Of a DNA stretch of 64,000 bases, positions 1 to 64,000 are shown one piece after another; positions within the stretch are counted from its first letter, which is position 1, and every line of letters starts with the position of its first letter. This DNA is from a virus. The stretch covers positions 1 through 64,000 of the IMG/VR virus record IMGVR_UViG_3300018079_000002. One strand, 5' to 3'. The translations under genes were made by a program, and so were the position numbers. The notes under the pieces are model-generated. The model did no database searches, was not told the origin of the DNA, and saw nothing but the letters and a program-made list of their open reading frames with translations.

Positions 1-2072
1 ACCGGGTAGGGCTTCAAGTGGCGATTGGCGATGGTGATGGAGCTCGCTGTCGCGCTGCCGCTAGCCAGGCGATTGCGACGGCTAATGGGAATAGGTTTAA
101 GCGAAACCGGCGAAGAGTCGAACGAGTCTTCGGTTAGGTTGCCGCGCACATACAACAGCCACACCCGCGTGTTGACCGGATGCACCTGCGCGTGGGTGTC
201 CAGCAATCCGCGGTAAACGGTGTTGAGGCGAACGTTGGCACCAGTAATGGAGCCAGTCTTGAAGGCGATAAACTCCGAGCCAATCAGGCAGATGTTAGCT
301 AGGCTAACACCAATGTCATCGTCGTTCGCCGCGAACATGGTGTTGAGCATTGCGAGCTGAGTATCCGGGTCCGGCACCAGGTCCACCGTGAGCCCGTGAT
401 CAGTGGCGTTGAGCTGACTGGCTAATTTGCCGGCCAGCAGAAAGCCACCCACCTTACCCACGATGGTGCTCGCCACTTCGAGCTCAATCAGGACGGCTGC
501 GTCCGGCTGGTGACGTGCCCCAAACCAGACCCGGCGATACACACCAGGAAAGAATGGATCACGATCGCAGAAGGCTTTGGGTGCCTCGAACACTGAACGG
601 TCCAACACTGGGATGTCCACCACTGCATTTGAGGGCGGGGTCCAGTTCGTTGGTGGCGGTGCACCATAGCTCCCGGCCTTATAGTTGAACACGTCCTCGA
701 CCACTGACAGCGTAATCTGTCCTTGCTGGAGACGGCCTAGGTCGATCTTGGTGACGCGCATGGCCAGCTTGACAATGCCCAGGGCAGTGTTCGACCACGC
801 CACCACCTGGCCAGGGTTCACCGCGTGGAAGTTTCGGTCCACGATCAGAGACGCCTTGGCCAGCGGACGGCTGAGGCTGCGCAGCTCTCGCCAGGCTATG
901 TCGTTCGCGAGTGCGGCCACCTTGACACCAGGAAAATTCATCTGTGACTGCACCACCGCATTCTGCACCCGGATGTTGGCACCGTCCTGGGCAGCACCGA
1001 AGTCTGTCACATAGTTGTTACCACGATTGGCGAAGTTGATGCGGATTTCGTTCTGCGTCTCATCCCAGGCACCCCGGCTATAGCTGTCTACTTCCAGCAC
1101 ACAGGACTCATCGGCGAGCGGCATTAGGTTGATATCGTAACCACCCCGTGCCAGCGTCACGATCCACTTGCCAGTGGTGCGGTCCAGGGTAACAACACCA
1201 TCAATCTGACGTTCGAGCTCTTTGAGAAAGTCAGCAATCTCGATTGGGCTATCCAGCACGAAGCTAAAGCCATTACCTTCTGCTGCCAGGGTGGTGGCTG
1301 CAGTCGTGAAGTTGGCCACGTCAATATCGGTGGCCGGGAAAGCTAATCCCCAATCGTCATTGGTCAACACTTCGTAAATGACGTTCATCGGGTTCGCGTC
1401 CAGGCCACCATTGACGCCAGGAGTGCCTAGGGCCAGGCCGTTCGGTATGCGCTGCACTTCAAACCGCCACGGCGCAACACTGGTGGACGTGCCGATGTAA
1501 ACCCGTTCCAGCGTAAAGTAAGAAGTTCCACGGTAGGACGGAGTATCCCCGCCCTGCTGCTGGAAGGTGGAAAGGTAGGCGCTGGCCGTCTGGGTTTCGT
1601 TGCCTACATGCCACCGGCCAGTGCCGATAATACCGCCACTGCCTAAGTCCTGGCCACCAAACCATTCTGGCTCATTGATGACCACCGTCCCTTCGGCAGT
1701 AAGATTCGGCTGGATGATGATGTCGTCCTCGACCCAAACCTTGAGCAGCTTATCGACTGGCCCACGGCACAGTGCCATCTGGATACCCAGGTGGTATTCA
1801 TAACCTTTAGTAATTGTTTCGCTGCTGAAGATACCGGTCTTGACCTTTTCTGTTACCGCGATTTGCTGCAGGTCGCCATACCAGACCACGTTCGGTCCTT
1901 CCAGCTTAACGGTGCCCCAAACGAGTGGCACTATGCGTCCCTGAGTGGCGGTAGGAAAGCTAAAGTCTCCTAGGTTGGCCGGTCGGAAATTCTCGATCTT
2001 GGGTTTAGGACGGAGCAGCTCGCTCAGCACGAACGTTACCGCCCACAGAAATAATGTTAGCCAAAAGCCCAT
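1..2072 (-). CDS. Tail tip / central fibre protein (gpJ-like), 3' end cut by window edge
   Basis: Large open frame starting at an ATG at 2072, four bases after the preceding stop, and running off the left edge with no stop, so at least 690 residues are visible. It begins with a hydrophobic stretch (MGFWLTLFLWAVTFVLSELL), followed by the motif QGRIVPLVWGTVKLEGPNV. That combination is usual at the N-terminus of 'putative phage tail protein' tail-tip components that follow the DUF2163-type hub gene. These proteins sit at the end of the siphovirus tail, and their C-termini often carry receptor-binding parts, which lie outside this window. Neighbours (hub, distal tail, tape measure) support the call. 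The family assignment is by recognition of motif and synteny, not by search. Confidence 0.8.
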   Translation of the reverse strand, partial: MGFWLTLFLWAVTFVLSELLRPKPKIENFRPANLGDFSFPTATQGRIVPLVWGTVKLEGPNVVWYGDLQQIAVTEKVKTGIFSSETITKGYEYHLGIQMALCRGPVDKLLKVWVEDDIIIQPNLTAEGTVVINEPEWFGGQDLGSGGIIGTGRWHVGNETQTASAYLSTFQQQGGDTPSYRGTSYFTLERVYIGTSTSVAPWRFEVQRIPNGLALGTPGVNGGLDANPMNVIYEVLTNDDWGLAFPATDIDVANFTTAATTLAAEGNGFSFVLDSPIEIADFLKELERQIDGVVTLDRTTGKWIVTLARGGYDINLMPLADESCVLEVDSYSRGAWDETQNEIRINFANRGNNYVTDFGAAQDGANIRVQNAVVQSQMNFPGVKVAALANDIAWRELRSLSRPLAKASLIVDRNFHAVNPGQVVAWSNTALGIVKLAMRVTKIDLGRLQQGQITLSVVEDVFNYKAGSYGAPPPTNWTPPSNAVVDIPVLDRSVFEAPKAFCDRDPFFPGVYRRVWFGARHQPDAAVLIELEVASTIVGKVGGFLLAGKLASQLNATDHGLTVDLVPDPDTQLAMLNTMFAANDDDIGVSLANICLIGSEFIAFKTGSITGANVRLNTVYRGLLDTHAQVHPVNTRVWLLYVRGNLTEDSFDSSPVSLKPIPISRRNRLASGSATASSITIANRHLKPYP

Positions 2073-2076
2073 AGGT

Positions 2077-2970
2077 TTATCGCATTGCGCCCCAGCCACC
2101 GTTCGCCAGTGCACCTGCGGCACCACCGCCAGCACCACCACGAGCACGGGTGCCAACTCCTAGGCCAGTGGCGAATGGATTCTTCGGGGGCACGAACATA
2201 AAGCCACCGTAATTGATGACGTTGTTAAACTTCGTCTTGCAAGTCGGCAAAGTATGGTCACATCCGGCCAGGACACCTAGGGTCTCGCCGGTTAGGGGCA
2301 CCGGGAACGGCGCGAGCACCGTTACGTTGTCGCCTGTCTGCGCTACGATCAGGCGAAAGTCAGTGGTGTCCGGGTTGACCAGAATACCGGCGATGGCCCA
2401 GCCCGCACCCTTCGCAATTAGGCCGTCCACCGTGTAAACATCGGCGTTGATCGCACTGCACAGGCCGTTGTGGGTGAACACCGCCGCACTAGCTTTGCAG
2501 CGCACGTCGAACAGCACATGATTGCAGAGACCCTGGAAAGTGAAGCGAGGAAACACTCGCCCGAGCGCACCAGTCAGAGGCATCACCCCAACCGTCGCCT
2601 CCTGGGCTTGTTTGGTGAAGGATACACTGCGCACCAGCCCCTTGAAGATCAGCTTTACTTCGGGCGTGGGCGTGTCGTAACGATGCAACCGAAAGATGGT
2701 GAGAGTTGCACGGCTACCCGGCACCAGCAGAATATACTTCGTAACAAACGGGTAGTCCGAAGGCATCGTAAGGTTGATGACAGACGTGCGTTCGTCCGGA
2801 CCAACCGAGATTTCACTTCGGGAAACCGCAATTGGTGCGTAGGTGTTAATTCCAACAACGATTTCTTCTTCAGAACTGGTAAGGTAAAATCGTTCGAGTC
2901 CCACTGCAAACTCATACAGCTCAATGGGTGAGCCACTTTGGATACTGTTTTCATTCGTTGCAAATGACAT
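2077..2970 (-). CDS. Baseplate hub-like tail protein (DUF2163 / phage_BR0599 type)
   Basis: 297 residues. The N-terminal half (LYEFAVGLERFYLTSSEEEI, then a run of beta-strand-like segments) and the cysteine-rich C-terminal motif GCDHTLPTCKTKFNNVINYG followed by PPKNPF are characteristic of the DUF2163/phage_BR0599 tail proteins. Those form the hub at the tail tip between the distal tail protein and the gpJ-like protein. The extreme C-terminus is a glycine-rich tail (RARGGAGGGAAGALANGGWG). The gene sits six bases after the distal tail gene and four bases before the gpJ-like gene, the usual order in this tail module. Confidence 0.75.
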   Translation of the reverse strand: MSFATNENSIQSGSPIELYEFAVGLERFYLTSSEEEIVVGINTYAPIAVSRSEISVGPDERTSVINLTMPSDYPFVTKYILLVPGSRATLTIFRLHRYDTPTPEVKLIFKGLVRSVSFTKQAQEATVGVMPLTGALGRVFPRFTFQGLCNHVLFDVRCKASAAVFTHNGLCSAINADVYTVDGLIAKGAGWAIAGILVNPDTTDFRLIVAQTGDNVTVLAPFPVPLTGETLGVLAGCDHTLPTCKTKFNNVINYGGFMFVPPKNPFATGLGVGTRARGGAGGGAAGALANGGWGAMR

Positions 2971-2976
2971 AGTCCG

Positions 2977-5430
2977 TTAGTCAAATACGCTCTTAACAGG
3001 CACAACGAGGCGAGCATCGCCCACCGCACTACTGTGCTCAATCTTAATATCATCTGCATCCAGGCGGACCAGCTCTAGCATCTCAATCTTGAGGATATTA
3101 ACAATGGGCACGTTCGACGGCCATGTGCTATCAACGACAAGGTTCTCCACGGCACCGGCTTCGGCACTCGAAGTAATGGCGCGGATAAGTTTGCTGCCGT
3201 CGGCCAGGTGGAGGCGAATGATATTCTTGGGCGAGCGATTCTTAACATACCGCGTATAGCCCACATTGGTGACCTGGAGCCCAGAGGCACCAGACGTAAG
3301 CTGCTGGGTGGGGATGAGTTCATGCTGGAAGGTGGGAATGTAGAACGAAGTTTGTCTCCCTCGCAGTGCATGCAGAAGCTGACGCACTTCCCAAAGTTTC
3401 TGGCGTGAGCCATTGATGGCCCAGCCCTTGAAGCTGATGTGCCGGTCCTTCGCCCAGGGGGTGGCGTTCTGAAACCGGCCAGTGTCGCTATCGATGCGAG
3501 TCATTTCGCGCTCGAAGTTCTTCTCCAGGCTTACGTCCGGCAGAAAATTGGGGTCATCCAGCAACACCTTACCGTTGTAAGTGGCGAAGGCCGCAGTGCT
3601 ACCGAGCTGGACATTGTTGTCCTGGGTGGTAAAGCTAAAAAAGAAGTCAGCCACGTTATTCTGCATACGTGAGCCCTGGATCATCCGTTCGGCCAGGCAG
3701 ACACGCAGCGGATAAACTCGCACACCTGCACTGTAGGCGTTCAAGGTGCCACTCTCGAGCGTTAGTCGGGTTGGATCAACGTCCAGCACGGTGAGCGCGT
3801 CATACTTGCTTTCGCTTTCCAGAATAATGGCGATGTCACCAACCCGGTAGTCTGCATAGGCCGTGGACTTCACCACGATCTCGGTAGCGCCCACCAGCAC
3901 GTCTGCAGTTAGCTCCGTTGGCTCATACCAGACCGGTATGCCGAAGGCGCGTGCGTGCCAGTCGAAGACCAGGTTCTCGATTTGACTGCGCTCGACCGAA
4001 CCCTCGCGCACTAACCGTAAGTCGAACGTCTGGCGGGGAGCCTTACGGAGATTGATGCGCTGTTCGGTGCCCCCTTGTTTCTCCAGCACATCGGTCAAGA
4101 AGCGCATGGTCTCGATCAAGGGCACTTCGGGTGCATAGGGAAACACGATGACCCGTAAGCCTTCAATGGGCAGCTCCAGGGTATAAATGCTCAGGCCGAA
4201 GTCGATGGTGCCTTCAAACACCGGCGAACCTTCCTGGGTAGCTTCCACCGTCAGCACTAATGAAGTCAGGTGCAGGATCGAAAAAGGTAAACCCGGTGCG
4301 GGCGGATTGAAGCCAACACCAGCACCCAGGTTGTTGACAATGGTATTCAGCAGTATGTTCGTTTTGCGGAAGGCGTTATACAGCTCCACTTCGGCTGTCA
4401 CGGTGGTCAGCACCTGACCAAAGTCGATTGCCTTCGGGAATAGGTGCACCAGCTCGAACCAAGCCTGACTTAGATCTTCGGCAATACGGCCAGGTTCAGT
4501 TTTAGGTGTCAGCACTAAGGGGCCAATGCGCTGCTCAAGAGTGCTGACCGGACTGTTCATGTTCAGCACCTTAGTGGTGCGTTCGATGAAGTATTCGCCT
4601 TCTGTGTTGCCAGTCTCGGCAGGGGTCTTGCGGCCAAGGCCGTTGATGCCCAGGGAGTTGGCCTGCTGGCCTTGCTCGCGTAGCTGGTAAGAAAGGCGAT
4701 GGAAGGTGTAACCAGCGCCGTTGTTATAGAGCAATGTTTTCTCCTCGGCAGTCAGCACTCGGTCCCAAAGACCTACCGAATCCATCTTACCTTCATGCCA
4801 GGTGCCGCCTTCCGGGTTGGTGCCAAGGCGCAGTATAGAGCCAAGGCCGATACCGGTAATGCCGGTCAAGTGGACAAGCGAATAAATGGTGCCGTTGTTC
4901 ACCTGGATGTTAATCGTGCCTTCTGCTTTGTTATACCAACCTACGACGAAATACCAAGTGTCAGTGGCCAGTGCAGTGCCGTCAACGACGTTGTAACCGG
5001 TGCTGCCGTCATCGGAGACATAGAAGCGAAGATTGGTGCTGTCCTGGTAAAGAATCCAAACGTTCGTGCCTGGCCCTTCCCACTTGGCCACCAATCCACT
5101 GCCAATACCCAGGTCGATAAAGTAGAACCAACCGGCAACAGTAAAATCATGGTCTCCAAATTCGCCGATATAAATATTATCGGCCTGGAGCTCCTGAAAC
5201 GCAGCCGCATCGAATAAAGCTGCAGCAACATTTCCAGCAGCAGCGATGCCTGCACCGTCTTCCACGCCATTAACGTCCGCTAAGGTTGCACTCCCTGGGT
5301 CAACCCGGCTCTTGCGTGGTCCACTGGCTTCATCCAAGTCCCACCAAGCCACCATGCCGTCGTGGAGCGAAGACCCGATCTGGTCTCTCAACCAAAGATC
5401 AGGATGAACGATGCCTGGACCAGTTGCCAT
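2977..5430 (-). CDS. LamG-domain distal tail protein
   Basis: 817 residues with at least two parts. Residues about 20-245 look like a concanavalin A-like LamG fold: MVAWWDLDEASG near the start, HDFTVAGWFYF in the middle, and the classical closing motif MDSVGLWDRVLTAEEKTLLY. The C-terminal third, with FKGWAINGSRQKLWEVRQLL and RGRQTSFYIPTFQ, resembles distal tail/baseplate proteins that cap the tail tube. LamG modules are carbohydrate- or protein-binding, so this copy may be exposed at the tail tip and contact the cell surface (inference). The central part (about 250-560) is not recognised. A related LamG module is fused to the neck protein at 13842-14915. Confidence 0.65.
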   Translation of the reverse strand: MATGPGIVHPDLWLRDQIGSSLHDGMVAWWDLDEASGPRKSRVDPGSATLADVNGVEDGAGIAAAGNVAAALFDAAAFQELQADNIYIGEFGDHDFTVAGWFYFIDLGIGSGLVAKWEGPGTNVWILYQDSTNLRFYVSDDGSTGYNVVDGTALATDTWYFVVGWYNKAEGTINIQVNNGTIYSLVHLTGITGIGLGSILRLGTNPEGGTWHEGKMDSVGLWDRVLTAEEKTLLYNNGAGYTFHRLSYQLREQGQQANSLGINGLGRKTPAETGNTEGEYFIERTTKVLNMNSPVSTLEQRIGPLVLTPKTEPGRIAEDLSQAWFELVHLFPKAIDFGQVLTTVTAEVELYNAFRKTNILLNTIVNNLGAGVGFNPPAPGLPFSILHLTSLVLTVEATQEGSPVFEGTIDFGLSIYTLELPIEGLRVIVFPYAPEVPLIETMRFLTDVLEKQGGTEQRINLRKAPRQTFDLRLVREGSVERSQIENLVFDWHARAFGIPVWYEPTELTADVLVGATEIVVKSTAYADYRVGDIAIILESESKYDALTVLDVDPTRLTLESGTLNAYSAGVRVYPLRVCLAERMIQGSRMQNNVADFFFSFTTQDNNVQLGSTAAFATYNGKVLLDDPNFLPDVSLEKNFEREMTRIDSDTGRFQNATPWAKDRHISFKGWAINGSRQKLWEVRQLLHALRGRQTSFYIPTFQHELIPTQQLTSGASGLQVTNVGYTRYVKNRSPKNIIRLHLADGSKLIRAITSSAEAGAVENLVVDSTWPSNVPIVNILKIEMLELVRLDADDIKIEHSSAVGDARLVVPVKSVFD

Positions 5431-5433
5431 AGC

Positions 5434-6399
5434 TTACGGAATTTTCTTAATCGCGAAACCCTGATTGCCGGTTTGGGGAATGGTGGTTTGCGCAGGGTCA
5501 TGAATCTTATTCACCTGCGGAAAGATAATCCAGGTGTCCGGACCCACGATGACTTCTTGCTCTGGCGCAAACCGTCCGATGTTGAGCTGGCGGAAGTCCG
5601 GCAAGAAACCTAGGATGTGGATGTGCTGTGGGCTCGTGCCCCTGCGGTGGTAAATCGCGGGTATCGGTGCCAGTGGAATCAGCCCCTGGGCAGCACTCAA
5701 TTGGTAGTAGCACAAGGCGTTCGGATAAATCCCACCACGGCCACCACCGATCAAGGGCACTCGTGCCACGCTGGCGTCATCGTTTCCGGACGTGGCGCTA
5801 TCGCAGAACACGCCCCACTTACCGGTGCCACCTTGCCCCGGCATACCTTCCAGGTGCATACAGGCCGCAATGGTGTTATCGGTGCAGGCCACGTCGCATA
5901 CGGTGGTGTGCAAAACACTCAGCGGAGAATTGACGCTGATTACGTGCCAGTAAGTGCCAAACAAGAATTCACCACCCACCCAGTTACCTAGCTTCGTCAC
6001 CTTGCCACAACCGAAGTGCCGCCAGATGCCCGTCGAGATTTGAATGGCCGCATAAACGTAATCACCACTCGCGAAGAAGTGGTGGTTGATGTAAGGGCCA
6101 TTAGTCAGCACATTGATGCGACGGCCTGTGGAGATAGCACCGGTGGCCGCAGCGATGTTTCCAGAATCATCTGGGTGGTTGCCGGGAAGATTACCGCCAG
6201 TGTAGCCAAGGCTCTGCCAGATGCCGATGTCGTCGGTATTGTCCCAATGGAACTGAACATAGACCGTGCTCTTGTGTAGCGACATACGGTCATTGCCGGT
6301 GTCGAATTCGTCTTGAGTCCAGCCAGCAGCAACCATGAAGTCCTTCAGCTTGGTCATCAGGTCTTCCTGGCTCGTCGCGCTTCCAAGTTGGTATGACAT
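5434..6399 (-). CDS. Tail-associated structural protein, paralogue of the next gene upstream
   Basis: 321 residues, function unknown. The start (GSATSQEDLMTKLKDFMVAAGW) and end (EVIVGPDTWIIFPQ...NQGFAIKKIP) match, in pattern and position, the 443-residue protein at 6401-7732 (TATSYIDLLDKLVLYC; EVTFGADTYILFPGPN...FDYLALKRSF). Both therefore appear to descend from one ancestor. The region between is rich in Gly, Trp and His and predicted beta-rich. Proteins of this kind are common between the tape measure and the distal tail gene of siphophages, and are presumed virion components. The gene abuts its paralogue by one base. Confidence 0.6.
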   Translation of the reverse strand: MSYQLGSATSQEDLMTKLKDFMVAAGWTQDEFDTGNDRMSLHKSTVYVQFHWDNTDDIGIWQSLGYTGGNLPGNHPDDSGNIAAATGAISTGRRINVLTNGPYINHHFFASGDYVYAAIQISTGIWRHFGCGKVTKLGNWVGGEFLFGTYWHVISVNSPLSVLHTTVCDVACTDNTIAACMHLEGMPGQGGTGKWGVFCDSATSGNDDASVARVPLIGGGRGGIYPNALCYYQLSAAQGLIPLAPIPAIYHRRGTSPQHIHILGFLPDFRQLNIGRFAPEQEVIVGPDTWIIFPQVNKIHDPAQTTIPQTGNQGFAIKKIP

Positions 6400-6400
6400 A

Positions 6401-7732
6401 TTAGAACGATCGTTTTAGTGCGAGATAGTCAAAGGCATTGGCAAGGTTGGGGCCAGGAAAAAGAATATAGGTATCAGCGCCGAAGGTAACTTCGTCTTCG
6501 CTAGTCAATCCGGAGCCAGCGATGGGTGCCCACATCACATCGTTGTATTGACCCCACACCTGGCCGATCTGTCCTGGGCCAACCGGCTGAGTAGTATACA
6601 AGATGGTGGGCGGAAACAACAACACTTCGTGCGTGGGAGTCGATGGCACACCCCGCAATTCATAGGTGGGTGTAGTCCCAGTCTCTGGGCGAATGGAACG
6701 CCAGGCCCAACTGTTCTGGACACTCAACACCAGCGTATCAATCATGGTGATGTTGTTATCGCGAAAGCCACCACCAGGAGGCACGAAGTTTTCGGTGCGC
6801 TTGATGACGCGAGTGGAGTTGGCTGCACCAGTGGCTTCGGTCCAGTTGGTGATATTCTTCCAGACACCATCTGGTTGGCGCATCATGACTGGTCCAGCGC
6901 ACTCTGACGGACTGGCTGCAGTAAGTTTAGTGGTGGGCTCAATGATTGAGCACAGGCTTGCTCGCGAAGAGTTGAACCGGGTTTCCTTCTGACAGGAGCA
7001 GCCGGATATGATCAATGGGTAAGGCCACTCGGTGTCCGTGTTGAATGGGTCAAGGAAACCAAGATACGCTTGCACGTAGCTGGTCCCAGGGCGTGCAAAC
7101 ACAATGATGCGACGGCCAGTGACGTTGAACCAGAATGGAAATGAAACATCGTCCAGGGGCACGTAGGCACCACCGTCGATCACCGGCTGGCCCGAGTCCC
7201 AGCGCCCAGGGGAAATACCCGGCTGTAGGTTCCAGGCGAGTGCGTTATTGAACCCGGTGAACCCGGCCAGCTCCCAGTTGAAGATGTCCGGACCCGCATC
7301 GCGGTAAGTGCGAATGCCAACATATACTTCGTCTGCACCACTGCCGATGCCCTGCAGGATGACTTCTTTCTCGGTGGTGAGATAAGTCGAATTGCGCAGC
7401 GTGGTCCAGGGGACAGCGCCATAGGTCAGGTTGAAGGTTGCGCCTGTGCCGGTGCCCCCGGTGTGGCCGCGTGGGTTCGCGGCTGGCGCAGTGTAAACTC
7501 CCGAAGTCCACATCTTGACGCCAGTGATGGCACCACCACCGCCGATGGTTGTGACCTTAACGGTTGCGGCGAAAGTAAATGTGCCGCCGGAGATTGTAAG
7601 AACGTCACCGACAACGTAGCCGGTCCCTGCGGCCTGTATGGCCACCGATATGGCGTGTTGTCCAGTGCAGTATAACACCAACTTGTCGAGCAAGTCGATG
7701 TAACTCGTAGCTGTTCCATTTTGAAAGGGCAT
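6401..7732 (-). CDS. Tail-associated structural protein, larger paralogue
   Basis: 443 residues. N- and C-termini are homologous in pattern to the 321-residue neighbour. About 65 extra residues near the N-terminus (ISVAIQAAGTGYVVGDVLTI, then GGGGAITGVKMWTSGVYTAP and a GTGTGATFNLTY end) look like a small glycine-rich beta module of the type often inserted in phage structural proteins. The gene lies directly after the tape measure gene, so a tail-tip or tail-fibre-associated role is likely, but no enzymatic motif is visible. The two paralogues may form a hetero-oligomer (inference). Confidence 0.6.
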   Translation of the reverse strand: MPFQNGTATSYIDLLDKLVLYCTGQHAISVAIQAAGTGYVVGDVLTISGGTFTFAATVKVTTIGGGGAITGVKMWTSGVYTAPAANPRGHTGGTGTGATFNLTYGAVPWTTLRNSTYLTTEKEVILQGIGSGADEVYVGIRTYRDAGPDIFNWELAGFTGFNNALAWNLQPGISPGRWDSGQPVIDGGAYVPLDDVSFPFWFNVTGRRIIVFARPGTSYVQAYLGFLDPFNTDTEWPYPLIISGCSCQKETRFNSSRASLCSIIEPTTKLTAASPSECAGPVMMRQPDGVWKNITNWTEATGAANSTRVIKRTENFVPPGGGFRDNNITMIDTLVLSVQNSWAWRSIRPETGTTPTYELRGVPSTPTHEVLLFPPTILYTTQPVGPGQIGQVWGQYNDVMWAPIAGSGLTSEDEVTFGADTYILFPGPNLANAFDYLALKRSF

Positions 7733-7737
7733 ATGCT

Positions 7738-10263
7738 CTAAGCGATACCGAGTGCGTTTTTAACGGCTGCACGATTTCTTGTCAAAGAATTTAGGATAAC
7801 TTTGTCACCTTTTTGACTGGACATGGCTTCCGGCACCTTGTCTTCGCTATCCACATTGATGACCTGGACATTAACATTGGGGGGAGGCGCAGCAGCCGTG
7901 TTAGTCAAACTCTCGTTGGGCACCACGGTGCCTGCTGCGTTCGGCCTGAACAGTTCCGGACCACGTTCACCCACCAGGTAGGCGCGTCCAGAATTCACTG
8001 GACCACCATCCGCCTTCGCTCCCCCCAAAGCACCAATAACCCCGCCCACTAAGCCACCAGCGCCTCCACCAGCGCCACCAACGGCGTTGATCAGTGCGGC
8101 CAATGCTTGTCTGGCCAATAGTCGGGTAAGATCAGCTAAGATGCTGTCCACCAGTTTGGAGAAGTTTACTTCTCCGGTGGTGACAAATTCTACCAGCGCA
8201 TCCTCCGCCGAATGCCAGGCGTTGACCAGCGTCTTCTCGGCTGCGTTGGCCACGTCCAGGATGTCGGCTTTGATCTTCTGGAAACCACGGCTGAACCCTT
8301 CGGCTGCAGTCGTGCCGGTCTCCAGCATCTGACCGCGAAGCTGGGCTAGGGCCAGGTTGTATTGCTGGATGGTAATGATACCTTCGTTGAGAAGCTGGTT
8401 CAGTGCTTCTTCCTGGACCTTCAATTGTGCCTGTGGCCCCTGAATCTGCTGCAGCAGTTGTGCGCGTGCGGTTAGTAGCGCCTGCTCTTCGATCAGTGCA
8501 GCAATTTGGTCCCGTTCCACCGCCGTGAGCTGGGACTTGATGTCCTTCTCAATCTTGTAAATCTCGGACAGCTTCTGACGTTCAATGCCTTGCAGCTTGA
8601 GCAGCTCATTCTCCTGCCGTAGCTGTTGAAGGTTTTCCTGGAGCTCTTTGTTACCCGGTCGTGGTGTCAGGTTGGCACCGCCTTGGCTCAAGGCACTTTG
8701 GGCTGCGGCTGCGGCATTCTTATCCTGTGCGCTCTTGGCCAGCCGGTCCTTGGCAATCTGCTCAGCGCGCACGAAGGTCTGGTCCAGCACCGCACCCACG
8801 GTCTTGATGTTGAACCCTTCCAGGAAAGCCTGCTGGACGGTGGCACCTAAGTCCTCGGCCTGCTCCTTCATGCCGTCGAACTTGATCAACTCGAAAGCAC
8901 CGGACGTGCCAGGGATGTCCAGGCCAGGTAGCTTGTTGAGCACGGTGATGATCTTGTTCATCGCGTTCTCAGCAACCTTTAGCACGCTGTTGAATGCGCG
9001 AATGAAAATGGTCTTCAGGATATCCGGGAAGCGTTGGAAGGCTACCACAGAGGCATTGGCCGCACCTACGAACAGACCCACAAAGTTGTCAACCACTTCA
9101 GCGGCATACTCCAGCACCCCGCGCAACGTGATGTTGATGTCGCCGAAGATGCTGCGGAAGGCCGTAGCAATAAAGCCGAAATTCTCCTGGAAGAATTTGG
9201 ACAGGCTGCTCACCGCCAGCTTGATCTCTGAGAAGGCCGCAAGGGCAAAGTCCTGGAGTGTAACAAAGCCGTCCGAAGTCAGGAAGATACGATCGCTGAA
9301 CGCAATCAAGGCAGCAATGGCTGCAGTGATGCCTACCAATAACGCACCAATCGGATTCGCCGCAATGGCTAGCGTCAGCAGTCGTATCCCGGCGATAGCT
9401 TTACCAATCGCCTGCTGCGCAAACGTTACACCAATGATCAGTGAGACGGCCGCAAAGACTCGACCAACGGTGCTCATGTTATCCGCAAGGAAGATTAGCA
9501 TCTTCGCAAACGATTGAGTGGCACCGGTAGCTCGATCAAATTCTCCAATAGCGCGTATGATAGCATTACGTAACACTACGAACGACTGGCCAATGCTAGG
9601 CACGGACTTGGCAAACTTCTCTGACAATTCTTTACGTGCATTCTTGAAAGCGTTGAGCACGATGTCCGCCGTGATCTTACCGTCTTCGCCCATCTTGCGT
9701 AGCTCGCCACGAGTGACACCGAGCTCTTTGGCGATAACGTCCGCCACCACTGGGAGCTGCTCCAGCACCGAGCGCAATTCGTCGCCGCGCAGTGTACCAG
9801 AGGCGAGACCCTGGCTCAGTTGGATCATGCCCGCATTCGCTTCCTGGGCACTAGCACCAGACAAGATGATTGCCTGATTCAAACTTTCGGTGAAGTCCAG
9901 CGTCTGCTGCTGACTGATACCGAGCTCACGCACGGCCAGCGCCGTGCGCGAGAAAACTTCGGTGGTGCCCTCGAACGAAGAGCGTGTCCTCTGGGCAATA
10001 CCAAAGAGCTGCTCCGTCACCACGTTCAATTCGCCGATCGACTTAGTCACTACCCGCACCCGGTTCTGGATGTTGGTGAAGGTGTCTGCGAAGTCCAGCA
10101 GGCGTTTGATGGCTGCTGCACCGCCCAGGAGAAGCAGCGCCTTCCGCAAAATGGAAAGAGCACCACCACTCTTTTCGGCTGAGGCACCGATCTCCGCGAT
10201 GTTACGACTAACAACACGGGCACCGCGTTCATCAACCTGAATCAATAGGCGTTCTGTCGGCAT
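7738..10263 (-). CDS. Tail tape measure protein
   Basis: 841 residues, the longest protein of the tail module. The N-terminal region is that of tape measure proteins: helical, with ALLLLGGAAAIKRLLDFADT and a conserved segment MIQLSQGLASGTLRGDELRS followed by LEQLPVVADVIAKELGV. A long hydrophobic region sits around residues 260-320, followed by coiled-coil stretches rich in Gln, Leu and Glu (about 540-640). The protein sets tail length and is ejected during DNA delivery. At roughly 0.15 nm per residue, a tail near 125 nm would be expected (rule of thumb). It starts one base inside the stop of the gp10-like gene and lies downstream of the frameshifted chaperone pair, as usual. Confidence 0.92.
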   Translation of the reverse strand: MPTERLLIQVDERGARVVSRNIAEIGASAEKSGGALSILRKALLLLGGAAAIKRLLDFADTFTNIQNRVRVVTKSIGELNVVTEQLFGIAQRTRSSFEGTTEVFSRTALAVRELGISQQQTLDFTESLNQAIILSGASAQEANAGMIQLSQGLASGTLRGDELRSVLEQLPVVADVIAKELGVTRGELRKMGEDGKITADIVLNAFKNARKELSEKFAKSVPSIGQSFVVLRNAIIRAIGEFDRATGATQSFAKMLIFLADNMSTVGRVFAAVSLIIGVTFAQQAIGKAIAGIRLLTLAIAANPIGALLVGITAAIAALIAFSDRIFLTSDGFVTLQDFALAAFSEIKLAVSSLSKFFQENFGFIATAFRSIFGDINITLRGVLEYAAEVVDNFVGLFVGAANASVVAFQRFPDILKTIFIRAFNSVLKVAENAMNKIITVLNKLPGLDIPGTSGAFELIKFDGMKEQAEDLGATVQQAFLEGFNIKTVGAVLDQTFVRAEQIAKDRLAKSAQDKNAAAAAQSALSQGGANLTPRPGNKELQENLQQLRQENELLKLQGIERQKLSEIYKIEKDIKSQLTAVERDQIAALIEEQALLTARAQLLQQIQGPQAQLKVQEEALNQLLNEGIITIQQYNLALAQLRGQMLETGTTAAEGFSRGFQKIKADILDVANAAEKTLVNAWHSAEDALVEFVTTGEVNFSKLVDSILADLTRLLARQALAALINAVGGAGGGAGGLVGGVIGALGGAKADGGPVNSGRAYLVGERGPELFRPNAAGTVVPNESLTNTAAAPPPNVNVQVINVDSEDKVPEAMSSQKGDKVILNSLTRNRAAVKNALGIA

Positions 10264-10709
10264 TAGTTAAGCACCTTTATCTTCTTGAGTAAAGCATTCG
10301 CCTGGAGGATAGCCCGTTTGACGAAATTGGCAGGTGCCTGCGCGGAATGACCTTCGTCCAGGCGCTGGATGTAAGGCAGGTTGTTGGATACAAATAAACT
10401 TTGGCCAGCTTTGCGACGGGCAATGACCGCAGCACCAGCTTCGAGGGCAGCACTGGCATTGGCACTCTCACCAATGCCAGCGCCTGAGCCTTTAGGGTGT
10501 GGCTTGTAAGCCTTACGGGTGCCGTTGGCCGGAGACCCTAGGCTGACAATCCAATTGCTCCTGGCCGTGCCAGTGTCCACCGGGGTGGCCAGGACCAGCT
10601 CCCGGTGCAGCACAATGCAGACCTTGCGGGCAACCGTATTCACGTTGCGCTCGACATTACTCGCTCGCCGTTTCATGCGCTTACCAAAACTACGCAAATC
10701 GTTTGCCAT
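10263..10709 (-). CDS. HK97 gp10-like tail/neck completion protein
   Basis: 148 residues. It shows the gp10-like pattern: basic N-terminal helix (KRMKRRASNVERNVNTVARK), the diagnostic ATPVDTGTARSNW motif, and a C-terminal part with LPYIQRLDEGHSAQAPANFV. Family members help complete the tail terminator or neck. Here the gene sits between the tail chaperones and the tape measure rather than beside the other neck genes, which is an uncommon but known arrangement. It overlaps the end of the chaperone frame by 20 bases. Confidence 0.7.
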   Translation of the reverse strand: MANDLRSFGKRMKRRASNVERNVNTVARKVCIVLHRELVLATPVDTGTARSNWIVSLGSPANGTRKAYKPHPKGSGAGIGESANASAALEAGAAVIARRKAGQSLFVSNNLPYIQRLDEGHSAQAPANFVKRAILQANALLKKIKVLN

Positions 10710-11070
10710 GATTTATTAGTGGCTTCTTTTCAGCCACCGGTTTTTCCGTTCGCTTGGATTGATGATTGATGAACGTGTGGTCCATGTGGCGCACGAAGTG
10801 GAACAGGTCATCCACTTGATCGTCGTCAAACTGATAGACTTGCGCATAATCAGCAATAACATTCCACGGTATCGGTGACACCCCGAAACCAACCTGCCTG
10901 CAGGTGCTTAAATCGAAGAACGCACCGTAATACAACTCCAGGCCGGGATGCAGCTCTGGTGCGTGCTGAATTTTCTGCGGGAGAGGAAGTCTCTCCCGCA
11001 TACACTGCACGATGATACGCCTTTCGTCTTCTGGCACCATCTCCAGCGTGTAGAGAAGGCACTCGGTTAG
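10690..11070 (-). CDS. Tail assembly chaperone, downstream frame (gpT part of gpGT) reached by -1 frameshift
   Basis: The frame ending at 10690 is open upstream only to a stop just before the slippery site at 11070-11076. Its first ATG (11040) has no good ribosome-binding sequence, so it is most likely read as an extension of the upstream chaperone. Slipping at A AAA AAC and continuing CTA ACC GAG gives a fusion of about 260 residues, of which 126 come from this frame. The segment SPIPWNVIADYAQVYQFDDD with a nearby FVRHMDH is typical of the T extension of siphophage chaperones placed just before the tape measure gene. The fusion would recruit the tape measure protein while the short form coats it. 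Confidence 0.7.
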   Translation of the reverse strand, partial: LTECLLYTLEMVPEDERRIIVQCMRERLPLPQKIQHAPELHPGLELYYGAFFDLSTCRQVGFGVSPIPWNVIADYAQVYQFDDDQVDDLFHFVRHMDHTFINHQSKRTEKPVAEKKPLINHGKRFA

Positions 11071-11471
11071 TTTTTTGCAGATGCATCACGAATATCTTCG
11101 CGGAATAACGCCATCTTACCAGCTTGGTCCATGATGTCCCGCAGCAGGTCCGGCATTTGTTTGAACAGGGCCAGGCAGTTCTCCTTGGAGAAGTCCAGCT
11201 TCTTGCCGTCCACTTTGATGCCTTCCCAGCCGAGCACCACGCTTTCGGCATAGACTTCGGCCATCAGGTTTTCGGCAGCTTCGTTGTCGAGCATTTCCGA
11301 CTGGATAGCGCGTCGCAACGGACGGCTCTTCTTCTCGAGGCACTTGGCGAACGCTTTGTTAGCGCCACCGGCACGAGCGATGTTGATTTTGAATTCGCCG
11401 TAGTCGAGGACGATTCCTTTCGTCTCCAACTCGGCGTTCGTTTTGAACAGGTTTTGAACGTTTGATGCCAT
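11067..11471 (-). CDS. Tail assembly chaperone, upstream frame (gpG-like)
   Basis: 134 residues, mostly helical and charged, directly after the major tail protein and before the tape measure, which is the position of gpG-type chaperones. Recognisable pieces are VLDYGEFKINIARAGGANKA and the C-terminal FKQMPDLLRDIMDQAGKMAL. The last codons are GCA AAA AAC TAA, so the stop lies immediately after a canonical -1 slippery heptamer. Normal termination yields this short form in excess. The leader before its ATG is A-rich (AAACAAAAACAT) without a clear Shine-Dalgarno sequence. Confidence 0.75.
   Translation of the reverse strand: MASNVQNLFKTNAELETKGIVLDYGEFKINIARAGGANKAFAKCLEKKSRPLRRAIQSEMLDNEAAENLMAEVYAESVVLGWEGIKVDGKKLDFSKENCLALFKQMPDLLRDIMDQAGKMALFREDIRDASAKN
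11070..11076 (-). other. Programmed -1 ribosomal frameshift site (A AAA AAC)
   Basis: On the minus strand the heptamer A AAA AAC spans 11076 to 11070, in phase with the upstream chaperone (GCA AAA AAC TAA). After a one-base backward slip the next codons are CTA ACC GAG TGC, in the frame that continues to 10690. This is the X XXY YYZ form seen in many siphophage G/GT pairs. The -1 frame has a stop just upstream of the site, so entry by slippage here is the only long way into it. Confidence 0.75.
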
Positions 11472-11488
11472 ATGTTTTTGTTTGGTGA

Positions 11489-13369
11489 TTACATGGCCAA
11501 TGTCGGCAGGTAATCCCAGAACACCATGAGCAAAGTGTAGTCCATAGTGCTTGCAATTTTCGCTGCCGTCGCCGCATCCATGCTAAGCGGCAAAGTAACC
11601 GGCTGGTCTTGCTCGATATTCGCACGACCGTCACCCAGGGCAATGAGTGGCAGGTCAATGGCGATACCGGAATTGGCTTTCGCCAAGATCATGTCCAGCG
11701 TGATGTCCGAGTTGTTGCGCACCGCAGCCACCGCAGCGATGTCGCTGAAGTAGGCGGTAAGGTCTCCACTGACCTGGAAGGTGCCAGCCGAAACCGAGAA
11801 AGCACCGAGCACGCCAATGGCTTTGTTCGGATTGACATTGTTGTTGATGTTCAGCGACACGTCCGTGACGAACGCGAACAACGGGGTGGGTGCGCCGTCC
11901 ACCAGCGACACCAGCGACATTTTCACCCGGCTGAAGTCCGAGCTGGTGTTGAAGGCGTCTGCCTCAACGATCGCGGGACGGCTACCGGTCTTGACCCCCT
12001 GGGCCGAAGTGCGCTGCTCATTGTCATTACTGACGAAGGACAAATCACCATTGATCTTGTCCGCCGTCGCGATGCTCAAGGCCAGCTCATTGCAAATGGA
12101 GCCAGTGAGATATTCGCTTTGCAGCGCGTTCGGGAAGTCACTGTCCGGTGCGCCCAGGGTGCGTTCGAGTTGATAGGTGCGCGCCTTGACCAGCGTGCCG
12201 GTCTCGTTCTTGAGCACTCGGCCCAGGAAGACGCGGATGGTCTTGGTCGCACCTGCGTCCGTGACCAGTGTGTTCTGGGTCTTGTCCAGGGTGATGAGAC
12301 TCGCAGTGACCGAGCGCACCCGCACGAAGCAATTGTCCGCCACCGTGGCGAACTGCTCGACCAGCGAGTCACCACCGATGAAGAGCCATTCGCCAGGAAT
12401 GAGACCGAGCTCGGTCAGGTTCTTCGCAGTGGCACCCAAGGTGGGGAAGGCCACGCCACCATTGGTGATGGTCGCATCCGCTGTAGCGAATTGGAAGCCC
12501 ACCACTACGACGGTTGCACCAGCCGCAGGAGTTTCGTCCACCAGGTTTTCGGCCACGGTGATGTCGGCATCGCCACCGGCGAGGGTGCCGCCACCAAAGC
12601 TGGTGTTCGTGCCTGACTCGGTCGTGGTAATGGCGTTACCGCCAGGACCGTCGCGTAGCGCCGTCACGTTCATGTTGCCTGCGTTCGCGGAGGCAGTGAC
12701 CGTGGTATGAGCAAGGGTGCCGGTGCCGTAGTTCGTGCCAGCACCTGCGCCACCGGTGATGGCCAGCACCAGGTTGTCCCGTGACAAGGCTGCGCTCGCA
12801 CCGATTAGCACTTCGTTCGCCGCACCGGTCAGTGCAGTCTTCCAGGTATAGACTTTGCCGTCGAGGGTGACAGTGTCGTTGTTCGCGGGTTGGCCAGCGA
12901 AGGTCAGTAGGCCGGTTGCCTTGACCGAATTGACGGCAGTGATGCGATGCAGGCCGTTGTTCTGAGAATTGGTAAACCCCGTCATGAACGTCAGGCTGTT
13001 GACGAACATACCTTCTGCGTGGTCCAGTTCATATTTATCGGTGGCCGTGGTTACGCCAGAGGCAATGCCTTCGCCCTTGCGCCGCAAATCGGCGAACATG
13101 AATCCCTGGAGCATGTCCTGGAGATTCGATTGGGTCAGGTCCATGTTGAACCCGCCACTGGCATCCAGGTCAGTGACCACACCTTTCTTGCGTTGGCGCG
13201 AGGGATTGATGGGGTTGCGCGAGAGCAGCGTCAGGTTGCCGCCAAAATCATTATAGGAGTTAGGCTCCAGTGGTTTCCAAACCGGTGAACCCGGCAGCAC
13301 GCCAGGAGAGAGCTCTTCGCAATAACGAAGACCAGTTACGTTGCTATCGATTTTGTTTACTTTAGGCAT
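11489..13369 (-). CDS. Major tail tube protein with an inserted glycine-rich domain
   Basis: 626 residues. The N-terminus (LSRNPINPSRQRKKGVVTDL, then DASGGFNMDLTQSNLQDML) and the C-terminal half (ASIATADKINGDLSFVSN-like strands, then VTDVSLNINNNVNPNKAIGV and GTFQVSGDLTAYFSD) form the tail tube fold of large 'phage tail tube' proteins. Between about residues 150 and 280 sits an insertion with ATGLLTFAGQPANNDTVTLD and the repetitive GPGGNAITTTESGTNTSFGG. This kind of beta module recurs in unrelated phage structural proteins and probably decorates the tail surface. The position between tail terminator and chaperones fits. (The first quoted C-terminal string is a paraphrase of strand order; the insertion strings are literal.). 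Confidence 0.8.
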   Translation of the reverse strand: MPKVNKIDSNVTGLRYCEELSPGVLPGSPVWKPLEPNSYNDFGGNLTLLSRNPINPSRQRKKGVVTDLDASGGFNMDLTQSNLQDMLQGFMFADLRRKGEGIASGVTTATDKYELDHAEGMFVNSLTFMTGFTNSQNNGLHRITAVNSVKATGLLTFAGQPANNDTVTLDGKVYTWKTALTGAANEVLIGASAALSRDNLVLAITGGAGAGTNYGTGTLAHTTVTASANAGNMNVTALRDGPGGNAITTTESGTNTSFGGGTLAGGDADITVAENLVDETPAAGATVVVVGFQFATADATITNGGVAFPTLGATAKNLTELGLIPGEWLFIGGDSLVEQFATVADNCFVRVRSVTASLITLDKTQNTLVTDAGATKTIRVFLGRVLKNETGTLVKARTYQLERTLGAPDSDFPNALQSEYLTGSICNELALSIATADKINGDLSFVSNDNEQRTSAQGVKTGSRPAIVEADAFNTSSDFSRVKMSLVSLVDGAPTPLFAFVTDVSLNINNNVNPNKAIGVLGAFSVSAGTFQVSGDLTAYFSDIAAVAAVRNNSDITLDMILAKANSGIAIDLPLIALGDGRANIEQDQPVTLPLSMDAATAAKIASTMDYTLLMVFWDYLPTLAM

Positions 13370-13383
13370 ACAAGGTTTACTTT

Positions 13384-13845
13384 CTATTTAACTTCGTCGT
13401 ATGTGAATTCCACCAGCACATTCGTCTGGTGCCATTCGCCATCTTGCCCGATTTCGTTTGCTCTTACGTTGCGAAACCAAACGCCATTCAAAGTGGCTTT
13501 ACCTTCGAAGGCATCTTGCACGACCTTAGTGAGCGTATCGGATTTCGTCAATCCCGTTCCATAAGGCGTAAAGACCTGGACAGTTAGCACTCCATTTCTG
13601 GTGAAAATCTTTTTACTGGTATTATCGGCCAGCGATGTCTGGCCACTGGTGACGTGCTGCAAGGTGACACGTGCCCAGGGGGAGCCAGAGACCGGCTGCG
13701 CGACTTTGGTGCCAGCGAGACCCTTAACCCCTACCACGGTATCCGGATAGAAGACCAGCACGTCCACCGTTGCGCCATTGGCGAGCCAGGCCGTGCGTAA
13801 GTGGCCGAGAATTCCGTCGCGTGCTTGAGTGATGGTTAGGCTCAT
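13384..13845 (-). CDS. Tail terminator-like protein
   Basis: 153 residues. The N-terminal helix (ITQARDGILGHLRTAWLANG) followed by a beta-rich body (VDVLVFYPDTVVGVKGLAGT, WARVTLQHVTSGQTSLAD, TRNGVLTVQVFTPYGTGLTK) and a C-terminal VLVEFTYDEV matches the plan of tail terminator proteins. These cap the tail tube and join it to the neck. It overlaps the neck gene by four bases (ATGA) and precedes the tail tube gene, the expected order. No residue-level signature is available, so the call leans on fold pattern and synteny. Confidence 0.65.
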   Translation of the reverse strand: MSLTITQARDGILGHLRTAWLANGATVDVLVFYPDTVVGVKGLAGTKVAQPVSGSPWARVTLQHVTSGQTSLADNTSKKIFTRNGVLTVQVFTPYGTGLTKSDTLTKVVQDAFEGKATLNGVWFRNVRANEIGQDGEWHQTNVLVEFTYDEVK

Positions 13846-14915
13846 GGGTAAGTCAGGCCGTTACCGGCATTGTAAATAGCAGCTCGGTCTGCTTCGGTTA
13901 GGTTGCCGGTCCACAATGCTGCTTCGTCGATGACTCCTAAGAATGGTTGAGTGCCGTCCGAAGAACTGCCAATGGTAAAGTCTTCCGGTGCTGCTGTGGG
14001 TAAGAAACCCCCGGTAGTTACTTCACCTACATTGTTGATGCGAATATGGTATTGCAGCAGGCCATCCAGCCAAACCTGGATGAGATTCATTTGACCAACG
14101 ACAATTGGCACGGCAGAAGTAATTCGTGCAAATTGAAAAAGCAGTGAGCTGTAAAAGCTAAGCGCATAGGTGCCTGCAGCGGTCAGCACAATATCCCAGC
14201 CGTCCACCGAACCAGCATTATTCTTGGCTAGCACCGTTCGATCCACTCCCAAGGCTGTTGCCTTGGCCCATACCGCCATTTCAAATGGTGCAACGAAGCC
14301 AAAGGCCGGTGAATTATTCGTAAGTTTTTGGGTGCCAGTAAACGAGGCACCACTGAGAATTTTTCCTGGAGCGATAATGGGTGCCGGTGAAGGTGTCAGG
14401 TGCCTCGCACCAGTGTGGGCGTCTGGCCAGGTTACACCAGCCGGTCCTTCAAGACGATACCAGGCTACCAGGTTTGTTAGCAACGAAGCAGGAAAGATGG
14501 ACGAGGGTATTACACCGGTGGACACTAACAAGAAGATGTAAAGCAGTTTTTTCGTGCCAGGTCGGAGCACTTCCACGTGTATAATCTTAAATAGGGAATT
14601 GGTCTCAACTACTTCGTGGAACGTTTCTAAGTCGAACGTCAGTGCTGAGTCCGAAGCAACTAGCGCCACTGAATCAATCTTGTTGATCATCTCCTCGCCG
14701 GTTACACCCAAACCCATTTTGGCTGCGCTGACTGGATCAACGAACACGGCCTTGGCCTGGACTTCCAGTTCTGCCGGGTTGCGCACATTCTCTGACGCAC
14801 GCCAGGGCTTGGTAGGGTCATCGACCTGAGTGCCCAGGCGACGGAAGGTGACAGTGCGGCCACTCGCCTCAATCAGGCGTTTGGCGGTTGCAGCAAGTTT
14901 CGTATAGTCAGGCAT
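13842..14915 (-). CDS. Neck (head-closure) protein fused to a C-terminal LamG domain
   Basis: 357 residues, two clear parts. Residues 1-130 resemble small head-closure/minor neck proteins: KRLIEASGRTVTFRRLG, AKAVFVDPVSAAKMGLGVTG and ETNSLFKIIHVEVLRPG. The remainder is a concanavalin A-like LamG module: LVAWYRLEGPAGVTWPDAH, MAVWAKATALG, NLIQVWLDGLLQYHIR and the closing VIDEAALWTGNLTEADRAAI. A hydrophobic segment (LLYIFLLVSTGVIPSSIFPA) marks the join. Closure proteins usually stop near 110-130 residues, so the second half is an addition, possibly displayed around the neck like decoration Ig domains (inference). A second LamG module occurs in the distal tail protein. Confidence 0.7.
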   Translation of the reverse strand: MPDYTKLAATAKRLIEASGRTVTFRRLGTQVDDPTKPWRASENVRNPAELEVQAKAVFVDPVSAAKMGLGVTGEEMINKIDSVALVASDSALTFDLETFHEVVETNSLFKIIHVEVLRPGTKKLLYIFLLVSTGVIPSSIFPASLLTNLVAWYRLEGPAGVTWPDAHTGARHLTPSPAPIIAPGKILSGASFTGTQKLTNNSPAFGFVAPFEMAVWAKATALGVDRTVLAKNNAGSVDGWDIVLTAAGTYALSFYSSLLFQFARITSAVPIVVGQMNLIQVWLDGLLQYHIRINNVGEVTTGGFLPTAAPEDFTIGSSSDGTQPFLGVIDEAALWTGNLTEADRAAIYNAGNGLTYP

Positions 14916-14917
14916 AT

Positions 14918-15517
14918 TTAGCCACGGTGCGCATCTCGACTAATTGACGAACCCAGCAGCTCTTCCAGCCACAGGTCCGCCTCTGGGTAAGGTGGAAGGA
15001 ACATCCCGTCCACCAGCGTGCTGCCACTGCTAATACGGGTAGAGGCACTCTGGGTTTCGGCGAACTTTACTTCTTCCTCGATTGGACCAACCTTCTCCTT
15101 TTTACTGATGACCTGCCCTGCAGTCACCGCCGTCGCACCACCAGTGGCATCTCTTGTGGTGAAAGGTAGTGCAGGGTCAGGCGCTAAGATGCCCAGGGTA
15201 TGTGCCCGCAGTGCATACTCTGCGCACGCCTTAACCAACTGCGCGGGCAGGCCATCAAGAATCCATCCGTCTCGGTCCCAGGCGTCGAGGCGTGGCCACT
15301 CCAGCCCCTGGGTCTTCTTAAGACGAAAACCTAAAAACCTTCGTCCGAAACGTTTGTCAATGTAGTCCGAAGCCTTAATCGCCGCAGCCTGGATTTGTGG
15401 ATCAGTAATCGCGGTGATGTCCTTACCACGATCAGTAAAGTGGTCCTTGAATTGCTGCACAGCGATGTAGCTGTTCGCTCCTGCCACTCCGGTGCCTGTT
15501 TCTTGCGTAAAGGGCAT
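14918..15517 (-). CDS. Head-tail adaptor (DnaT-like family)
   Basis: 199 residues. The start (ETGTGVAGANSYIAVQQFKD) followed by IQAAAIKASDYIDKRFGRRF and GLEWPRLDAWDRDGWILDGL is the common pattern of the head-tail connector family labelled 'putative DnaT-like ssDNA-binding protein' in domain databases. Its members are first adaptors bound to the portal. It lies immediately upstream of the neck gene with a two-base gap. The DnaT label is historical and no replication role is implied. Confidence 0.75.
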   Translation of the reverse strand: MPFTQETGTGVAGANSYIAVQQFKDHFTDRGKDITAITDPQIQAAAIKASDYIDKRFGRRFLGFRLKKTQGLEWPRLDAWDRDGWILDGLPAQLVKACAEYALRAHTLGILAPDPALPFTTRDATGGATAVTAGQVISKKEKVGPIEEEVKFAETQSASTRISSGSTLVDGMFLPPYPEADLWLEELLGSSISRDAHRG

Positions 15518-15518
15518 A

Positions 15519-15806
15519 CTATTTCTTTTCGGTTAGGCCGATGATTGGACGCCAATCGTGCTCGACGATGGCCATAGGACCAAAGTTAATTTTCTTCTGG
15601 TAACGGACGCCAAGTGCGTCCTGGGTCAGCAGCCACACGAAGTATCCCTGACCTTGGGATGAATGATAAACCGAAACGCCCACGTCACAGTTGATCTTCC
15701 TTTGGGGCAGCACCTGGACGCGCTGCTGGTCCTGCACCACATGTAATGCAGGCAGCAGGGTTTGCACTTCTGCCTCGATCAGTGCTTTCTTAGCGTTAGG
15801 AATCAT
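15519..15806 (-). CDS. Small neck-region protein, unknown function
   Basis: 95 residues. It starts inside the stop of the upstream structural gene (4-bp overlap) and ends one base before the adaptor gene. The sequence alternates polar and hydrophobic residues (VQVLPQRKINCDVGVSVYHS) as expected for a small beta protein. The order in the operon suggests a head or neck part. I do not recognise the family. Confidence 0.6.
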   Translation of the reverse strand: MIPNAKKALIEAEVQTLLPALHVVQDQQRVQVLPQRKINCDVGVSVYHSSQGQGYFVWLLTQDALGVRYQKKINFGPMAIVEHDWRPIIGLTEKK

Positions 15807-16483
15807 GAGAGTCTGGCTACCGCGATTTCGCTAAGTTCAATGCCAGGAGAACTGGTGTTCCACGAAAGGTTGACCGAGTCGCAAGCACCTGCACCTTCGT
15901 CCATGGCCAGGGCGATGTTCCCCGAAGCTGCATGGTTGGTCAGCACCGGTGTCGCCGCTTCCATTTGCTGGAGGAATACTTCTTTGGAGATATCCGCAGG
16001 TGTGGTATTGACGCTGCGTCGGAAGAAGTTAGCAGTCCAGTTCGGCGAACCCTTGGTGATATCCAGCAAGAAGATAGTGCGGTAGCCAGTGGCCGGGTCT
16101 GCAAAGATATGGCCCACGCTGCCAGACCCAGCCGTGTAGGTGCTGCCCACGCGTCTTACCGCGAAGTGAGACCAGCTATAGCTGGGCGGTGGGCCAGCCA
16201 CACGGGTGGCGGTAACACCGTTCGCATAAACGTCTGGGCCAAGACCAAAGAAGTTGGTGGTGGTTGCGTCGCCGAACAGGTTGGTCAGACCGGAGCAAAC
16301 CCCCAGCCCCCACTTGAGGGAGCCAACATTACCGCCACTGTCTGGCATCGTTTGGCGTAAACCAATACGAATTTTGTTCCAGGTCGTGCCAATGAAGAGC
16401 GTGCGAGCGAGCTGTGAGTTAGACAGGACGAAACGTTTATCGTCCAGGCCACCGATATTTCTAAGTAAGATTGATGTTGCCAT
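15803..16483 (-). CDS. Structural protein of unknown fold, head module
   Basis: 226 residues, low in charged residues and rich in Gly, Ser, Thr and aromatic residues, as for a beta-sandwich virion protein (MATSILLRNIGGLDDKRFVL, DVYANGVTATRVAGPPPSY, and a SSPGIELSEIAVARL end). It lies between the capsid-proximal genes and the neck genes. A capsid-decorating or neck-fibre role would fit, but no family is recognised. Confidence 0.55.
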   Translation of the reverse strand: MATSILLRNIGGLDDKRFVLSNSQLARTLFIGTTWNKIRIGLRQTMPDSGGNVGSLKWGLGVCSGLTNLFGDATTTNFFGLGPDVYANGVTATRVAGPPPSYSWSHFAVRRVGSTYTAGSGSVGHIFADPATGYRTIFLLDITKGSPNWTANFFRRSVNTTPADISKEVFLQQMEAATPVLTNHAASGNIALAMDEGAGACDSVNLSWNTSSPGIELSEIAVARLS

Positions 16484-16489
16484 AAATTC

Positions 16490-16963
16490 TTATACGTCCC
16501 AAGCACCGGACCAGCCCGTGCCACCAGTTTGACCAACAGCATCGGCGCCATCCGCGTAGGCTTCGGCATCGTCTTCGGCTTTAATGCCGGTATAGTTCAC
16601 TGTGTCCTGCCAGGAAAGAAGAAAACCAAAACCGCCATTGAAGACATTAGCTTCGTCAAAGGCCACAATGCCAAGATAGTTTGGTCTATCCACCCAAGGG
16701 CCATTCCAGGCATTACCATTGTCCAGGGGTTCAATAATGGGTGGGTCAGTCGGCTCATACGCTTCGCCTGAGTCGCCGCCACCGTCCAGAATATCTAGCT
16801 CACCAGGATCACCACCGCCTTCTTCGCCTTGATTGTAACGTCGATCACGCATCCAGTCATAGATGGCCGGGTTATTAGCGCCAGAGGCAGCACGCTGAAC
16901 ACGTGCTGCCTCCCCGCGTAATCCACCGTGACCTGGCTGGATTCTGAATGCGCGTTTCGACAT
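16490..16963 (-). CDS. Hypothetical head-region protein
   Basis: 157 residues with a basic first 40 residues (MSKRAFRIQPGHGGLRGEAA) and a very acidic remainder (GDPGELDILDGGGDSGEAYE; VNYTGIKAEDDAEAYADGAD) ending in TGGTGWSGAWDV. Repeated short aromatic blocks suggest beta strands. Gap to the next gene is six bases. Not recognised. Confidence 0.5.
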   Translation of the reverse strand: MSKRAFRIQPGHGGLRGEAARVQRAASGANNPAIYDWMRDRRYNQGEEGGGDPGELDILDGGGDSGEAYEPTDPPIIEPLDNGNAWNGPWVDRPNYLGIVAFDEANVFNGGFGFLLSWQDTVNYTGIKAEDDAEAYADGADAVGQTGGTGWSGAWDV

Positions 16964-16965
16964 GC

Positions 16966-17142
16966 TTAGGTGCCAGTGCTTGGACCCTTGATCACGCCAC
17001 GCATGGTGCCCATCACTTTGGAGCGAGGATCACCCGTGCGCGTGGCACGTGCGTTGATGTTCTTGTTACCGCCAGTGGCCGGACGGCTACGCTGGCTTAC
17101 CGCACGCTGGTGCGCGCCTTGTTTTGTCGTGGTCGAGACCAT
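16966..17142 (-). CDS. Small basic head-region protein (58 aa)
   Basis: A frame of 58 codons from ATG at 17142 to TAA at 16966, two bases before the next start. It translates to a strongly basic, Ser/Thr/Arg-rich peptide (starts MVSTTTKQGAHQRAVSQRSR, includes DPRSKVMGTMRGVIKG) with no acidic cluster. It fills the space between two head genes exactly and has codon use like its neighbours. It may bind DNA or acidic partner proteins such as the adjacent acidic protein at 16490-16963 (inference). Confidence 0.6.
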   Translation of the reverse strand: MVSTTTKQGAHQRAVSQRSRPATGGNKNINARATRTGDPRSKVMGTMRGVIKGPSTGT

Positions 17143-17169
17143 AGTTTGTTCGCTTTCGTTACTGGTTTG

Positions 17170-17757
17170 TTACTGTTGGGGTGGAGCACCATCGCCTTGC
17201 GGCGCAGTGCCTGCGGCAATCTCCCGGCTAAAGCCAGGGATGGCTGCTTCAATTTCTTTTCGCGTGACCTGGCCACCGCCTAACAATTGCTCCACCATCG
17301 TCAGCGAGGGCAAACCCTTCTGCGTCCAGTGAGCATCGTTCTTCGGGTCCAGGTTGTTCAACGCGCCAATCAGGCGCGTGTGTAACCGGGGGTCTTCGTG
17401 TCCGTCCCCCGTGGATAGACTGCCGGTTCCCCCTCCCTGGGTTCCGCCATCTCCTGCGCCGTCATTTGTTTCTTGCGCGGTAAGTCCGGACCCATCCTGT
17501 TCTCCTGCGCCAGATATCGTCTTTGTCTGGTGGCCGAGTGCTGTGGCAGGAACTTGACTTGCATGTAGTTCTCCTTCTTCCGGACTGAGACCCTCCGGGT
17601 AGGCTTGGAAGCAACGACCCAGGTAAGTAATCAGCCCTTCGTTTTGGGCAAAGCTGCCAGGCAAAATAACTTCTCCCTTGGTAAACTGAATGCCACGGAG
17701 ATTCACGGTCTTGCCAGCATAGTGACCGTGAAGAATTAACTTTACTCGTGATGCCAT
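17170..17757 (-). CDS. Capsid-adjacent protein with disordered middle
   Basis: 195 residues. The first 60 (VKLILHGHYAGKTVNLRGIQ, then LITYLGRCFQAYPEGL) look like a compact beta domain. Residues about 65-130 are Gly/Thr/Gln/Asp-rich and probably disordered (GDGGTQGGGTGSLSTGDGHE). The end is helical and Pro/Gln-rich. Located right after the major capsid gene, so a head-associated role is likely. An upstream leader of 62 bases precedes it. Confidence 0.5.
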   Translation of the reverse strand: MASRVKLILHGHYAGKTVNLRGIQFTKGEVILPGSFAQNEGLITYLGRCFQAYPEGLSPEEGELHASQVPATALGHQTKTISGAGEQDGSGLTAQETNDGAGDGGTQGGGTGSLSTGDGHEDPRLHTRLIGALNNLDPKNDAHWTQKGLPSLTMVEQLLGGGQVTRKEIEAAIPGFSREIAAGTAPQGDGAPPQQ

Positions 17758-17819
17758 AGTATGTGTTTGTTTTGGAGTTTAGGGAGCTGGCACCCGCGAA
17801 GGCACCAGCTCCCGACAGT

Positions 17820-18740
17820 TTAGCTGGTGATACCGTCGGCCAGCGCGAGTCCCTTTTCAGAGAACAGCGCCAAACCGGAATACCACTTCACACGCCAAAT
17901 GTGTTCGTCTTTGGCTTCGGCTTCACCAACGTCCACGACGTTGATGCCTGCCTGACTTTCCGCAGTCAACCCGGCGATACCGTGCTGACGCGAACCGTCA
18001 TCGAAGTTTCCGGCGAAGACCATGGTCTGGTTGGAGCCAGTGCCCTTCACCTGGTTGATGGGAATCCAGTCGTTACGGAAGATGGGCGTGCCACGATAGG
18101 CAGGCACTTCCGCACCGGACGGCAGCGTAACCACGTCGCCGATGCCAGCGCCACCGAGTGCGCGCAACAGCGAGAAGTAGGCACGCAACGGACGAGAGTG
18201 CATCGTAATCCAATCCACCTGCCCGTCCTTGTCCACGACCAGGTCGAGGAGTTCGTCGAGGAAGGTGAACGACAACGCGCCACCGTTCGCACCCGTGGCC
18301 ACCTTCTGGGCAGCAGCACACAGGTTGATCAGGCCATTGAACTGATCACCGGCACCAGTGCCGTTGATGAACATGTCCTGCCATTGACGGCCACAGCTTT
18401 TCGCCTTGGAGGCGATTTGCGTAGCAGTCTGGTCGTTTCCGTCGCTGGAGCGCGTGGCCTGAATCAGGCCGTTCACTTCAGCGTCACCGATGATCGTGGT
18501 GAGCGAGCTGGTCACTTGCGTGAACGTGGCAGCAGCTTTCGCTGTGATCGTGCCACCAACGCCAAGCACCTGCGTATCACCGAGAACGTTTTCTCGGTTG
18601 TAAGCGAGCGCGTTGCCGCTGATCCCGTCGAACGGAATGACTTCGAAGATACGATTAACCGTGATCACATTTTCGATCACGCCTGCGACCAGCTCGTTCT
18701 GAGCTAGCTTTGCCGATTCGGCCAATGTTACAGAAGGCAT
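17820..18740 (-). CDS. Major capsid protein (HK97 fold)
   Basis: 306 residues. It opens with a helix (MPSVTLAESAKLAQNELVAG), followed by an E-loop-like beta hairpin region (IPFDGISGNALAYNRENVLG, then TFTQVTSSLTTIIGDAEVNG). The long P-domain part contains QWQDMFINGTGAGDQFNGLI, and the C-terminal end AKDEHIWRVKWYSGLALFSE is characteristic of one large group of HK97-fold capsids. Position after the scaffold candidate and before the neck genes supports this. It has an isolated 149-base leader, consistent with separate high expression. Confidence 0.88.
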   Translation of the reverse strand: MPSVTLAESAKLAQNELVAGVIENVITVNRIFEVIPFDGISGNALAYNRENVLGDTQVLGVGGTITAKAAATFTQVTSSLTTIIGDAEVNGLIQATRSSDGNDQTATQIASKAKSCGRQWQDMFINGTGAGDQFNGLINLCAAAQKVATGANGGALSFTFLDELLDLVVDKDGQVDWITMHSRPLRAYFSLLRALGGAGIGDVVTLPSGAEVPAYRGTPIFRNDWIPINQVKGTGSNQTMVFAGNFDDGSRQHGIAGLTAESQAGINVVDVGEAEAKDEHIWRVKWYSGLALFSEKGLALADGITS

Positions 18741-18889
18741 AAGTAATCCAATTCTTTCAAATTTGTTGTTGTTTGTTTACTGCCCTGTCTTTGGATCACC
18801 CGCAGAGGGTAGGTGATTACGGAATCACTCCGAATCGTTTACTCGCTGTTACTTGAACAGGATTCGGGGAAGGAAGGCAAGACCTATTT
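18741..18889 (-). promoter_or_regulatory. Leader of the major capsid gene with competing hairpins
   Basis: 149 bases without a gene. GGTGAT at 18812-18817 can pair with ATCACC at 18795-18800, or the shifted GTGATT (18813-18818) can pair with AATCAC (18823-18828), giving two mutually exclusive stems. The last 30 bases before the start are A- and C-rich (AACAAACAACAACAAA) with no Shine-Dalgarno-like run. No clear -35/-10 pair was found, so whether a promoter lies here is open. Confidence 0.4.
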
Positions 18890-19261
18890 TTAGGTGATTG
18901 GATAAGTCTCCACCCAGCGCTGCTTGCCGATGCGCCGTGCTCTGCGGCCCATCACCACCGAACCGGATGGAATACCCAGGGTTACTGTGATATCTCCAAA
19001 GGTTTCCTGGGAGGGTATACCGCCCAACACGATCTGTTGCGATATGGTAGGGGTGCCAAATGCCTCCTGGGCAGCAATGCCTTCTGGCCGGACCTGCTGG
19101 CTAACCACCGGGGTGCCGAAAGCTTCACTGGTCTCAATGCCCAGGGGGCGCACCTGTTGATGGACGCTGGGGGTGCCGAAAGTTTCAGACGAAGCAATAC
19201 CTTCAGGGAAGATCGTTTGATCCGGCGGTGGACTGCCTTTGAGTAAAAGAAGTAGGCTCAA
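18890..19261 (-). CDS. Repeat-containing structural protein (four 20-residue repeats)
   Basis: 123 residues. Four consecutive 20-residue units begin with GIASSETFGTPSV, GIETSEAFGTPVV, GIAAQEAFGTPTI and GIPSQETFGDITV at residues 21, 41, 61 and 81. Units of the G-I-x-S-x-E-x-F-G-T-P type occur in many phage virion proteins. The C-terminus is basic (GRRARRIGKQRWVETYP). It lies just upstream of the capsid gene. The repeats suggest a fibrous or head-decorating protein whose copy number can vary by slippage. Confidence 0.65.
   Translation of the reverse strand: MSLLLLLKGSPPPDQTIFPEGIASSETFGTPSVHQQVRPLGIETSEAFGTPVVSQQVRPEGIAAQEAFGTPTISQQIVLGGIPSQETFGDITVTLGIPSGSVVMGRRARRIGKQRWVETYPIT
18962..19201 (-). 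repeat. Tandem 60-bp coding repeats
   Basis: Four in-frame units of 60 bases encode the 20-residue repeats of the protein at 18890-19261. They share the block for AFGTP/TFGTP and the SQQ/HQQ codons but differ at many third positions, so they are old enough to have diverged. Confidence 0.65.
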
Positions 19262-19899
19262 TTGTCCACGCAGAATCCGACCAGCCAGCCGGAGTTGCCT
19301 GCTGCCGAATTCGTTTCCTGGTTGAGACGAAGACCTTGGTTCTGACGCAGCACGATGCCACCACCACGTTCGCGCAGAATCCAGGGAATCACATCCATGC
19401 CTTGATAGGCACCACCGGCCAATTGATTACCGGCCTGGGTTTCTTCGCTGTGGGTGTAGTAGCGTCGCAGCGACGTGCTAGCCGTTGCACCACCCGTTGC
19501 CTTGAGACGGCAGGTGATGTCGGTGTCCAGTGCTGGATCAGTCGTGTCAGCAAGCCATGCGGTTTGTGCGGTGCCAGCAGTGCCGATTGCGGTCGTGCGC
19601 AGGAGCTGCCACTCAAAGCCAACCCCGGTCACTGCGGTTTCCAGGTCCACAATGTGCTGGATGGAAAGCACACGAACAATCTTGGCCGCATCCGCATTGA
19701 ACAAGTCCCACATCAAGGTGGAGGCAGCAGCGACGTGCACCGTTGGACCAATGGAGTAAAAGTAATCAGGGAGTTGGTGTATCAGGTGGCCGTCCGAATT
19801 CGCCAGCATGATGGCCTGATAGAGTTTCGCGTTTGCAGTATGTGCTGCGATGATGGTGCCAGCGCCTGCCGTGATTGGGACATTGCTATCGGCTAACAT
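19258..19899 (-). CDS. Head-module structural protein, unknown
   Basis: 213 residues starting in a 1-bp overlap with the upstream stop and ending in a 4-bp overlap with the repeat protein gene. It has predicted beta-rich character (GAGTIIAAHTANAKLYQAIM; FEWQLLRTTAIGTAGTAQTA) and ends NSGWLVGFCVDN. Proteins with this sort of N-terminus are found next to capsid genes and are presumed to decorate heads. No definite family. Confidence 0.55.
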   Translation of the reverse strand: MLADSNVPITAGAGTIIAAHTANAKLYQAIMLANSDGHLIHQLPDYFYSIGPTVHVAAASTLMWDLFNADAAKIVRVLSIQHIVDLETAVTGVGFEWQLLRTTAIGTAGTAQTAWLADTTDPALDTDITCRLKATGGATASTSLRRYYTHSEETQAGNQLAGGAYQGMDVIPWILRERGGGIVLRQNQGLRLNQETNSAAGNSGWLVGFCVDN

Positions 19900-20312
19900 T
19901 AGAGTTTGAAGATTTTGTTCGCACCATTGTCGAACGTGATAGTGATGTTGGCGGTGTTCGGTGTTACTGGCAGGCCGGTGGCCGAATCGATGTAGGCCAC
20001 CAGACGCGAAGTGCCTTCCGTGCCGGTGTGCTTGTAGATGATCAATGCCTCCGAAGGATCGCCAGACACATTGGACAGCACCACGTCATCCGCATCGAAC
20101 ACGCGGGCAGTGATGGTCTTGTTGGCCAGCGCCGTGGCCGCACTGACGCGTGCACCCGCAGGCACGTCCGAAAGGAATTCGTGCGTAGCCAAATTGACGG
20201 TATAGTCCGCCACGTCAATCAGGATTGCACGAAGGTCATCGGTTTCCAAATCAACCTGACTCGCTTCCTGTTTCAGGTATGATTCCACGAATTTCTGGTA
20301 GAGTGCGTTCAT
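19899..20312 (-). CDS. Head-module protein, unknown
   Basis: 137 residues. An N-terminal helix (YQKFVESYLKQEASQVDLET) precedes an AILIDVADYTVNLATHEFLS segment and a beta-rich second half with SGDPSEALIIYKHTGTEGTS and NTANITITFDNGANKIFKL. The pattern is widespread in siphophage head modules, where the protein is usually left unnamed. First gene after the terminator at 20357-20396. Confidence 0.6.
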   Translation of the reverse strand: MNALYQKFVESYLKQEASQVDLETDDLRAILIDVADYTVNLATHEFLSDVPAGARVSAATALANKTITARVFDADDVVLSNVSGDPSEALIIYKHTGTEGTSRLVAYIDSATGLPVTPNTANITITFDNGANKIFKL

Positions 20313-20356
20313 CGCTCAAGGCAAGTTGAACACCAATTGCGGAAATTAGGCAAGCG

Positions 20357-20396
20357 AAAAACAAAAACCCCACCGGCTTGCTCAGGGCCAGTGGGG
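20357..20396 (-). terminator. Strong Rho-independent terminator
   Basis: On the minus strand CCCCACTGGC (20396-20387) pairs with GCCGGTGGGG (20377-20368) as a 10-bp stem with one T-G wobble and a 9-base loop. It is followed at once by TTTTTGTTTTT (20367-20357). It sits 21 bases after the stop of the exported fibronectin-like gene and divides the packaging/head-assembly genes from the capsid/tail genes. A promoter must therefore lie downstream, or read-through must occur. Confidence 0.88.
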
Positions 20397-20417
20397 CTTG
20401 GGCGTGGCAGGGGCTAA

Positions 20418-20768
20418 TCAGGGACTGATGTTGACGGTGGGCGCACCGGGGGCACTCGGCAATGGAGGCGTGGCCGTTGCGGGCGAGGCACCACCCTGGC
20501 CGGTCAGGTTCACGGCACGCACGGTGACGTAATACTGGTAGCCAGGAGCCAGGTTGGCCTGCAAGTTGGTCGAGGCGGACGAACCAAGCAACTGGGGATT
20601 GCTGGTGCCGTTCGTCGCGACGTAAACGTTGTAGGACAACACCTGCTGTTCCGGCGGACTGGCTGGCCAACTGATGTCTGCCGTAGCAGCGACAATCGGT
20701 ATGGCGGTAAGCGCAATCAGCGCGATGCAGGCGAGGATGGTTTTGTATTTTCGTTTTATGTTGTTCAT
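20418..20768 (-). CDS. Exported fibronectin type III-like protein
   Basis: 116 residues from the ATG at 20768, which has an AAAGAGC sequence a few bases upstream. Residues about 6-28 form a signal peptide (TILACIALIALTAIPIVAAT). The rest is one fibronectin type III-like domain: ISWPASPPEQQVLSYNVYVA, GYQYYVTVRAVNLTGQGGAS and a Pro-rich tail. Such small exported FN3 proteins are common in Verrucomicrobia. In a phage it may act at the cell surface late in infection or be packaged (inference). The gene ends just before a strong terminator. Confidence 0.65.
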   Translation of the reverse strand: MNNIKRKYKTILACIALIALTAIPIVAATADISWPASPPEQQVLSYNVYVATNGTSNPQLLGSSASTNLQANLAPGYQYYVTVRAVNLTGQGGASPATATPPLPSAPGAPTVNISP

Positions 20769-20808
20769 ATGTTTTGCTCTTTCTTTATGGGTGTAACCCA
20801 AAGAAGCA

Positions 20809-20834
20809 CCGAGAATACTAATTTGGTATCTCGG
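20809..20834 (-). other. Hairpin between scaffold candidate and preceding gene
   Basis: On the plus strand CCGAGAATAC (20809-20818) and GTATCTCGG (20826-20834) form a 9-bp stem with one bulged A in the 74-base gap 20769-20842. The following minus-strand bases are only weakly T-rich, so it is not a convincing terminator. It could be an attenuator or an mRNA 3'-end stabiliser. Confidence 0.35.
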
Positions 20835-20842
20835 CGCAATTC

Positions 20843-21634
20843 TTATCTGCCTGGACGTTGAGCCTGACCCTTGGCCAACCCGGCCTGAATCTTTTGCATT
20901 GAGGTCATCTGGTCCCGCGCAGTCGTCTGGGTGACGTGCTGCGTGCGCTTACCCGTGCCGGGAGGCGTGCCACCACCAGGAGGCGTTTCGCTCTCGAACA
21001 AACGGCCAAACTCCTGCTGGCCTTTCATTTCGCTGACCAGCTCTTTGATGGTCATGGGCGCACCGGTGGCACCAAAGCGAATGTTACCTTCCGCGTCCAC
21101 TACCTGGACGTTCAGGTTGCCGTCCTTCTCATCAACCTTGACCTGGTTACGCACGAACGGCAGCAACAGCTTGGGCACGCCTTTTAATTCGGCGATGGCC
21201 GTGGTGGCGGTGGTGTCCACCAGGTGCGCATAGAGCTGCGTGGTCAGCCCTTTGATGCGGGTGTCGCGTGCAGTCAGCTCCTTGCCATGGGCTTCCTGCA
21301 GCGCCTTCTTGATGTTCTCCAGCTCCTTGGCACCTTTCTTGTCGCCGCCAAGCTTGGCTTCTTCCAGCTTGGACGTGACACTGGCGAGAATTTCCTCGGG
21401 GGTTGCACCGTATTCGGCCAACCCGGACAAGTCCACTACCTTGGTCTTGTAATTCTTCGCTTCGGTCCTTGCGGCCTTGAGCGAACCATTCAAGCCAAGG
21501 ATCGTCTTTACAGACGCCTTCACAATGGGGTCATCCCTGAGGGTGTGCTTGTCTCCGGCTTGGGCGTAAAACCCACGAAAATCTTCCGGGACTGCGTTAA
21601 TATCCGTCACTTCTGGGGCGAAGGCGAATTCCAT
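20843..21634 (-). CDS. Scaffold-like protein
   Basis: 263 residues: VPEDFRGFYAQAGDKHTL at the N-terminus, then about 90 residues of charged helix/coiled coil (LKAARTEAKNYKTKVVDLSG; KKGAKELENIKKALQEAHG), a conserved block VPKLLLPFVRNQVKVDEK, and a Gly/Pro then Gln/Arg-rich end (QKIQAGLAKGQAQRPG). This is the architecture of scaffolds that lie upstream of capsid genes. I see no Ser-protease motif in it or nearby, so how the scaffold leaves the prohead is not explained by this operon. Confidence 0.65.
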   Translation of the reverse strand: MEFAFAPEVTDINAVPEDFRGFYAQAGDKHTLRDDPIVKASVKTILGLNGSLKAARTEAKNYKTKVVDLSGLAEYGATPEEILASVTSKLEEAKLGGDKKGAKELENIKKALQEAHGKELTARDTRIKGLTTQLYAHLVDTTATTAIAELKGVPKLLLPFVRNQVKVDEKDGNLNVQVVDAEGNIRFGATGAPMTIKELVSEMKGQQEFGRLFESETPPGGGTPPGTGKRTQHVTQTTARDQMTSMQKIQAGLAKGQAQRPGR

Positions 21635-21644
21635 ATCTTATTGC

Positions 21645-21941
21645 TCACTTTCTTGTTTCGTTTTGTGACTCACTCACATTCAACGAACCAGGCTCACCCT
21701 GGTCTCGTCGTTTCTCAAGAATGGTTGGTTCCATATCCTGAGTAAAGCTTAATTTGATGCGATATTTCCTCTCACATACCACGCAAATCGGAATGCCACC
21801 CAGGCACTCTTCCTTATGGTAGATGCCCAGCAGGAAGGGGCGTGTCTGTGGGTGCCCACAGGTGGCGCAACGGACGATAGGCCCAGGGGTGGTTGGTGGG
21901 CTCCAGCGCAAACTTAAATCGACGAAGACCGTTATGGCCAT
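21645..21941 (-). CDS. Zinc-ribbon-like small protein
   Basis: 98 residues with two Cys pairs (CATCGHPQTRPFLLGIYHKE and PICVVCERKY), so a zinc ribbon is likely. It starts 10 bases inside the preceding exported gene and ends 10 bases before the scaffold gene. Function unknown. Confidence 0.6.
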   Translation of the reverse strand: MAITVFVDLSLRWSPPTTPGPIVRCATCGHPQTRPFLLGIYHKEECLGGIPICVVCERKYRIKLSFTQDMEPTILEKRRDQGEPGSLNVSESQNETRK

Positions 21942-22552
21942 GGTCCTGCCTCGTTAGTTAGCGTGATTATACCACGGAAGAAAGCAGCATCATTGGTGGT
22001 GGGCGGCACCAGCACCTGGTAGATGCGAAGCCAGTTCACGAAGTCCGTGCTCTGCTCGATTGCTACGAAAGTATTGGTCATGCCCGTCACCTGACTGATC
22101 TGCATTTCCATCTGCAACGGTGGTCGATTGGTGAACAGCGGTCCAGCCGGTTCACTTTCCAGGCCAGCCCAATTGTAGGCCGTGAGGGTAAAGTAATTCG
22201 TCACACCCCTGGGCACGATCATGCAGGCATTGCTGATGGCCGCACCCGGCAGGTCCACACGCTGTGTATACATCCCACTTTCCACGCCTTGATAGAGGCG
22301 ATAACCCGCCAGGTCCGGTTCGGAGTTAGTGCGCCACTGGAAGCAGATGCGGTAGGTGCCCTTCCACACATTGGACTGCGCGAATAAGTTTGACGCTGAC
22401 AAGAAAAAGAAGAACCCTACTCGCAGCAGGTCACAGCGTGTAAGCCACCCCAGCCGTCGTCGATTAAGCTTGGGCGACACGTCCAACCCGGTAAGGCTGA
22501 CATGCTCACTGGGCACCTTGTCCTGGTAACGAGTAGGGTGGTGAGATTTCAT
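21932..22552 (-). CDS. Exported fibronectin-like protein with verrucomicrobial-style C-terminus
   Basis: 206 residues. The ATG at 22552 overlaps the upstream stop (ATGA). A long basic N-region is followed at about residues 43-60 by a hydrophobic signal core (LLRVGFFFFLSASNLFAQ). The mature part has one FN3-like domain (RICFQWRTNSEPDLAGYRLY; VTNYFTLTAYNWAGLESEPA). It ends with a segment of the type VAIEQSTDFVNW...AAFFRGIITL, which resembles the C-terminal domains of many Verrucomicrobia exported proteins. An exported protein inside a head-assembly operon is unusual. Confidence 0.65.
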   Translation of the reverse strand: MKSHHPTRYQDKVPSEHVSLTGLDVSPKLNRRRLGWLTRCDLLRVGFFFFLSASNLFAQSNVWKGTYRICFQWRTNSEPDLAGYRLYQGVESGMYTQRVDLPGAAISNACMIVPRGVTNYFTLTAYNWAGLESEPAGPLFTNRPPLQMEMQISQVTGMTNTFVAIEQSTDFVNWLRIYQVLVPPTTNDAAFFRGIITLTNEAGPWP

Positions 22553-23802
22553 TCAAAGTCCTCTGGGTCTAAGCCTGCGCGCATGAACGCAGTCGGGTTG
22601 GTTTCGGCCAGTTGTTCTAGGTTCAATTCGTTACCGGCCTTGTCCACGAATTGATCAAGCTTCAAGCCACCACGGCGAAACAGTGCACCCTTGGCGTTAC
22701 CCAGCACATCGTCCTGGAAGGCTGCAGGCTGGCGTTTGAGCCACTGTTCGTAATTTACATTGGCGGGCACCGAGCCCACCATGTCCTTGGTCCACTGGTT
22801 ACGCGCCTTGCGCATTAGTTCGTTACGCTCACCCGCGTCCAGATCCACCCACTTGGCACCGGCCTTGGTCTTGGCCAGCTCCCGGAAGTTTACTTCGTTG
22901 CGGTTGCCAAGCATTGTGGGCCGTTCGCCAATCGCTTTGCCGATGCCTTCGCCGTCCAGGTAAGCTACCATCATACTGCGACAATTCGGATGTGCCGGTG
23001 GCCGAGCAGAGAGAGGCTCTAACTTCGTCATCCCCCTTGGTAACTCTCGGTGGGCTAACGGGGATACTCGTCCGTCTCTCGCTCGACACACCGCACTTGT
23101 TCGCCCATCCAACGTGGCTACCCACTTCAGGCCAGCGACAATGTCGGAGTTTTCGGTCCATACGGACTCCCGAGCTGCCGTGCTGACATGGTTTACGGCG
23201 GTGCGAACAATAGTCTCTGCGTTGCGACGGGTTACAGCGAGCAACCCATCAGCGAAATGATTAGCTTTGGTGCCAGCGATGCGCTTGACCATCTGGTCCA
23301 CCGTCTCGCCCTGGACGATACCGAGCTGGAGTGCGTTGACCAGCCGTGCCTGATCCGTGACCCGCAGTTCATCGAACCACTGGCCCAGGGTGGACCCACC
23401 TGCAAAAGGTTTTGCGACCAGTTCTTGTAAGCGTTCGATGGGCACCGCGTTGAACTTCAGCTCAATGGGCAGTGCGCCACGTATCAGTTTCAGCTCCACG
23501 TCTGCCTCCAGGCGCGAAAGGCCGCGCATGCTGCCTCCGAGCTCGGTCTTCACCTGGGCAATCAGCTCCTTGCGCGTATCACGAACAGAGGCAAGCAGCT
23601 CACGAATGCGATTGATGGCCAGGTTGTTGCGCGCCTTGCCAGCGACAGGAGCCAACCGTTCACGTAGTTTCGCGGTTAGCTCCTTGTCGGCCTGCTCCAT
23701 CAGGCGTATCAACCTGCGGACTTCTCCAGCAGCCAATCGGCGCACTTGTATCTGGTGGCGCAGGGTTGCATCCAGCAATTCTTCGTTGGCAGTTCGTGGC
23801 AT
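22549..23802 (-). CDS. Minor head protein, SPP1 gp7 / MuF family
   Basis: 417 residues. The second half holds the MuF signature: RRNAETIVRTAVNHVSTAAR, then WVATLDGRTSAVCRARDGRV and PPAHPNCRSMMVAYLDG. The first half is helical. MuF-like proteins bind the portal inside the prohead and may be ejected with DNA. The start overlaps the UBact-like gene stop by one base (TAATG), so the two are translationally coupled. Confidence 0.85.
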   Translation of the reverse strand: MPRTANEELLDATLRHQIQVRRLAAGEVRRLIRLMEQADKELTAKLRERLAPVAGKARNNLAINRIRELLASVRDTRKELIAQVKTELGGSMRGLSRLEADVELKLIRGALPIELKFNAVPIERLQELVAKPFAGGSTLGQWFDELRVTDQARLVNALQLGIVQGETVDQMVKRIAGTKANHFADGLLAVTRRNAETIVRTAVNHVSTAARESVWTENSDIVAGLKWVATLDGRTSAVCRARDGRVSPLAHRELPRGMTKLEPLSARPPAHPNCRSMMVAYLDGEGIGKAIGERPTMLGNRNEVNFRELAKTKAGAKWVDLDAGERNELMRKARNQWTKDMVGSVPANVNYEQWLKRQPAAFQDDVLGNAKGALFRRGGLKLDQFVDKAGNELNLEQLAETNPTAFMRAGLDPEDFE

Positions 23803-23978
23803 TATTGTCCCGATCTTTGGCGGTAGTTCTTCGCTTGGTCCGGGTCCACACGGCGCATGCGCTTCATCAGCTCATCGACACCGGGTGGCTTCTCGATCTT
23901 CGGGTGCTGTGGTTCGCTACCGTCGCCGGATTGTGGGCGAGGCATCAACGGCCTGGGTTTCTGTTTTTGTTCTGGCAT
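23802..23978 (-). CDS. ubact: Prokaryotic ubiquitin-like protein, UBact family
   Basis: 58 residues from ATG at 23978. It starts MPEQKQKPRPLMPRPQ, continues through a Pro/Gly/Asp-rich disordered stretch (SGDGSEPQHPKIEKPPG), and ends ELMKRMRRVDPDQAKNYRQ-RSGQ. The C-terminal block KRM(R/K)(R/K)VDPDQA(R/K)xYRQR(S/T)G(Q/E) is the hallmark of UBact, the Pup-like modifier of bacteria such as Verrucomicrobia and Nitrospirae. Family knowledge: the terminal Gln is deamidated by a Dop-type enzyme, then ligated to lysines of target proteins by PafA to send them to a bacterial proteasome. Neither enzyme is in this window, so host enzymes would be needed. Upstream gap is four bases; downstream the stop overlaps the MuF-like start. 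Confidence 0.87.
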   Translation of the reverse strand: MPEQKQKPRPLMPRPQSGDGSEPQHPKIEKPPGVDELMKRMRRVDPDQAKNYRQRSGQ

Positions 23979-23982
23979 AAAA

Positions 23983-24147
23983 TTAAACTTCGTCTGCGCG
24001 TTCGGTTGCCTCACTGCAAAGCAAGTGCGCTTTCAGGTGCAATGCACCTATCACTGAGGCATACGAAATGTCATACTCACTGCGAAAGCGTTCTACCAAT
24101 TTGTCGAGCTCGTCCGCAAAATGATCAATCTGTTGTCCTTCGTCCAT
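23983..24147 (-). CDS. Small conserved phage protein (54 aa)
   Basis: 54 codons from ATG at 24147 to TAA at 23983, four bases before the UBact-like start. Sequence: MDEGQQIDHFADELDKLVER, then FRSEYDISYASVIGALHLKA and an acidic end. The amphipathic helix followed by SEYDISYASVIGALHLKAHLL is a pattern I know from many unnamed phage small proteins near the portal gene. Possibly a small head-assembly factor or a partner of the UBact-like protein. Confidence 0.65.
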   Translation of the reverse strand: MDEGQQIDHFADELDKLVERFRSEYDISYASVIGALHLKAHLLCSEATERADEV

Positions 24148-24183
24148 AAGTGTTTTCAGTTCCTACTCGGTTCTTACTGTTCC

Positions 24184-24465
24184 TTATGGCTTCAGCTCAG
24201 ACGGGTGCAGCCAGTAGTTGCCTGGAGCCAGTTGGTGCGACTTGTGGACGCACGAGCTCCGATGCTCCTTCTGCTGACCATACTGATCACGACGGTCTGG
24301 GTCCAGCGTAACGAACACCAGGTTGATGGGGCCAACGTAGGTGTTTGGATCATCCAGGTCCAACTCCTTGCGTCCCCACGACGCGGTAATGAGCGCATCG
24401 TGTTGCTTGCTGTGTTCGTCCACGTAGATCACGTGGGCACCGTCTTCGAGTATGATGTTTCGCAT
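24184..24465 (-). CDS. Hypothetical protein
   Basis: 93 residues, mixed alpha/beta (NIILEDGAHVIYVDEHSKQH; PINLVFVTLDPDRRDQYGQQ) with a His-rich second half (KEHRSSCVHKSHQLAPGNYW). It starts one base within the preceding stop. Unnamed small phage protein family; no function inferred. Confidence 0.6.
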   Translation of the reverse strand: MRNIILEDGAHVIYVDEHSKQHDALITASWGRKELDLDDPNTYVGPINLVFVTLDPDRRDQYGQQKEHRSSCVHKSHQLAPGNYWLHPSELKP

Positions 24466-24683
24466 TATGTTCCTTCTTGTTCCTTCTCACGCTGGCGGTT
24501 TAACATATCGTGATGTGCCTGGGCAAACAGTCCCATGGCTTGATAGAATCCACCATCGTAAGAAATTCTCTTCTGGACAAATCCATCGTCCGTCTTCCAG
24601 GTTACGGCCAGACCAAACCCGTCGAAGTGCTCACCCAGCTCCAGGCAGGCTCGTTTCAAAACTTGTTCTTGTGCTGGTGTCAT
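24465..24683 (-). CDS. Hypothetical protein
   Basis: 72 residues from the ATG at 24683, chosen because it overlaps the upstream stop as ATGA. Starts MTPAQEQVLKRACLELGEHF, includes VTWKTDDGFVQKRISYDGGF and ends in a charged helix with EKEQEG. Unknown function. Confidence 0.6.
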   Translation of the reverse strand: MTPAQEQVLKRACLELGEHFDGFGLAVTWKTDDGFVQKRISYDGGFYQAMGLFAQAHHDMLNRQREKEQEGT

Positions 24684-25150
24684 TGCTGCACTTCGTTGAT
24701 TGAGTAATCGCCCTTGTGCTGACGCCATTCCAGCCAGGCTGGGTCTGGCCTGATCAGGTGGTGCTGGAGCGAGTGCAGCAGCCGGTTCGTAATCATGCGC
24801 GCTGCCGGGTGGGGCATGAACACCACGGGTTTGATCTTCATCTGCTTCAGCACTTCCATGTCCTTGGCGAGCAGCCGGTGCACCGAGTCACGCGCCTGAT
24901 TACCACACACCAGGTAGCAATCCCAATCACGACGAAGGATGGCACGTCGCAGAAACAGCAGGTCCGGCGGTAGTCTAACCTTCGCACAAGGCGCGCACTT
25001 GGAGCTGCTGTTCGTCACCCACAGCTCGTGCTGACCGCAGATGAAGTAAAGCTTCTTACCGGTGTGGTTACGCGGGTTGATGCGGAAGACGTTCGGTGCC
25101 TCGGTGCGGGCTGGGTCCCACATGTTCTGGAGTATGGCAAGAATAGTCAT
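24680..25150 (-). CDS. Uracil-DNA-glycosylase-superfamily-like protein (tentative)
   Basis: 156 residues. The N-terminus MTILAILQNMWDPA matches the start of small phage proteins with a UDG-like fold. Later elements LVCGNQARDSVHRLLAKD and PVVFMPHPAARMITNRLL resemble the core strand plus the PHPS/PHPN loop of that superfamily. A Cys pair (CAPC) lies in an insert. If the assignment holds it may recognise altered bases, which would be of interest in a phage that appears to modify thymine. Catalytic residues cannot be verified here and a non-enzymatic role is possible. Confidence 0.4.
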   Translation of the reverse strand: MTILAILQNMWDPARTEAPNVFRINPRNHTGKKLYFICGQHELWVTNSSSKCAPCAKVRLPPDLLFLRRAILRRDWDCYLVCGNQARDSVHRLLAKDMEVLKQMKIKPVVFMPHPAARMITNRLLHSLQHHLIRPDPAWLEWRQHKGDYSINEVQQ

Positions 25151-25402
25151 TTATGCCTCGCGAGTTCGAGCCAGGTCACGAACCATTGGGCGTCGTGCCA
25201 GCTCTGATAGGCTGCACCCTGGTGGTGGCCAATCGGCGGTTTCGTCGATGTAGCAGGCATAGAAGCCTGGATCACCGAGTGAAGGAGGCACGAAGTGCGG
25301 TCCTGGCCTACCACAATTGGGGCAGAGTCTTTCAACCTGCCTCCCGAAGAAAGCTTTGCGTTCATTCTTTTGGTGGTTGGTTAGTTTCAACAGCTCCTCC
25401 AC
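25151..25402 (-). CDS. Small Cys-motif protein
   Basis: 83 residues. The motif LCPNCGRPGPHFVPPSLGDP followed by GFYACYIDE is common in unnamed phage proteins and implies a zinc knuckle with Cys from CPNC plus a later Cys. It ends directly against the next gene. Function unknown. Confidence 0.6.
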   Translation of the reverse strand: MEELLKLTNHQKNERKAFFGRQVERLCPNCGRPGPHFVPPSLGDPGFYACYIDETADWPPPGCSLSELARRPMVRDLARTREA

Positions 25403-25632
25403 ACGCCAGCTTCGAGGAAGCCATGGAACACTGTGCGCCCGTCGTTGATCAGTATGGACGGCGAGACCGTAATGGTGCCGTCCGGGTGTTCTTCAACGTC
25501 GTGCGCTTCGAGCGAGCCCATATGGTTTCCGGGTGGGTGCGCATACCAGATACCGTTCTTACCTTTGCCATACTCGCCTTCTTTGAGAAGAAGCTGGCCT
25601 TCTTGATTGGGCTGAACACGATTTCCTTTCAT
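25387..25632 (-). CDS. DUF6527-like protein
   Basis: 81 residues. The C-terminal block DGTITVSPSILIN...VFHGFLEAGVW, following HPPGNHMGSLEAHDVEEHPD, is the pattern of a family of small proteins of unknown function found in phages and genomic islands. It starts in a 4-bp ATGA overlap. Confidence 0.6.
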   Translation of the reverse strand: MKGNRVQPNQEGQLLLKEGEYGKGKNGIWYAHPPGNHMGSLEAHDVEEHPDGTITVSPSILINDGRTVFHGFLEAGVWRSC

Positions 25633-25820
25633 AGGTTATCCACGGTTGGGGGTTCAATGATCTTACCGTCTTCGTCGCACTGATTGACTTTGCGTATGAT
25701 ACCCAGCGGAGTCTTTTCGTGGAAGATCTCCCTCGCCTGGGCTTCGCACATTACACCTTCCGCCATCACGTGCTGAATTGCGCGTGTCGGTGGGGTGTAA
25801 TATTCAATCAGAAAGTTCAT
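25629..25820 (-). CDS. Hypothetical protein
   Basis: 63 residues, starts MNFLIEYYTPPTRAIQHVMA in a 4-bp overlap with the portal stop. Alternating hydrophobic pattern, no motif. Unknown. Confidence 0.55.
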   Translation of the reverse strand: MNFLIEYYTPPTRAIQHVMAEGVMCEAQAREIFHEKTPLGIIRKVNQCDEDGKIIEPPTVDNL

Positions 25821-27265
25821 GCACCTTCAGCCGGTGGTTGTTGCTGCGCACCTGGGTCCATGTCCTGCATGGTCTTGATCATCTGCGCTTCTTCCTGCTT
25901 CAGCTCGTCCACGTCATCTTCCGGGTCGTATTCGTCATGCAAGATACCACGGCGTTTCAACTCATCGATGTAGGCCGTGCGGCTGATGTCGCGCCGATCG
26001 CGTGCCTTGTCCAGCGTGCTCAGGTCCGCCGGGTCAATGGTCTCAGGTCCGAATTCGCGATTGATCTTTACGGTGCCACCGGCTTCGACCTGCATCCAGG
26101 CCGCAGTGAATTCCAGCGCCTTGTTGACCGCATCCTCGAAACGCACCGTTACATCCTGCAAGGGCGAAGTCGCCTCAGCCGAATCCAGGGCACGTGCGGT
26201 CGCCGTCTCCGTGCCTGAACGCTTGCGGAGAAACTCAGCGCCATACTGTGCCATCTGGGTCTCCAGCGCCTCCATATCCTTCTGACCTGCTTCCAGTGCT
26301 GCACCGGTGTGCTCCACATAATAAAATTCGCTGTCTGCATTCGAGGAGAACAACCACTTGTTGGGGCCAACCACAATATCCTTTTCGTCCTGCACCCCAC
26401 TGCCTGCCAGGATGGGAAAGCGAGCCACCGTTAAGCAGTTGCGCTGGTCCGAAGAGCTCTGCCAATGACTGATGTTCAAGTCAGCCAGGTCCGACAATGG
26501 TGGCTTGCCCAGGAAGGGGCACTCACGCGCAGCGTAAAAAGTGACCAGTGGAATAAAGTCCAGGCCGTATTGATATTCGTCGATCTTGACCCACTCCACC
26601 TTGCCACGCTGACTGCGCATGTATTCGTAAACGGTGACTTGTCCTGGTTCGATCACCCGAATCCATTTGCGCTTCACTTCGGCGAAACCGTCCATGACCG
26701 TGTGTTCTTCCTGGATGCGCACATGCACCAGCGTCTCCACCCCGTTGATGGTCTCAGTGCGGGCGAAGATGATGTTCTCCGGCGGTATGTTGATCCAGTA
26801 AGGCCGCAGCTTGTCCTTGCGGTCATCCTCCAGGGTGCGTGGCTGGCCGTCTAGCCGTGGCTGCACACGAGGAAACTCGACCAGCACATGGGAGAAAGAC
26901 TTGGCCAGGCCGTCACGAAACCAGCCACGTGCGAACACGTTCAGCTCGTTGCCTTGCAGGTCCACGTCCTCCAGCAACTCTTCGATCTCCTTCGGCACAT
27001 CATCGTTGAGCTGAATGGGGTCACTGAAGGGACGGCCCACCCAGGACTCCAGCGTCAGCTCCGTCATGTTGAGCAGCGTGGCGCTGGCCAGCCGTGCCGC
27101 ATAGATATCGTCCTTCTCGAACTGGTGCTGGGGCAACAGGGCTTGGCCTGCTGCTCGCATCGCTTCGGTGCCGCCTAGCAGAGCATTCATTTTCTGCCAG
27201 CGAGGAAGCATGGTATTATACGCCTCGCTCGTTACGGATGGGTCATCGGTTTTCTGTTTTGGCAT
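25817..27265 (-). CDS. Portal protein (DUF4055 type)
   Basis: 482 residues. The DUF4055 portal pattern is clear: LLNMTELTLESWVGRPFSD near residue 65, VFARGWFRDGLAKSFSHVLV around 110, IPPENIIFARTE, then YGLDFIPLVTFYAARECPFL and ADLNISHWQSSSDQRNCLTV in the stem/wing region. The acidic C-terminus (EYDPEDDVDELKQEEAQMIK) is usual. Forms the dodecameric DNA channel; follows the large terminase by two bases. Confidence 0.9.
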   Translation of the reverse strand: MPKQKTDDPSVTSEAYNTMLPRWQKMNALLGGTEAMRAAGQALLPQHQFEKDDIYAARLASATLLNMTELTLESWVGRPFSDPIQLNDDVPKEIEELLEDVDLQGNELNVFARGWFRDGLAKSFSHVLVEFPRVQPRLDGQPRTLEDDRKDKLRPYWINIPPENIIFARTETINGVETLVHVRIQEEHTVMDGFAEVKRKWIRVIEPGQVTVYEYMRSQRGKVEWVKIDEYQYGLDFIPLVTFYAARECPFLGKPPLSDLADLNISHWQSSSDQRNCLTVARFPILAGSGVQDEKDIVVGPNKWLFSSNADSEFYYVEHTGAALEAGQKDMEALETQMAQYGAEFLRKRSGTETATARALDSAEATSPLQDVTVRFEDAVNKALEFTAAWMQVEAGGTVKINREFGPETIDPADLSTLDKARDRRDISRTAYIDELKRRGILHDEYDPEDDVDELKQEEAQMIKTMQDMDPGAQQQPPAEGA

Positions 27266-27267
27266 AA

Positions 27268-28800
27268 CTACATGTCACGTTGTTTTACGGTCTTGTTCTG
27301 TTGGCGCACACGGTAACGTGCTTCGTCAGCGATGTGGTCTTCGCTTTCGGAGTCCACGTCATCCAGATCATCATCGTCACGAGGCAACACTGGAATTGTT
27401 CTTAGAAATTGCTGGCAGCGGCCACCGCAGATAAACAGGCCGGGAGTTTCTCGCTTGGAGCTGCCTTTGGGGAGGAAACTTTGGGATAGCAGCAGACGGA
27501 GCTGTTCCCAACCTTGTTTGCGCGAACCGGGACTCTTATCACTTGGGTCCCAGTGGACGCCCAATTTAGCCATGTCACCAGCAACAGATTTTCCAGGTTC
27601 ATAATCGTCAAAGATGCTACTATCTGCCGGCCCACGTCGCACCTTGCCAGACAAGCCCCATTCTTCTTCGCGGTCGAGGATGCCTTGGGCAATGTCCTTG
27701 GACTGCATGCGTATGCCTTCGTTGGAACGGCCACTCCAGCCATACCACTCAGCAATGCGAATCAAGTCGCCACGCACGTCGCCAATCAGACGGCCGTCCC
27801 ACAGGATGGGGTCTTCGCCATTGGACTCAGCCCACCACCCCACCGAGAACGGCGCTGACTGACCATGATCGTAGGAACGATTTAGTTTCCAGCTCCGGGG
27901 TATCAAGCGCAGTGGAAAGTCCGGCAGCACGTGCGTCCTGGCCCACCACACGTCATCAAACATACCGCCAGCGACGATGTTCCAATCACCTTCCAGCCAG
28001 GCCGCAAGCTGCGACTTGTTCTGTGCCGCAGCACGAAGGCGAATAATGTAATCAGGATTCGCGCGCAGCAGGATTTGATTCTCGGACAGCCTGCCATGGA
28101 TGGCCACCCTGGGCGGTTCCACGTTACCCTCGATGTCCATGCTGTTCTTAATGACTGGACCAACCACCTTGCCAGGCAGTATCGGCAAACGCCAGCGCGA
28201 TTTGACCCAGTTATGACCCACCCCATACGGGTTCGTTGTTGAGCGCACCTTGATGGGCAGGCCCACCGCCGTCGAGCGCGCACAGGAGAACATCGACTTG
28301 TAGCACTCGTCACTGGGCCAGGTGGTCAGCTCTTCCCAGCCAATCCACGGATAGGCATGTCCGTGGTAGCTCCAGTAATCCGCCTTCTTCATGAAGTGAC
28401 GGAAGAATAATATTTCGCCCTTGGGCCAGCGCCAAAAGTTCTTCGCCTCATTGAACTTTGCGTCTGGCCAGATCTTAGGAAACCACTTCTTGGACTTGTC
28501 GATCACGTCCTGGAGCTCCGGGTAGGTGCGACGAAAGAGCACCCCACGCCAGTCACTACCCCAACCCTGGTTGACGTGCTGGGCGAAGTCCATCAGCAGC
28601 GCATCGGTCTTACCTGGACCACGGGTGCCTGCATAGAGGCATTCAAACACCGGACACTGCAGGAATGCTTCCTGGCTACCGGGTTGTGGAGCCCAGGTGA
28701 CGGCAATGCGCCTGCCTTCGGGCATCTTGACGTAAGGACGAATGCCTTCCTCTGAGTCTTCCCACTCAAGCACGCCTGGACTGGTTTGGGTCTCGACCAT
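27268..28800 (-). CDS. Terminase large subunit
   Basis: 510 residues. ATPase motor: Walker A-like AGTRGPGKTDALLMDF at about residue 57, Walker B/catalytic acid in YPWIGWEELTTWP, and a coupling region SARSTAVGLPIKVRSTTN-like segment (literally CARSTAVGLPIKVRSTTNPY). The nuclease half includes SYDHGQSAPFSVGWWAESNG and RGPADSSIFDDYEPGKS with Asp residues in RNase H-like positions. Cuts concatemers and drives DNA into the prohead through the portal. The start overlaps the previous stop by one base (TAATG). Confidence 0.92.
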   Translation of the reverse strand: MVETQTSPGVLEWEDSEEGIRPYVKMPEGRRIAVTWAPQPGSQEAFLQCPVFECLYAGTRGPGKTDALLMDFAQHVNQGWGSDWRGVLFRRTYPELQDVIDKSKKWFPKIWPDAKFNEAKNFWRWPKGEILFFRHFMKKADYWSYHGHAYPWIGWEELTTWPSDECYKSMFSCARSTAVGLPIKVRSTTNPYGVGHNWVKSRWRLPILPGKVVGPVIKNSMDIEGNVEPPRVAIHGRLSENQILLRANPDYIIRLRAAAQNKSQLAAWLEGDWNIVAGGMFDDVWWARTHVLPDFPLRLIPRSWKLNRSYDHGQSAPFSVGWWAESNGEDPILWDGRLIGDVRGDLIRIAEWYGWSGRSNEGIRMQSKDIAQGILDREEEWGLSGKVRRGPADSSIFDDYEPGKSVAGDMAKLGVHWDPSDKSPGSRKQGWEQLRLLLSQSFLPKGSSKRETPGLFICGGRCQQFLRTIPVLPRDDDDLDDVDSESEDHIADEARYRVRQQNKTVKQRDM

Positions 28801-29210
28801 TACCGTCTGTTCTTCTTAACGATGTCCTGGAAATTGGTAGCGGGTTTGGGCCTGAGTGCTTCGCCCTTCTTTAGCTCGATGATGGCTTGCTGCTTTTCGG
28901 GAGGCACCTGGCGACGGAGCTGGTCCATCAGCATGCTGAATGCCTCACCTGCAGCCTTGGCCACTTCATCCGGGTCGTGCTGATCACGATAGGCTTTGTT
29001 CTGATGCTCGGCCAGTCCACCGGCCACCAGCATTACCTTCACATGCACATTACCGTCGGCGGGGTCCACCGGGAGCTGACTGACCAATTGCGCTCCTGGT
29101 ATGCCCATGGCCTTGGCGCTGGTGACGCGCACAATGAACAAGGGCTTGGTTGGGTTCTTGCGACTCAATTGAACTTCGACCTTGGTCGAACCAATCAAAC
29201 GAATACTCAT
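28800..29210 (-). CDS. Hypothetical protein between terminase subunits
   Basis: 136 residues from ATG at 29210, which overlaps the TerS stop (ATGA). A beta-rich N-terminus (VEVQLSRKNPTKPLFIVRVT) is followed by helices (EVAKAAGEAFSMLMDQLRRQ) and a basic end with FQDIVKKNRR. Its position between TerS and TerL, coupled to both, suggests a packaging accessory protein, but I know no characterised homologue. Confidence 0.55.
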   Translation of the reverse strand: MSIRLIGSTKVEVQLSRKNPTKPLFIVRVTSAKAMGIPGAQLVSQLPVDPADGNVHVKVMLVAGGLAEHQNKAYRDQHDPDEVAKAAGEAFSMLMDQLRRQVPPEKQQAIIELKKGEALRPKPATNFQDIVKKNRR

Positions 29211-29713
29211 TTCTTGGAATCCTTTCCATTGAATTTTGCTGCCCACTCGTCTGGCGTCATGCCAGTCGCAGTGCCGGTGACTACCAGCACCCCCGCATTC
29301 ACATTCATCTCGACCGCATTCGCGTCGCGATATTCTGGCACGAACCGTTTGGCGCCGAGCTCCAGCAGCCGATCGCTGAACTTGAGCACGTGGCCAATGA
29401 TGGTGTTGTCGCGATAATTGATCAGTGGCTCCTTGACCCCTTCCACGCTGCGTCGATGAATCTCCTTCTGCAGCAGGTCGCCATAGAAGTTGCGGGCTGC
29501 CTCGAACGCTTCCGCGAAGGCCGTATCCTCCTTGAGTGCTTTGCGCACGGTGTTGGGGCACACCATGGCGCACTCAGCCGCATAGGTCAGACGGCCAGTG
29601 GTGGAATACACTTCAAGGAATTTCGCCTTGCCTTGATCGTCGAATTTGAATTTGCCAATGTTTCGGAAATCCTGAAACATTGAAAACGGTTTCGTTGCTG
29701 TTTGCTTCGCCAT
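29207..29713 (-). CDS. Terminase small subunit
   Basis: 168 residues. The N-terminal helix-turn-helix shows FLEVYSTTGRLTYAAECAMV followed by CPNTVRKALKEDTAFAEAF. The middle EIHRRSVEGVKEPLINYRDN and SDRLLELGAKRFVPEYRD match the common TerS family in which the HTH binds the packaging site and the centre oligomerises. First gene after the long gene-free stretch with repeats. Confidence 0.85.
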   Translation of the reverse strand: MAKQTATKPFSMFQDFRNIGKFKFDDQGKAKFLEVYSTTGRLTYAAECAMVCPNTVRKALKEDTAFAEAFEAARNFYGDLLQKEIHRRSVEGVKEPLINYRDNTIIGHVLKFSDRLLELGAKRFVPEYRDANAVEMNVNAGVLVVTGTATGMTPDEWAAKFNGKDSKK

Positions 29714-30137
29714 ATTCAGATCACCTGTGCCCCACGCATCACGCGAAGGAGCAGGGCTTTGCTCGTGCGTGGTTTAGCTCAATTAGGGGATTCGTCGCAA
29801 GCTATATCTCGTTCGACCAGGATAGCAGGCGATTTGGCGCGTAGCACTCAAACCCAGGGCATGGCCGTCCTCCTCACCCTACTCAACCCACCCAAAAACA
29901 TTAAGCGCACTTCTAGCCCAGGGAGGCTGGCCCCTCCTTAACCTACTCCCTCTCCTTAGAGAGAAGAGAGAGATATAGGAAATTGACCCCGGTAAGCCAC
30001 CGCCGTCCCGTTTCCCCGGCGATTTACCCCGCTAAGGTCGAGTTCGAGGAGGAAGTCGAGCACAGCCCAGCAGCTACAGCCTAGTTTGCGCCACAGTGGG
30101 TCGAGTTGGCCTGAGCACGGTCGAGTGCACCCTCAGC
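29714..30137 (-). other. Gene-free stretch with repeats, candidate packaging (cos/pac) region
   Basis: 424 bases without a supported gene, the longest in the window. Contents: the nested inverted repeat next to terS; a purine/pyrimidine tract near 29950-29975; four GTCGAG copies starting at 30037, 30055, 30100 and 30120; two CAGCCTAG copies (30077-30084 and 30134-30141 approximately). A repeat-rich, non-coding segment directly upstream of terS is where many phages keep the site recognised by the small terminase. No clear promoter seen. The functional call is inference. Confidence 0.4.
29732..29772 (-). promoter_or_regulatory. Nested inverted repeats just upstream of terS
   Basis: On the plus strand CCACGCA (29732-29738) pairs with TGCGTGG (29766-29772), and inside it GAGCA (29749-29753) pairs with TGCTC (29760-29764). 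The structure ends 19 bases before the terS start codon, so it could fold in the terS leader mRNA or serve as a protein-binding DNA element. Confidence 0.45.
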
Positions 30138-30497
30138 CTAGCTGTGTTTCCAGGTTTGCAAAAAAGCTGCCCGTAGGGCGTCCTCGCGCCTCAACCGGCC
30201 CAGGACGCACTCCCCGGCTGGATCGAAGACGTGCCAGAGCCGGGTGGACCGGGACTGTTTCAAGGCGCTACCGTCCGTTGCATAAACCACCACGGTCCAG
30301 GGGTGGCGCTTGCTGCGATAAGTCCTTGCGCCCTGCAAACGTAAAAACGAAACAATCATGGCTTCCTCCAGGCCCATCGCCTTAGCCACTTCGTCCCCAT
30401 GCGGGTCTTTCAAAAACCAAAGTTTTTTGCGCTGCTCCAGCACGTAGCCGTCCTTAGCTATCAGGCGTTGCCGTGGATTCTTCTTCCAGTCAATCAT
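30138..30497 (-). CDS. Hypothetical protein
   Basis: 119 residues, basic (DWKKNPRQRLIAKDGYVLEQ; YRSKRHPWTVVVYATDG), with two similar beta segments KLWFLKDPHGDEVAKAM and RLWHVFDPAGECVLGRL that look like an internal duplication. Last gene of the accessory block. Unknown function. Confidence 0.55.
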   Translation of the reverse strand: MIDWKKNPRQRLIAKDGYVLEQRKKLWFLKDPHGDEVAKAMGLEEAMIVSFLRLQGARTYRSKRHPWTVVVYATDGSALKQSRSTRLWHVFDPAGECVLGRLRREDALRAAFLQTWKHS

Positions 30498-30727
30498 TCG
30501 GCTACCTTGGGTGTTCGTTTAAAGAAGTCCCCGCGCACGATCACGCACCGGTCGTTGGCACTCTGCATAATGAACAGCACTTGTTCGCCTGCTGGCTTGA
30601 TGGGGTTATACCAATACCGTTCGCCCGCCGAGTTGTATTCCGGTGCGTAGCCAAAACCCTCCAGGTAGCTCTGCGCGTTCCGCAGCCGGTCAAAGTATTC
30701 TTTGATCTGTTGATTGCGTTTCTTCAT
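30494..30727 (-). CDS. Hypothetical protein
   Basis: 77 residues, starts MKKRNQQIKEYFDRLRNAQS in a 4-bp overlap. Centre aromatic (GYAPEYNSAGERYWYNP), C-terminal beta segment VLFIMQSANDRCVIVRGDFF. Unknown. Confidence 0.55.
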   Translation of the reverse strand: MKKRNQQIKEYFDRLRNAQSYLEGFGYAPEYNSAGERYWYNPIKPAGEQVLFIMQSANDRCVIVRGDFFKRTPKVAE

Positions 30728-30972
30728 GTTAGTTCCATTCGGTCACACCATTGCGTAAATTGATTATCACCCTGACTGTTGCAAATGGCATTGTGCATAA
30801 TGTCCTGCACCCAGCCCCAGGCCAATTCGTCACTAGCAATCATGCTGGAGCCTTTCAGGTAAGCGCACAGGCAGGCGTGCAATAACCGGTCTTCGTTGTC
30901 CATCAAGTTCCAGTTTGGATTCTTGAGGGTCTCAACGTTCGCCTGCATTAGGGTTTGAGCATAGCTTGTCAT
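30724..30972 (-). CDS. Hypothetical protein
   Basis: 82 residues, mainly helical (NEDRLLHACLCAYLKGSSMI; LAWGWVQDIMHNAICNSQGD). ATGA overlap with the next gene. Unknown. Confidence 0.55.
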   Translation of the reverse strand: MTSYAQTLMQANVETLKNPNWNLMDNEDRLLHACLCAYLKGSSMIASDELAWGWVQDIMHNAICNSQGDNQFTQWCDRMELT

Positions 30973-30976
30973 ATAT

Positions 30977-31267
30977 TTAATCTTGTTCCAAAAACTGGTC
31001 CGGCACTAATATCGCATCTCCCACAATCGGCGGACGCGGTCGGCCACTCGCTAACTGCTGCAAGGCCGTCGCCTTGATGTTGATGCACTTACCCTCATTG
31101 CGTCCGTTGTCGCACACGAACAGCGTATGCCCAGCGAGCACCCGTGGTCCCATCTCAATATAACCGCCCACCGCCGTCTGAATCTCCTGGAGCGTAAACT
31201 TCTCGCCCACTGGTATCACTTCCAATATTTCGCCGTTGGTCTTCATTAGTTTAGCCGTGCCCTTCAT
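30977..31267 (-). CDS. DUF3846-domain protein
   Basis: 96 residues from ATG at 31267. The typical plan of DUF3846 is visible: MKTNGEILEVIPVGEKFTLQ, EIQTAVGGYIEMGP, a VCDNGRNEGKCINIKAT core, and PPIVGDAILVPDQFLEQ at the end. The family is widespread in phages and plasmids with no fixed function. An internal ATG at 31246 is an alternative start. Confidence 0.7.
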   Translation of the reverse strand: MKGTAKLMKTNGEILEVIPVGEKFTLQEIQTAVGGYIEMGPRVLAGHTLFVCDNGRNEGKCINIKATALQQLASGRPRPPIVGDAILVPDQFLEQD

Positions 31268-31269
31268 AT

Positions 31270-31446
31270 TCAATTGTGCGGAGGCGCGAGTCTGCGAGTG
31301 CCGGAGCACACCTTTCGTATTGAAGCCAGCCCACCCCAGCAGTTTGGACCTGCTGGTGCTATGGAAAATCCCCCGTGGGTTTGCACCGCCATGACACCAC
31401 ATCGTAGGGTGCAGCCATAACGGGGTTGGTGGGCCAGCAAAGTCAT
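31270..31446 (-). CDS. Possible small gene (58 aa)
   Basis: An open frame from ATG at 31446, one base after the preceding stop, to TGA at 31270, two bases before the DUF3846 start. It would encode a Cys/Gly/Arg-rich peptide beginning MTLLAHQPRYGCTLRCGVMA. The exact fit between two genes argues for it. The composition resembles a random frame, so I am not sure; otherwise the 180 bases are non-coding. Confidence 0.3.
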   Translation of the reverse strand: MTLLAHQPRYGCTLRCGVMAVQTHGGFSIAPAGPNCWGGLASIRKVCSGTRRLAPPHN

Positions 31447-31447
31447 G

Positions 31448-32536
31448 TTAGTCAGTAGGCGTGTTATCGATCTTGAGCCGGTAGAACGCCTTGCTGTAGC
31501 GCGTTAAGTCCTCGAACTGCAGCTCCAGCCCTTCCGGCAGCTCGGTGCGCATCACCGTGGTCCAGGTCACTAGGTCGCGACTGCGCTGCACCAGCACCTT
31601 GCGGCTGGCCACCCCGTAATTCAGCCGCACGTTAGGCAGGCCGTTGGGTCTGGCCGGGTCCGGCTCAAAGCGTATGGGACAATCCTCCGGTGCACAGCGC
31701 CGTCCGTTCCTGGCAAAGGACTGGTAGCCACCCCAATAGAAGTCAATGCCGTGCCCGTTGATAATGCGGTTGAATTCTTCGCCATTGATCAGTGGCAATT
31801 CACCGTTGGTCCCCCTGGGCAGGAAGGCATTGTAGGTAATCACCGGCCTGCCGTTGCGATGGGTGCCACGCAGGTGCCACAGCATCAGGTCCGCAGGCAC
31901 CGTTGGTTGTTCGCCACTAAGCCACATGGGCTCCATCAGCATCATGGGGGACGAGGCAGTATCCGTTTCGTTCGTTTCCACGTCACAATCCTCGCCGCAC
32001 TCTGGGTCTGAATCGGCTGGCCAGGTTTCCTCCCAGCAATACTCGATGCCACTACCCGAATACGAAGCAGCCGCATCGTCCGCATTGTTCAATGAGTATA
32101 CCCCAAACCCAAACTCGTCCGGTGGTGCATTAGTGTTGGCCGGAGCAGGTGGAGTGGGGCCAAAGTTCTTCTGGCAGAACCGGACGATCTTACAACTGAC
32201 CACCCCGCCCACTACGATGATCACAATGGCCACGATCAGTGGACCACTGCGCACTTCCGCCTTGGCTTTAGGTGGGGGTGTCAGTCCAATGCCCAGCAGG
32301 GAACAGGCCAGCACCAGCGCCACCAGCTTGTTGCGCGTATCCTTATGCAGAACGAACAACCACAGCACCGCTATTGCCGAGAATAAGCCCCAGAAGTATC
32401 GGTGCACGGTGCCCGAGCTGGCCAGCACACAGAGCAGCGTCAGTGCCCAGGTGAATCCAATCGCCTTATACGGGTGCATCCTGACCCATCCGTCGAATCG
32501 TTTTATTGCGTTCATGTTTTTCTTTTGGTTGACCAT
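31448..32536 (-). CDS. Membrane-anchored protein with verrucomicrobial-style C-terminal domain
   Basis: 362 residues. Four hydrophobic segments lie in the first 120 residues (AIGFTWALTLLCVLASSG; YFWGLFSAIAVLWLFVLH; LVALVLACSLLGIGL; LIVAIVIIVVGGVVSC). A Cys-containing acidic region follows. The C-terminus, VLVQRSRDLVTWTTVMRTEL...SKAFYRLKI, has the form common at the ends of exported Verrucomicrobia proteins. An internal ATG (32515) is an alternative start. A cell-envelope role, such as superinfection exclusion or surface remodelling, is plausible but unproven. It has no endolysin or holin signature. Confidence 0.6.
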   Translation of the reverse strand: MVNQKKNMNAIKRFDGWVRMHPYKAIGFTWALTLLCVLASSGTVHRYFWGLFSAIAVLWLFVLHKDTRNKLVALVLACSLLGIGLTPPPKAKAEVRSGPLIVAIVIIVVGGVVSCKIVRFCQKNFGPTPPAPANTNAPPDEFGFGVYSLNNADDAAASYSGSGIEYCWEETWPADSDPECGEDCDVETNETDTASSPMMLMEPMWLSGEQPTVPADLMLWHLRGTHRNGRPVITYNAFLPRGTNGELPLINGEEFNRIINGHGIDFYWGGYQSFARNGRRCAPEDCPIRFEPDPARPNGLPNVRLNYGVASRKVLVQRSRDLVTWTTVMRTELPEGLELQFEDLTRYSKAFYRLKIDNTPTD

Positions 32537-32960
32537 CCATGAGTTTCTTTCCTCTCACCACGGCACGTTCAGTTCGTCCGGCCATGATAATTTTGATAAT
32601 CATTCGCGAATCAACCTTGACGCACTGCTTGCGTATCTCCTGGAGCCGCAGCAACGGTATGTCGTAGTGGTCCCGGTCGAACCAGCCACGGTTGATGCCC
32701 AGCGCCTCGGCCATCTGGTGCAGGTTCTCCTTGGAGTAGGGAATGCACACCAGGTGCCGTTGCGCGTCGCAATAGTAAGTCAGCTCGATCTCCGGCAGCG
32801 TGCCTAGGTAGGCGACGAATTCTGCCACGTAGGTTTTGTCCGCAAACAGATGGCCTTCCACGTAACCCACCAGCCAGGCTTCGATGGTAGCCTTGGCGAA
32901 CGCCAGCAGCCTTAGCTTTCTTCTTACTTCGTCTTTAGTTAAATAATTTGGCATAAGCAT
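32466..32960 (-). CDS. DUF4031-like protein
   Basis: 164 residues. Residues about 70-115, HLVCIPYSKENLHQMAEALG...WFDRDHYDIPLLRLQEI, match the DUF4031 pattern (His/Tyr-Asp near the end, then Arg-containing helix). The N-terminus starts with a helix (TKDEVRRKLRLLAFAKATIE); the C-terminus is basic. A second protein with a similar block is encoded at 43128-43532. The ATG at 32954 is equally possible. Confidence 0.5.
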   Translation of the reverse strand: MLMPNYLTKDEVRRKLRLLAFAKATIEAWLVGYVEGHLFADKTYVAEFVAYLGTLPEIELTYYCDAQRHLVCIPYSKENLHQMAEALGINRGWFDRDHYDIPLLRLQEIRKQCVKVDSRMIIKIIMAGRTERAVVRGKKLMDGQPKEKHERNKTIRRMGQDAPV

Positions 32961-33207
32961 GATTGATCATATCGTCTACCGTGGCCGGGATGGCCGGTCC
33001 ATTCTTACAAAGTCCATGGCAGAGCACCGCCTTGGTTTGCGCGTGCACCACTTCCATGCTCGCCTCGCCGGTGGTTAGCTCCTCGATCTCAAACACATAG
33101 CCCAGAGCAACGATGGCCTTGGCGCGTGCCTCGATCTCGGCAGGCCGGGTAATGAAGGTCGGACGCTGCCTGCCATTAGGGCGCACGAACTGGGTAAAGG
33201 GTATCAC
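32935..33207 (-). CDS. Hypothetical phage protein with GTG start
   Basis: 90 residues. The start GTG at 33207 overlaps the upstream stop as GTGA and is followed by IPFTQFVRPNGRQRPTFITR, the usual beginning of this unnamed phage family. Then come EIEARAKAIVALGYVFEIEE and a Cys-containing segment VLCHGLCKNGPAIPATVDDM. No ATG fits, so the GTG is preferred. Confidence 0.6.
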   Translation of the reverse strand: MIPFTQFVRPNGRQRPTFITRPAEIEARAKAIVALGYVFEIEELTTGEASMEVVHAQTKAVLCHGLCKNGPAIPATVDDMINHAYAKLFN

Positions 33208-33443
33208 TTGCAAATCTGCTTCACTTCGTGGATGACGATCTTGAGCACGTCCTCGGCTGCGTCCTGGCCCACCGTCTGCAAGGTCTTCAATCGGCTTTCC
33301 CAAAGAGGAAACAGCAGCTTGATATTCTCCTGGCACTCCACCGCCTTATGGCAGCAGTCCCGGCAGATGTCCGAGCCATGGGCGAAATACATTTTGTGCC
33401 ACTGGATAGTGCACTTGATACATAGCTTGTTCCCGTCATTCAT
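33204..33443 (-). CDS. Small zinc-motif protein
   Basis: 79 residues with CIKC and CRDCC spaced by 20 residues (LCIKCTIQWHKMYFAHGSDI, then CRDCCHKAVECQ), a probable zinc knuckle, followed by helices. ATGA overlap with neighbours. Unknown. Confidence 0.55.
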   Translation of the reverse strand: MNDGNKLCIKCTIQWHKMYFAHGSDICRDCCHKAVECQENIKLLFPLWESRLKTLQTVGQDAAEDVLKIVIHEVKQICK

Positions 33444-33739
33444 AGTTGTTCCATTCTTCGTTTTAATAATACCAACAGTCTCATTCTCAATGCATCGGTC
33501 GAAAGCAGCTCAATGGGCTCTTCGCGCACCAACCCAATCATTGGTTTGTTCTGGGGCTTAAAGTGGTTCAACAGCTTGAGCACGATCAGCGCCATCATCA
33601 GCTTGATCTTCGGGTCATAATAGCTGACCCCGGCTTCACGTGCGGCCTGCACCGCCAGCTCGTTGCCCTTGTGCCAGTCCCACTGGTGGCGCGAAGCACC
33701 AATGGCGAACAGTTCTTCGGTTGGTGTGCCTTTGGTCAT
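33440..33739 (-). CDS. Hypothetical protein
   Basis: 99 residues from ATG at 33739 (ATGA overlap). MTKGTPTEELFAIGASRHQW, then a helical middle (KIKLMMALIVLKLLNHFKPQ) and LLSTDALRMRLLVLLKRRME at the end. Unknown. Confidence 0.5.
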   Translation of the reverse strand: MTKGTPTEELFAIGASRHQWDWHKGNELAVQAAREAGVSYYDPKIKLMMALIVLKLLNHFKPQNKPMIGLVREEPIELLSTDALRMRLLVLLKRRMEQL

Positions 33740-33999
33740 CGCATTGGACAATCGTCGTCCACCCCTCCAATCAATGTCCCAGGGTCATTCTTAGCATCCT
33801 TGATCAACCGTGCAATCAGGTCAGGCATCAACGTATTCGGATCAACGTCTTCGCGCAGCAGCACCTTGGCCCCACAACGAACGCAGGTCCAGGCCCACGC
33901 ACCGTCCTCACCGCAGGCATACAGCACGTCGAGACTTCGCCTGCGTTCGAAAGCAGGATGGCCCTTCCAGGCGCACAGCGTTATAGCGAATATATTCAT
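33736..33999 (-). CDS. Small Cys-motif protein
   Basis: 87 residues from ATG at 33999 (ATGA overlap). MNIFAITLCAWKGHPAFERR leads to AWAWTCVRCGAKVLLRED, a single CxxC, and an acidic end with GGVDDDCPMR. Unknown. Confidence 0.5.
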   Translation of the reverse strand: MNIFAITLCAWKGHPAFERRRSLDVLYACGEDGAWAWTCVRCGAKVLLREDVDPNTLMPDLIARLIKDAKNDPGTLIGGVDDDCPMR

Positions 34000-34304
34000 G
34001 GCGCCACCCGGTTGATGTAACAATCGTGGCACTCACCCGGCTTCGGCACTTCGCACCGACACCCTGGGCAATAATGCTTCTCCACCACGGTCGCCTGCTG
34101 CACTGGGCCATCCCCCATGACCTTAAGGTTGGCCGCAGTCATGTCCACGTGCAGGGTTACTCGCGCAAAGTCTTCCTCCGCGTCCAGGATATACTCCAGG
34201 CGTTTGACACCCAGCAGCTCCACCCCTGTTTTCGTCTTGATGACGGTGCCCATGCGGGTGCCATCACTCTCAATGATCAGATCGTTGTTGAGATTTATCG
34301 TCAT
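33996..34304 (-). CDS. Hypothetical protein with C-terminal zinc motif
   Basis: 102 residues from ATG at 34304 (ATGA overlap). The beta-rich first 75 residues (INLNNDLIIESDGTRMGTVI; FARVTLHVDMTAANLKVMGD) are followed by CPGCRCEVPKPGECHDC, four or five Cys that could bind zinc. Unknown. Confidence 0.55.
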   Translation of the reverse strand: MTINLNNDLIIESDGTRMGTVIKTKTGVELLGVKRLEYILDAEEDFARVTLHVDMTAANLKVMGDGPVQQATVVEKHYCPGCRCEVPKPGECHDCYINRVAP

Positions 34305-34585
34305 TTGATTCCTTTCGCATAGTTGGTTGGATAAGTCAGCACCACGGTCTCGCTCTTCAGACCAGTGTGCCCCACGGCCTGCACCATGATATAGGTCACT
34401 GGCGCAATCGTCTTGACCGTGACCTTGGGCTCCTTGGTGATTTGGAACTGGAGCACCTGATACGGCGCTGGGCCAGCACCCACAGACCAATAGGCCACGT
34501 TGGTGTCTGGCTTCCAGAACAGTGTAAAGGTTTCAGGCTTCTTCGCGCAGCCCACCAGCAGCAGTAGCAATAATAGTTTCTTCAT
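34301..34585 (-). CDS. Small lipoprotein
   Basis: 94 residues. Signal sequence MKKLLLLLLLVGCAKKP with a lipobox (L-V-G-C), so the mature protein would begin at Cys13 and be lipid-anchored. The rest is a beta-rich domain resembling a fibronectin fold (VAYWSVGAGPAPYQVLQFQI; APVTYIMVQAVGHTGLKSET). Could be a surface-exclusion or spanin-like lipoprotein; no partner is evident. Confidence 0.6.
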   Translation of the reverse strand: MKKLLLLLLLVGCAKKPETFTLFWKPDTNVAYWSVGAGPAPYQVLQFQITKEPKVTVKTIAPVTYIMVQAVGHTGLKSETVVLTYPTNYAKGIK

Positions 34586-34809
34586 ACCTTCTTCCTGATA
34601 GGTGGCCAATAGACCACCCAACCCTTACCCATGTGATCAACTTGTGCGTTGCGCAAGCCCAGGGCACCGGCTTCCTCCAACGCTTGATTCGCGTCATCGC
34701 AGTAAACCGCGCAGCAGGTTTCGCCATACATGCCACGGCCACTGTATTCGTCCTCGAAGCTGCCACCCACACGCTTGGCAACTTCTTCAATCTTTTCTAA
34801 TAAACTCAT
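34582..34809 (-). CDS. Hypothetical protein
   Basis: 75 residues: MSLLEKIEEVAKRVGGSFED, a CCAVYCDDANQALEEAGAL segment with an alpha/beta pattern, and an aromatic end (GKGWVVYWPPIRKK). ATGA overlap. Unknown. Confidence 0.5.
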   Translation of the reverse strand: MSLLEKIEEVAKRVGGSFEDEYSGRGMYGETCCAVYCDDANQALEEAGALGLRNAQVDHMGKGWVVYWPPIRKKV

Positions 34810-35140
34810 GTTTTATCCGCCAATAGCCCTGTGGCCATACCTGTTCGTAAAACTCGCGCTTGTCCGGTGAGACCCAGGCGCGCATATCGTTCTGCGTAAC
34901 AAACTCTTCCTGTTCCTTGGTTAAGCGCGTGACCAGGAAGGTCAGGTCTTGGGGCACCAGCTCCACCCTATAGCTATAAGCCGAGCCCATGATCTGCTCC
35001 AGCGCACGGTCCAGAATGCTCCAACCCGGCCAGCAGTGCTGCTCGATGACGTGCATCCTAGGCAGGTCGTGCTGATAGAACTTTACCGCGTGCCCAGGAG
35101 GCATGCGCTGAAGCGTCTCAACAAGAAAAGGAAAGTTCAT
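34787..35140 (-). CDS. Hypothetical protein
   Basis: 117 residues from ATG at 35140 (ATGA overlap). MNFPFLVETLQRMPPGHAVK, then SYRVELVPQDLTFLVTRLTK and an aromatic C-terminus. Unknown. Confidence 0.5.
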   Translation of the reverse strand: MNFPFLVETLQRMPPGHAVKFYQHDLPRMHVIEQHCWPGWSILDRALEQIMGSAYSYRVELVPQDLTFLVTRLTKEQEEFVTQNDMRAWVSPDKREFYEQVWPQGYWRIKHEFIRKD

Positions 35141-35454
35141 CGTTGTGGCCTTGGCTCCCGGTGGGCCAATCCTTTCGTGCGTTCGGCTAGCACCTGCCGA
35201 ATGGCGCTGCACAGGTTCTTAGTGGTCATGCTGCTGTCCCTGCCGTCCCGGAAAATGGTGCCATAACGGGCATCCCACGCCTGGCGCAGATCGTAATTGT
35301 GCGCCTCGCCGTATAACCCGTGCGAATAAAAGATTAGCACCAGCTCCATGGCCATCTGGTGGCGCTGGAGACCGAGCTCCGGGGTCCACAGCAGTTGTTC
35401 GGACTGGGGCACGCCCACGTCGATCTCCACTTTTTCGTTTAGGTGGACTTTCAT
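35137..35454 (-). CDS. Hypothetical protein
   Basis: 105 residues: MKVHLNEKVEIDVGVPQSEQ, a helical centre with MAMELVLIFYSHGLYGEAHN, and a basic end. ATGA overlap. Unknown. Confidence 0.5.
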   Translation of the reverse strand: MKVHLNEKVEIDVGVPQSEQLLWTPELGLQRHQMAMELVLIFYSHGLYGEAHNYDLRQAWDARYGTIFRDGRDSSMTTKNLCSAIRQVLAERTKGLAHREPRPQR

Positions 35455-35852
35455 AGCTCTGCGTCCAGTCTGCGTAGCAGTTCAACTTCCTCGGTGCGCT
35501 CACTGACCTTGGGTGCAGGCTTCTCACCAAGAATAAACTCCACGTCAATGACCTGGCCACTCTGCAATTCGTCCCAGTGCTCTTCGATGTAGCGGTGGGC
35601 ATTGCCCCAGGTGCGCTGGTTGTCCCACTCGATTGGGTCCCAATGCGCTTCTTTGACGTAATGAAGGTTGCCTAGGGTGACTAAGTGCTGTGAGCCTACG
35701 CCAAAGCCAGCTCGCCTAAATAGCCAGTCTTCCTGTTCTTGTTTACGTTCAGCAAACGTGCCTTCGTTGTCAGGCATTGGTTTGTTGCGAAATGCGAACG
35801 CAGGTATGAATGTCCCACGGTCGCGCAGCTCGAATAGTTTTAGTTCAATCAT
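35451..35852 (-). CDS. Conserved phage protein of unknown function
   Basis: 133 residues. The opening IELKLFELRDRGTFIPAFAF and the middle QEDWLFRRAGFGVGSQHLVT are typical of a protein found unnamed in many siphophages. The end VIDVEFILGEKPAPKVSERT is acidic. ATGA overlaps on both sides. Confidence 0.6.
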   Translation of the reverse strand: MIELKLFELRDRGTFIPAFAFRNKPMPDNEGTFAERKQEQEDWLFRRAGFGVGSQHLVTLGNLHYVKEAHWDPIEWDNQRTWGNAHRYIEEHWDELQSGQVIDVEFILGEKPAPKVSERTEEVELLRRLDAEL

Positions 35853-35938
35853 AAATAGGAAACCAGGACCACCTGGGTGCTTGTGGTTGAGACTCCGAGC
35901 AGCACGCTTGGGGTATCAGATGGCCCTGGCAAATTCAT
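35849..35938 (-). CDS. Tiny gene (29 aa) between two coupled genes
   Basis: ATG at 35938 to TGA at 35849 with a 4-bp ATGA overlap at both ends, so it fits its slot exactly. Product MNLPGPSDTPSVLLGVSTTS followed by TQVVLVSYL, i.e. Ser/Thr/Val-rich and probably beta-forming or membrane-associated. The double coupling is the main support. Confidence 0.55.
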   Translation of the reverse strand: MNLPGPSDTPSVLLGVSTTSTQVVLVSYL

Positions 35939-36300
35939 TTCTTAGCGCCTTTCTTCTTACGTTGGTCCAGCTCCGCGTAGTTGGAAGACGGGGTGCTGCC
36001 GTCGCCGTCACCGGCCATCCACTCCGCAGCGTGCACCGCAGCCGAGTGGATATTCTCGCGGACTTCCTCCACGTCCTCCTCGCCGGTGGCATATGGATAT
36101 TCGTCATATACATCGTCGGTGGTCCAGCGCCTCTCCAGCACATTGATCACCGCCTCGATTGCCTCATGGTGATTATCACCGAAGATGCTCGCCTTGAGCA
36201 CATGCGGTTTCATTTCTTCAAGCTTCTTGATCTCCGCAATGATCTGCGGCGCACTCGGCACCTTGATCACCGGTGGTTTTACTTTCTTTTTCTTCGCCAT
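35935..36300 (-). CDS. Hypothetical protein, basic N-terminus
   Basis: 121 residues. Lys-rich start (MAKKKKVKPPVIKVPSAPQI), helical middle (HHEAIEAVINVLERRWTTDD), acidic stretch and Lys-rich end (LDQRKKKGAKK). Possibly nucleic-acid binding; not recognised. Confidence 0.5.
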   Translation of the reverse strand: MAKKKKVKPPVIKVPSAPQIIAEIKKLEEMKPHVLKASIFGDNHHEAIEAVINVLERRWTTDDVYDEYPYATGEEDVEEVRENIHSAAVHAAEWMAGDGDGSTPSSNYAELDQRKKKGAKK

Positions 36301-36452
36301 ACTTTTGCCCTTTCTTGATTATCGCGTTGCACTTCGGTCAGCCCCATCTGGCACCAGGTGCAGTAGCCTTTGTTGCCGTCCGGGTGCACGCACCGGTAAA
36401 CAAACCAGTGGTTCCACCGCCAGCGGAAGGCATGTATTAGTGGTTTGATCAT
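36279..36452 (-). CDS. Small Cys/Trp-rich protein (57 aa)
   Basis: 57 residues from ATG at 36452, overlapping the stop of the tiny membrane gene (ATGA). FRWRWNHWFVYRCVHPDGNK leads to CTWCQMGLTEVQRDNQERAK; CxxC suggests zinc binding. Unknown. Confidence 0.55.
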   Translation of the reverse strand: MIKPLIHAFRWRWNHWFVYRCVHPDGNKGYCTWCQMGLTEVQRDNQERAKVWRRKRK

Positions 36453-36553
36453 CGGTTGATAACTTTGCGCAGCACCCAGGCCATCACAACAATCACCCAC
36501 GCTAGCAGGGTTAAACCCGCCAGCGCCAACAGTGCATAACCCGTTAATAACAT
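36449..36553 (-). CDS. Tiny membrane protein (34 aa)
   Basis: ATG at 36553 (TAATG overlap with the previous stop) to TGA at 36449 (ATGA overlap with the next start). MLLTGYALLALAGLTLLAWV continues into IVVMAWVLRKVINR: one transmembrane helix with a basic C-terminus. Exact coupling on both sides supports it. Confidence 0.6.
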   Translation of the reverse strand: MLLTGYALLALAGLTLLAWVIVVMAWVLRKVINR

Positions 36554-36888
36554 TAGACTCCAATCGTGTAGTTGGGTGGGTCGTCAGGTTCGGCTGTGGG
36601 TTTGGGCTCTTCCCTTGGCTCAGGCAGGAACGGCATGGCCTTTTGCAGCTCGTCATGAAGCTTCTTACCCTGCTCCTGAAACTCCTCCAGGTGCCCTTCA
36701 TCCACAAAGACGAAGCGCAGGCCGTTCGGCGCAAACCGTTCCATGGCTTCCTGCAGGGTCAGCCCTGCCACCTGGTCCCAAGAGCTACCGCCATGCATTT
36801 GTTCCCGTGCCTTGTTCCAGGTTCGCACGAAGTCAGCATGACATAGCGCCACGGCCATTTCGTTCGCAGTGTTGATTGGTTTATTCAT
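36553..36888 (-). CDS. Hypothetical protein
   Basis: 111 residues from ATG at 36888 (ATGA overlap). Helical (NEMAVALCHADFVRTWNKAR; LEEFQEQGKKLHDELQKAMP) with a Pro/Glu-rich tail. Unknown. Confidence 0.5.
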   Translation of the reverse strand: MNKPINTANEMAVALCHADFVRTWNKAREQMHGGSSWDQVAGLTLQEAMERFAPNGLRFVFVDEGHLEEFQEQGKKLHDELQKAMPFLPEPREEPKPTAEPDDPPNYTIGV

Positions 36889-37442
36889 GCGTCGTCCCTT
36901 GCGCACTCGTTGGAGCAATAAACGGCCACGTGGTCCGGTGCCAATGGCTTATTACAGGCTTCGCGTTCGCAGCGCCGTCCCTTCGGATTTTCGGCTGGCA
37001 CCAGCCAACCCCGTTGCACACAGGTATCGCACCCATGACCACCGCACTCGTGGCACTGCACCGAGTCAACCGGGAACGGTTTTACTTTGGGTAGATTCAT
37101 TTGTTTCTTTCTTCGTTTAATTTGTGTGGCCTTGATGATAGTTGCCTCGACCTGCTTGGGGTCATAGTTCTTGCTATGTGGGTCCGCCGAGTCATACAAC
37201 GTCAACTTGACCATAATCGAATTCAACTCAGTGTCATTTAGCTCCAGGGCACGTTCGACCAACTCCACTAACAGTCGCCGGAAAATGTCCAGTGGAATTC
37301 GTAGGATGGCCGTCTCTTTATTGACCATGATCTCCTTGAGCAAGCACGGAGTGTGCACCCGCCACACATTCCAGGCTTGGTCAATAGACTCGTAGATTTC
37401 GCGCTTGGTCTTGACGCTAGGTGCTGGTGGTTTACGCTCCAT
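36885..37442 (-). CDS. Two-part protein with C-terminal zinc fingers
   Basis: 185 residues from ATG at 37442. Residues 1-115 are helical (EIYESIDQAWNVWRVHTPCL; FRRLLVELVERALELNDTEL). From about residue 116 (MNLPKVKPFPVDSVQ) come two Cys clusters, CHECGGHGCDTC and CEREACNKPLAPDHVAVYCS-NEC, likely two zinc sites. The internal ATG at the join could be a second start giving a separate zinc protein. Confidence 0.55.
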   Translation of the reverse strand: MERKPPAPSVKTKREIYESIDQAWNVWRVHTPCLLKEIMVNKETAILRIPLDIFRRLLVELVERALELNDTELNSIMVKLTLYDSADPHSKNYDPKQVEATIIKATQIKRRKKQMNLPKVKPFPVDSVQCHECGGHGCDTCVQRGWLVPAENPKGRRCEREACNKPLAPDHVAVYCSNECARDDA

Positions 37443-37776
37443 TCTTCTTGTTATCGTGTCGCACCCGGCTCGCAATGGCGATACGCAGGGCAGGGGTTGC
37501 GGCCTTGATCATCACGTCCGAGAACGGTGACTTGCCGTCTCGGATGTCCCGGCGACTAATGCCATACTTGCGGAGGCGATAACTGATTTGCCCCTCGGAG
37601 TAACCGGTGTTGCGGCGAATGGCGCTACCATGCAACGCAGCAGCACCGAGCAGCAGCGTGGCGAAGTCATCGTCATTGCCCAAGGGGTCAACCCGGTTAG
37701 GCTTACCCTTCTGGTGGCCAGCCGTGTGTGGTGCCGGTGGCAAGTCCCACACGTAAGCTTTCTTCTTGCGCGTCAC
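37432..37776 (-). CDS. Small DNA-binding-like protein with GTG start
   Basis: 114 residues. GTG at 37776 preceded by GGGAGG and overlapping the upstream stop as GTGA; no suitable ATG exists. Basic N-terminus (TRKKKAYVWDLPPAPHTAGH), then a helix-turn-helix-like block RNTGYSEGQISYRLRKYGIS followed by RRDIRDGKSPFSDVMIKAA. A regulatory DNA-binding role is possible. Confidence 0.55.
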   Translation of the reverse strand: MTRKKKAYVWDLPPAPHTAGHQKGKPNRVDPLGNDDDFATLLLGAAALHGSAIRRNTGYSEGQISYRLRKYGISRRDIRDGKSPFSDVMIKAATPALRIAIASRVRHDNKKNGA

Positions 37777-38237
37777 TTGACCCTCCCGGCTAAGGTTAAG
37801 GCGCGTTCGATCAACTGCTGCTGCACCTGGGCTTCGCGATTCTCGATAGCCACCGACAGGGTGCCACACTTCGGACAGAAGTGGCTGGTGGCTTGTGGTG
37901 CATTGGCAGGCACCGGGTGCGCAGCGAGCTCTACTCCGTCGTATTTGCGCAGGGCGAGCGCAGCTTTGCGGGTGGATACATATTTCTTGCCTTTTTTTGT
38001 AGCCTGTTTCATGACCCAGCCAATACGAGCGAGCGAACGCTTGCGCTCTTCCTCGTTGGACTCATCAAACTCCAGGGCAACCTTCCACTCCGGGTGTTCT
38101 TCCCAAACCTGTTTCCAGTCAATCCGTTTAGGGTAACGGCCTTTACCTTTGTAAAGGTCATTGATCTGCTTACATATTGGCACTCGTGGGTCTTCTGCGA
38201 CCACGGCGTCACCGTTTGTTGCGCTGTTTTCTCGCAT
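37773..38237 (-). CDS. Hypothetical protein with C-terminal Cys pair
   Basis: 154 residues from ATG at 38237. KQINDLYKGKGRYPKRIDWK and SNEEERKRSLARIGWVMKQA are helical and basic. Near the end HFCPKCGTLSVAIENREAQV holds one CxxC. Unknown. Confidence 0.5.
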   Translation of the reverse strand: MRENSATNGDAVVAEDPRVPICKQINDLYKGKGRYPKRIDWKQVWEEHPEWKVALEFDESNEEERKRSLARIGWVMKQATKKGKKYVSTRKAALALRKYDGVELAAHPVPANAPQATSHFCPKCGTLSVAIENREAQVQQQLIERALTLAGRVK

Positions 38238-38436
38238 CTTGTTTCTCCATTTCTGGTTGTTCGCCGGCAAGCACCGGCTGGTTAGTTGTTACTTTCCCCT
38301 CGCACCCGAATTCCCGGCGGAAGCTAGTCATGGCACGGTCTGCGGCCAGTTCCGAGCTGCTGCCCAGGAAGCGATACCGGCCAATATCCCGGCCAGCCTT
38401 AATCTCGATGTAATGCACCTGGTCTTTCATGATCAA
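38209..38436 (-). CDS. Hypothetical protein
   Basis: 75 residues. MKDQVHYIEIKAGRDIGRYR, then FLGSSSELAADRAMTSFRRE and a charged Lys/Arg/Gln-rich tail. An ATG six bases downstream of the first is also possible. Unknown. Confidence 0.5.
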   Translation of the reverse strand: MIMKDQVHYIEIKAGRDIGRYRFLGSSSELAADRAMTSFRREFGCEGKVTTNQPVLAGEQPEMEKQDARKQRNKR

Positions 38437-39113
38437 CCATACATGCTCGGAAACTCTGCTGACTCCACTTCGCTATTAATGCTTTCCAATTCGTCGATAA
38501 GCGTTTGGAGCGCGTCCTTCTGTTCCTCAGCCGTTTCCTCTGGCTCCTCCTGGCCCTTTCTTTTCTCCTGGAAGATGTACACCTGACGGTTGTCCTCGTC
38601 ATGATATAGCGCGAATTCGTTTGCGTCCTTGGCGTCCTGGAGTGCCTGCACCGCCTGCTGGAGCTGGTGCAACGCATCGTCTCGCCGGTCAGCTCGGGAG
38701 TTTACATTGAGCATTGGGGGCGCATACACCGCCATGCTTTTGGCGAATTCTGGCACGTCTGGTTCGCTGACGTTCTCGAGCTGGTTAGCGCACTCGTCCA
38801 GCATGCTGCCCTTATCCCCATCGCGTAGGCCGTCGGGCAGGTTATCATACCAGCCACGCACTTCCTCTGCCAGGTTCGCAATTTCCCCGCAGGCACCGCT
38901 AATCACGTCATCCAGCCGTGCGGTAAACTTTACTCGCATTAACTTTTCGTATTCCGTCTTGTTCGGCAAGGGCTTGAGCAGTTCAAACTTCTTGCGGTCT
39001 CCCTTACCCGTCCTGGGTAGGCGTTTAACATAAACACCTTCCAGCACCATCGGTGCGTAGGCGTCGAACATATTCTTCAGGGCAACAAGCCCCATGACTT
39101 TTTTATCACTCAT
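38433..39113 (-). CDS. Hypothetical helical protein
   Basis: 226 residues. Conserved-looking start VALKNMFDAYAPMVLEGVYV, central helices (CGEIANLAEEVRGWYDNLPD), and an acidic coiled-coil C-terminus (EDNRQVYIFQEKRKGQEEPE; TLIDELESINSEVESAE). Unknown; adjacent to the DUF2786 gene. Confidence 0.5.
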   Translation of the reverse strand: MSDKKVMGLVALKNMFDAYAPMVLEGVYVKRLPRTGKGDRKKFELLKPLPNKTEYEKLMRVKFTARLDDVISGACGEIANLAEEVRGWYDNLPDGLRDGDKGSMLDECANQLENVSEPDVPEFAKSMAVYAPPMLNVNSRADRRDDALHQLQQAVQALQDAKDANEFALYHDEDNRQVYIFQEKRKGQEEPEETAEEQKDALQTLIDELESINSEVESAEFPSMYG

Positions 39114-39478
39114 TTGATTCTAAACTTCGTTTTTAGGTGGTCGATCAGCTCCCAGGCTCCCCGAAACTTCTTCGTTACTGGCTTGACGGTGTCCTTGACC
39201 TTCTTGCGCCAGTAGGGCTTACCCTCGCACTCCAGCTCGATGTTGGTGGGCGTCCAGATGCAAACCATGGCGTTGAATTTGTTCTGTATACCGAAGGTAA
39301 CGGTGCGGCCAAAGCCACCCCTGGGTGCCTCCAGCATCTTGACGATGGTGCCGTATTCCGCGTTGAAGGTGTCCTGGTGCTCCCAGAGAAACTTGATTAT
39401 CTCCTCGTGCACCAGCTCACGCTGGCTCTTCGCTTGGCCCAACACGGTGGGCACCGGCAATATAACCGCCTTAGGCAA
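39110..39478 (-). CDS. Hypothetical protein
   Basis: 122 residues: SQRELVHEEIIKFLWEHQDT, then GIQNKFNAMVCIWTPTNIEL and a basic end (AWELIDHLKTKFRIK). ATGA overlap. Unknown. Confidence 0.5.
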   Translation of the reverse strand: MPKAVILPVPTVLGQAKSQRELVHEEIIKFLWEHQDTFNAEYGTIVKMLEAPRGGFGRTVTFGIQNKFNAMVCIWTPTNIELECEGKPYWRKKVKDTVKPVTKKFRGAWELIDHLKTKFRIK

Positions 39479-40235
39479 TGGCTCCTTTCTTGGCTTTCTC
39501 CACCGGTGCGGTCATCCCCGGACGCACCTGGATGGCTTTACCTTTCTCCACGCCTTCGTCATAGGCTTCCTGGTTCCACCCGGCCTGTGGGATGTCGTCG
39601 CCTTCAGTCATGTCCGGGTGCTTCTCTTCCAGGAACCGTTTGCGCTGGGCCAGCTTATTGCTAATGACCATCAGCGCACGTTCCTGGCACTGTGCGGCCT
39701 TCTCCGCGTTCAGCCGGTCCAGGACGCCTTTGACCAGCCCCAGCATAAAGGAATGGCGTGCCTGATAACCCTCGGGAAACTTGGTGGGGTAACGGCCACT
39801 GCGCCGTGCCTCGTTCCACAGGTCGCGAAATTGGCGAATCAGGTAATCGAAAATGTATTTCGCAATGGCCTTATCCGTATCGGTGCCCACCACCTTGACT
39901 TCGTGGCGTGACTTATTGGCGCCGAAGAAACGGACGGGCAGCTTCCGGCTATGGTAGTAAACCGAGACGTTGAAAAACTTCTGTATGACCAGCGCAGCGA
40001 ACTTGACTTCGTTGTTGATGCGCACGCTTTGCAGGAAGGTGCTTTCGTTGACTTCAAACTCCTCGGCGAACGGGTCGATGGACGCCAGGTCGAGCTGATA
40101 CTTCAGGGCAAGGCGCTGGGCCAGCGCCATGGCTGACTCCATTTCTTCTTGCGTAGTGTTGGCGGACGGGTCCGCCTTTCGTAACAGGGCTTTTAACTTC
40201 CTGACGATATCGTCTTTATTTTTATCTGCGCTCAT
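39471..40235 (-). CDS. DUF2786-domain protein
   Basis: 254 residues. Residues 8-55 (DDIVRKLKALLRKADPSANT, then EEMESAMALAQRLALKYQLD) are the DUF2786 domain. DUF2786 proteins frequently occur in phages next to recombination or modification genes, and their function is unknown. First gene after a promoter candidate at 40259-40287, which would give a leader of about 17 bases. Confidence 0.75.
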   Translation of the reverse strand: MSADKNKDDIVRKLKALLRKADPSANTTQEEMESAMALAQRLALKYQLDLASIDPFAEEFEVNESTFLQSVRINNEVKFAALVIQKFFNVSVYYHSRKLPVRFFGANKSRHEVKVVGTDTDKAIAKYIFDYLIRQFRDLWNEARRSGRYPTKFPEGYQARHSFMLGLVKGVLDRLNAEKAAQCQERALMVISNKLAQRKRFLEEKHPDMTEGDDIPQAGWNQEAYDEGVEKGKAIQVRPGMTAPVEKAKKGAIA

Positions 40236-40258
40236 ACCTGGCTCGTAGTCTCAGTTGT

Positions 40259-40287
40259 CTTTTATGATTTCTAAGTAAAAAAGGCAA
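40259..40287 (-). promoter_or_regulatory. Promoter candidate: TTGCCT - 17 - TAAAAG
   Basis: On the minus strand TTGCCT (40287-40282), a 17-base spacer beginning TTTTT, and TAAAAG (40264-40259) precede the DUF2786 gene start at 40235. The same arrangement occurs at 58617-58645 (TTGGCT - 17 - TAAAGT) and, with a poorer -10, at 55031-55059. The remaining 66-base gap 40236-40301 has no gene. Confidence 0.5.
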
Positions 40288-40301
40288 GTGCCAATTTGCG
40301 G

Positions 40302-40625
40302 TTAAATTTCAGAGCATTCAAACCCAAACCGTTGCATGACCAGCTCCACCGGCAGCGAAGACTCGCTGAACGCATTCAGCAGGCCGTCCGCCACCATGCG
40401 CATCTGCTCCACGTGGGTGCCTTCCAGCACCAAGTAGTATTGGCGGCTTTCGTCATCGAGCTCCACCAGAATTTCCATCCGGTCGTTGTCCACGATCACC
40501 ACGCACCCTTCGTGCTGGCACACGGTAACATCGTCGCAGAGCAGGGCAGCGTCAGACGCACCACCGAATATTTCGCGCTCGTCTTTGTCCAGCGCGTGCC
40601 AGTTAAGACCTTTGCCGAGACTCAT
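40302..40625 (-). CDS. Hypothetical protein
   Basis: 107 residues from ATG at 40625 (ATGA overlap). LNWHALDKDEREIFGGASDA, then HEGCVVIVDNDRMEILVELD and HVEQMRMVADGLLNAFSESS. Alpha/beta, acidic, unknown. Confidence 0.5.
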   Translation of the reverse strand: MSLGKGLNWHALDKDEREIFGGASDAALLCDDVTVCQHEGCVVIVDNDRMEILVELDDESRQYYLVLEGTHVEQMRMVADGLLNAFSESSLPVELVMQRFGFECSEI

Positions 40626-40759
40626 GCTGCCTCCTTTTCTTCCACCGGCTTCACCCAGCACCCCTGGGCTTGGTCCCATTCGGTCGCCTCTTGCGCCTCC
40701 AGGGTTAAGTAGGCCAGCATTTCCTTGCTGGACAATTGGCGATACATTTCGTAGGTCAT
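40622..40759 (-). CDS. Small protein (45 aa)
   Basis: 45 residues from ATG at 40759, four bases after the preceding stop. MTYEMYRQLSSKEMLAYLTL, then QEATEWDQAQGCWVKPVEEK. The ATGA overlap downstream supports it. Confidence 0.5.
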   Translation of the reverse strand: MTYEMYRQLSSKEMLAYLTLEAQEATEWDQAQGCWVKPVEEKEAA

Positions 40760-40763
40760 AAAG

Positions 40764-41345
40764 TTAAACCTTCTTCCTCCGGGTAGGCCATTGGTTGAAT
40801 ACTCGGCCCAGGCAGGAGACGTTGAAGATGCATTGTGTGTGCCAGAATTGGGGTTCAAAGTCTTCGCAAATGACGTTCAGCGTGCAATTCGTCCAAAGGC
40901 TACCAACCAGTTCGGCGGAAACCACCGGCTTGCCGATCTTGTTGGCCAGCTTGATGATGTAGCCATCAAAGTATTTCGCCGTTGCCTCGTCCGCCATCTT
41001 GTCCAGGGTTTTATCCCAATCCTTGCGGGCAGCGACGAAGTAAGGCTGGTCACTGCCACTGCGTTGCATTGCATACTTGTCAGTGCCTTCAAAGAATCGC
41101 CAGGCAAACTGGTTCAGCTCCATTGCGGCGATGTAGGCGTTACGGCCTTTATAGGTGGGGCCATAACTCGCCGGGTAAGGAGCGACTTTGTTTAGGTCCA
41201 GGTTGTTCTGCGCCAGCTTGGCAGCAATTTCGTCCACCTGTGCGCGGACGTGCTGGCGGAAACGGGCACGGTATTCAAGCCTCGGTGCAGCCAAGGCCGT
41301 CCGGAGGGTTTCGCTGACTTGTTCGAGTTTCTTTATTGCGCTCAT
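40764..41345 (-). CDS. Hypothetical protein
   Basis: 193 residues. A helical first half (RFRQHVRAQVDEIAAKLAQN) is followed by SYGPTYKGRNAYIAAMELNQ and KVVSAEL-like strands (literally GKPVVSAELVGSLWTNCTLN). Preceded by one copy of the 31-base intergenic element. Unknown function. Confidence 0.5.
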   Translation of the reverse strand: MSAIKKLEQVSETLRTALAAPRLEYRARFRQHVRAQVDEIAAKLAQNNLDLNKVAPYPASYGPTYKGRNAYIAAMELNQFAWRFFEGTDKYAMQRSGSDQPYFVAARKDWDKTLDKMADEATAKYFDGYIIKLANKIGKPVVSAELVGSLWTNCTLNVICEDFEPQFWHTQCIFNVSCLGRVFNQWPTRRKKV

Positions 41346-41376
41346 ACTATTGTTATCGGTTGTTCGTCGTTAAACT
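41346..41376 (-). repeat. 31-base intergenic element, copy 1
   Basis: Gap of exactly 31 bases after GCC TAA of the preceding gene and before the ATG at 41345. Minus-strand sequence starts AGTTTAACGACGAAC and carries CCGATA at positions 18-23. Shares length, CCGATA position and flanks with copies at 41674, 41989 and 42281. Confidence 0.65.
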
Positions 41377-41673
41377 TTAGGCCGTAAATCCTCCCAGCCG
41401 TGCCAGCTTGCCCAGGAAGGCCATGCCATTGGCCGATTCGCTGGACCACAAGTCCCAGAGGCAATACAGGGCTTCTTCGCGGGTTTTGGGCTCCAGGTTC
41501 TCCACGTTCAGGGAGAACCGGTCAATGCCGTGGGTGTCAGTGGTCCGGCGGCAATCCACCTTGTATTTCGTGCCACGGAATTTAACCTGCTTGCCGTGCA
41601 TCGCCAGCAGCGCAGCCTGGATGTCCATGGTCTCGCCGGTTTCGTTCGGGTATATCGTTCTTGTTGCACTCAT
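41377..41673 (-). CDS. Hypothetical protein
   Basis: 98 residues from ATG at 41673. MSATRTIYPNETGETMDIQA, then GKQVKFRGTKYKVDCRRTTD and EALYCLWDLWSSESANGMAF. Lies between two copies of the 31-base element. The ATG at residue 16 is an alternative start. Unknown. Confidence 0.5.
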   Translation of the reverse strand: MSATRTIYPNETGETMDIQAALLAMHGKQVKFRGTKYKVDCRRTTDTHGIDRFSLNVENLEPKTREEALYCLWDLWSSESANGMAFLGKLARLGGFTA

Positions 41674-41704
41674 GGTAATGGTATCGGTTAGCGGCGAACA
41701 AACT
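41674..41704 (-). repeat. 31-base intergenic element, copy 2
   Basis: 31 bases between GCC TAA and the ATG at 41673; starts AGTTTGTTCGCCGCTAA with CCGATA at positions 18-23 and ends ACCATTACC. Confidence 0.65.
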
Positions 41705-41878
41705 TTAGGCCGGGTTAAAGATGTGCTCCTGACGGCGAACAATCACACGGTCCAGCCGTTCGATTGCGGCCTGGGTTTCGGCCACCCGGTTCGCCAGCAC
41801 CGAATCCCGGTGGTCCAGGGCTTCCAGGGCGTCCACGGCTTCCACTAAGGCTTTACGAATTTCGGTAATCGTTTTCAT
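41705..41878 (-). CDS. Small coiled-coil protein (57 aa)
   Basis: 57 residues from ATG at 41878, two bases after the preceding stop. KTITEIRKALVEAVDALEAL, then LANRVAETQAAIERLDRVIV: one long amphipathic helix. Ends NPA followed by the 31-base element. Unknown. Confidence 0.55.
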   Translation of the reverse strand: MKTITEIRKALVEAVDALEALDHRDSVLANRVAETQAAIERLDRVIVRRQEHIFNPA

Positions 41879-41880
41879 GA

Positions 41881-41988
41881 TTACAGCCTCGCGAAGCAGA
41901 TCACACACCACACAATTCCGTAAGCAATGGTTCCGGCCAGCTTCAGTGCTGTGCTCGCCTCTTCAATCTTTTCGACTATTGTCGTCAT
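41881..41988 (-). CDS. Tiny membrane protein (35 aa)
   Basis: 35 residues from ATG at 41988: TTIVEKIEEASTALKLAGTI followed by AYGIVWCVICFARL, one probable membrane helix. Preceded by the 31-base element and followed two bases later by the next start, which supports it. Confidence 0.5.
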   Translation of the reverse strand: MTTIVEKIEEASTALKLAGTIAYGIVWCVICFARL

Positions 41989-42019
41989 ATTCTTAGTATC
42001 GGTTGTTTTCGTTTTTACT
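41989..42019 (-). repeat. 31-base intergenic element, copy 3
   Basis: 31 bases between GCC TAA and the ATG at 41988; starts AGTAAAAACGAAAAC, CCGATA at positions 18-23, ends ACTAAGAAT. Confidence 0.65.
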
Positions 42020-42280
42020 TTAGGCGTTCGGGAAGGTGATTTTGACCCACCAGTGCGAATAATTCGCCGTTGAGGCACCGCCGGAGAAAGCCTTGTTGAC
42101 TTCGCCCTTGCCCACCACCACCGCACCCGGCAGCGCAGCAACAACGCCAGCAGCGTATTGTTCTGCGTCCATGCCGTGGCGATAAAAGAAACCACGGCGC
42201 AAGGTGAAGACGCCTTCTTTGTGGGACACGGTGTCCGCCAGCCCCAGCTCCCGGATTTGTTTGACTGTCATTTTCATCAT
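42020..42280 (-). CDS. Hypothetical phage protein
   Basis: 86 residues. TVKQIRELGLADTVSHKEGV, FYRHGMDAEQYAAGVVAALP and NYSHWWVKITFPNA. The Met at residue 3 is an alternative start. Compact alpha/beta protein, unknown function, preceded by the fourth 31-base element. Confidence 0.55.
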   Translation of the reverse strand: MMKMTVKQIRELGLADTVSHKEGVFTLRRGFFYRHGMDAEQYAAGVVAALPGAVVVGKGEVNKAFSGGASTANYSHWWVKITFPNA

Positions 42281-42311
42281 ACCAATACTATCGGCGAAAA
42301 GGCGAAAGACC
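42281..42311 (-). repeat. 31-base intergenic element, copy 4
   Basis: 31 bases between an Ala-stop-like GCT TAA at 42312-42317 and the ATG at 42280; starts GGTCTTTCGCC, CCGATA at positions 18-23, ends GTATTGGT. Here the upstream frame is not a recognisable gene, so the element seems to keep its flank even without one. Confidence 0.6.
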
Positions 42312-42354
42312 TTAAGCCTAAATGACGAATAACCGTCCTTGGACCCTGAAACTG

Positions 42355-42383
42355 CGTAAGTCCCACATCCATAGGGACTTACG
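42355..42383. other. Perfect 10-bp inverted repeat in a 223-base gap
   Basis: CGTAAGTCCC (42355-42364) and GGGACTTACG (42374-42383) with a 9-base loop, inside the gap 42281-42503. No T-run follows it on the minus strand, so it is not a terminator. The loop contains an ATG on the minus strand starting a 16-codon frame (MWDLRSFRVQGRLFVI). The rest of the gap holds several CCTAGG/GCCTAGG motifs and the fourth 31-base element. Could be an operator or translational switch. Confidence 0.5.
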
Positions 42384-42503
42384 TAAAAACCCTCTAAAAC
42401 AGCCTAGGCTGCGTCGAGGCTCCTAGGTGTATAATGGGGCAAAAACCGGCTCCGGCTGGCCTAGGGGCGAGCCTGGAGGGTGAAACCGGCCTGATTTTGT
42501 GGC

Positions 42504-42803
42504 CTAGGGCACACCACCCTTGATGCCCTGGATCAGCGCCTTGGTGGCTCCCTCGGTGATGGCCTTTACCGAGTCGCTGTCCGGCTTGAGAGTTACACCC
42601 TCGGCATTGACGGTGCGAATAAATTCCATCGTCTGTGTCTCGGTTTTTAGCTTCGCGGCCTGACCGAACATCAAGAACGTTTTGTGGCTCACGTCCACGA
42701 TGTGATTCGTCCCTTGGGGTCCGTAGTAAGTAAACCGTTCGCGGTAGGTGCTGCATGCGGTCAGGGTTAGGCTAAGCATCAACAGAAGAAACATTTTGCT
42801 CAT
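42504..42803 (-). CDS. Small lipoprotein
   Basis: 99 residues. Signal peptide and lipobox MSKMFLLLMLSLTLTACSTY (L-T-A-C), so a lipid-anchored envelope protein. The body is polar (GPQGTNHIVDVSHKTFLMFG; DSDSVKAITEGATKALIQG). Overlaps the end of the upstream ASCH gene by 32 bases. Spanin-like roles cannot be excluded, but no inner-membrane partner is evident. Confidence 0.6.
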   Translation of the reverse strand: MSKMFLLLMLSLTLTACSTYRERFTYYGPQGTNHIVDVSHKTFLMFGQAAKLKTETQTMEFIRTVNAEGVTLKPDSDSVKAITEGATKALIQGIKGGVP

Positions 42804-43131
42804 CGTCCAAGCTTAGGACCACGTAGCCGTCAGGCAAGCCGAAACCCTTGTCCATGACATAAAGCACCCGGCGAAATAAATCGTCGCCATGTTTGGCATA
42901 CTCGCCGTGCAGTGGTCCGCAGCCGCAACGTTCTCCCTCGCCACCACTATGACCCGCATGCGTGTAGTCGCGTCCGGTGCCATGGCAACGTTCGCACGGA
43001 TAAAACTTCCGCAGGTGGAGTAAGTCACCCACCTGGAAGCCACGATCGTTTTTCCGGAATTCAAATCGCTTGTCACCGTCTTTGACAGCTTCGAATTGGT
43101 CCGGCCAACTTTTTAGTTCATGCACTTTCAT
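42772..43131 (-). CDS. DUF3850 / ASCH-fold protein
   Basis: 119 residues from ATG at 43131 (ATGA overlap and GGAGAAG upstream). MKVHELKSWPDQFEAVKDGD, then KRFEFRKNDRGFQVGDLLHL is the classical DUF3850 start, an ASCH/PUA-like fold thought to bind RNA or modified nucleotides. An insertion CERCHGTGRDYTHAGHSGGE followed by RCGCG adds a possible zinc site. ASCH proteins have been linked to base modification, of interest here. Confidence 0.75.
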   Translation of the reverse strand: MKVHELKSWPDQFEAVKDGDKRFEFRKNDRGFQVGDLLHLRKFYPCERCHGTGRDYTHAGHSGGEGERCGCGPLHGEYAKHGDDLFRRVLYVMDKGFGLPDGYVVLSLDDEQNVSSVDA

Positions 43132-43532
43132 ATTATTCTTCTCCACTCGTTCATTATCTGAATAAACTGCAGACGGTCTAGGGGCACCGCACCCAGCTTC
43201 AGTGCCTGACTCCGTTGTTCTGGCGACAAGTCGTAGTGCGGCACCGGGTGCGGATTGTGCGCCGAACGTTCAATGTCCAGCTTCCTGGCCATGCGGTGAA
43301 GGATATCCAGGTGGCAGGTGCCAGGGTTGGTCAGCAAGTAACAACTCAGGCGTCCCGAGCTGGTGGTGCTGACCGGCTGGCACTCGTCCACGAAGACCGG
43401 GATGAAGGTAGGCGTGGTGCATTCACCCCGGTCGCACTGCGGGCAATGACCAATCACAATCACCGAGCCATCGTCCAGGAATTGAATCGCCTGGACTCGG
43501 TCGAGGATGGTCATACACGCCATGCAGTTCAT
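43128..43532 (-). CDS. Zinc-motif protein with DUF4031-like C-terminus
   Basis: 134 residues. N-terminal CMAC and CPQC motifs (MNCMACMTILDRVQAIQFLD; GHCPQCDRGECTTPT). The C-terminal block CHLDILHRMARKLDIERSA...HYDLSPEQRSQALKLGAVPL resembles DUF4031. The second DUF4031-like protein lies at 32466-32960. ATGA overlaps on both sides. Confidence 0.5.
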   Translation of the reverse strand: MNCMACMTILDRVQAIQFLDDGSVIVIGHCPQCDRGECTTPTFIPVFVDECQPVSTTSSGRLSCYLLTNPGTCHLDILHRMARKLDIERSAHNPHPVPHYDLSPEQRSQALKLGAVPLDRLQFIQIMNEWRRII

Positions 43533-43774
43533 ACCGGTGTCCCGTCGCTGTAACCTTGATGAGTTACCTTAGCGGTGTTTTCCTTCGTGCTGCAGTCCAC
43601 GCAAATGTGTTCCCATTCCGTGCGGCATTGCGGATGTGGCCGCACCAGCCAACCGTTCTGTTTGATGATGGCCACCACCTGGCGGAAGTCTGCTGCCTCC
43701 AGGTCTTCTTCGCTGTGGCTGCACCGGTCGCAGCTAACGTCCCACAACCCGCGCGATGTGCCTCGTTCGATCAT
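43529..43774 (-). CDS. Small zinc-motif protein
   Basis: 81 residues: VSCDRCSHSEEDLEAADFRQ, HPQCRTEWEHICVDC. Two Cys pairs suggest a zinc ribbon. ATGA overlap with the MazG-like gene. Unknown function. Confidence 0.55.
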   Translation of the reverse strand: MIERGTSRGLWDVSCDRCSHSEEDLEAADFRQVVAIIKQNGWLVRPHPQCRTEWEHICVDCSTKENTAKVTHQGYSDGTPV

Positions 43775-44466
43775 TTTGAGTATGTCAGTCCTTGCAATTG
43801 ACTATAGGCAATGCCTCGTTCGTGCATTGCTTTGCGCCACAGCGTCCAGTCCTCGTCAGGCAGTCCCTCTGGGCGAGTGGTCATTAGCTGGGCCAGGTTC
43901 GGCTCAAAGAAGTTTGGACCCTTACCCACCTTGCCACTGGGGAATTTAATTGGACGGCCGTCCTCACCAAGCTTGGACATATTGCTGCGGTGCACTTCGG
44001 TATAACCGGCAAAGCGTAAGCTGCCAAAGCCCAGGGAACGCCAGGCCAGGTCCAGCTCGTTCTGGACACGGTTCAAACACGAAGGCAGCAGGTCCACCTG
44101 CCCGTCCGCCACGTGCTTGATGAACCGTGCGTGCTCCCGGTTCAACCCGGCCAGCAGGTTCAGATTGTTTTCCAGGTTGGTCATGCCAAGGACGGGTTTA
44201 TCGACCAAACTGAATTCGCGTTTGGACTCCGGCATGCCGAAGGTGCGGTAAGTGCCGTCCACCACGTATTGGCTGTCCACCAGCGCATCAAAGACCGCAA
44301 TGGGGTCTTGTGCGGCCAGAGCAGCAGCGAGCTCGCTAAGTTCTCCGCCAATGAGTTGGATGCGGACGAAGATGGTTTGGGCGTCCGGAATTCCGAGCCT
44401 CGACAGTTCTTTGATTTCATAGACACGATGGAATTCTCCATTCAGGTCGATCGTTTTGGTTTGCAT
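43771..44466 (-). CDS. MazG-like nucleotide pyrophosphohydrolase
   Basis: 231 residues from ATG at 44466. The metal-binding pattern ExxE...ExxD-like appears in RIQLIGGELSELAAALAAQD followed by AVFDALVDSQYVVDGTYRTF. The C-terminal GYTEVHRSNMSKLGEDGRPI and GKVGKGPNFFEPNL are typical of phage MazG-like/all-alpha NTP-PPase proteins. It probably hydrolyses (d)NTPs to monophosphates and shapes the precursor pool along with the dCMP deaminase and HD hydrolase. About 80 residues in the centre are specific to this branch. Confidence 0.75.
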   Translation of the reverse strand: MQTKTIDLNGEFHRVYEIKELSRLGIPDAQTIFVRIQLIGGELSELAAALAAQDPIAVFDALVDSQYVVDGTYRTFGMPESKREFSLVDKPVLGMTNLENNLNLLAGLNREHARFIKHVADGQVDLLPSCLNRVQNELDLAWRSLGFGSLRFAGYTEVHRSNMSKLGEDGRPIKFPSGKVGKGPNFFEPNLAQLMTTRPEGLPDEDWTLWRKAMHERGIAYSQLQGLTYSK

Positions 44467-44633
44467 ATTAGTTTGATGATGACGTATAGGCACCACAAGG
44501 GCCAGCTCAGCACCAAACAGATATGCCATCCTGGCCCTAAGTCGCGTCCTGCGGTTTTGAAGAAGGCACGGGCACACACGTGCCCAAGCCATAGGTAAAT
44601 TATCGCTGCAAGTGATTCGAGGAAGAAGTTCAT
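44442..44633 (-). CDS. Small membrane protein (63 aa)
   Basis: 63 residues from ATG at 44633. Two hydrophobic segments: NFFLESLAAIIYLWLGHVCA and WHICLVLSWPLWCLYVIIKL, ending basic (CKPKRS). Overlaps the MazG-like start. Could be a holin-like or inner-membrane protein; context gives no lysis partner. Confidence 0.5.
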   Translation of the reverse strand: MNFFLESLAAIIYLWLGHVCARAFFKTAGRDLGPGWHICLVLSWPLWCLYVIIKLICKPKRST

Positions 44634-44718
44634 AGGTTCAAAAGTAAACCCTGACGAAGGTGATGAGCCTCCGCCAGGGCACCTACGGCCAGCCTGAGCG
44701 CAACTGAATGGCTCGCCG

Positions 44719-44925
44719 TTAAGCTTGGACCATACTGCGGGTGATAAACTCCGTCTCCAGCCGAATCGTCTCCCGGTGCGCCTTGGCGCATTCGGGACAG
44801 ATCGTATGGGAAACGGCCACACCCACAAGTTGCTGCGGGTCGCAGCGCAAGAACTTGCCGGACAAGATGTCCTGTTTCTTGCTGCACCACGAGCAGACCA
44901 ACGTGAACTGTTTCTCTGTTCTCAT
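44719..44925 (-). CDS. Small zinc-ribbon protein (68 aa)
   Basis: 68 residues from ATG at 44925. CSWCSKKQDILSGKF and ICPECAKAHRETIRL give two CxxC pairs, a probable zinc ribbon. The gaps on either side (85 and 116 bases) hold no supported gene. The upstream one contains TATAAA followed by AAGACAAC at 45025-45036, a weak promoter candidate. Confidence 0.5.
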   Translation of the reverse strand: MRTEKQFTLVCSWCSKKQDILSGKFLRCDPQQLVGVAVSHTICPECAKAHRETIRLETEFITRSMVQA

Positions 44926-45041
44926 CAAATGGACCCATCGGCTGGACCACCGCAAACCTTAAACAATATTTTGCGCTCATGGCCGGAGTATCCCCCCTCC
45001 CACCGGGTTGGCCAAGCCTTTTGTTGTCTTTTTATACACCC

Positions 45042-47435
45042 TCAAAATGGCTCCTTGGCCTTCGGCAGCTCCGGCTGGTCCTCACACGCATTGGGGTCGC
45101 CCCAGACTTCCTCGCCATAAATCTTGGCCCAGGAGGCACGGCACTGGTCCAGGTCTGGCAGGCAGTAATGATAGGCTCGCCGTTTCTTTTTCTTAGTGAC
45201 ACCGTCCGCATCGATCTCGCTTACGGTGGTCAGCAATTGGCGGGTGAGCATCGCTGGCACCACTCGCCGGATGAATTGGCCTAGCACCGTTTCGTTCGAC
45301 CGTCGTGCCATGATCTGCGCTTCCTGCATATAGCGCACGTAGTCCACGAACAACTCGCGCTTCGAGACCTGGTTGTGCCAGCCGTCGTCCCTGACTAATA
45401 CCCGGCCATCGTGCAACTTACGATACCACCACTCCTCGTCCGGACTTAGCGACATGATCTTCTGTTCCTGCAGCGCCTTGGTTTTCGGCACATCACGCAC
45501 CTGGAAGTTACCCAGCTCGAACGTTAGCAGGAAGTGCAGCAGCGCCTCGCGGCCACCGTTGTCCAGCTCATCCCTGATCTTCTCGAAATATTTAGTGTCC
45601 TGCTTTTTGCTGTCGCCCACGTCCAGGACGAAGAACCTGCGCTCGTCTTTACCGGCTGGAATAATCCACTGACTGTTCGAAGCCATAATCACGTGCGTGA
45701 AATTGGGGCTAACTTCCACGTCTAGTCCCTTACCTTCCACCGGGATGGTTTCCTCGGTGATCAGCATCTTGAGCACGGACTCATGCTTCTTGTCTCCAGC
45801 ATAGAACGCTTCGTCCGCAAACAGCACCACACAGTCACGTAGGTGCGCATTGAACGAGCCCACCAGGTGCTTGGGGTCTGCCACCTGGAGGAAGTGCCGT
45901 CCAAACAGCGAGCCCAATTGTTTGGCGAATAAACCTTTACCTACGCCTTGATCACCGCGCAGCACCACCGCCACTTCTCCTGGGCTATCCGGCTGCTGCA
46001 CCGCACGCACCATCCAGCGTATCAGGTAATCAAAGTGGTCCTTGTTACCATTGCATATGTTCGTCTTCAGGTGGGTCAGGAACAAACCACAATCTCCCTC
46101 CTTGGGCTCGACCGCGAAGCCTTTCCATAGGTTGTATACGTCTGCCTCGGTCTCTCGCCCAGGGGAGAACACGATGGACTCGTATTGGCGACGTTTGGCA
46201 TGCTGCAGCCACCACTTGCCCAGGGGGATGCGAATGGTAACGCCTTCCTTGTTCTTACCACCGTCCACCAGGATGTGCATGTGACGATTGCGGAAGTCAT
46301 CGAAGCTTTGCTTGGTCAGCCGGTGGCGTTTCAATGCCGCGTCGAAAACTTCCTCCACAATCCGACACCGGCCACCCATGTTACCAATGACCGCGAAACG
46401 TTCGTTGAGTTTACGGAGCCAGGGGTCCACCGCCTCTTCCTTGGCGCGTTCAATCTGGCGCAGGGCATATTTCTCGGTGTTCCGGCCTTTGTCCAGCACT
46501 GATTCGCTGATCTTAAAATCCGGGTCCGTAATGACGGCATAGATGACTTCGTCCGGGACTTCTGCACGCACCAGTTGGCAGAGGCAGTCAAATAGCCAGG
46601 CACTGCGGCTATCGTCACCAAGCTTCTTCTCATCTGGCACCTTGCCCTGGACGATCAAGACCTTGACCCGGTCAGTGACGTTCCACTCGTTCAGCTCTTC
46701 AATGTCGTCGAGCCTGCGCACGTTGCCAGATACCTTCGGCTGGTTCTGACCACCGGAGAAGCCTTTGTCGTCCGGCCTTTGGGTAGGTGCGGCTGGAGTA
46801 AATTCGGCAATGTTATATACCCGGTGCGGATTGTGCTCGACTACTTCGGCCAGCTCCTCCTGGCGTCCCTTCTTTTTCTTCCGCGCATCGGGTATGTTGA
46901 TGGTGCCAGGTAGGCGCATGAGCCGATCAATGTTGTGGCAGTTATCACCACCAAAGATCAGTTCGAGCTGGATGTTGTAACGCTTGGCGTCTTCCGCACG
47001 GCCTAAGTCACCATCAATGGGAATAGGCTCCTTGAGTTTCCAGAAAGCCTGATACCCACCACCACTGAACACAATGAAGGTGGGCTTGACCGTCTTAGTA
47101 GGTGACTGGAGTAAGCCCAGGGCACGCTTACGCTCCGTGTCCAGGTCTTCCCCGGCACGTGGGTCAATGTCCACGTGCAGGTAGGCAACTTCCTTGATGT
47201 CCTCGCGTTCGGCCTTCTTGGTGATGGCCTGACTTACTGGGTTGACATGCCAGTAAAGATTGCGCTCGCCGTTATACTTCTTGAGCCAGTTAAGCAGCCC
47301 ACGTTTTTGGTCCGGGTAGAAGGTCTGGGTCTCAATGCTCTTCTTGTCGATGGAGATAGCCGTGAGTGCCCATGGCCCTTCCGGATACACCAGCTCCAGG
47401 AATTCAACGGCCTTATCGTTTTGAGGCGTGGCCAT
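45042..47435 (-). CDS. Primase-helicase (primase-like N-terminus, DUF5906/SF3 helicase)
   Basis: 797 residues. The N-terminal third has primase-polymerase features: VAYLHVDIDPRAGEDLD with the acidic pair, FIVFSGGGYQAFWKLKEPI, and CHNIDRLMRLPGTINIPD. Following a linker, the helicase part has Walker A LRGDQGVGKGLFAKQLGS, Walker B CVVLFADEAFYAGD and the SF3-type motif THVIMASNSQWIIPAGKDER. Starts the replication fork for the family A polymerase. The end lies 116 bases before the next accepted gene. Confidence 0.85.
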   Translation of the reverse strand: MATPQNDKAVEFLELVYPEGPWALTAISIDKKSIETQTFYPDQKRGLLNWLKKYNGERNLYWHVNPVSQAITKKAEREDIKEVAYLHVDIDPRAGEDLDTERKRALGLLQSPTKTVKPTFIVFSGGGYQAFWKLKEPIPIDGDLGRAEDAKRYNIQLELIFGGDNCHNIDRLMRLPGTINIPDARKKKKGRQEELAEVVEHNPHRVYNIAEFTPAAPTQRPDDKGFSGGQNQPKVSGNVRRLDDIEELNEWNVTDRVKVLIVQGKVPDEKKLGDDSRSAWLFDCLCQLVRAEVPDEVIYAVITDPDFKISESVLDKGRNTEKYALRQIERAKEEAVDPWLRKLNERFAVIGNMGGRCRIVEEVFDAALKRHRLTKQSFDDFRNRHMHILVDGGKNKEGVTIRIPLGKWWLQHAKRRQYESIVFSPGRETEADVYNLWKGFAVEPKEGDCGLFLTHLKTNICNGNKDHFDYLIRWMVRAVQQPDSPGEVAVVLRGDQGVGKGLFAKQLGSLFGRHFLQVADPKHLVGSFNAHLRDCVVLFADEAFYAGDKKHESVLKMLITEETIPVEGKGLDVEVSPNFTHVIMASNSQWIIPAGKDERRFFVLDVGDSKKQDTKYFEKIRDELDNGGREALLHFLLTFELGNFQVRDVPKTKALQEQKIMSLSPDEEWWYRKLHDGRVLVRDDGWHNQVSKRELFVDYVRYMQEAQIMARRSNETVLGQFIRRVVPAMLTRQLLTTVSEIDADGVTKKKKRRAYHYCLPDLDQCRASWAKIYGEEVWGDPNACEDQPELPKAKEPF

Positions 47436-47763
47436 TGACGTTGCGCCTTGTCCAGAATTCTGTTAGTTGTTCACATGGCACCAGCCCACGTTCCATCTGG
47501 TTCAGCCACCACCGACAAACGTTCAATTGTTTCGCCAGTGCATCCTGGCGTAACCCAGAACGTTTTCGCATGACGTAAGCCTGCTCGAACGGCTTAATGT
47601 TTTCGACTCTGACCTGTGGCAGGGTAAGGTCAGTGCCGTTTTCCCATAGGAAATACTTTTGTGGGGTTACGCGGAAGTGTTTTGCCGCCTGTGGCTGACG
47701 CCACTGCTTGCGCCGTCGCCATACTCTTAGCCGTTCCTGGCTTGTTAGTGTCATTGTGTCCAT
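47413..47763 (-). CDS. Double helix-turn-helix protein
   Basis: 116 residues from the ATG at 47763. Two Cro/C1-like HTH units: ERLRVWRRRKQWRQPQAAKH with VTPQKYFLWENG, and MRKRSGLRQDALAKQLNVCR with WWLNQMERG. The first 134 bases are read in another frame by the end of the nuclease gene. A later ATG at 47754 only trims three residues. Probably a transcriptional regulator of the phage. Confidence 0.55.
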   Translation of the reverse strand: MDTMTLTSQERLRVWRRRKQWRQPQAAKHFRVTPQKYFLWENGTDLTLPQVRVENIKPFEQAYVMRKRSGLRQDALAKQLNVCRWWLNQMERGLVPCEQLTEFWTRRNVNGHASKR

Positions 47764-48163
47764 ATCGTCCGTGATGAAGAACGTCGAGCAGTTCTTGATC
47801 GACAAGTCCTTCGTTCCATGTTTTCAATGCTCTCGTCCTGAGAGCAAGGCGGGGTAACTTACCCACATCATAAGCCTGCTCACCGGAAAACAGGAGCCAC
47901 TCGGTCCTGACCTGGAGCAGAAGATAAACTTCACCGCCCACCCGCCAGCGATTGATGATCCAGATGCGCTGCTGCTGAGTGAAGTGCGGTATCATAACAA
48001 TGTCATGCACGTGGTCCGGCCAGCGCCGTAGCCACTTCAGCTCCAGCCAACCCTCGGCATAGTTCACGTCCGGGGTGCCTGGATAGGCCGGGTTCTCCAC
48101 GGCAATCGCGTTTAGCGAACGCAACGCCTTGCAGACTCGACCGCGCATGCCATATTCACTCAT
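47630..48163 (-). CDS. PD-(D/E)xK nuclease (VRR-NUC / resolvase-like)
   Basis: 177 residues. Early motif VENPAYPGTPDVNYAEGWLE continues into LKW, giving G-x-PD-x(8)-E-x-K, the PD-(D/E)xK nuclease core. Later Gln residues (HFTQQQRIWIINRW) are as in VRR-NUC enzymes. May resolve branched DNA or trim ends in replication. The last 44 residues (Ala/Thr/Lys-rich) overlap the HTH gene and look unstructured. Confidence 0.65.
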   Translation of the reverse strand: MSEYGMRGRVCKALRSLNAIAVENPAYPGTPDVNYAEGWLELKWLRRWPDHVHDIVMIPHFTQQQRIWIINRWRVGGEVYLLLQVRTEWLLFSGEQAYDVGKLPRLALRTRALKTWNEGLVDQELLDVLHHGRYGHNDTNKPGTAKSMATAQAVASATGGKTLPRNPTKVFPMGKRH

Positions 48164-48642
48164 GCTATTGCTTCGTATTCAGTAACTTCAATCCCGGCCT
48201 TAGTCAAAAGTTCTCGCGAACGATCGTAAGAGTCCTTCGGGATGTTATTAGTCGCCACCGTGGCCAGGGTTACTACCCGGCCAATCCGTTTCTGAACTAA
48301 GTGCACGGCGCAACGGCAGCAGGGCAGCACCGGGTAAGTAAACAGTGTGTGACCGGAAACGTGCTCGTTGGCGAAAAAGACCGCATTCATTTCCGCATGA
48401 ATGGTCAGCTCCAGGCGTAGCCTCGGGTCGTGGAGCACCACTGGGTCATCCGGCATATCCTGGGGCAAACCGTTGAAGCCAACGGACGCAATGGTCAGGT
48501 CGTGCCGCACAATGACCGCACCCACTTTGGTCGAAGGGTCTTTGGACCAAGTGGAAACTTCTCGCGCTAGTCGTAGGAAGCGCATGTCCCATTTGGTTTG
48601 CTTTGCAGTCATCGCTCGTTCCAATTCAAACATGTTAGACAT
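48160..48642 (-). CDS. dCMP deaminase
   Basis: 160 residues. Zinc/catalytic motif IHAEMNAVFFAN with H82 and E84, and PCCRCAVHLV with C108 and C111 (PCxxC). KDPSTKVGAVIVRHD and VGFNGLPQDMPDD are typical of the deoxycytidylate deaminase family. Converts dCMP to dUMP, the substrate for the thymidylate-synthase-family enzyme at 52456-53496, so it feeds the proposed modified-base pathway. Confidence 0.85.
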   Translation of the reverse strand: MSNMFELERAMTAKQTKWDMRFLRLAREVSTWSKDPSTKVGAVIVRHDLTIASVGFNGLPQDMPDDPVVLHDPRLRLELTIHAEMNAVFFANEHVSGHTLFTYPVLPCCRCAVHLVQKRIGRVVTLATVATNNIPKDSYDRSRELLTKAGIEVTEYEAIA

Positions 48643-48655
48643 AAATTAGGCAACA

Positions 48656-50581
48656 TTATTCAACTTCACCCCAGCTAGGACCGATCTCCACGTCCACTTT
48701 ACTGGGCACCTGCAAGGGCACGCAGGTCCGCATAATCTCACCGATCTCCTCGGCCTGCTTATCGTCACGCACGCTGCCGTCCAGCTCGTCATGCACCTGG
48801 AGCTGGAGCTCGTGTCCGGCTGCGTCACACATCACCATGGCCGTCTTGGTCTGATCAGCACTGCTGCCCTGGATCAAACGGTTCAGCGCCTTATGGCACC
48901 AGTCGAAATTCCCAAGTGCATCCTTGGGAAACCGGCAGCGCCTTCCGCCCACCGTCACAATGAAGCCACGACTAAACGCAACTTCTTCGCAACGCTTGGC
49001 CAGCTCCTTGATGAACGGTGCCTTGTCATTGAAGGTGTCGAGGATGGTTTGTGCCTCGTTACCGGCCACTTCGATCTTCCGCTTCTTATCGGCCTTACCT
49101 ACTTCAATGACCTTAGTGGGTAGCTTTAAGTCCCGCGCCAACTTAGCCCCACCCATACCGTAACACAGCCCTAAGTAAACAATCTTCGCGTAACTGCGTT
49201 TCAACCCGGTCAAGTCCGCCATCATCTGGTGGTTGTCCGTATTCGGGTCGTTGCGATACTTGTCCGCAGCTTCCTGGGCACGGGAGCAATCCGCTAGCAC
49301 CGCATAGTGGGTCAGCACCCTGGGCTCCTGCTGCGAATAATCTGCGCTCATCCAGAAGTCAGTATCAGGCCGGTAAATCGAACGCCAGCGTTTGGCGAAT
49401 TCGTCACGCGCAGGTTGCTGCTGCATGTTCGGGTGCTCGCTGCTGAGACGGCCATAGCGTGCACCCCTAATCGCACCTTCTTCGTCTTCGCGTGCAATCT
49501 GATTGAAGACACAGTGGATACGGCCCTTACACATGTGGTCCCGAATACTGGCCGCAAAGGTGGTGCGTAGTTTATTAACCTTTCGTGCCCAGAGGATGGC
49601 TTCGGCCACCGGGTGGTCAATCCGGTCGAGCATAATCTTGTCAATATTCGGTGCACCCTTGGCGGTGCGGCCTACCTTGACTCCGATCTGCTCCAGGGCA
49701 GGTGCAATCAGGGTGGGTTGCCACACGCTGCCCACGGGAATAGCTATGCCGGTCTGGTGCTTTACCTTGGCCAGCGCCTCGGTCTCTTCGTAAAGGCACC
49801 AGCGTTCCACGCCTTCCAGCCGGTCCAGGTCAATGCGCACACCACGACGGCGCATCTTGACCAGCACCGGGAGCACCTTGCTTTCCAGGTTATAAATCTG
49901 CCACAGCTCCTGCTGGTCAATGATCTGTTCCTGCTTGCGTAATATCTCCAGTGGCCGCCGGGCATCCGCCTTCGCGTAGTCAGCGACATAGCGTGCCGGT
50001 AACTGCCACAAGTTATGCCAAACTTCTTTTTCGGGAATACCGGACAGCATCGCAGCATTCTTTAACATGGCCATGTCCTTACCGGGAATGCCATGACGTT
50101 CGCACAACGCACCTAAGTTATATTCGTCCAACAGTTCGTCGATCAGTGGGTCTGCAATTTGAACATCACGGAAGAACTTAACGTTGTTGAACCAAACCCC
50201 GTATTCGGCAAGATAGTCTAAGTCATAATTCATATTGGCCCCACCCAGGTCACCATCATAGTGCCTCGCCTGATCCTTCAAGTAGTCGAATACCTGGGTG
50301 GGGTCCAAATTGTCGCCGCCGCCATGTCCAACGGGTAAGTAAAAGTCCGGACCATCTTCAATGGCGAAAGATACTCCGGCAATTCGGCCGTCCCTCCTGG
50401 GGCCAGGACCAAGCTTCTTGAGATTCGGGTCTTTCGTCTCAATGTCGATACCGACACGCTTGGCACCTGCCCAGGAGGGTAGCTGGGAGACGGGGGTAGG
50501 TCTCCAGTCTCCTTGCGGTTGGAATAAGGGAAGCTGGAAGCCAGCAGCCCCTCGTGCAGTGTTATGTTTGCGCCGAGCCAT
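48656..50581 (-). CDS. DNA polymerase I (family A) with 3'-5' exonuclease
   Basis: 641 residues. Exonuclease: GIDIETKD (D46, E48), ANMNYDLDYLAEYGVW, and YVADYAKADARRPLEI. Polymerase: motif A SADYSQQEPRVLTHYAV, motif B region RSYAKIVYLGLCYGMGGAKL, motif C LQVHDELDGSV (H597, D598, E599). No 5' nuclease domain. The replicative enzyme; it would have to accept a modified dUTP precursor if the hypermodification scheme is right. Confidence 0.93.
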   Translation of the reverse strand: MARRKHNTARGAAGFQLPLFQPQGDWRPTPVSQLPSWAGAKRVGIDIETKDPNLKKLGPGPRRDGRIAGVSFAIEDGPDFYLPVGHGGGDNLDPTQVFDYLKDQARHYDGDLGGANMNYDLDYLAEYGVWFNNVKFFRDVQIADPLIDELLDEYNLGALCERHGIPGKDMAMLKNAAMLSGIPEKEVWHNLWQLPARYVADYAKADARRPLEILRKQEQIIDQQELWQIYNLESKVLPVLVKMRRRGVRIDLDRLEGVERWCLYEETEALAKVKHQTGIAIPVGSVWQPTLIAPALEQIGVKVGRTAKGAPNIDKIMLDRIDHPVAEAILWARKVNKLRTTFAASIRDHMCKGRIHCVFNQIAREDEEGAIRGARYGRLSSEHPNMQQQPARDEFAKRWRSIYRPDTDFWMSADYSQQEPRVLTHYAVLADCSRAQEAADKYRNDPNTDNHQMMADLTGLKRSYAKIVYLGLCYGMGGAKLARDLKLPTKVIEVGKADKKRKIEVAGNEAQTILDTFNDKAPFIKELAKRCEEVAFSRGFIVTVGGRRCRFPKDALGNFDWCHKALNRLIQGSSADQTKTAMVMCDAAGHELQLQVHDELDGSVRDDKQAEEIGEIMRTCVPLQVPSKVDVEIGPSWGEVE

Positions 50582-50582
50582 T

Positions 50583-50930
50583 TTAGGCAGCGTGTAACAT
50601 ACGGAAGAAAGTCCACCGGTCCACCGGGTGGCGTTGTGCTTCCTGGCGCATTTGCATCAGCGTGGTGCGCCGTTCCTGGAGTTTGGCTTTGCCCTTGTCC
50701 GGGTCTTGGCCAAGCAACTCCGTGTAGTCAGTGAGGATGCGGCCATTGTCGTGGCCAATCAACACACCGGTAGTGGCGTCAAACACGAAGTGCTGGCCAC
50801 TCGGTGACGTGACGTTCAGCACGGCCAGCCCCTCACATAGCTCCGTGTGCCGGTCGTATTCGAGCTCGGTGCTGATCAGTCCGACGTGCACGCATGGGTT
50901 GGTAAGTGCAGCCCAGATTGTGGTCTTCAT
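50583..50930 (-). CDS. Hypothetical protein
   Basis: 115 residues. GLAVLNVTSPSGQHFVFDAT and TGVLIGHDNGRILTDYTELL form a beta-rich part; the end is helical and basic (TTLMQMRQEAQRHPVDRWTF). Between the Nmad1-like and polymerase genes; unknown. Confidence 0.55.
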   Translation of the reverse strand: MKTTIWAALTNPCVHVGLISTELEYDRHTELCEGLAVLNVTSPSGQHFVFDATTGVLIGHDNGRILTDYTELLGQDPDKGKAKLQERRTTLMQMRQEAQRHPVDRWTFFRMLHAA

Positions 50931-51397
50931 TTATTGTCTCTGTGGTTGTTAGCTTGGACCACTCCGCGAGCACGCATTTCAGCCTCGACAAGAAGCAGGT
51001 AGCGACGAAGATCGCGAACGTCGTCCAAAAGTCCTTCGGGTCGCTGGTCGGCAGCCAGACCAGCGAAGATATCCCAGGCAGGCACCGTCACTCCGGCCCA
51101 CCGGCTCATTGGTGCCAGTGCCGCTTTCTGTTCTGCGTTGCAGGCTGCATAGTCACTCGGCCACTTAGCTGGGTCGAGCGCAACTTCCATGCGGTCGAAC
51201 TTACGGCAGAATTGCATGAAGGCACCAGCGCCTCCACGTGACTTCCAGCTATCACCGTAGGAGACTGCGGCCTTCTTCAGACCAGCCGAGTCTTCTTTGA
51301 TGATACCGGCGATTGCCTCAAAAAGGATGATCTTATCCTCTTGAGTTATGCCATCCAGGTATTCCAGGAAGGCGAATGTTGCTGCTTTATCTGTCAT
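50927..51397 (-). CDS. Nmad1-like protein (DUF1599 type), nucleotide-modification associated
   Basis: 156 residues from ATG at 51397 (ATGA overlap with the cupin-like gene). The core SYGDSWKSRGGAGAFMQFCR continues into KFDRME, and the end has GLLDDVRDLRRYLLLVEAEM. This YGDSWxxRGGxGAFM pattern is that of a small helical family repeatedly found near phage base-modification genes (nucleotide modification associated domain). Biochemical role not known; a nucleotide-handling function is inferred from neighbours. Confidence 0.6.
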   Translation of the reverse strand: MTDKAATFAFLEYLDGITQEDKIILFEAIAGIIKEDSAGLKKAAVSYGDSWKSRGGAGAFMQFCRKFDRMEVALDPAKWPSDYAACNAEQKAALAPMSRWAGVTVPAWDIFAGLAADQRPEGLLDDVRDLRRYLLLVEAEMRARGVVQANNHRDNK

Positions 51398-51858
51398 TGG
51401 GGCACTCCAGTCCATTGGTCTTTACCGAATTTTTGATCCATGTATTCTCTCCAGTGCACCCATCCTCCGAGTGTATGGAAACCCCATGAACGTTGCTTGC
51501 GACCAATAAACACCAACGTCCATGCTGGTATAAATTTACCCCATTCGTCCGTGCGCAGCTCCACCCGATGAATGTCCGTGGCCTTGTGCCGCAGGACACT
51601 TCCAGGTCCGCACCAGCGCCGACGGTCAGTAAGTGGCGGGTGGTCCGTTAGGTATTCCCAATAGCCACCGCGCAGGATGAACGTGGTAAAGTTCCACGGA
51701 TGATCGTGCATGTCATCACGATCGTTCCGGTGAATGTTATGTAGGTAAATGCCGAACCAACGTGATCTCAGCACGAAGTAACGGGTCAGGTAAGGCGAAC
51801 CGTCTTGGTCGGCAATCGTGAATGGCCGGAGCCACTTGAGTAATAGTTTCTTGATCAT
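51394..51858 (-). CDS. Cupin-like conserved phage protein
   Basis: 154 residues. Beta-rich with His/Asp pairs: HNIHRNDRDDMHDHPWNFTT, then FILRGGYWEYLTDHPPL and VLRHKATDIHRVEL. The spacing of H-x-H-type residues resembles a double-stranded beta-helix metal site. Such proteins occur in many phages near nucleotide-metabolism genes with no assigned reaction. In this operon a sugar-, base- or amino-acid-handling role is possible but unproven. Confidence 0.55.
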   Translation of the reverse strand: MIKKLLLKWLRPFTIADQDGSPYLTRYFVLRSRWFGIYLHNIHRNDRDDMHDHPWNFTTFILRGGYWEYLTDHPPLTDRRRWCGPGSVLRHKATDIHRVELRTDEWGKFIPAWTLVFIGRKQRSWGFHTLGGWVHWREYMDQKFGKDQWTGVPQ

Positions 51859-52463
51859 ACTTCGGGTGTTCTGGTGTGTTCAAAGTGCGTCATAAAGTCA
51901 TAGACGCTGTTGGGCAACGGGTCCACTTGCTTCTCGAACCAGCCGTTGACCATACCTAGGGCACCAAGAATATTACGGTTGCCGAGCGCAAGCTGGTCAT
52001 GGCACCACAACCAGAATTCCAGGCGGTCAATCACGTCCAGCCACCAAGCATCGTCCTGACTTAGGATAGGTATTTGGATAGCTTTCTTCTTAGTCACCAC
52101 TGCCTCAGCGGCACGATACTCGATGCCTAACTGGTCGTTGAACCACTTAGCTGGAGCCGGCAAATCGCCTAACCAGCGTTCGGGTACGTCATGCAGTATC
52201 AAGGCCAGGATCAACTCCCGGCTGGCGTCTGGCTTGAGCACCAGCAGCAGCGTTAGGGCGTCCGCCACGTGCTTGCCTACCGTGTATTCACCGACGTGCG
52301 GCAGGGTGTGGCAGCGCCTCGTGTTGTTGCACTCGCGAAACATCAGCACCCGGTGCACCAGCCGTTCCGGTGCCATGTCCGGATGTCTGGCCACCGATGC
52401 ATCTTCGCGCACCGTCTTGAAGGGATGAAATGGTCCATCGTATATCGTCTTAGGCTTATCCAT
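51855..52463 (-). CDS. HD-domain nucleotide phosphohydrolase (YfbR/DatZ-like)
   Basis: 202 residues from ATG at 52463. VGEYTVGKHVADALTLLLVL supplies H65; HDVPERWLGD supplies H91, D92, E95 and D100 in the spacing HDxxExxxxD used by the 5'-deoxynucleotidase YfbR; IDRLEFWLW supplies D136. Related phage HD enzymes (DatZ) clear the canonical dNTP competing with a modified one. Next to a TS-family enzyme it may degrade dTTP/dTMP, but substrate is inference. Confidence 0.75.
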   Translation of the reverse strand: MDKPKTIYDGPFHPFKTVREDASVARHPDMAPERLVHRVLMFRECNNTRRCHTLPHVGEYTVGKHVADALTLLLVLKPDASRELILALILHDVPERWLGDLPAPAKWFNDQLGIEYRAAEAVVTKKKAIQIPILSQDDAWWLDVIDRLEFWLWCHDQLALGNRNILGALGMVNGWFEKQVDPLPNSVYDFMTHFEHTRTPEV

Positions 52464-53496
52464 GCTGCACCCCGTCATCCATGACTTTTTCAAACTTCGC
52501 TTTCCTGCGAAGTAACCATTCGTTGCCTGCGCGTTGCCAGTCCGGTGCTTCGCATGCAGTCAACGCCTCCAGGGCAGCGCCGTAACGTTCTCCACCTTCC
52601 GTCTCCTTGAAACGACGATAGGCGTTGCACATCGGCGCCACCACCTTGCGGAAGAACTTGGTCTTCAGGCCGGGTGGTGTGCCCAGTTCCATAAATGCCT
52701 GCAGGTCCGCTTCCCAGTGCTCGATCAATTCCCCTGGGCTTAGTAACGGCTGGTAATTGGTCGTGCCTTGTTGGTAAGGGTCGTTGTTGGCAACTTTCTG
52801 ATACGGCATATTGCCCAGGGAGAACAACGGCTCGGCGGTGGCCAGGTAGCCGTGCATGTTGTTACTGAACTGGTAGTATGGCCCCATTTCGCAGCCGATC
52901 AGCATGGCCAGGTATTCTTGCAGCACACTGAAGTGGACTGCGTTCGCACCGAGCGCACCCCAAACCAGGTCGTTGCTGCGATTGCAAACTGTCATAGTCA
53001 GACGGCCTGCCGTGTCGCGCAGGAAGTAGGCATGTGTATTGCAGGGCAGGTCTTTGCTTTGCAGCCCCAGGTCGTGGAAACCATCCCACATAGCCAGCAC
53101 CTGCCGACGGCAGTCCGGATTGTTCTTGAGTGCTAGCGCAATCGGGTAGAGCTGGTCCTTGCCGAAGTGCTTGCGCCAGCGAAACCCGTAGGCCGCGTTG
53201 AAGGTCTGGCCGTCATCCGAGAAGTCCGCCATGCGCTTAACATAGGCAGCGACGAAGGCTACGTCATTTCTCCCGGCCAGCATCCACAGGGACTCGACCA
53301 GATGGAAGAACGGATTGCAGTCGCGCTCCGGCCAGAACATTACCCGTTCCCAGGGACGTTCGTATTGCACGATCACCGGTGCCGGGAACACCAGCACTGG
53401 TCCATTTCGGCTTTCGCGTTTGACTCCATGTTGCTGGAGTTGATTCATTGCGCAGGGCAACACCTGGTGCACGTTCCGTGCCTGTATTCCATACAT
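52456..53496 (-). CDS. Thymidylate-synthase-family pyrimidine hydroxymethylase (dUMP candidate)
   Basis: 346 residues. Features of the TS fold: NPFFHLVESLWMLAGRNDVA (E68), FNAAYGFRWRKHFGKDQL, catalytic Cys in LPCNTHAYFLR (C152), and NRSNDLVWGALGANAVHFSV (R173, S174, D176, N185). The NRSNDxxWGxxGAN block is that of hydroxymethylase-type members (dCMP/CMP/dUMP hydroxymethylases) rather than classical TS (RSCDxxLGxPFN). With a hydroxymethyl-dU kinase beside it, making 5-hydroxymethyl-dUMP is most likely. dCMP or plain dTMP synthesis are the alternatives. Confidence 0.75.
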   Translation of the reverse strand: MYGIQARNVHQVLPCAMNQLQQHGVKRESRNGPVLVFPAPVIVQYERPWERVMFWPERDCNPFFHLVESLWMLAGRNDVAFVAAYVKRMADFSDDGQTFNAAYGFRWRKHFGKDQLYPIALALKNNPDCRRQVLAMWDGFHDLGLQSKDLPCNTHAYFLRDTAGRLTMTVCNRSNDLVWGALGANAVHFSVLQEYLAMLIGCEMGPYYQFSNNMHGYLATAEPLFSLGNMPYQKVANNDPYQQGTTNYQPLLSPGELIEHWEADLQAFMELGTPPGLKTKFFRKVVAPMCNAYRRFKETEGGERYGAALEALTACEAPDWQRAGNEWLLRRKAKFEKVMDDGVQHG

Positions 53497-53502
53497 AGGC
53501 TA

Positions 53503-54393
53503 TTACTTGGTTGAGCGGAAGAGTTGTTTCGGTCTTCCCTGACCGAGCCGAGCACGTTCGTATTTGTCGAATTCGCAGAGCGTGTGCTCGACTTCACGCA
53601 TCTCCCATAGGGGCCATTGATCGCACCAATACTTGGGGTGGCGCGAATATTCTAAAAGGTTCATCATGCCCAGGGCGAGCACGAGTTGATCTTCGTCTGA
53701 GTGGTAATTGAAGTGACCGATCTCGCCGTATACAACCCGGCTTAGGCCACGGGCAGCGCCTGGACCGGCGGACGCCCATTCGTTGATGTCCGTGGCCTGC
53801 TCCAGCACCCGTGTGTGGCGTAAGTCAGTGACAATTTCGTAAGCCATGAAGTTACCCACATAGGGAAACTCGCGCAGCAGTTCCCAGGCATAGCGTAAGG
53901 TATTCGCCTTACCCATCTTGAACCATAACTCCTTGTAGCAGTCACGTATGGGTGCAAGGATTTCGGCGATACCTTCAAACTTCGTTTTACCGGCTGGTGT
54001 CTTAAGCATGTAGGCCGAAGTTACAATGGGTGGCTCCAGCTTGGCCACCTGTGCACGGCAGCGCGTCGTGTCCCAGCCCTTCTCCAGGAGGATATGTGCC
54101 ATTGCCTCCAGGGTTGAAATGCGATTGAAGAAACGGCAGGCACACATGGCAATGACAACCTTGGGGTCATGCTTCAAGGGCTTGCGGATGTTCTTCTTGA
54201 TCCACCGCGTGGTGGTGTCGTCCTCGCGGAAGACGTTGCAAAAGCGATACGTCTGGAGTATCGGGTCCGTGGTCCAGGATGAGGCAGGCGTCTTGGCTTC
54301 GGTGCGCATCAGATAAATCGCGTAGCGCGTTGATGCGTAACCAAAGAACGGAGCCAGCCCCACCCACTCTTTGGTGGGCGGTAGCTCTTTCAT
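53503..54393 (-). CDS. Alpha-glutamyl/putrescinyl-thymine pyrophosphorylase-like amino acid:DNA transferase
   Basis: 296 residues. The N-terminal block STRYAIYLMRTEAKTPASSW, then TDPILQTYRFCNVFREDDTT and WIKKN is the diagnostic region of the DNA-hypermodification proteins described with 5-hmdU kinases. Later, LLREFPYVGNFMAYEIVTDL (residues 162-181) is a helix-hairpin-helix-like loop with Asp180, in line with the DNA-glycosylase-related fold of this family. Family knowledge: displaces (pyro)phosphate from 5-phospho-hydroxymethyl-dU in DNA and installs an amino-acid amine. Starts in a 4-bp overlap with the kinase gene. Confidence 0.8.
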   Translation of the reverse strand: MKELPPTKEWVGLAPFFGYASTRYAIYLMRTEAKTPASSWTTDPILQTYRFCNVFREDDTTTRWIKKNIRKPLKHDPKVVIAMCACRFFNRISTLEAMAHILLEKGWDTTRCRAQVAKLEPPIVTSAYMLKTPAGKTKFEGIAEILAPIRDCYKELWFKMGKANTLRYAWELLREFPYVGNFMAYEIVTDLRHTRVLEQATDINEWASAGPGAARGLSRVVYGEIGHFNYHSDEDQLVLALGMMNLLEYSRHPKYWCDQWPLWEMREVEHTLCEFDKYERARLGQGRPKQLFRSTK

Positions 54394-54947
54394 GCCAACC
54401 CCAGCATTTCTTCTATGAGGTCAGCAGCCTGCTGACGGTTGCAACGGAAGACCTGGACCGGTTTACCCGGCAGCTCCTCGAACCGTTGCGCCGCACGTTT
54501 GGCTTGGCTGTGCTTGGCGGTGGTGTTCTTGGTTGGCACCGGCTCCATTTCGCCTCGCGCCTGACGGCGTGCATTGACACCGGCGAGGCAGGTTTCGATT
54601 GTTTCCTCGATGAATACCACCCGGCAGTCAGGCAGCTCCTTGGTGCGATTGATCTCGTTTGTCAGCAGCAGCCCCTCGAACAGCACGTTGCGTCCGAGTG
54701 CTATCTGTTCCTGGATAAGTTGATACGTTGTATCAATCTTAGTGATGGTATCACAACCACCGCACGGTGACTCATAGTGTCCCAGGACGGCCAGCTCTGG
54801 CGTCCCTTCACCATTGCGCATGATGTAATACAAAGGCTGCTTGCGGTCTTCCACTCGCACCGGCTCCTTGTTGGAGTAGAGACTCATAATGTGACGAACA
54901 AGGAATGACTTACCTGAGCCACTTGTTCCACGAATATTGATGATCAT
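54390..54947 (-). CDS. 5-hydroxymethyl-dU DNA kinase-like P-loop protein
   Basis: 185 residues. Walker A GTSGSGKS at residues 7-14, a GHYESPCGGCDTITKIDTTY block (57-76) characteristic of phage 5-HMUD kinases, and a Walker B-like NVLFEGLLLTNE (87-98). A basic lid follows (NARRQARGEMEPVPTKNTTA). In the known scheme it phosphorylates the hydroxymethyl group of 5-hmdU already in DNA, priming it for the transferase encoded next. Promoter candidate and direct repeats lie upstream (55031-55106). Confidence 0.8.
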   Translation of the reverse strand: MIINIRGTSGSGKSFLVRHIMSLYSNKEPVRVEDRKQPLYYIMRNGEGTPELAVLGHYESPCGGCDTITKIDTTYQLIQEQIALGRNVLFEGLLLTNEINRTKELPDCRVVFIEETIETCLAGVNARRQARGEMEPVPTKNTTAKHSQAKRAAQRFEELPGKPVQVFRCNRQQAADLIEEMLGLA

Positions 54948-55030
54948 AGACTGCTTTGCTCAAACCGACGTTGACTGCTCACTAGACTGGTTTACCCGCC
55001 ATCCGTGCGGACCAGCTATCTGAATGTTGT

Positions 55031-55059
55031 CATTTTCGCTGACGCACGTAAAAAGGCAA
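55031..55059 (-). promoter_or_regulatory. Promoter candidate upstream of the modification kinase
   Basis: TTGCCT (55059-55054), T-rich spacer start, 17 bases, then AAAATG (55036-55031) followed by ACAAC. Matches the 40259-40287 candidate at the -35 and in the trailing GACAAC, but the -10 is poor. The gap 54948-55101 has no other gene. Confidence 0.35.
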
Positions 55060-55074
55060 CGATAAGTTACTAAA

Positions 55075-55106
55075 GGTTATTAACGTGTTATGCACCGGTT
55101 ATTAAC
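55075..55106. repeat. Direct repeats GGTTATTAAC, 22 bp apart
   Basis: Two identical 10-bp copies at 55075-55084 and 55097-55106 (GTTAATAACC on the minus strand), start-to-start 22 bp, i.e. two helical turns, just upstream of the promoter candidate at 55031-55059. The second copy includes the stop codon of the 59-aa gene. Fits an activator or repressor dimer site. Confidence 0.5.
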
Positions 55107-55281
55107 TTTCCAGGCCCACGGCCTTTAGGGCACGCTGGGCAATCATTTCAAACTCGGCCATGGAGAGGCGCTGGGTGGAGCCGGTTAAGTTGTTAACCAC
55201 CAGCGCGTAGTCCTCCGGCGGACGGATAATGAAGGTTGATTCCTTCGAACGAAGAACCATTTCCACAAATTCGCCTTTCAT
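55102..55281 (-). CDS. Small protein (59 aa)
   Basis: 59 codons from ATG at 55281 (ATGA overlap with the upstream stop) to TAA at 55102. MKGEFVEMVLRSKESTFIIR, then PPEDYALVVNNLTGSTQRLS and an amphipathic helix AEFEMIAQRALKAVGL. Codon use and coupling support it. Unknown function. Confidence 0.6.
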   Translation of the reverse strand: MKGEFVEMVLRSKESTFIIRPPEDYALVVNNLTGSTQRLSMAEFEMIAQRALKAVGLES

Positions 55282-55490
55282 ATCATTGGCCCACTCTTAA
55301 GTTGATCAACGTAGGCCGCATTGGTGCGGCCAGTTGCCCTGCAGGAACGGCACTGCACTGCTGAGAAGTCAGAAGACTTGACGCGATAACCATCGAAAGC
55401 CGAACAACGGGCATTACGTTGCACCACTACCCAGTTGCGCTCGGCCACCGGCTTCTTACGTTCCGGACAATGACAGTTGAACCAATGCAT
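55278..55490 (-). CDS. Small Cys-rich protein
   Basis: 70 residues. WVVVQRNARCSAFDGYRVKS followed by AVQCRSCRATGRTNAAYVDQ is a pattern seen in many unnamed phage zinc proteins; N-terminal CHCPERK adds further Cys. Starts right after the discoidin-like gene. Unknown. Confidence 0.6.
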   Translation of the reverse strand: MHWFNCHCPERKKPVAERNWVVVQRNARCSAFDGYRVKSSDFSAVQCRSCRATGRTNAAYVDQLKSGPMI

Positions 55491-56215
55491 TACCGTGCGA
55501 GCTGTTCGGTGCGATAAAAGTTGCCACTGTTGGTGCTAATCCTGGGGCCAACCCAGCGATGCTCGTAATTGGTGGTAATGGTTTCGGCTTTGCGGGTCCA
55601 GGTGTCCTCCAGGCGCATCTTGCTGTCGATACCATAGCGCAGGTTCGGCATACCACGCATGATCACCACGTCCTGGCGGTCAGTCACTGAGTGCCCGTTC
55701 TGCTGGAATACGAAAATACGGTGCTGCATTTCCAGCAATGGCCCATCAAAGCGATAACCGAACACGGCCAACTCCCCGATCTCCAGATTAGTCGGATACT
55801 TAACCTGGATACGAATAAACTTCGCTGGCCGTCGCACCTGGAGCACCTGCGGAAAGTTGACCCACTGCTGGAAGCGATAGCTAAAGGTGGTCACGTCCGG
55901 GTCAAAGGCGACATTGGTGGTGGCGCTATTGAACGGCAGGTTGGAGACAAACACGAAGAAGTTGGTGGGCGCATTGCTCGCCCTGGGCAACACTTCCAGG
56001 TGATTGATCCAATTGGTTTGGGCGAATGACAACTCCAGCCACGGGGTGTCCTCAAAGCCACTGACCGCAAACGTATTCGTGTTTCCATCGATGGCATTCG
56101 AGGCTGGCAGCACCTGTGACGACTGTGACGCGGACGCGCCTCTGGTGACGTTCGAATTCTGCGCATGAATAACGCCTGTTAGGAGCAGGCCCATTAGTAT
56201 GATTATTCTTTTCAT
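55490..56215 (-). CDS. Exported discoidin (F5/8 type C)-like protein
   Basis: 241 residues. Signal peptide MKRIIILMGLLLTGVIHAQ. Residues about 20-150 follow the F5/8C plan: NVTRGASASQSSQVLPASNA with the IDGNTNTFA turn, DTPWLELSFAQTNWINHLEV, and FIRIQVKYPTNLEIGELAVF. The C-terminal part ends ISTNSGNFYRTEQLAR. F5/8C domains bind sugars or surfaces. Located inside the DNA-modification block, between the flavoprotein and the kinase, which is unexpected. May act at the cell surface or be structural. Confidence 0.65.
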   Translation of the reverse strand: MKRIIILMGLLLTGVIHAQNSNVTRGASASQSSQVLPASNAIDGNTNTFAVSGFEDTPWLELSFAQTNWINHLEVLPRASNAPTNFFVFVSNLPFNSATTNVAFDPDVTTFSYRFQQWVNFPQVLQVRRPAKFIRIQVKYPTNLEIGELAVFGYRFDGPLLEMQHRIFVFQQNGHSVTDRQDVVIMRGMPNLRYGIDSKMRLEDTWTRKAETITTNYEHRWVGPRISTNSGNFYRTEQLAR

Positions 56216-57087
56216 GGTTTTGGTTTATCTTTCATTTTAAATTCGGCGCAAACTTGTGCGGCGCACCAGCCATACACCACCAGGCCGTTCTTACCACCAC
56301 CGTTGACGTGCCAAATGTTCGGATGGTCTTCTCCGCAATAGCCAAACTCGTGGTGCTCGACGATAGGCCGGTAGCCGATCATCATCTTCTTTACCCGCAT
56401 GTCACCCACATGTTGACGCGCATGGCGCAGGGTCAGCGCCTGGACTTCCTGGGCACGTTTCTCGTATTCATCAATCAGCAGCGCCACGGTGTCCGCGTAA
56501 TAGACCGTGTCCTCGTCATACTGGTAAAGCTTCTCGTGACGGTAAGGTGCCCACATGCCAAGTCTGCTCTGCCCAGGAGCGAGGCGTCCTTCAAAAAGGT
56601 AGCAGTGGCCAATTCGTGCCCACACCTTGAGGCTGGACCCATGGCCGTAAAGGCCGATGGGTGCGAGCTCTGGTGCACGATACCCGGCACAGATGATGGT
56701 GGGGCCATCGAAGGTCTTCATTGTGCCCTTGCCGGACAGCAGCACCCGCACGCCTTCACCGGTGAGCTGTTCGACTTTACCAACCACGTCCGGTTTGACC
56801 AGCACAGCCTGGACCGGGATTTGTTTGACCTTTGGCGCGTCCTTAATTCCAGAGGCGAACGGGTGGACGATCTTAGGTCCATACAGCTCCTGGAGCAGGC
56901 GAAAGCCGGTGTCCACCTTGCCACGGTCGAACCGAGTCACCCAGGACGGGGTGAACAGGTTGTCGCTGGGTGGCGAACCGGCTTTCTTGTCTGCATCGTC
57001 AATGACACGCACCTTGAACCCTTCACGGCGCAGGTGCGTGGAAACAATTGAACCGGCGAGACCGGCTCCAATTACGTTGATCATCAT
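56212..57087 (-). CDS. FAD-dependent oxidoreductase-like protein, candidate flavin lyase of the modification pathway
   Basis: 291 residues. Rossmann GxGxxG at the very start (NVIGAGLAGSIVSTHLRREG) with an acidic residue ending the second strand (VRVIDDADKK). The C-terminal FAD-closing motif is near PIVEHHEFGYCGEDHPN and WHVNGGGKNGLVVYGWCAAQ. Overall it resembles the D-amino-acid/glycine oxidase group. Flavin-dependent lyases that trim an amino acid attached to thymine are known in phage hypermodification pathways. Overlap with the transferase-like gene (ATGA) suggests the two act together. Confidence 0.7.
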   Translation of the reverse strand: MMINVIGAGLAGSIVSTHLRREGFKVRVIDDADKKAGSPPSDNLFTPSWVTRFDRGKVDTGFRLLQELYGPKIVHPFASGIKDAPKVKQIPVQAVLVKPDVVGKVEQLTGEGVRVLLSGKGTMKTFDGPTIICAGYRAPELAPIGLYGHGSSLKVWARIGHCYLFEGRLAPGQSRLGMWAPYRHEKLYQYDEDTVYYADTVALLIDEYEKRAQEVQALTLRHARQHVGDMRVKKMMIGYRPIVEHHEFGYCGEDHPNIWHVNGGGKNGLVVYGWCAAQVCAEFKMKDKPKP

Positions 57088-57950
57088 ATGTGTTTCGGCA
57101 TGTGCTTAAGAAACATCTTTGCCTCGTCCAGTGCCTTGGTCCAAGGCTCCAACCCGGCAGTGATTTCGTCGATGTCGTTGTAAATGGGGTAGTGACCGTT
57201 CATGTGGCTCTTCCACTTGCAAAGAATCGTTTCGATCTCCTGCAAGCCCAGGGGACGGTGGTCGTCCGGCGGTGCCTTGAAGTCTGCGAAGACACCCTGT
57301 AGGTGTTTGACCACCCCGGAAATAATCTCCACGTGTGCGGCCTTATCCTTTGGCCTGGCGTCTTCGGGCAAGCCCTTCTTCGCTCGCCAGAGCATCAGTG
57401 CGGCCTTGGTTGGATCAGTGAACATGAAGACGGCTGCTTCGCTGAAGTCTACCGGCACCTTGAACACTCGCTCCGTCATGTCAGCCACCTTGAACGCAAT
57501 CCAGGGTCCGAACAGCATGTGTTCCTGGACACGGTTGGCCACGGCGGTAAAGTCGCCACCCTCGCCAATCACGTAATCCACGAACGCTTCCGGCTGCGGA
57601 TACTTCGTGCGCAGCTCCTTGACCGCCTTGATGGCCGCATTGCCGCGAAAATGCCGCCGTTCATGACCGCGTTCCCACCGAGTGCCAAGTGGCGTCTCGG
57701 TTTTGTTCTCCGCAGCCATGTGCATGATATCCCAAAAGCTTTTACCGTCTTTGGTGGAGGCAATATAGCAGGATGGCCCTGCTGCATAGTAACACCAATA
57801 CGCCACGAGCCAACGCTTGACCCATTTAATCTTGCGAGGGTCTTTGAGGATACCGCACAGCGCGATATAAATGGGGTCAAGATCGTTGGTTTCAAGGAGA
57901 CGCCTGCCGAATTTTTCAATCGGCAGGCGTTCATAGTTTCGTCCGGCCAT
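57084..57950 (-). CDS. Second transferase-like protein of the aGPT-PPlase superfamily (different clade)
   Basis: 288 residues. The segment VQEHMLFGPWIAFKVADMTE followed by RVFKVPVDFS (141-170) has the helix-hairpin-helix-like G-P-W-x-A-x-K-x-x-D of the glycosylase-related thymine-modification proteins (D157). Upstream RWLVAYWCYYAAGPSCYIAS and RGHERRHFRGNAAIKAVKEL fit the same family. Its N-terminal part differs from the protein at 53503-54393, so it belongs to another clade. Coupled by ATGA to the flavoprotein gene. Probable role: installs an amino acid on phosphorylated 5-hmdU, or a second substrate. Confidence 0.65.
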   Translation of the reverse strand: MAGRNYERLPIEKFGRRLLETNDLDPIYIALCGILKDPRKIKWVKRWLVAYWCYYAAGPSCYIASTKDGKSFWDIMHMAAENKTETPLGTRWERGHERRHFRGNAAIKAVKELRTKYPQPEAFVDYVIGEGGDFTAVANRVQEHMLFGPWIAFKVADMTERVFKVPVDFSEAAVFMFTDPTKAALMLWRAKKGLPEDARPKDKAAHVEIISGVVKHLQGVFADFKAPPDDHRPLGLQEIETILCKWKSHMNGHYPIYNDIDEITAGLEPWTKALDEAKMFLKHMPKHI

Positions 57951-57978
57951 ACCCTTTATCCTTTCTGGCCGGTTGGCC

Positions 57979-58530
57979 TTAGGCTTTGACGATTTTGATC
58001 ACACCATCCTTCTCAGTCAGGCCGTAACCAAGATGGGTGTTGAGCAGCCGGGTGCCTTCGTAGGCGGTGCGGTGGTCCCAGCCGGTCTTCTTCATGATCT
58101 GCTCGAAGGTGGCACCCTTGCCGGTCAGCAGCTTGATGACCGTATCGCGTTTGGTGCCTTCCCGGTGTGCCTTGATGTTCTTGCGAGGCTTGAAGTCAAA
58201 GGGCTTGCGCGCACGCGGTTTGCGTTCGCCGTTGGACTTCTTTGCGGCCTTGACCTTCTTGACCTTGGCAGGCTTGCGGGTTTTCGTCGCACGAGTGCGT
58301 GCAGGCTTGGTGCTGCTGATGTCCTTCGTCTCAATGATGTAGGCTTCAAAGTCCACCGGCTTTTCGCCCTGTGCTTTGAATGCCTCCACCGCCTTGGCGA
58401 CGGCAGCAGCACGGTCACGGATTTTGGAAACCGTGGAGCCAGTGATTAGTCCGAGAAACCTTCCCAGGTTGACGCCTTGCAGCGCCTCGATGTCCTTGGC
58501 CGTTTTGATTGTCATGTTTTCGATTTGCAT
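57979..58530 (-). CDS. Basic protein with DUF3489-like winged-helix C-terminus
   Basis: 183 residues. N-terminal LGRFLGLITGSTVSKIRDRA helices, a very basic central region of about 60 residues (TRATKTRKPAKVKKVKAAKK; ERKPRARKPFDFKPRKN), and a winged-helix end AHREGTKRDTVIKLLTGKGA, TFEQIMKKTGWDHRTAYEG like DUF3489. Probably binds DNA. Heads the modification operon and could be a regulator or a chromatin-like protein for modified DNA. Confidence 0.6.
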   Translation of the reverse strand: MQIENMTIKTAKDIEALQGVNLGRFLGLITGSTVSKIRDRAAAVAKAVEAFKAQGEKPVDFEAYIIETKDISSTKPARTRATKTRKPAKVKKVKAAKKSNGERKPRARKPFDFKPRKNIKAHREGTKRDTVIKLLTGKGATFEQIMKKTGWDHRTAYEGTRLLNTHLGYGLTEKDGVIKIVKA

Positions 58531-58616
58531 ATTGCACCATTTCTGTTTCGTTGTTTCTGTTTATTCTCGATCCGGCTTCCGGACCTTATTCTTACCATCG
58601 TCCGAATCGTGACAGA

Positions 58617-58645
58617 ACTTTAGCCCATACTCGGAAAAAAGCCAA
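58617..58645 (-). promoter_or_regulatory. Promoter candidate: TTGGCT - 17 - TAAAGT
   Basis: TTGGCT (58645-58640), a 17-base spacer beginning TTTTT, TAAAGT (58622-58617), in the 142-base gap 58531-58672 upstream of the DUF3489-like gene and the modification block. Same spacing and T-run as the candidate at 40259-40287. The rest of the gap holds a short TCCGG/CCGGA stem and nothing else. Confidence 0.5.
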
Positions 58646-58672
58646 TAACAAATTTTGCCTGGTTCTGTTGGG

Positions 58673-60427
58673 CTATTCGCAGCTCCTGCGTCCAGTGGCC
58701 GCATCAATCTCGCAGGCTGCACCTTCCTCGCTCGCCACCGGCTGGGGCTTTGACTCCAGCACGCCAGCACGTTTGCCACCAACCTGGTAGGTGGTGCAAC
58801 CTTTGCACCCAGCTTCCCAAGCCTGGAAATATAGCGCCTGGAAGTCTGGCCACGGTGTCGTGCTGGGCACGTTGCAAGTCTTGCTGACGGCGCTGTCCAC
58901 CCATTTGTATGCCTCCGATAACACCGCAAGATGTTCTTGCACCGTCACGTCCGCCGAACGTTTACCCTGGACCTGGAACACCCGCCAGCCGTAGTCCACC
59001 ACGTTGTGCTTCACCGGCTGATTGCCAAACTCAATCACCGTGCGCTCAAATTCGTAATCGAAGACCGGTTCAATGCCGGACGAAACGTTGTCCGCACAAA
59101 GACTAATGGTGCCGGTGGGAGCGATGCTGAGCAGGTGACTGTTGCGTATGCCGTGTTCGTGAATCAGTGCCACCACTTCCGGGTCCAGGTGCGTCAGGAA
59201 TTTACTTTCCAGGTAACGATCATCGAACAACGGGAACTCGCCTTTCTCCTTTGCCAGTTCAACACTGGCACGGTAGCAACCGTTGGCCAATAACTGCAGG
59301 ATGCGGCCCATTTGTTTAACGAACTGCGGCGTGCCATACGCATACCCCTGGGCTTCGAGTGTATTGGCCAACCCGGTGACTCCTAAACCCATGCGCCGTT
59401 TATTCTTCGCCTCCTTCTCCTGTTCATACAACGGATAGACGGCCTTGTCCACCACATTGTCCATGGCACGCACCACGTGTGGAATGTCCGCCAAGAATCG
59501 CTTGTCATCAAAGGCGTAACCATTGTCGCCCAGCACCAAGTATTTGACCAGGTTGAAACTGCCCAGGAGGCAGGCACCGAAGGGTGGCAGTGGCTGCTCG
59601 GCGCACGGATTGGTGGCAGCAATCTTTTCGCAGTATTGCAGGTTGTTCATTTCGTTGATGCGGTCGATGAAGATCACTCCCGGCTCGGCCCAGTCCCAGG
59701 TCGAGCGCATAATCATTTCCCAGAGCGCGAACGCATCCACTTCGCGGTAAACTTCTTTGCCAAAACGAAGCTGGAAAGTTTTCTTCGCCCTAACGGCCTG
59801 CATGAATTCGTCCGTAATGGCGATGCTCAAATTGAATCCGGTCAACTCGGTGGAGTTGTGTTTGGCGCGAATAAAGTCCTCGATGTCCGGGTGGTCCACC
59901 CGCAGGATGCCCATTTGTGCGCCACGACGATGGCCAGCACTGGCAATGCACCGGCAACCCGCGTCGTAAACATGCATAAACGAAAGTGGGCCACTGCTGC
60001 GTGACTGAAGCTTTCTGATCAGAGCACCTTTCGGACGCAGCGTGCTGAAGTCGTAACCAATGCCACCGCCCATCCGCAGGGTCAGCAGTGCTTCCGAGAA
60101 ACGGTTGACGATGCTGCCGGTGCCGTCCACCAACGAGTCCTCGATGGTGCCACTGACGAAACAGTTGTAAGGGGTCACGCGCTTGGTGCTGCCGATCGCA
60201 GACTGGATTCGACCTGCAGGCATAAAGCGCATGTCAAACAGCATTTCGCGAAACGTATGGAAGTGTGCGTCTCCGTCCGCGAGGGTTGAGGCAATCCGGT
60301 TTGCCGCCTCGCGAAAAGTTTCCCCTTCGCTGCGATACTTTTGCGCATGCAGGTGTTGGGAGAAAGGTTGCGTTGGTCCTACTTGCATTCTCATAGATCG
60401 ATTTGCTTCAATGTGGTGTTCGTTCAT
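58673..60427 (-). CDS. nrdJ: Class II (adenosylcobalamin-dependent) ribonucleotide reductase
   Basis: 584 residues. RFMPAGRIQSAIGSTKRVTP, YNCFVSG (C89, first redox Cys), LRMGGGIGYDFSTLRPKGAL, the active-site loop NPCAEQPLPPFGACLLGSFN (N273, C275, E277), and LSIAPTGTISLCADNVSSGI mark the NrdJ family. C-terminal Cys (CKGCTTYQVGGKRAGVL and final RRSCE) serve re-reduction. Works without oxygen or a second subunit but needs vitamin B12 from the host. Supplies dNTPs for replication. Confidence 0.93.
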   Translation of the reverse strand: MNEHHIEANRSMRMQVGPTQPFSQHLHAQKYRSEGETFREAANRIASTLADGDAHFHTFREMLFDMRFMPAGRIQSAIGSTKRVTPYNCFVSGTIEDSLVDGTGSIVNRFSEALLTLRMGGGIGYDFSTLRPKGALIRKLQSRSSGPLSFMHVYDAGCRCIASAGHRRGAQMGILRVDHPDIEDFIRAKHNSTELTGFNLSIAITDEFMQAVRAKKTFQLRFGKEVYREVDAFALWEMIMRSTWDWAEPGVIFIDRINEMNNLQYCEKIAATNPCAEQPLPPFGACLLGSFNLVKYLVLGDNGYAFDDKRFLADIPHVVRAMDNVVDKAVYPLYEQEKEAKNKRRMGLGVTGLANTLEAQGYAYGTPQFVKQMGRILQLLANGCYRASVELAKEKGEFPLFDDRYLESKFLTHLDPEVVALIHEHGIRNSHLLSIAPTGTISLCADNVSSGIEPVFDYEFERTVIEFGNQPVKHNVVDYGWRVFQVQGKRSADVTVQEHLAVLSEAYKWVDSAVSKTCNVPSTTPWPDFQALYFQAWEAGCKGCTTYQVGGKRAGVLESKPQPVASEEGAACEIDAATGRRSCE

Positions 60428-60431
60428 AGTG

Positions 60432-61655
60432 TTAATCAGCCACCACCAATGTTACTCGCTCAGCAGCTCGGGTGATGGCTGTATAAAGCCACTGCGCGCG
60501 ATTTTGCCTAAAGCAGTGAGACTCGTCAAAGACAAGAACATCATCCCACTGACTTCCCTGGGCTTTGTGCACCGTCAAAGCGTAGCCATAGTCAAACATT
60601 TCCGCGTCCTTTGCTGCCCACCACGGAACTTCTTTACCGTCGAACGGTCCAGCGTGTGCCTGGACTTCTACTACCATGCCGTCTGATTCGTCTTGAATGT
60701 TCAGGTAAACTTCATCACCGTCCGGTGGGCTCGCCTCCAGGACTTTCCAGATGCCACCATTGAGCAGGCCGATCTCGTGATTGTTCCGCAGACAAACCAT
60801 TTTGTCGTCTGCCTCTGGGAAGACGGTTTTCCGGCCAAGCAGCTCCCGAAACCTACGATTGAAGTCTCGCCGGGTGGCGTTCATGCCCACCAGGGTCTGT
60901 CCAGCAGCAAGCACCACGTCCTTGTTGAATTTGCTTTTGGGCATGACCACTGACGAACCATACGTGCCCAGGGAAGGTCTGCCTTGACCCTCGCGGATGC
61001 GGGTGGCTAGGGCGATGATGGGATTGTCCTTCGCCTGCCGGTGGATATCGGTCAGCATAAAGTCCGGTTTGACTTCGGTGAAGTAACCCGTGCCCTTTAC
61101 CGGCGGAAGCTGGGCCGGGTCGCCAAGCACTAATATCTTTTTCTTAAATGACTCCAGGTCTTTACCAATCATGGCGTCCACCATGGAGCATTCATCGATG
61201 ACCACTAGCCGCACGTCGTCGCTGGACAATACTGACTGTAGGTTCAAGCTGAACATTGGCCGCAGGACGTTCGCCTTCTCCTCCTTGATCTGTTTGAGTA
61301 ACTGGTGTTCGAGCTCGTCGAAATTTGGTGGCTTGGTTTCGCCGGAAAGCAGTCGGAGCTGCTCCAGCTTTGCCTCCAGGTCTTTCAGGTGTGCCTTGGA
61401 CGTGCTCTTAGGCGTGTAGATCAGCTTGTGGATGGTGGTGGCACCAACACAGCCCTTGGAGCGCAGCACGTATGCGGCCTTGCCAGTGAAGGCACCGAAC
61501 ACGGCACGACCGTCCAGCCCTTCGGTAAAACTCTTGGCCAGGGTAGTCTTGCCAGTGCCTGCATAACCGAATAGGCGAAACACCTGCTGGTCACTATCTT
61601 CCAGCCAGTGCTTTACGGCGCACAAGGCTCGGTCTTGTTCGGCGCTGAATTGCAT
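60432..61655 (-). CDS. SF1B helicase (Dda/RecD2-like)
   Basis: 407 residues from ATG at 61655 (FSAEQDRALCAVKHWLED start). Walker A FGYAGTGKTTLAKSFTEG, then GAFTGKAAYVLRSKGCVGAT, Walker B VRLVVIDECSMVDAMIG, VLGDPAQLPPVKGTGYF (motif III), motif V-VI GYALTVHKAQGSQWDDVLVF and WLYTAITRAAERVTLV. An accessory DNA helicase for replication or recombination. Confidence 0.88.
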   Translation of the reverse strand: MQFSAEQDRALCAVKHWLEDSDQQVFRLFGYAGTGKTTLAKSFTEGLDGRAVFGAFTGKAAYVLRSKGCVGATTIHKLIYTPKSTSKAHLKDLEAKLEQLRLLSGETKPPNFDELEHQLLKQIKEEKANVLRPMFSLNLQSVLSSDDVRLVVIDECSMVDAMIGKDLESFKKKILVLGDPAQLPPVKGTGYFTEVKPDFMLTDIHRQAKDNPIIALATRIREGQGRPSLGTYGSSVVMPKSKFNKDVVLAAGQTLVGMNATRRDFNRRFRELLGRKTVFPEADDKMVCLRNNHEIGLLNGGIWKVLEASPPDGDEVYLNIQDESDGMVVEVQAHAGPFDGKEVPWWAAKDAEMFDYGYALTVHKAQGSQWDDVLVFDESHCFRQNRAQWLYTAITRAAERVTLVVAD

Positions 61656-62092
61656 ATGATGCGTTTGATTTGGCTGCTCAATTCTCCTGCCAGTGTGGCG
61701 AGGGTCATACAATTGCCACAAGGTCCAGCGCCGTTACCCTCTTCAAGGTCACAGAACGGACAATCCTCCGGCGGACGAATTGCCTCCAGCAGCTCCAGGT
61801 AACGGTCTCGCTCGTAACGAACCTTCTCCACGTGTTGCACTTCAATGACCGCAGGTGCATTCGTCAATGGGTTCAGCACCGTAGGGAGCTGTGGCTGCAA
61901 CGGGTGCTTGAAGGTTAGTTGCTGGATAAAGATGTGGCCGTGTGCCACTACCTGCTCAATTTCTTTTGGCGATAATTGCCAGCAGGTGGTTATTACTGCT
62001 GTCTCCTCGTGCCAGTGGGCCGGCAAAGGCTGATATTCCGGCTGGCGTTCGGCCAGCGTAAAGTTACATTCGGCGAATCTAACGGGTGTCAT
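61613..62092 (-). CDS. Hypothetical protein with Cys motif
   Basis: 159 residues from ATG at 62092. The start PVRFAECNFTLAERQPEYQP and CWQLSPKEIEQVVAHGHIFI form one conserved block. In the C-terminal part CPFCDLEEGNGAGPCGNC, followed by helices, is a likely zinc motif. Overlaps the helicase by 43 bases. The N-terminal pattern occurs in many phages without function. Confidence 0.6.
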   Translation of the reverse strand: MTPVRFAECNFTLAERQPEYQPLPAHWHEETAVITTCWQLSPKEIEQVVAHGHIFIQQLTFKHPLQPQLPTVLNPLTNAPAVIEVQHVEKVRYERDRYLELLEAIRPPEDCPFCDLEEGNGAGPCGNCMTLATLAGELSSQIKRIICNSAPNKTEPCAP

Positions 62093-62321
62093 ACTTGTCC
62101 AAGTTCTTCTTCTCCACGTCCGCAATGAATTCGTTCATACGCATAATCCAAACGCCATTATTCCAACCCGGCTCTCGCCGAATACATTTGCGTGTGGGTA
62201 TGTGCATCAAACAAGGCCAGGGTGGCTTGTTGAAGGTCAGGCAGGACTTGATCTGAAGTTTGGCAAGGCGTTTGGCCTGCTCGGCTTCCGCCTTGTCGGT
62301 GGGTTTCGGTTGCTGGCTCAT
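62079..62321 (-). CDS. Hypothetical protein
   Basis: 80 residues. Charged N-terminal helix (DKAEAEQAKRLAKLQIKSCL), then CLMHIPTRKCIRREPGWNNG and an acidic end. Unknown. Confidence 0.5.
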   Translation of the reverse strand: MSQQPKPTDKAEAEQAKRLAKLQIKSCLTFNKPPWPCLMHIPTRKCIRREPGWNNGVWIMRMNEFIADVEKKNLDKYDTR

Positions 62322-62382
62322 ACGATAATGTTGGCGCAGGCAGCTCTACCCACCTGCGCCAACGAGGCGTTTCGTCTGCCGA

Positions 62383-63249
62383 TTAGAACGGTTGACCGGG
62401 TTTCCTTCCACCGGTTTCGCTCCCTGTCTCAGCACCCTCGGTCTTGGTAGTGCTGTCGTGGGCCAACTTCACGGAATTCTGCTCGACCAGCTTCTTGAAT
62501 CCTTTCGCTTCTTCGAGCAGTGGACTGCCAGGAGGCACCAGGCTATCCTTCAACCCACCCTTGGCCGGAACCAATTCGAAGTTGAAGAAGTCGCCCTTCG
62601 GGTTCGAGTCCTTCACCGTTTTGATACGGGTCAGGTGCGCGAACAAGGGTGGCATCTGTTTGCGGCCGTCCGGAGTTGAGACCTGGAACATTTTGATCTT
62701 CGTGTTCCACCGTTTGTAAACGGCAATCTTCGTGGAAGCAAAGCTGATGACCACGGGTTGCGCTGGCGTCACACCGTCCTCATCCACCAAAACAGCGTAG
62801 ATGTAGAACGTCTCCACCAGATCATTTCCTGCGGGCGTCTTATACTTCCCGAATTCCTTACTCTCCTGACGTGCCTTCGTCACCACATCAGCCTCCGGCT
62901 GATACAGGGCAACGAAACCACCGCCTTTGTCTCGTGGCTTCCATTCCACGAACACGTGTTGCGTCAGTGCAGGGACGAAAAGCAATCCTTGCTTCAACCC
63001 GTCAACCACTTCTTCCGTGACTGTGTTGATCAGCATTCCTGGCTTACAGTCTTCCCTGTCTGTGATCTGCGGACTGTTCGATTGCAACACACCCAGGAAC
63101 GGGATGGTCATGTCCGCCTGCGATTGGCCTTCGTAACCTTTCCCAGCATCGTCCCCGTAATCCACGTGGGTGCTGAGTGCGGTTGTTCCTGTCGTCGCCA
63201 AGGCTGCACCCTTGGCAGAGTCCTTCTTCGGTTGTTCTACGTTCTTCAT
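62383..63249 (-). CDS. Conserved replication-region phage protein, possible ssDNA-binding
   Basis: 288 residues. Beta-rich centre with DMTIPFLGVLQSNSPQITDR, CKPGMLINTVTEEVVDGLKQ, GLLFVPALTQHVFVEWKPRD and FNFELVPAKGGL, and an acidic Gly-rich tail. The pattern IPFLxxLQxxSPQ...PGxxxNTVTxEVxDG...FVPxxxxxxxVEWxPRDxGGG is a widespread phage family in replication clusters, without known activity. The acidic tail recalls ssDNA-binding proteins (inference). Confidence 0.55.
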   Translation of the reverse strand: MKNVEQPKKDSAKGAALATTGTTALSTHVDYGDDAGKGYEGQSQADMTIPFLGVLQSNSPQITDREDCKPGMLINTVTEEVVDGLKQGLLFVPALTQHVFVEWKPRDKGGGFVALYQPEADVVTKARQESKEFGKYKTPAGNDLVETFYIYAVLVDEDGVTPAQPVVISFASTKIAVYKRWNTKIKMFQVSTPDGRKQMPPLFAHLTRIKTVKDSNPKGDFFNFELVPAKGGLKDSLVPPGSPLLEEAKGFKKLVEQNSVKLAHDSTTKTEGAETGSETGGRKPGQPF

Positions 63250-63366
63250 TTGTCTAGTGCTCTATGTATTAGTTGATTCCGAGGCAACATCATGCTGCTC
63301 TGAACAACGCACAACTTAGACAACATCACCGTGGAAGTAAACCTTTAATTTGTCTTTTTACCGGAA

Positions 63367-63387
63367 AGTTATACACCAGTTATACAC
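63367..63387. repeat. Direct repeats AGTTATACAC, 11 bp apart
   Basis: Copies at 63367-63376 and 63378-63387 (GTGTATAACT on the minus strand), one helical turn apart, in the 130-base gap 63250-63379 before the conserved protein gene. TAAAAA at 63355-63360, followed by GACAA, lies just downstream and could be a -10. The repeats resemble but do not match DnaA boxes (TTATNCACA). Confidence 0.45.
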
Positions 63388-63538
63388 TTTTGAACCTTTC
63401 GAGCTCCCGTGTGGCGATATCCCAGCCACTTAGCCAACCCTGTGCGCCGTCCGAGCCATCCGGGTAGGGGCACTCGGTGCGGTCCACCCCTTGCATGGCG
63501 TCCTCATACCCCTCCTGGGCAAACGGGTCACTGATCAC
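63380..63538 (-). CDS. Ribosome modulation factor-like protein (Rmf/CrpP fold)
   Basis: 52 residues. GTG at 63538 overlaps the upstream stop as GTGA, a better start than any upstream ATG. DPFAQEGYEDAMQGVDRTEC, PYPDGSDGAQGWLSGWDIAT matches the Rmf pattern (GYxAGxxGxxxxxCPYxxxxxxxxWLxGWxxA of E. coli Rmf). Rmf binds ribosomes and hibernates them as 100S dimers. The phage version may alter host translation; the CrpP branch of the fold is an alternative. Confidence 0.65.
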   Translation of the reverse strand: MISDPFAQEGYEDAMQGVDRTECPYPDGSDGAQGWLSGWDIATRELERFKSV

Positions 63539-63732
63539 AGCAGCCACTCCCGCAGGCGCGTCTCGGCTTCCTGCTCGTTGACCCAGCCTTGTAAGGGAGT
63601 TGCGCTGCGCACCCGTGCCCACTCCAGTGCCCATTCGTTTCCCATCTGGAGCTGAATGCTTTTACGTGCCGAGTCACCGGCCAGGAATTGAGCCAGTGCC
63701 TTAATGAACAAACCTTTTTCTTGTGTGGTCAT
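63535..63732 (-). CDS. Hypothetical protein (65 aa)
   Basis: 65 residues from ATG at 63732 (ATGA overlap). TTQEKGLFIKALAQFLAGDS, then QLQMGNEWALEWARVRSATP and WVNEQEAETRLREWLL. Helical, unknown function. Confidence 0.55.
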   Translation of the reverse strand: MTTQEKGLFIKALAQFLAGDSARKSIQLQMGNEWALEWARVRSATPLQGWVNEQEAETRLREWLL

Positions 63733-63926
63733 ATGTTTCGTATATCCGGCGGAAGTTTGGAAGGGGGCAACACAATAGCGAGTCGCCACATTTGGTAGGC
63801 CACTACCCAGAAGCCCAGGGCGAGCAGCTTCCAAGCAGGCTCTGGTTCGGCACAAATGAAGTAGGCACCGGCAGCGAAGGAGCCACTGCCGACCAGCATG
63901 AGGAAGACCCAAAGGACGAACATCAT
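63729..63926 (-). CDS. Small membrane protein (65 aa)
   Basis: 65 residues with two hydrophobic segments: MFVLWVFLMLVGSGSFAAGA and WKLLALGFWVVAYQMWRLAI. Starts in an ATGA overlap with the preceding partial gene. Unknown; Pro-rich end outside the membrane. Confidence 0.55.
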   Translation of the reverse strand: MMFVLWVFLMLVGSGSFAAGAYFICAEPEPAWKLLALGFWVVAYQMWRLAIVLPPSKLPPDIRNI

Positions 63927-64000
63927 TTCTTCATTTCCTCCGGCATGAGCATCAACCCGGCCTTGATCAGGTCATACTCAATCGCCTTTAAGAAGGTGCC
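63923..64000 (-). CDS. C-terminal fragment of a gene cut by the right edge
   Basis: Open frame entering from the right edge and ending TGA at 63923: GTFLKAIEYDLIKAGLMLMP, EEMKK. The stop overlaps the next ATG (ATGA), which supports the frame. Too short to classify. Confidence 0.5.
   Translation of the reverse strand, partial: GTFLKAIEYDLIKAGLMLMPEEMKK

Follow-up and report, generated by a model that had tools for sequence, protein, structure and literature searches.

Does a short reading frame in the head operon of an uncultivated virus encode a genuine ubiquitin-like modifier, and, if it does, where did the gene come from and how could it serve a phage? The UBact family was described by Lehmann et al. 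in 2017 (cited in PMC12751074), Pup orthologues in Verrucomicrobiota having been noted earlier (PMC2588565). UBact is thought to be attached to proteins, directing them to the proteasome; the role of UBact-proteasome systems in Gram-negative bacteria is largely unknown. The stretch of DNA analysed here (the window) comprises 64 kb of a 69,987-base virus record from IMG/VR. The original prediction placed in it, at positions 23802-23978, a UBact-type modifier with an MPE start, a disordered Pro/Gly-rich middle and a terminal block ending in Gln, coupled by TAATG to a MuF-like head gene and lacking a visible ligase.

These features are all present. The coordinates were right, and the strand, which had been left unstated, is minus: read from 23978 to 23802, the gene encodes MPEQKQKPRPLMPRPQSGDGSEPQHPKIEKPPGVDELMKRMRRVDPDQAKNYRQRSGQ, followed by a stop codon, i.e., a protein of 58 amino acids ending in ...YRQRSGQ; the plus-strand reading of the same interval is nonsense. 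The sequence agrees with the description in its MPE start, the Pro richness of its first half, its terminal block and its C-terminal Gln; the Verrucomicrobiota UBacts likewise begin with MP[DE]Q, which backs the choice of the ATG start. The stop codon of the UBact gene and the start codon of the MuF gene overlap exactly as TAATG, and no promoter or terminator dedicated to UBact was found above chance. The DNA motif for the C-terminal block has a single occurrence in the window and is absent from all 100 shuffles.

A profile search without a UBact match would have refuted the prediction, and this did not happen. The Pfam profile PF20513 (UBact) matched the phage protein with 67.4 bits (E = 9.1e-19; curated cut-off 27.8 bits) over residues 16-58, reaching the final position of the profile, and the NCBIfam equivalog model NF033388 with 67.3 bits (E = 9.8e-19; curated cut-off 35 bits) over residues 5-58. 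The Pup family (PF05639) gave no match in the Pfam scan at E up to 1, UBact being the sole family listed. A chance origin of the match is excluded. Moreover, the phage protein retains each of the nine residues that do not vary among 111 bacterial UBacts (P23, D45, P46, A49, Y52, R53, Q54, R55, and G57); this set includes the C-terminal YRQR.G[E/Q] block, the phage version of which is YRQRSGQ directly before the stop. Two near-invariant positions are altered: G22, found in 110 of the 111 bacterial proteins, is replaced by E (also present in one of them), and R/K51, found in 109, by N (also present in two). There is also a one-residue insertion at positions 32-33 relative to the Verrucomicrobiota UBacts. 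The size and architecture are those of the family, with 58 amino acids (about 50-65 in the family), a disordered Pro/Gly-rich half and a helical second half. In the AF2 model (mean pLDDT 65.5) the chain is extended and of low confidence up to residue 33 (pLDDT 53-59 for residues 1-30), followed by helices 34-44 and 46-56 with a break at DP; this predicted model resembles a Pup-type modifier. Two curated profiles, the alignment with 111 bacterial UBacts and the tree described below show that the 58-residue product is a genuine member of the UBact family. The family was already known, and the new element is its carriage by a virus as a stand-alone gene; no phage-borne Pup or UBact has been reported in the literature that we searched, which did not cover subscription papers and preprints.

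The record contains tailed-phage genes (terminase, portal, MuF, scaffold, tape measure, and minor tail protein) and replication-type genes (primase, family A polymerase, ribonucleotide reductase, and Dda-like helicase). The head genes lie on the minus strand and encode the terminase large subunit (27268-28800; phrog_979, E = 4.6e-29), the portal protein (25817-27265; PF13264; phrog_145, E = 2.3e-135; 56% identity to Mesyanzhinovviridae portals), the MuF-type head morphogenesis protein (22549-23802; PF04233, E = 6.8e-12; phrog_241, E = 1.3e-129; 50% identical to that of Bordetella phage FP1), and the head scaffolding protein (20843-21634; phrog_206, E = 6.4e-45). A secreted-type protein of 206 amino acids (21932-22552, minus strand) is encoded between MuF and the scaffold. 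Between the portal and UBact genes, on the same strand, there are a 156-codon gene (24680-25150) shared only with the closest relative found, locus L003 (58% identity), two ORFs of unknown function in the variable portal-MuF slot (24465-24728, 87 aa; 24184-24465, 93 aa), and, directly upstream of UBact with a 4-base gap, an ORF of 54 aa (23983-24147), likewise of unknown function, with no significant Pfam match and no homologue in the fetched loci.

The best phage records for the portal and MuF proteins are Bordetella phages FP1 and CN1 and Pseudomonas phages M6 and Epa5 (Mesyanzhinovviridae; 48-56% identity), and the phage is a siphovirus related to this family, as judged from the head genes only. 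M6 and FP1 share with it the order of terminase, portal, small gene(s), MuF and scaffold, with about 56% identity for the portal and 48-50% for MuF. They differ, however, in having a gene for a hydrophobic peptide (43 aa in M6, 37 aa in FP1) in the place of UBact, and our record differs from them in its length (about 70 kb) and Verrucomicrobiota-like signature. The idea that the small pre-MuF gene of M6 and FP1 is a degenerate UBact was rejected, as the products are hydrophobic peptides. M6 also carries thymidine hypermodification genes, as does this phage, in which they form a cluster on the minus strand (52456-57950 of the window) encoding a thymidylate-synthase-like protein, 5-hmdU DNA kinase, a small P-loop protein, an FAD oxidoreductase, and an amino acid:DNA transferase; the DNA of the phage is therefore likely, by inference from the cluster, to be hypermodified.

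In L003 (portal 68%, MuF 65% identity) UBact is missing from this position, which shows that the lineage as a whole can do without the gene; the pre-MuF gene of L003 (2670-3017 of that locus, plus strand) encodes a DUF6527 protein (PF20137, 48.7 bits). DUF6527 has been linked to bacterial ubiquitin-like operons; no supporting paper was found. In L003, the gene between MuF and the scaffold also encodes a secreted-type protein, but a different one from that of 21932-22552. As UBact is replaced by peptide genes in M6 and FP1 and by the DUF6527 gene in L003, the portal-MuF gap is a variable slot. The relatives that we examined lack the gene, and the other finding that would have told against the prediction, related phages keeping the gene with a decayed C-terminal block, did not arise. 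These comparisons bear on one of the functions proposed for the tag, namely that host PafA couples the tag to lysine residues in head proteins (portal, MuF, scaffold, or capsid), aiding assembly or protecting them, and that it is perhaps packaged as well. The tight coupling of UBact to MuF speaks for such a virion function. However, relatives with the same head genes manage without UBact, and their portal-MuF slot holds unrelated small genes, as in a cargo site; this explanation is unlikely.

Enzymes acting on the tag appear to be absent from the phage. No match to the Pup ligase family was found in the 69,987-base record, and searches with the PafA/Dop, proteasome and proteasomal ATPase proteins encoded in bacterial UBact loci gave no match at E 1e-5 in the window or in the remaining 6 kb, where a search for such genes had been advised. 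In contrast, all 118 bacterial loci recovered by a pattern scan of species genomes for the UBact C-terminal end have a PafA/Dop-like or a proteasome gene within about 8 kb (112 and 113 loci, together 118), and the same is true of 45 out of 45 loci from genome searches, some genomes of which overlap with the first set. The phage gene does not meet this usual context of an adjoining Pup ligase/Dop and proteasome, which is typical of UBact and is not part of the definition of the protein. The claim of a UBact modifier in a phage head operon without a visible ligase is thus supported by the profiles, the alignment, the tree, the head-gene context, and the lack of a Pup ligase or proteasome in the 70 kb record.

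Neither the exact C-terminal pattern nor alignment revealed UBact in 2.9 million viral contigs, and none was found in 50,697 phage records, in plasmids, or in an HMM search of more than 80 loci of related phages (1.26 Mb). The viral searches omit records very near the window, and diverged forms may have been missed. Two faint HMM matches in relatives (L165 and L169) were rejected as Pro/Arg-rich stretches. The phage protein alone as a query retrieved no close relative from viral or genome contigs; the C-terminal DNA pattern did recover bacterial UBacts. Viral contigs yielded no PafA, and a Mycobacterium tuberculosis Pup query found no Pup-like sequence in the phage collection. Two Pup-ligase matches (41865-43394; best identity 37.7%) were seen in MT835496.1, a 159-kb record from human faeces named 'Bacteriophage sp.'; the record is unannotated and could be a bacterial chromosome deposited as phage.

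Since the record comes from an uncultivated virus in IMG/VR and no second copy was found, an artefact could be suspected, in which a chimeric or contaminated assembly fused a bacterial UBact to a phage contig. Against this, UBact and MuF share bases in TAATG, the proteasome subunit genes found downstream of bacterial UBacts are absent, and even the closest bacterial UBact found shares only 39 of 58 positions. An artefact is all but excluded.

All the nearest bacterial relatives of the phage UBact belong to the Verrucomicrobiota type; the best match, that of locus L050 (39 of 58 positions identical), is encoded beside a proteasome subunit and two homologues of Pup_ligase. The Verrucomicrobiota UBacts (PF20513/NF033388) resemble the phage UBact in length, in the MP[DE]Q..K.RP start, in the KRM..VDP.QAK.YRQR.GQ end with terminal Gln, and in profile scores; the phage UBact is unlike them in being phage-encoded, with no Pup ligase or proteasome genes nearby, and in having G22E, R/K51N and the insertion. 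A maximum-likelihood tree built from 112 sequences places the phage protein inside an essentially Verrucomicrobiota set of 26 rows (support 95/82). The alignment has 61 columns and the phage sits on a long branch, making finer placement impossible; with this reservation, the phage UBact probably descends from within the bacterial UBacts, from the Verrucomicrobiota clade. Comparison of the terminal Q/E with ligase copy number was uninformative within the 8-kb loci. Some bacterial loci were peculiar in themselves. First, a Verrucomicrobiota UBact beside a normal operon (L273, G417:C74:96987-97088) ends in ...KKVDPAAARIT before the stop, having lost the YRQR end, which could reflect a frameshift, an assembly error or a broken tag. 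Second, the MAG contigs L013, L060, L037 and L064 are labelled Klebsiella, Methanoregulaceae or Akkermansia and have UBact operons of the Verrucomicrobiota or Armatimonadota type. The Klebsiella label of L013, which is one of the best-scoring bacterial UBacts, is wrong, as its genome (G003) belongs to the family of G004, discussed below; the other three appear to be mislabelled or misbinned.

The second line of evidence on the host, independent of the tree, is the tetranucleotide signature. Its deviation in the window correlates best with genomes G004 (r = 0.76), G003 (0.73) and G005 (0.71), which carry UBacts among those closest to that of the phage; r is 0.16-0.59 with other sampled Verrucomicrobiota genomes and at most 0.26 with four other UBact-bearing phyla (Nitrospirota, Armatimonadota, Latescibacterota, and Bipolaricaulota). 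The genome with the closest UBact (G001) gave only 0.27, and some other UBact-bearing Verrucomicrobiota likewise mismatch. Within the family to which G004 belongs, 8 of 11 genomes carry UBact, and within its order 81 of 320 do. The 206-residue protein, which is akin to domains repeated in Verrucomicrobiota genomes, has homologues in 42 of 97 genomes of that order; as it also matches three places in the single Nitrospira genome tested, its support is weak. A CRISPR link was rejected, the 35-base match (89%) in G493 being a Walker-A coding stretch without repeats. When 293 genomes of the order were searched with MuF for related prophages, only one full-length match appeared, a distant one (30%), and this provides no provirus link to a host. 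The host is likely to be a member of Verrucomicrobiota with a UBact system, by composition and tree only; the UBact-bearing host implied by the original prediction is supported by the tree, the signature, and the prevalence of UBact in the family.

The gene could still be a passenger, recently acquired from a host and without a role for the phage, as only a single phage with UBact is known and the close relative L003 lacks it. This is very unlikely. The best bacterial match found agrees at no more than 39 of 58 positions, and yet, over the final 24 codons, comparison with 16 bacterial genes gave pS of 0.62-1.09 and pN of 0.06-0.23, i.e., synonymous differences are near saturation and amino-acid differences few. 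Such a pattern probably reflects long divergence under protein-level selection on at least one side of the comparison, inferred from sequence alone. Moreover, the GC3 of the gene (0.64) equals that of neighbouring phage genes, and the gene is fitted to the MuF start.

Three functions had been proposed (use of host enzymes, decoy, and conjugation in the virion); none is established, and they can be ranked by inference only. In Pup with a C-terminal Gln, deamidation by Dop is required before PafA ligates the tag to lysine (PMC8223512; PMC7947786). That UBact chemistry is the same is argued by analogy, from the ligase homology (PF03136 in UBact loci), and is established for Pup only. As a Gln-ended tag needs Dop and then PafA, and the record has neither, the phage tag could act only via host enzymes. 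The explanation we propose is that an ancestor of the phage acquired UBact from a Verrucomicrobiota host, where it belonged to the UBact-proteasome operon, and retained it as a stand-alone gene of the late head operon. Co-translated with MuF, the tag would be made late together with the virion proteins, as inferred from the gene order and TAATG overlap. A Dop-type host enzyme would convert the terminal Gln to Glu, and PafA would then join the tag to lysines, a step inferred from established Pup chemistry and from the pair of Pup_ligase paralogues that the nearest bacterial operon contains. The phage tag may thereby enter, or occupy, the host conjugation pathway. The most probable outcome would be competition, a plentiful, slightly altered tag drawing PafA, Dop and the proteasomal ATPase off phage proteins or yielding conjugates that are degraded poorly. 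We lean, by a narrow margin, towards the whole explanation of a host-derived late tag entering the host Dop/PafA pathway, its function, deamidation and conjugation all being inferred. The evidence comes from a single genome and a short protein, without experiments, and conservation within the phage lineage could not be assessed.

As for the direction of the effect, productive tagging is possible: with extra UBact supplied, PafA and the proteasome of the host would break down larger amounts of host (or defence) protein during infection, which would recycle amino acids or remove inhibitors. The whole conjugation block is intact, and most genomes of the predicted host family encode the UBact system. 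On the other hand, PafA, and not the tag, chooses substrates, the gene is in the late head operon and not among early takeover genes, and there is no phage ligase for redirecting targets; the benefit of simply supplying more tag is unclear, as free tag gives no target choice. A competitor or decoy is our first choice because of the late-operon place, the intact enzyme-facing end, the two altered near-invariant sites, and the absence of an own ligase; it is ranked above its rivals by inference alone, and we would sooner doubt than assert it. The departures G22E and R/K51N are such as a modified competitor might show and need not mean loss of function, as the same changes occur in bacterial UBacts (R51N in two, G22E in one).

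Mycobacteriophage proteins are reportedly poor in lysine, which was proposed to be an evasion of pupylation (PMC10665810). There is no sign of lysine avoidance in this phage, the structural proteins containing 3.95% Lys vs. 3.77% in M6, and lysine deserts occur in 5 of 41 phage proteins. The lack of depletion is compatible with another coping strategy and does not prove one.

Among known systems, the Pup of Actinomycetota (PF05639) is expected to be alike in being a small disordered tag with a C-terminal G[E/Q] and Dop/PafA chemistry (PMC8223512; PMC7947786; PMC2588565); its C-terminal block is different. The closest parallel is v-ubi of baculovirus AcMNPV, a virus-borne, slightly diverged host protein tag that is made late (PMC4584293). 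It differs, however, in its unrelated fold and enzymes and in the eukaryotic host, and the two are convergent in idea only.

If the phage has kept a conjugation-competent UBact, as inferred, the UBact system matters during infection, as a threat or a tool, and the phage protein probably works by tapping or jamming host protein disposal; this would be a bacterial parallel to the baculovirus ubiquitin. The phage UBact also permits a direct comparison of host and phage tags with one PafA/Dop/proteasome set. A bolder reading, which we hold to be less likely than not, is that host PafA attaches the altered phage tag late, and that the marked phage or virion proteins are handled differently by the host proteasome. 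If this is true, the phage would be the first one found to encode a Pup/UBact-type modifier, the tag would be the prokaryotic equivalent of viral ubiquitin, and the UBact-proteasome system would take part in phage-host conflict.

Follow-up and report, generated by a model that had tools for sequence, protein, structure and literature searches.

Gene content and affiliation of the locus

The window (the whole 64,000 bp stretch analysed, positions 1 to 64,000 of IMG/VR virus record IMGVR_UViG_3300018079_000002) carries on its minus strand, from 51855 to 57950, a complete thymidine hypermodification set that is collinear, by gene order and family matches, with gp46-gp52 of Pseudomonas phage PaMx11. 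The genes are ordered as amino acid:DNA transferase (AADT), flavin-dependent lyase, P-loop kinase, helical partner, thymidylate synthase (TS)-family enzyme and HD-domain protein, followed by a PolA-type DNA polymerase and a dCMP deaminase. The cluster proteins are 28-58% identical to their PaMx11 counterparts, and some 40 related loci from viruses and phages share the cluster architecture.

The AADT-to-HD order of PaMx11 (NC_028770; structures 8z2m, 8z2n, 8z2o and 8z79) matches that of the window, and in both genomes PolA, dCMP deaminase, nuclease and primase genes lie after the HD gene. The ribonucleotide reductase (RNR) of the window is M6-like, whereas PaMx11 encodes NrdA/NrdB. The core order is also common to Pseudomonas phage M6/YuA, which has the 5-(2-aminoethyl)-dU pathway (identities to the window: AADT 52%, TS 53%, PolA 58%, RNR 60%). 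M6 has Nmad5 together with pyridoxal phosphate (PLP) and radical SAM enzymes but lacks a flavin lyase, and the window shows the reverse; neither the PLP (PALP) enzyme nor the radical SAM enzyme of the M6-type 5-NedU branch was found in the 70-kb record. Family matches of this strength, in a locus that lines up gene by gene with PaMx11 and M6, lie far beyond chance.

The phage is Mesyanzhinovviridae-like: its capsid protein is 80% identical to that of Pseudomonas phage Epa5, and its virion genes, like its replication genes, are of the Mesyanzhinovviridae type, a group for which nearly every listed host is proteobacterial. These genes leave unsupported the suggestion, made in the initial annotation, that the pathway extends to Verrucomicrobia, and no result pointed to that group, although a verrucomicrobial host is still conceivable. 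When genome contigs were scanned with an AADT alignment, five contigs from metagenome-assembled genomes matched, none of them verrucomicrobial (Anaerolinea (two), Thermogutta, Gammaproteobacteria and Burkholderiales; misbinning is possible).

Nucleotide-pool and base-phosphorylation genes

The initial annotation had listed a TS-family hydroxymethylase candidate, an HD phosphohydrolase, and dCMP deaminase and MazG-like genes, each of which is confirmed by the matches given here. The TS-family protein (52456..53496, minus strand), a predicted dUMP 5-hydroxymethylase, matches phrog_5131 (E-value: 3e-120) and is 53% identical to PaMx11 gp51 and M6 gp58. TS profiles also match this protein, as would be expected of an ordinary thymidylate synthase in a cluster that yields no hypermodified base. 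In a true TS, a tryptophan shields the methylene intermediate. Among 35 homologues of the window protein, C152 (probably catalytic), R173, D176 and N185 (predicted to act on uracil) are invariant, and the shielding position is occupied throughout by M, I, F, V or L, never by Trp. The best solved relatives are CMP 5-hydroxymethylases (E-value: 2e-15), and genes of the partner families PF18723 and PF18724 are present in the cluster. Together with the identity to the M6 and PaMx11 enzymes, these features make an ordinary TS extremely improbable.

The HD-domain 5'-deoxynucleotidase-like protein (51855..52493, minus strand; phrog_6047, E-value: 4e-43) is the orthologue of PaMx11 gp52 (44% identity). 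It is YfbR-like (2paq, E-value: 2e-7), its predicted metal ligands H75, H101-D102 and D156 are conserved in 30 homologues, and it probably shapes the dTMP/hmdUMP pool. The PolA-type polymerase (48656..50581, minus strand; phrog_17, E-value: 6e-109) is 58% identical to both PaMx11 gp55 and M6 gp62. Next to it lies the dCMP deaminase gene (48160..48642, minus strand; PF00383, E-value: 2e-17), whose product is 45% identical to M6 gp65 over 99 aa and 36% identical to PaMx11 gp56. The MazG/pyrophosphohydrolase-like gene is at 43771-44592 (phrog_671, E-value: 1e-25).

A cupin-like protein had also been counted with the pathway. Its identity stands (51394..51858, minus strand; phrog_4786, E-value: 2e-41), but its membership does not on present evidence: it is found mostly in mycobacteriophages, is absent from the 43 related hypermodification loci and, not being conserved there, was rejected as a pathway enzyme and is regarded as accessory.

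A two-part 5-hmdU DNA kinase, made up of a P-loop protein and a helical-domain protein, appears from sequence to be encoded. The P-loop protein (54390..54947, minus strand), described as HMUD kinase-like in the initial annotation, is confirmed as the orthologue of PaMx11 gp49 (45% identity) and M6 gp54, and retains the Walker A motif GTSGSGKS. Its own match to HMUDK_HMUD1 reaches an E-value of only 0.015, while that family is hit by 7 of 13 orthologues in the alignment (best E-value: 7.7e-18); the orthologue group matches PF18748. The PHROG that it hits (phrog_800, E-value: 2e-17) is labelled "terminase small subunit", a misleading label that we rejected because orthologues of the protein fall within the family of 5-hmdU DNA kinases. 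The helical-domain protein (HMUDK_hel, 53503..54393, minus strand) matches PF18723 (E-value: 1e-41) and is 50% identical to PaMx11 gp50.

The transferase, a divergent flavoprotein and the adjoining slot

The AADT (57084..57950, minus strand; PF18724, E-value: 3e-25; phrog_6364, E-value: 1e-98) is the orthologue of M6 gp51 (52% identity) and PaMx11 gp46 (46% identity). It retains every invariant column of 17 homologues, and in the PDB it matches 25qc (E-value: 7e-95) and 8z2m ("Glycinyltransferase"; E-value: 3.5e-81). By analogy with these enzymes, it would swap the base phosphate for glycine. A PF18724 transferase is also present in Salmonella phage Vi01 (ViI; 5-(2-aminoethoxy)methyl-dU), which belongs to a different phage family; BLAST detected no similarity between its AADT and that of the window. 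Where the initial annotation proposed two glycosylase-fold transferase-like proteins, one is a transferase and the other is the helical component of the two-part kinase. The profile search that it suggested against the HMUDK helical and aGPT-PPlase families matched both PF18723 and PF18724, which earlier went by the names aGPT-PPlase 1 and 2, HMUDK_hel being aGPT-PPlase1.

The flavoprotein (56212..57087, minus strand) belongs to the flavin-dependent lyase family of PaMx11 gp47 (NGTO), as matches to the nearest solved structures, 8z2o (E-value: 1.6e-18) and 8z79 (E-value: 4e-18), both of gp47, confirm. By analogy, it is predicted to cut N-alpha-glycinylthymidine to 5-aminomethyl-dU. Its AlphaFold2 model (pLDDT 82.6) best matches 8z79/8z2o (TM about 0.78), with ThiO next (0.57), and PaMx11 gp47 ranks first by nine orders of magnitude in E-value over the next protein. 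Nevertheless, sequence comparison places it as an outlier of its family. It is 20-28% identical to other members (about 28% to gp47) and scores 144.6 bits against a family HMM built without it, compared with 306-398 bits for family members. A scan of viral contigs with the flavoprotein alone as query found nothing. The family motif W-x-GDG[ST] is replaced by Y-Y-ADT (W196>Y, G198>A and G200>T), with further changes at F11>A, W137>R and A272>Y. Across 16-17 homologues the altered columns show conservation of at least 90%, a measure of observed conservation rather than of catalytic need. Because of this low identity and the changes at several near-invariant positions, the flavoprotein may act on a different substrate, give a different product or lack activity, and the last step of the pathway is therefore the least certain.

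If N-alpha-glycinylthymidine were the end product, with the flavoprotein degenerate or acting elsewhere, such losses might be expected, but the reading frame is intact, the fold is confident and the Rossmann GxGxxG and Arg-Pro motifs are preserved, and we regard this as very unlikely.

Between the flavoprotein and kinase genes, the position of the PaMx11 acetyltransferase (gp48) is occupied by a discoidin-like gene and two small ORFs, all on the minus strand: a 70-aa, cysteine-rich ORF, possibly a zinc ribbon (o70, 55278..55490), and a 59-aa ORF (o59, 55102..55281), both taken from the ORF list and absent from related loci. The discoidin-like gene (55490..56215) encodes a predicted secreted protein of 241 aa whose N-terminus, MKRIIILMGLLLTGVIHAQ, reads as a signal peptide and whose match to F5/8 type C falls just under the cut-off (E-value: 7.7e-6). 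Its single-sequence model is poor (pLDDT 33). Relatives were not found in viral contigs, phages or the 43 related loci, and comparison with 294 and 299 genomes (from the phyla of L049 and L050) gave weak matches only, uninformative as to the host. It was rejected as a pathway enzyme, as it is not conserved in the 43 loci. The initial annotation had also placed an Nmad1-like protein in the cluster, which Pfam and PHROG do not support: no Nmad domain was matched in the cluster in either, and the 241-aa protein shows only the features described above. Nmad5 was not found by tblastn or with PF18757 (the latter search having no positive control). Nmad1 and Nmad5 were accordingly rejected as cluster members, lacking support in Pfam, PHROG and tblastn.

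The replaced acetyltransferase and the divergent flavoprotein are the two unusual traits of the locus. AADT and flavin lyase without an acetyltransferase also occur together in Stenotrophomonas phage Sonora (MZ326860) and eight viral contigs (L002, L003, L019, L024, L028, L031, L032 and L033); as nine other loci share it, this combination is not new. Unlike the window, these loci have the canonical W-x-GDG lyase motif and no discoidin insertion, and Sonora and L019 also carry Nmad5.

The pathway might run unchanged through amino-acid transfer, with the flavoenzyme taking a different amino acid or giving a different end product, or with the small slot genes adding a further group. The six substitutions at conserved columns, the low family-HMM score and the unique insertion of the discoidin-like gene, o70 and o59 would fit such an outcome. 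However, none of the 21 invariant columns, G-x-RP and GG-x-KNG among them, is altered in the flavoprotein, PaMx11 NGTO is its best structural match, the AADT is close to the PaMx11 and M6 enzymes, and the discoidin-like protein carries a signal peptide and matches no family of enzymes. We consider this outcome unlikely. That the altered W-x-GDG flavoenzyme and the inserted slot genes together give a thymidine derivative not yet described, in place of 5-aminomethyl-dU, is distinctly doubtful.

Proposed pathway and implications

Based on these results, we conclude, with a probability of roughly 80%, that an uncultivated, Mesyanzhinovviridae-like siphophage carries here a thymidine hypermodification operon of the PaMx11 type, the product of which is 5-aminomethyl-dU, made via N-alpha-glycinylthymidine. 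Each reaction is predicted from characterised relatives. The dCMP deaminase would supply dUMP, which the TS-family enzyme would convert to 5-hydroxymethyl-dUMP, with the HD phosphohydrolase probably clearing the dTMP that competes with it. After incorporation of hmdU into DNA by PolA, its 5-hydroxymethyl group would be phosphorylated by the P-loop kinase and helical partner. The AADT would then put an amino acid, most likely glycine, in place of the base phosphate, giving N-alpha-glycinylthymidine, whose glycine nitrogen-carbon bond would most likely be cut by the flavin-dependent lyase. Tailoring should end at 5-aminomethyl-dU, as acetyltransferase, radical SAM and PLP genes were not found; the GNAT acetyltransferase (gp48) was sought in the 70-kb record by tblastn and PF00583. 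The search relied on a single Pfam family and a single protein, in a record that is possibly incomplete, so another tailoring gene may have been overlooked.

Family membership, conserved residues and synteny with PaMx11 and M6 strongly support the route originally proposed, from an hmdU precursor through incorporation and base phosphorylation to an amino-acid-derived group. The core of that finding is correct and is already known; its novelty is much reduced because earlier descriptions of the set exist for PaMx11, for M6 and for relatives from metagenomes. The modified DNA should withstand many restriction enzymes; in M6-type phages the cassette accompanies restriction-resistant DNA (PMC6449724, PMC9476957), and the phage DNA is probably armoured by a previously known chemical route.

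The locus adds one member to the PaMx11-like branch and ties the predicted chemistry to a single testable product. Comparison of the relatives marks the slot between AADT and kinase as a place where phages exchange tailoring enzymes, and brings out a protein family without assignment in loci L007, L013 and L022 (hhalign probability against NGTO 1-3%). With its changed conserved residues, the flavoenzyme is a good probe of tolerance in flavin chemistry on DNA bases.

Gene content and relationship to PaMx11

The source virus record is 69,987 bases in length, of which the window covers positions 1-64000, and its genes were identified by Pfam and PHROG scans. Every gene of interest lies on the minus strand. 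In order of transcription, these first encode an amino acid:DNA transferase (AADT; 57084-57950), a flavoprotein (56212-57087; DAO, 6e-9; phrog_16743, 7e-24) and a discoidin-like protein predicted to be secreted (55490-56215). Next come two small ORFs, followed by the genes for a P-loop protein (54390-54947) and for HMUDK_hel, the helical-domain partner of the P-loop kinase (53503-54393). After these, a TS-family protein is encoded (52456-53496; phrog_5131, 3e-120), then one with an HD domain (51855-52493) and one resembling a cupin (51394-51858). The cupin-like gene is followed by two unassigned ORFs and then by the PolA and dCMP deaminase genes, while a pyrophosphohydrolase-like gene is located past the primase gene. 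A thymidine hypermodification cluster had been proposed for this region in the initial annotation, and the profile check on the HMUDK helical and aGPT-PPlase families bears this out: HMUDK_hel matches PF18723 (1e-41) and the AADT matches PF18724 (3e-25). Elsewhere in the window, the first 2 kb or so (1-2076) are nearly devoid of long ORFs, and two DUF4031 proteins are encoded in the one phage (32466-32960 and 43128-43532).

The closest system is that of Pseudomonas phage PaMx11, whose gene set and order match those of the window: gp46 (AADT), gp47 (FAD), gp48 (acetyltransferase), gp49 (P-loop), gp50 (helical), gp51 (TS) and gp52 (HD), followed downstream by a polymerase, dCMP deaminase, nuclease and primase. 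With respect to gp46, gp47, gp49, gp50, gp51 and gp52, the window proteins are 46%, 28%, 45%, 50%, 53% and 44% identical, respectively, and the polymerases are 58% identical; in contrast, the window has no counterpart of the gp48 acetyltransferase. Pseudomonas phage M6 shares the core genes, but its tailoring slot (the interval between the AADT and the kinase) is occupied by PLP and radical SAM enzymes. Among solved structures, the best or near-best matches of the window proteins are 8z2o and 8z79, titled in the PDB as PaMx11 gp47 "N-alpha-GlyT FAD-dependent lyase gp47/NGTO", and 8z2m and 8z2n, titled "Glycinyltransferase". We infer that 8z2m is PaMx11 gp46.

Conserved residues and the divergent flavoprotein

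The TS-family protein retains C152 and N185, which correspond to the catalytic cysteine and the uracil-selecting asparagine of the TS family, respectively. A methionine is found at the position that is occupied in true thymidylate synthases by a tryptophan shielding the methylene intermediate, and none of 35 homologues has tryptophan there. The best solved relatives of this protein are CMP 5-hydroxymethylases, in which the position equivalent to N185 is Asp. The kinase (54390-54947) has an intact Walker A motif and belongs to a group of orthologues with matches to the 5-hmdU DNA kinase family. Predicted metal ligands are retained in the HD protein, as are all columns of the AADT that are invariant across 17 homologues.

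The flavoprotein is a member of the PaMx11 gp47 family by sequence, fold and family HMM. Within this family it is an outlier, with only 20-28% identity to all other members and with changes at near-invariant columns, among them W-x-GDG to Y-x-ADT; this strand-loop, we assume, sits near the substrate in glycine-oxidase-like enzymes. Its reaction is expected to resemble the one that MnmC1 carries out on tRNA, where a 5-carboxymethylaminomethyl-uridine loses its carboxymethyl group. The match of the flavoprotein to MnmC and ThiO is weak and limited to the Rossmann region.

Distribution among related loci and host affinity

An AADT and a flavin lyase occur without an acetyltransferase in several related viral loci (L002, L003, L019, L024, L028, L031, L032 and L033) and in Stenotrophomonas phage Sonora (L044); therefore, the composition of the window cluster is not new, being already known from other loci. 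M6/PaMx11-like clusters are also known to be distributed among environmental phages (PMC9599517).

The discoidin insertion and its accompanying small ORFs are unique to the window among the loci seen, placing a predicted secreted discoidin-domain protein within a DNA-modification operon; this protein had no relative in the viral collections searched. No cupin was found in the related hypermodification loci, and relatives of the cupin are present in unrelated phages, chiefly those of Mycobacterium.

Two further arrangements were observed in the related loci. First, proteins of about 300 aa with a GxGxxG-like motif at the N terminus form one family (L007, 10663-11559; L013, 5341-6273; L022, 981-1949), encoded between the AADT and the kinase in loci without flavin lyase, PLP or radical SAM genes. 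The family has no Pfam match, and L007, the one member scanned against PHROG, had no match there; it is a candidate new tailoring enzyme. Second, L035, L036 and L037 carry a radical SAM gene and two kinase-like genes flanking the AADT; no PLP gene was found in these loci, nor was a helical partner found by BLAST.

A verrucomicrobial host had been suggested initially. The major capsid protein shares 80% identity with that of Pseudomonas phage Epa5, TerL is about 60% identical to those of Mesyanzhinovviridae phages, and the listed hosts of records with a related AADT are nearly all Proteobacteria, along with one Pseudanabaena phage. Three proteins (31448-32536, 34301-34621 and the discoidin-like protein) may resemble secreted proteins of the PVC group; the first and last of these have no match in phage records. 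The 31448-32536 product is a membrane or secreted protein of 362 aa, with a C-terminal segment (SRDLVTWT...FYRLKI) that may be reminiscent of secreted proteins in Verrucomicrobia.

Predicted pathway

With reactions assigned from homologues, we predict, at a probability of roughly 93%, that the window carries a working thymidine hypermodification cluster based on 5-hydroxymethyl-dU. The amino acid attached is probably glycine, and 5-aminomethyl-dU is the somewhat favoured end product. Restriction resistance has been reported from M6-type modification (PMC6449724; PMC9476957, phage SN1).
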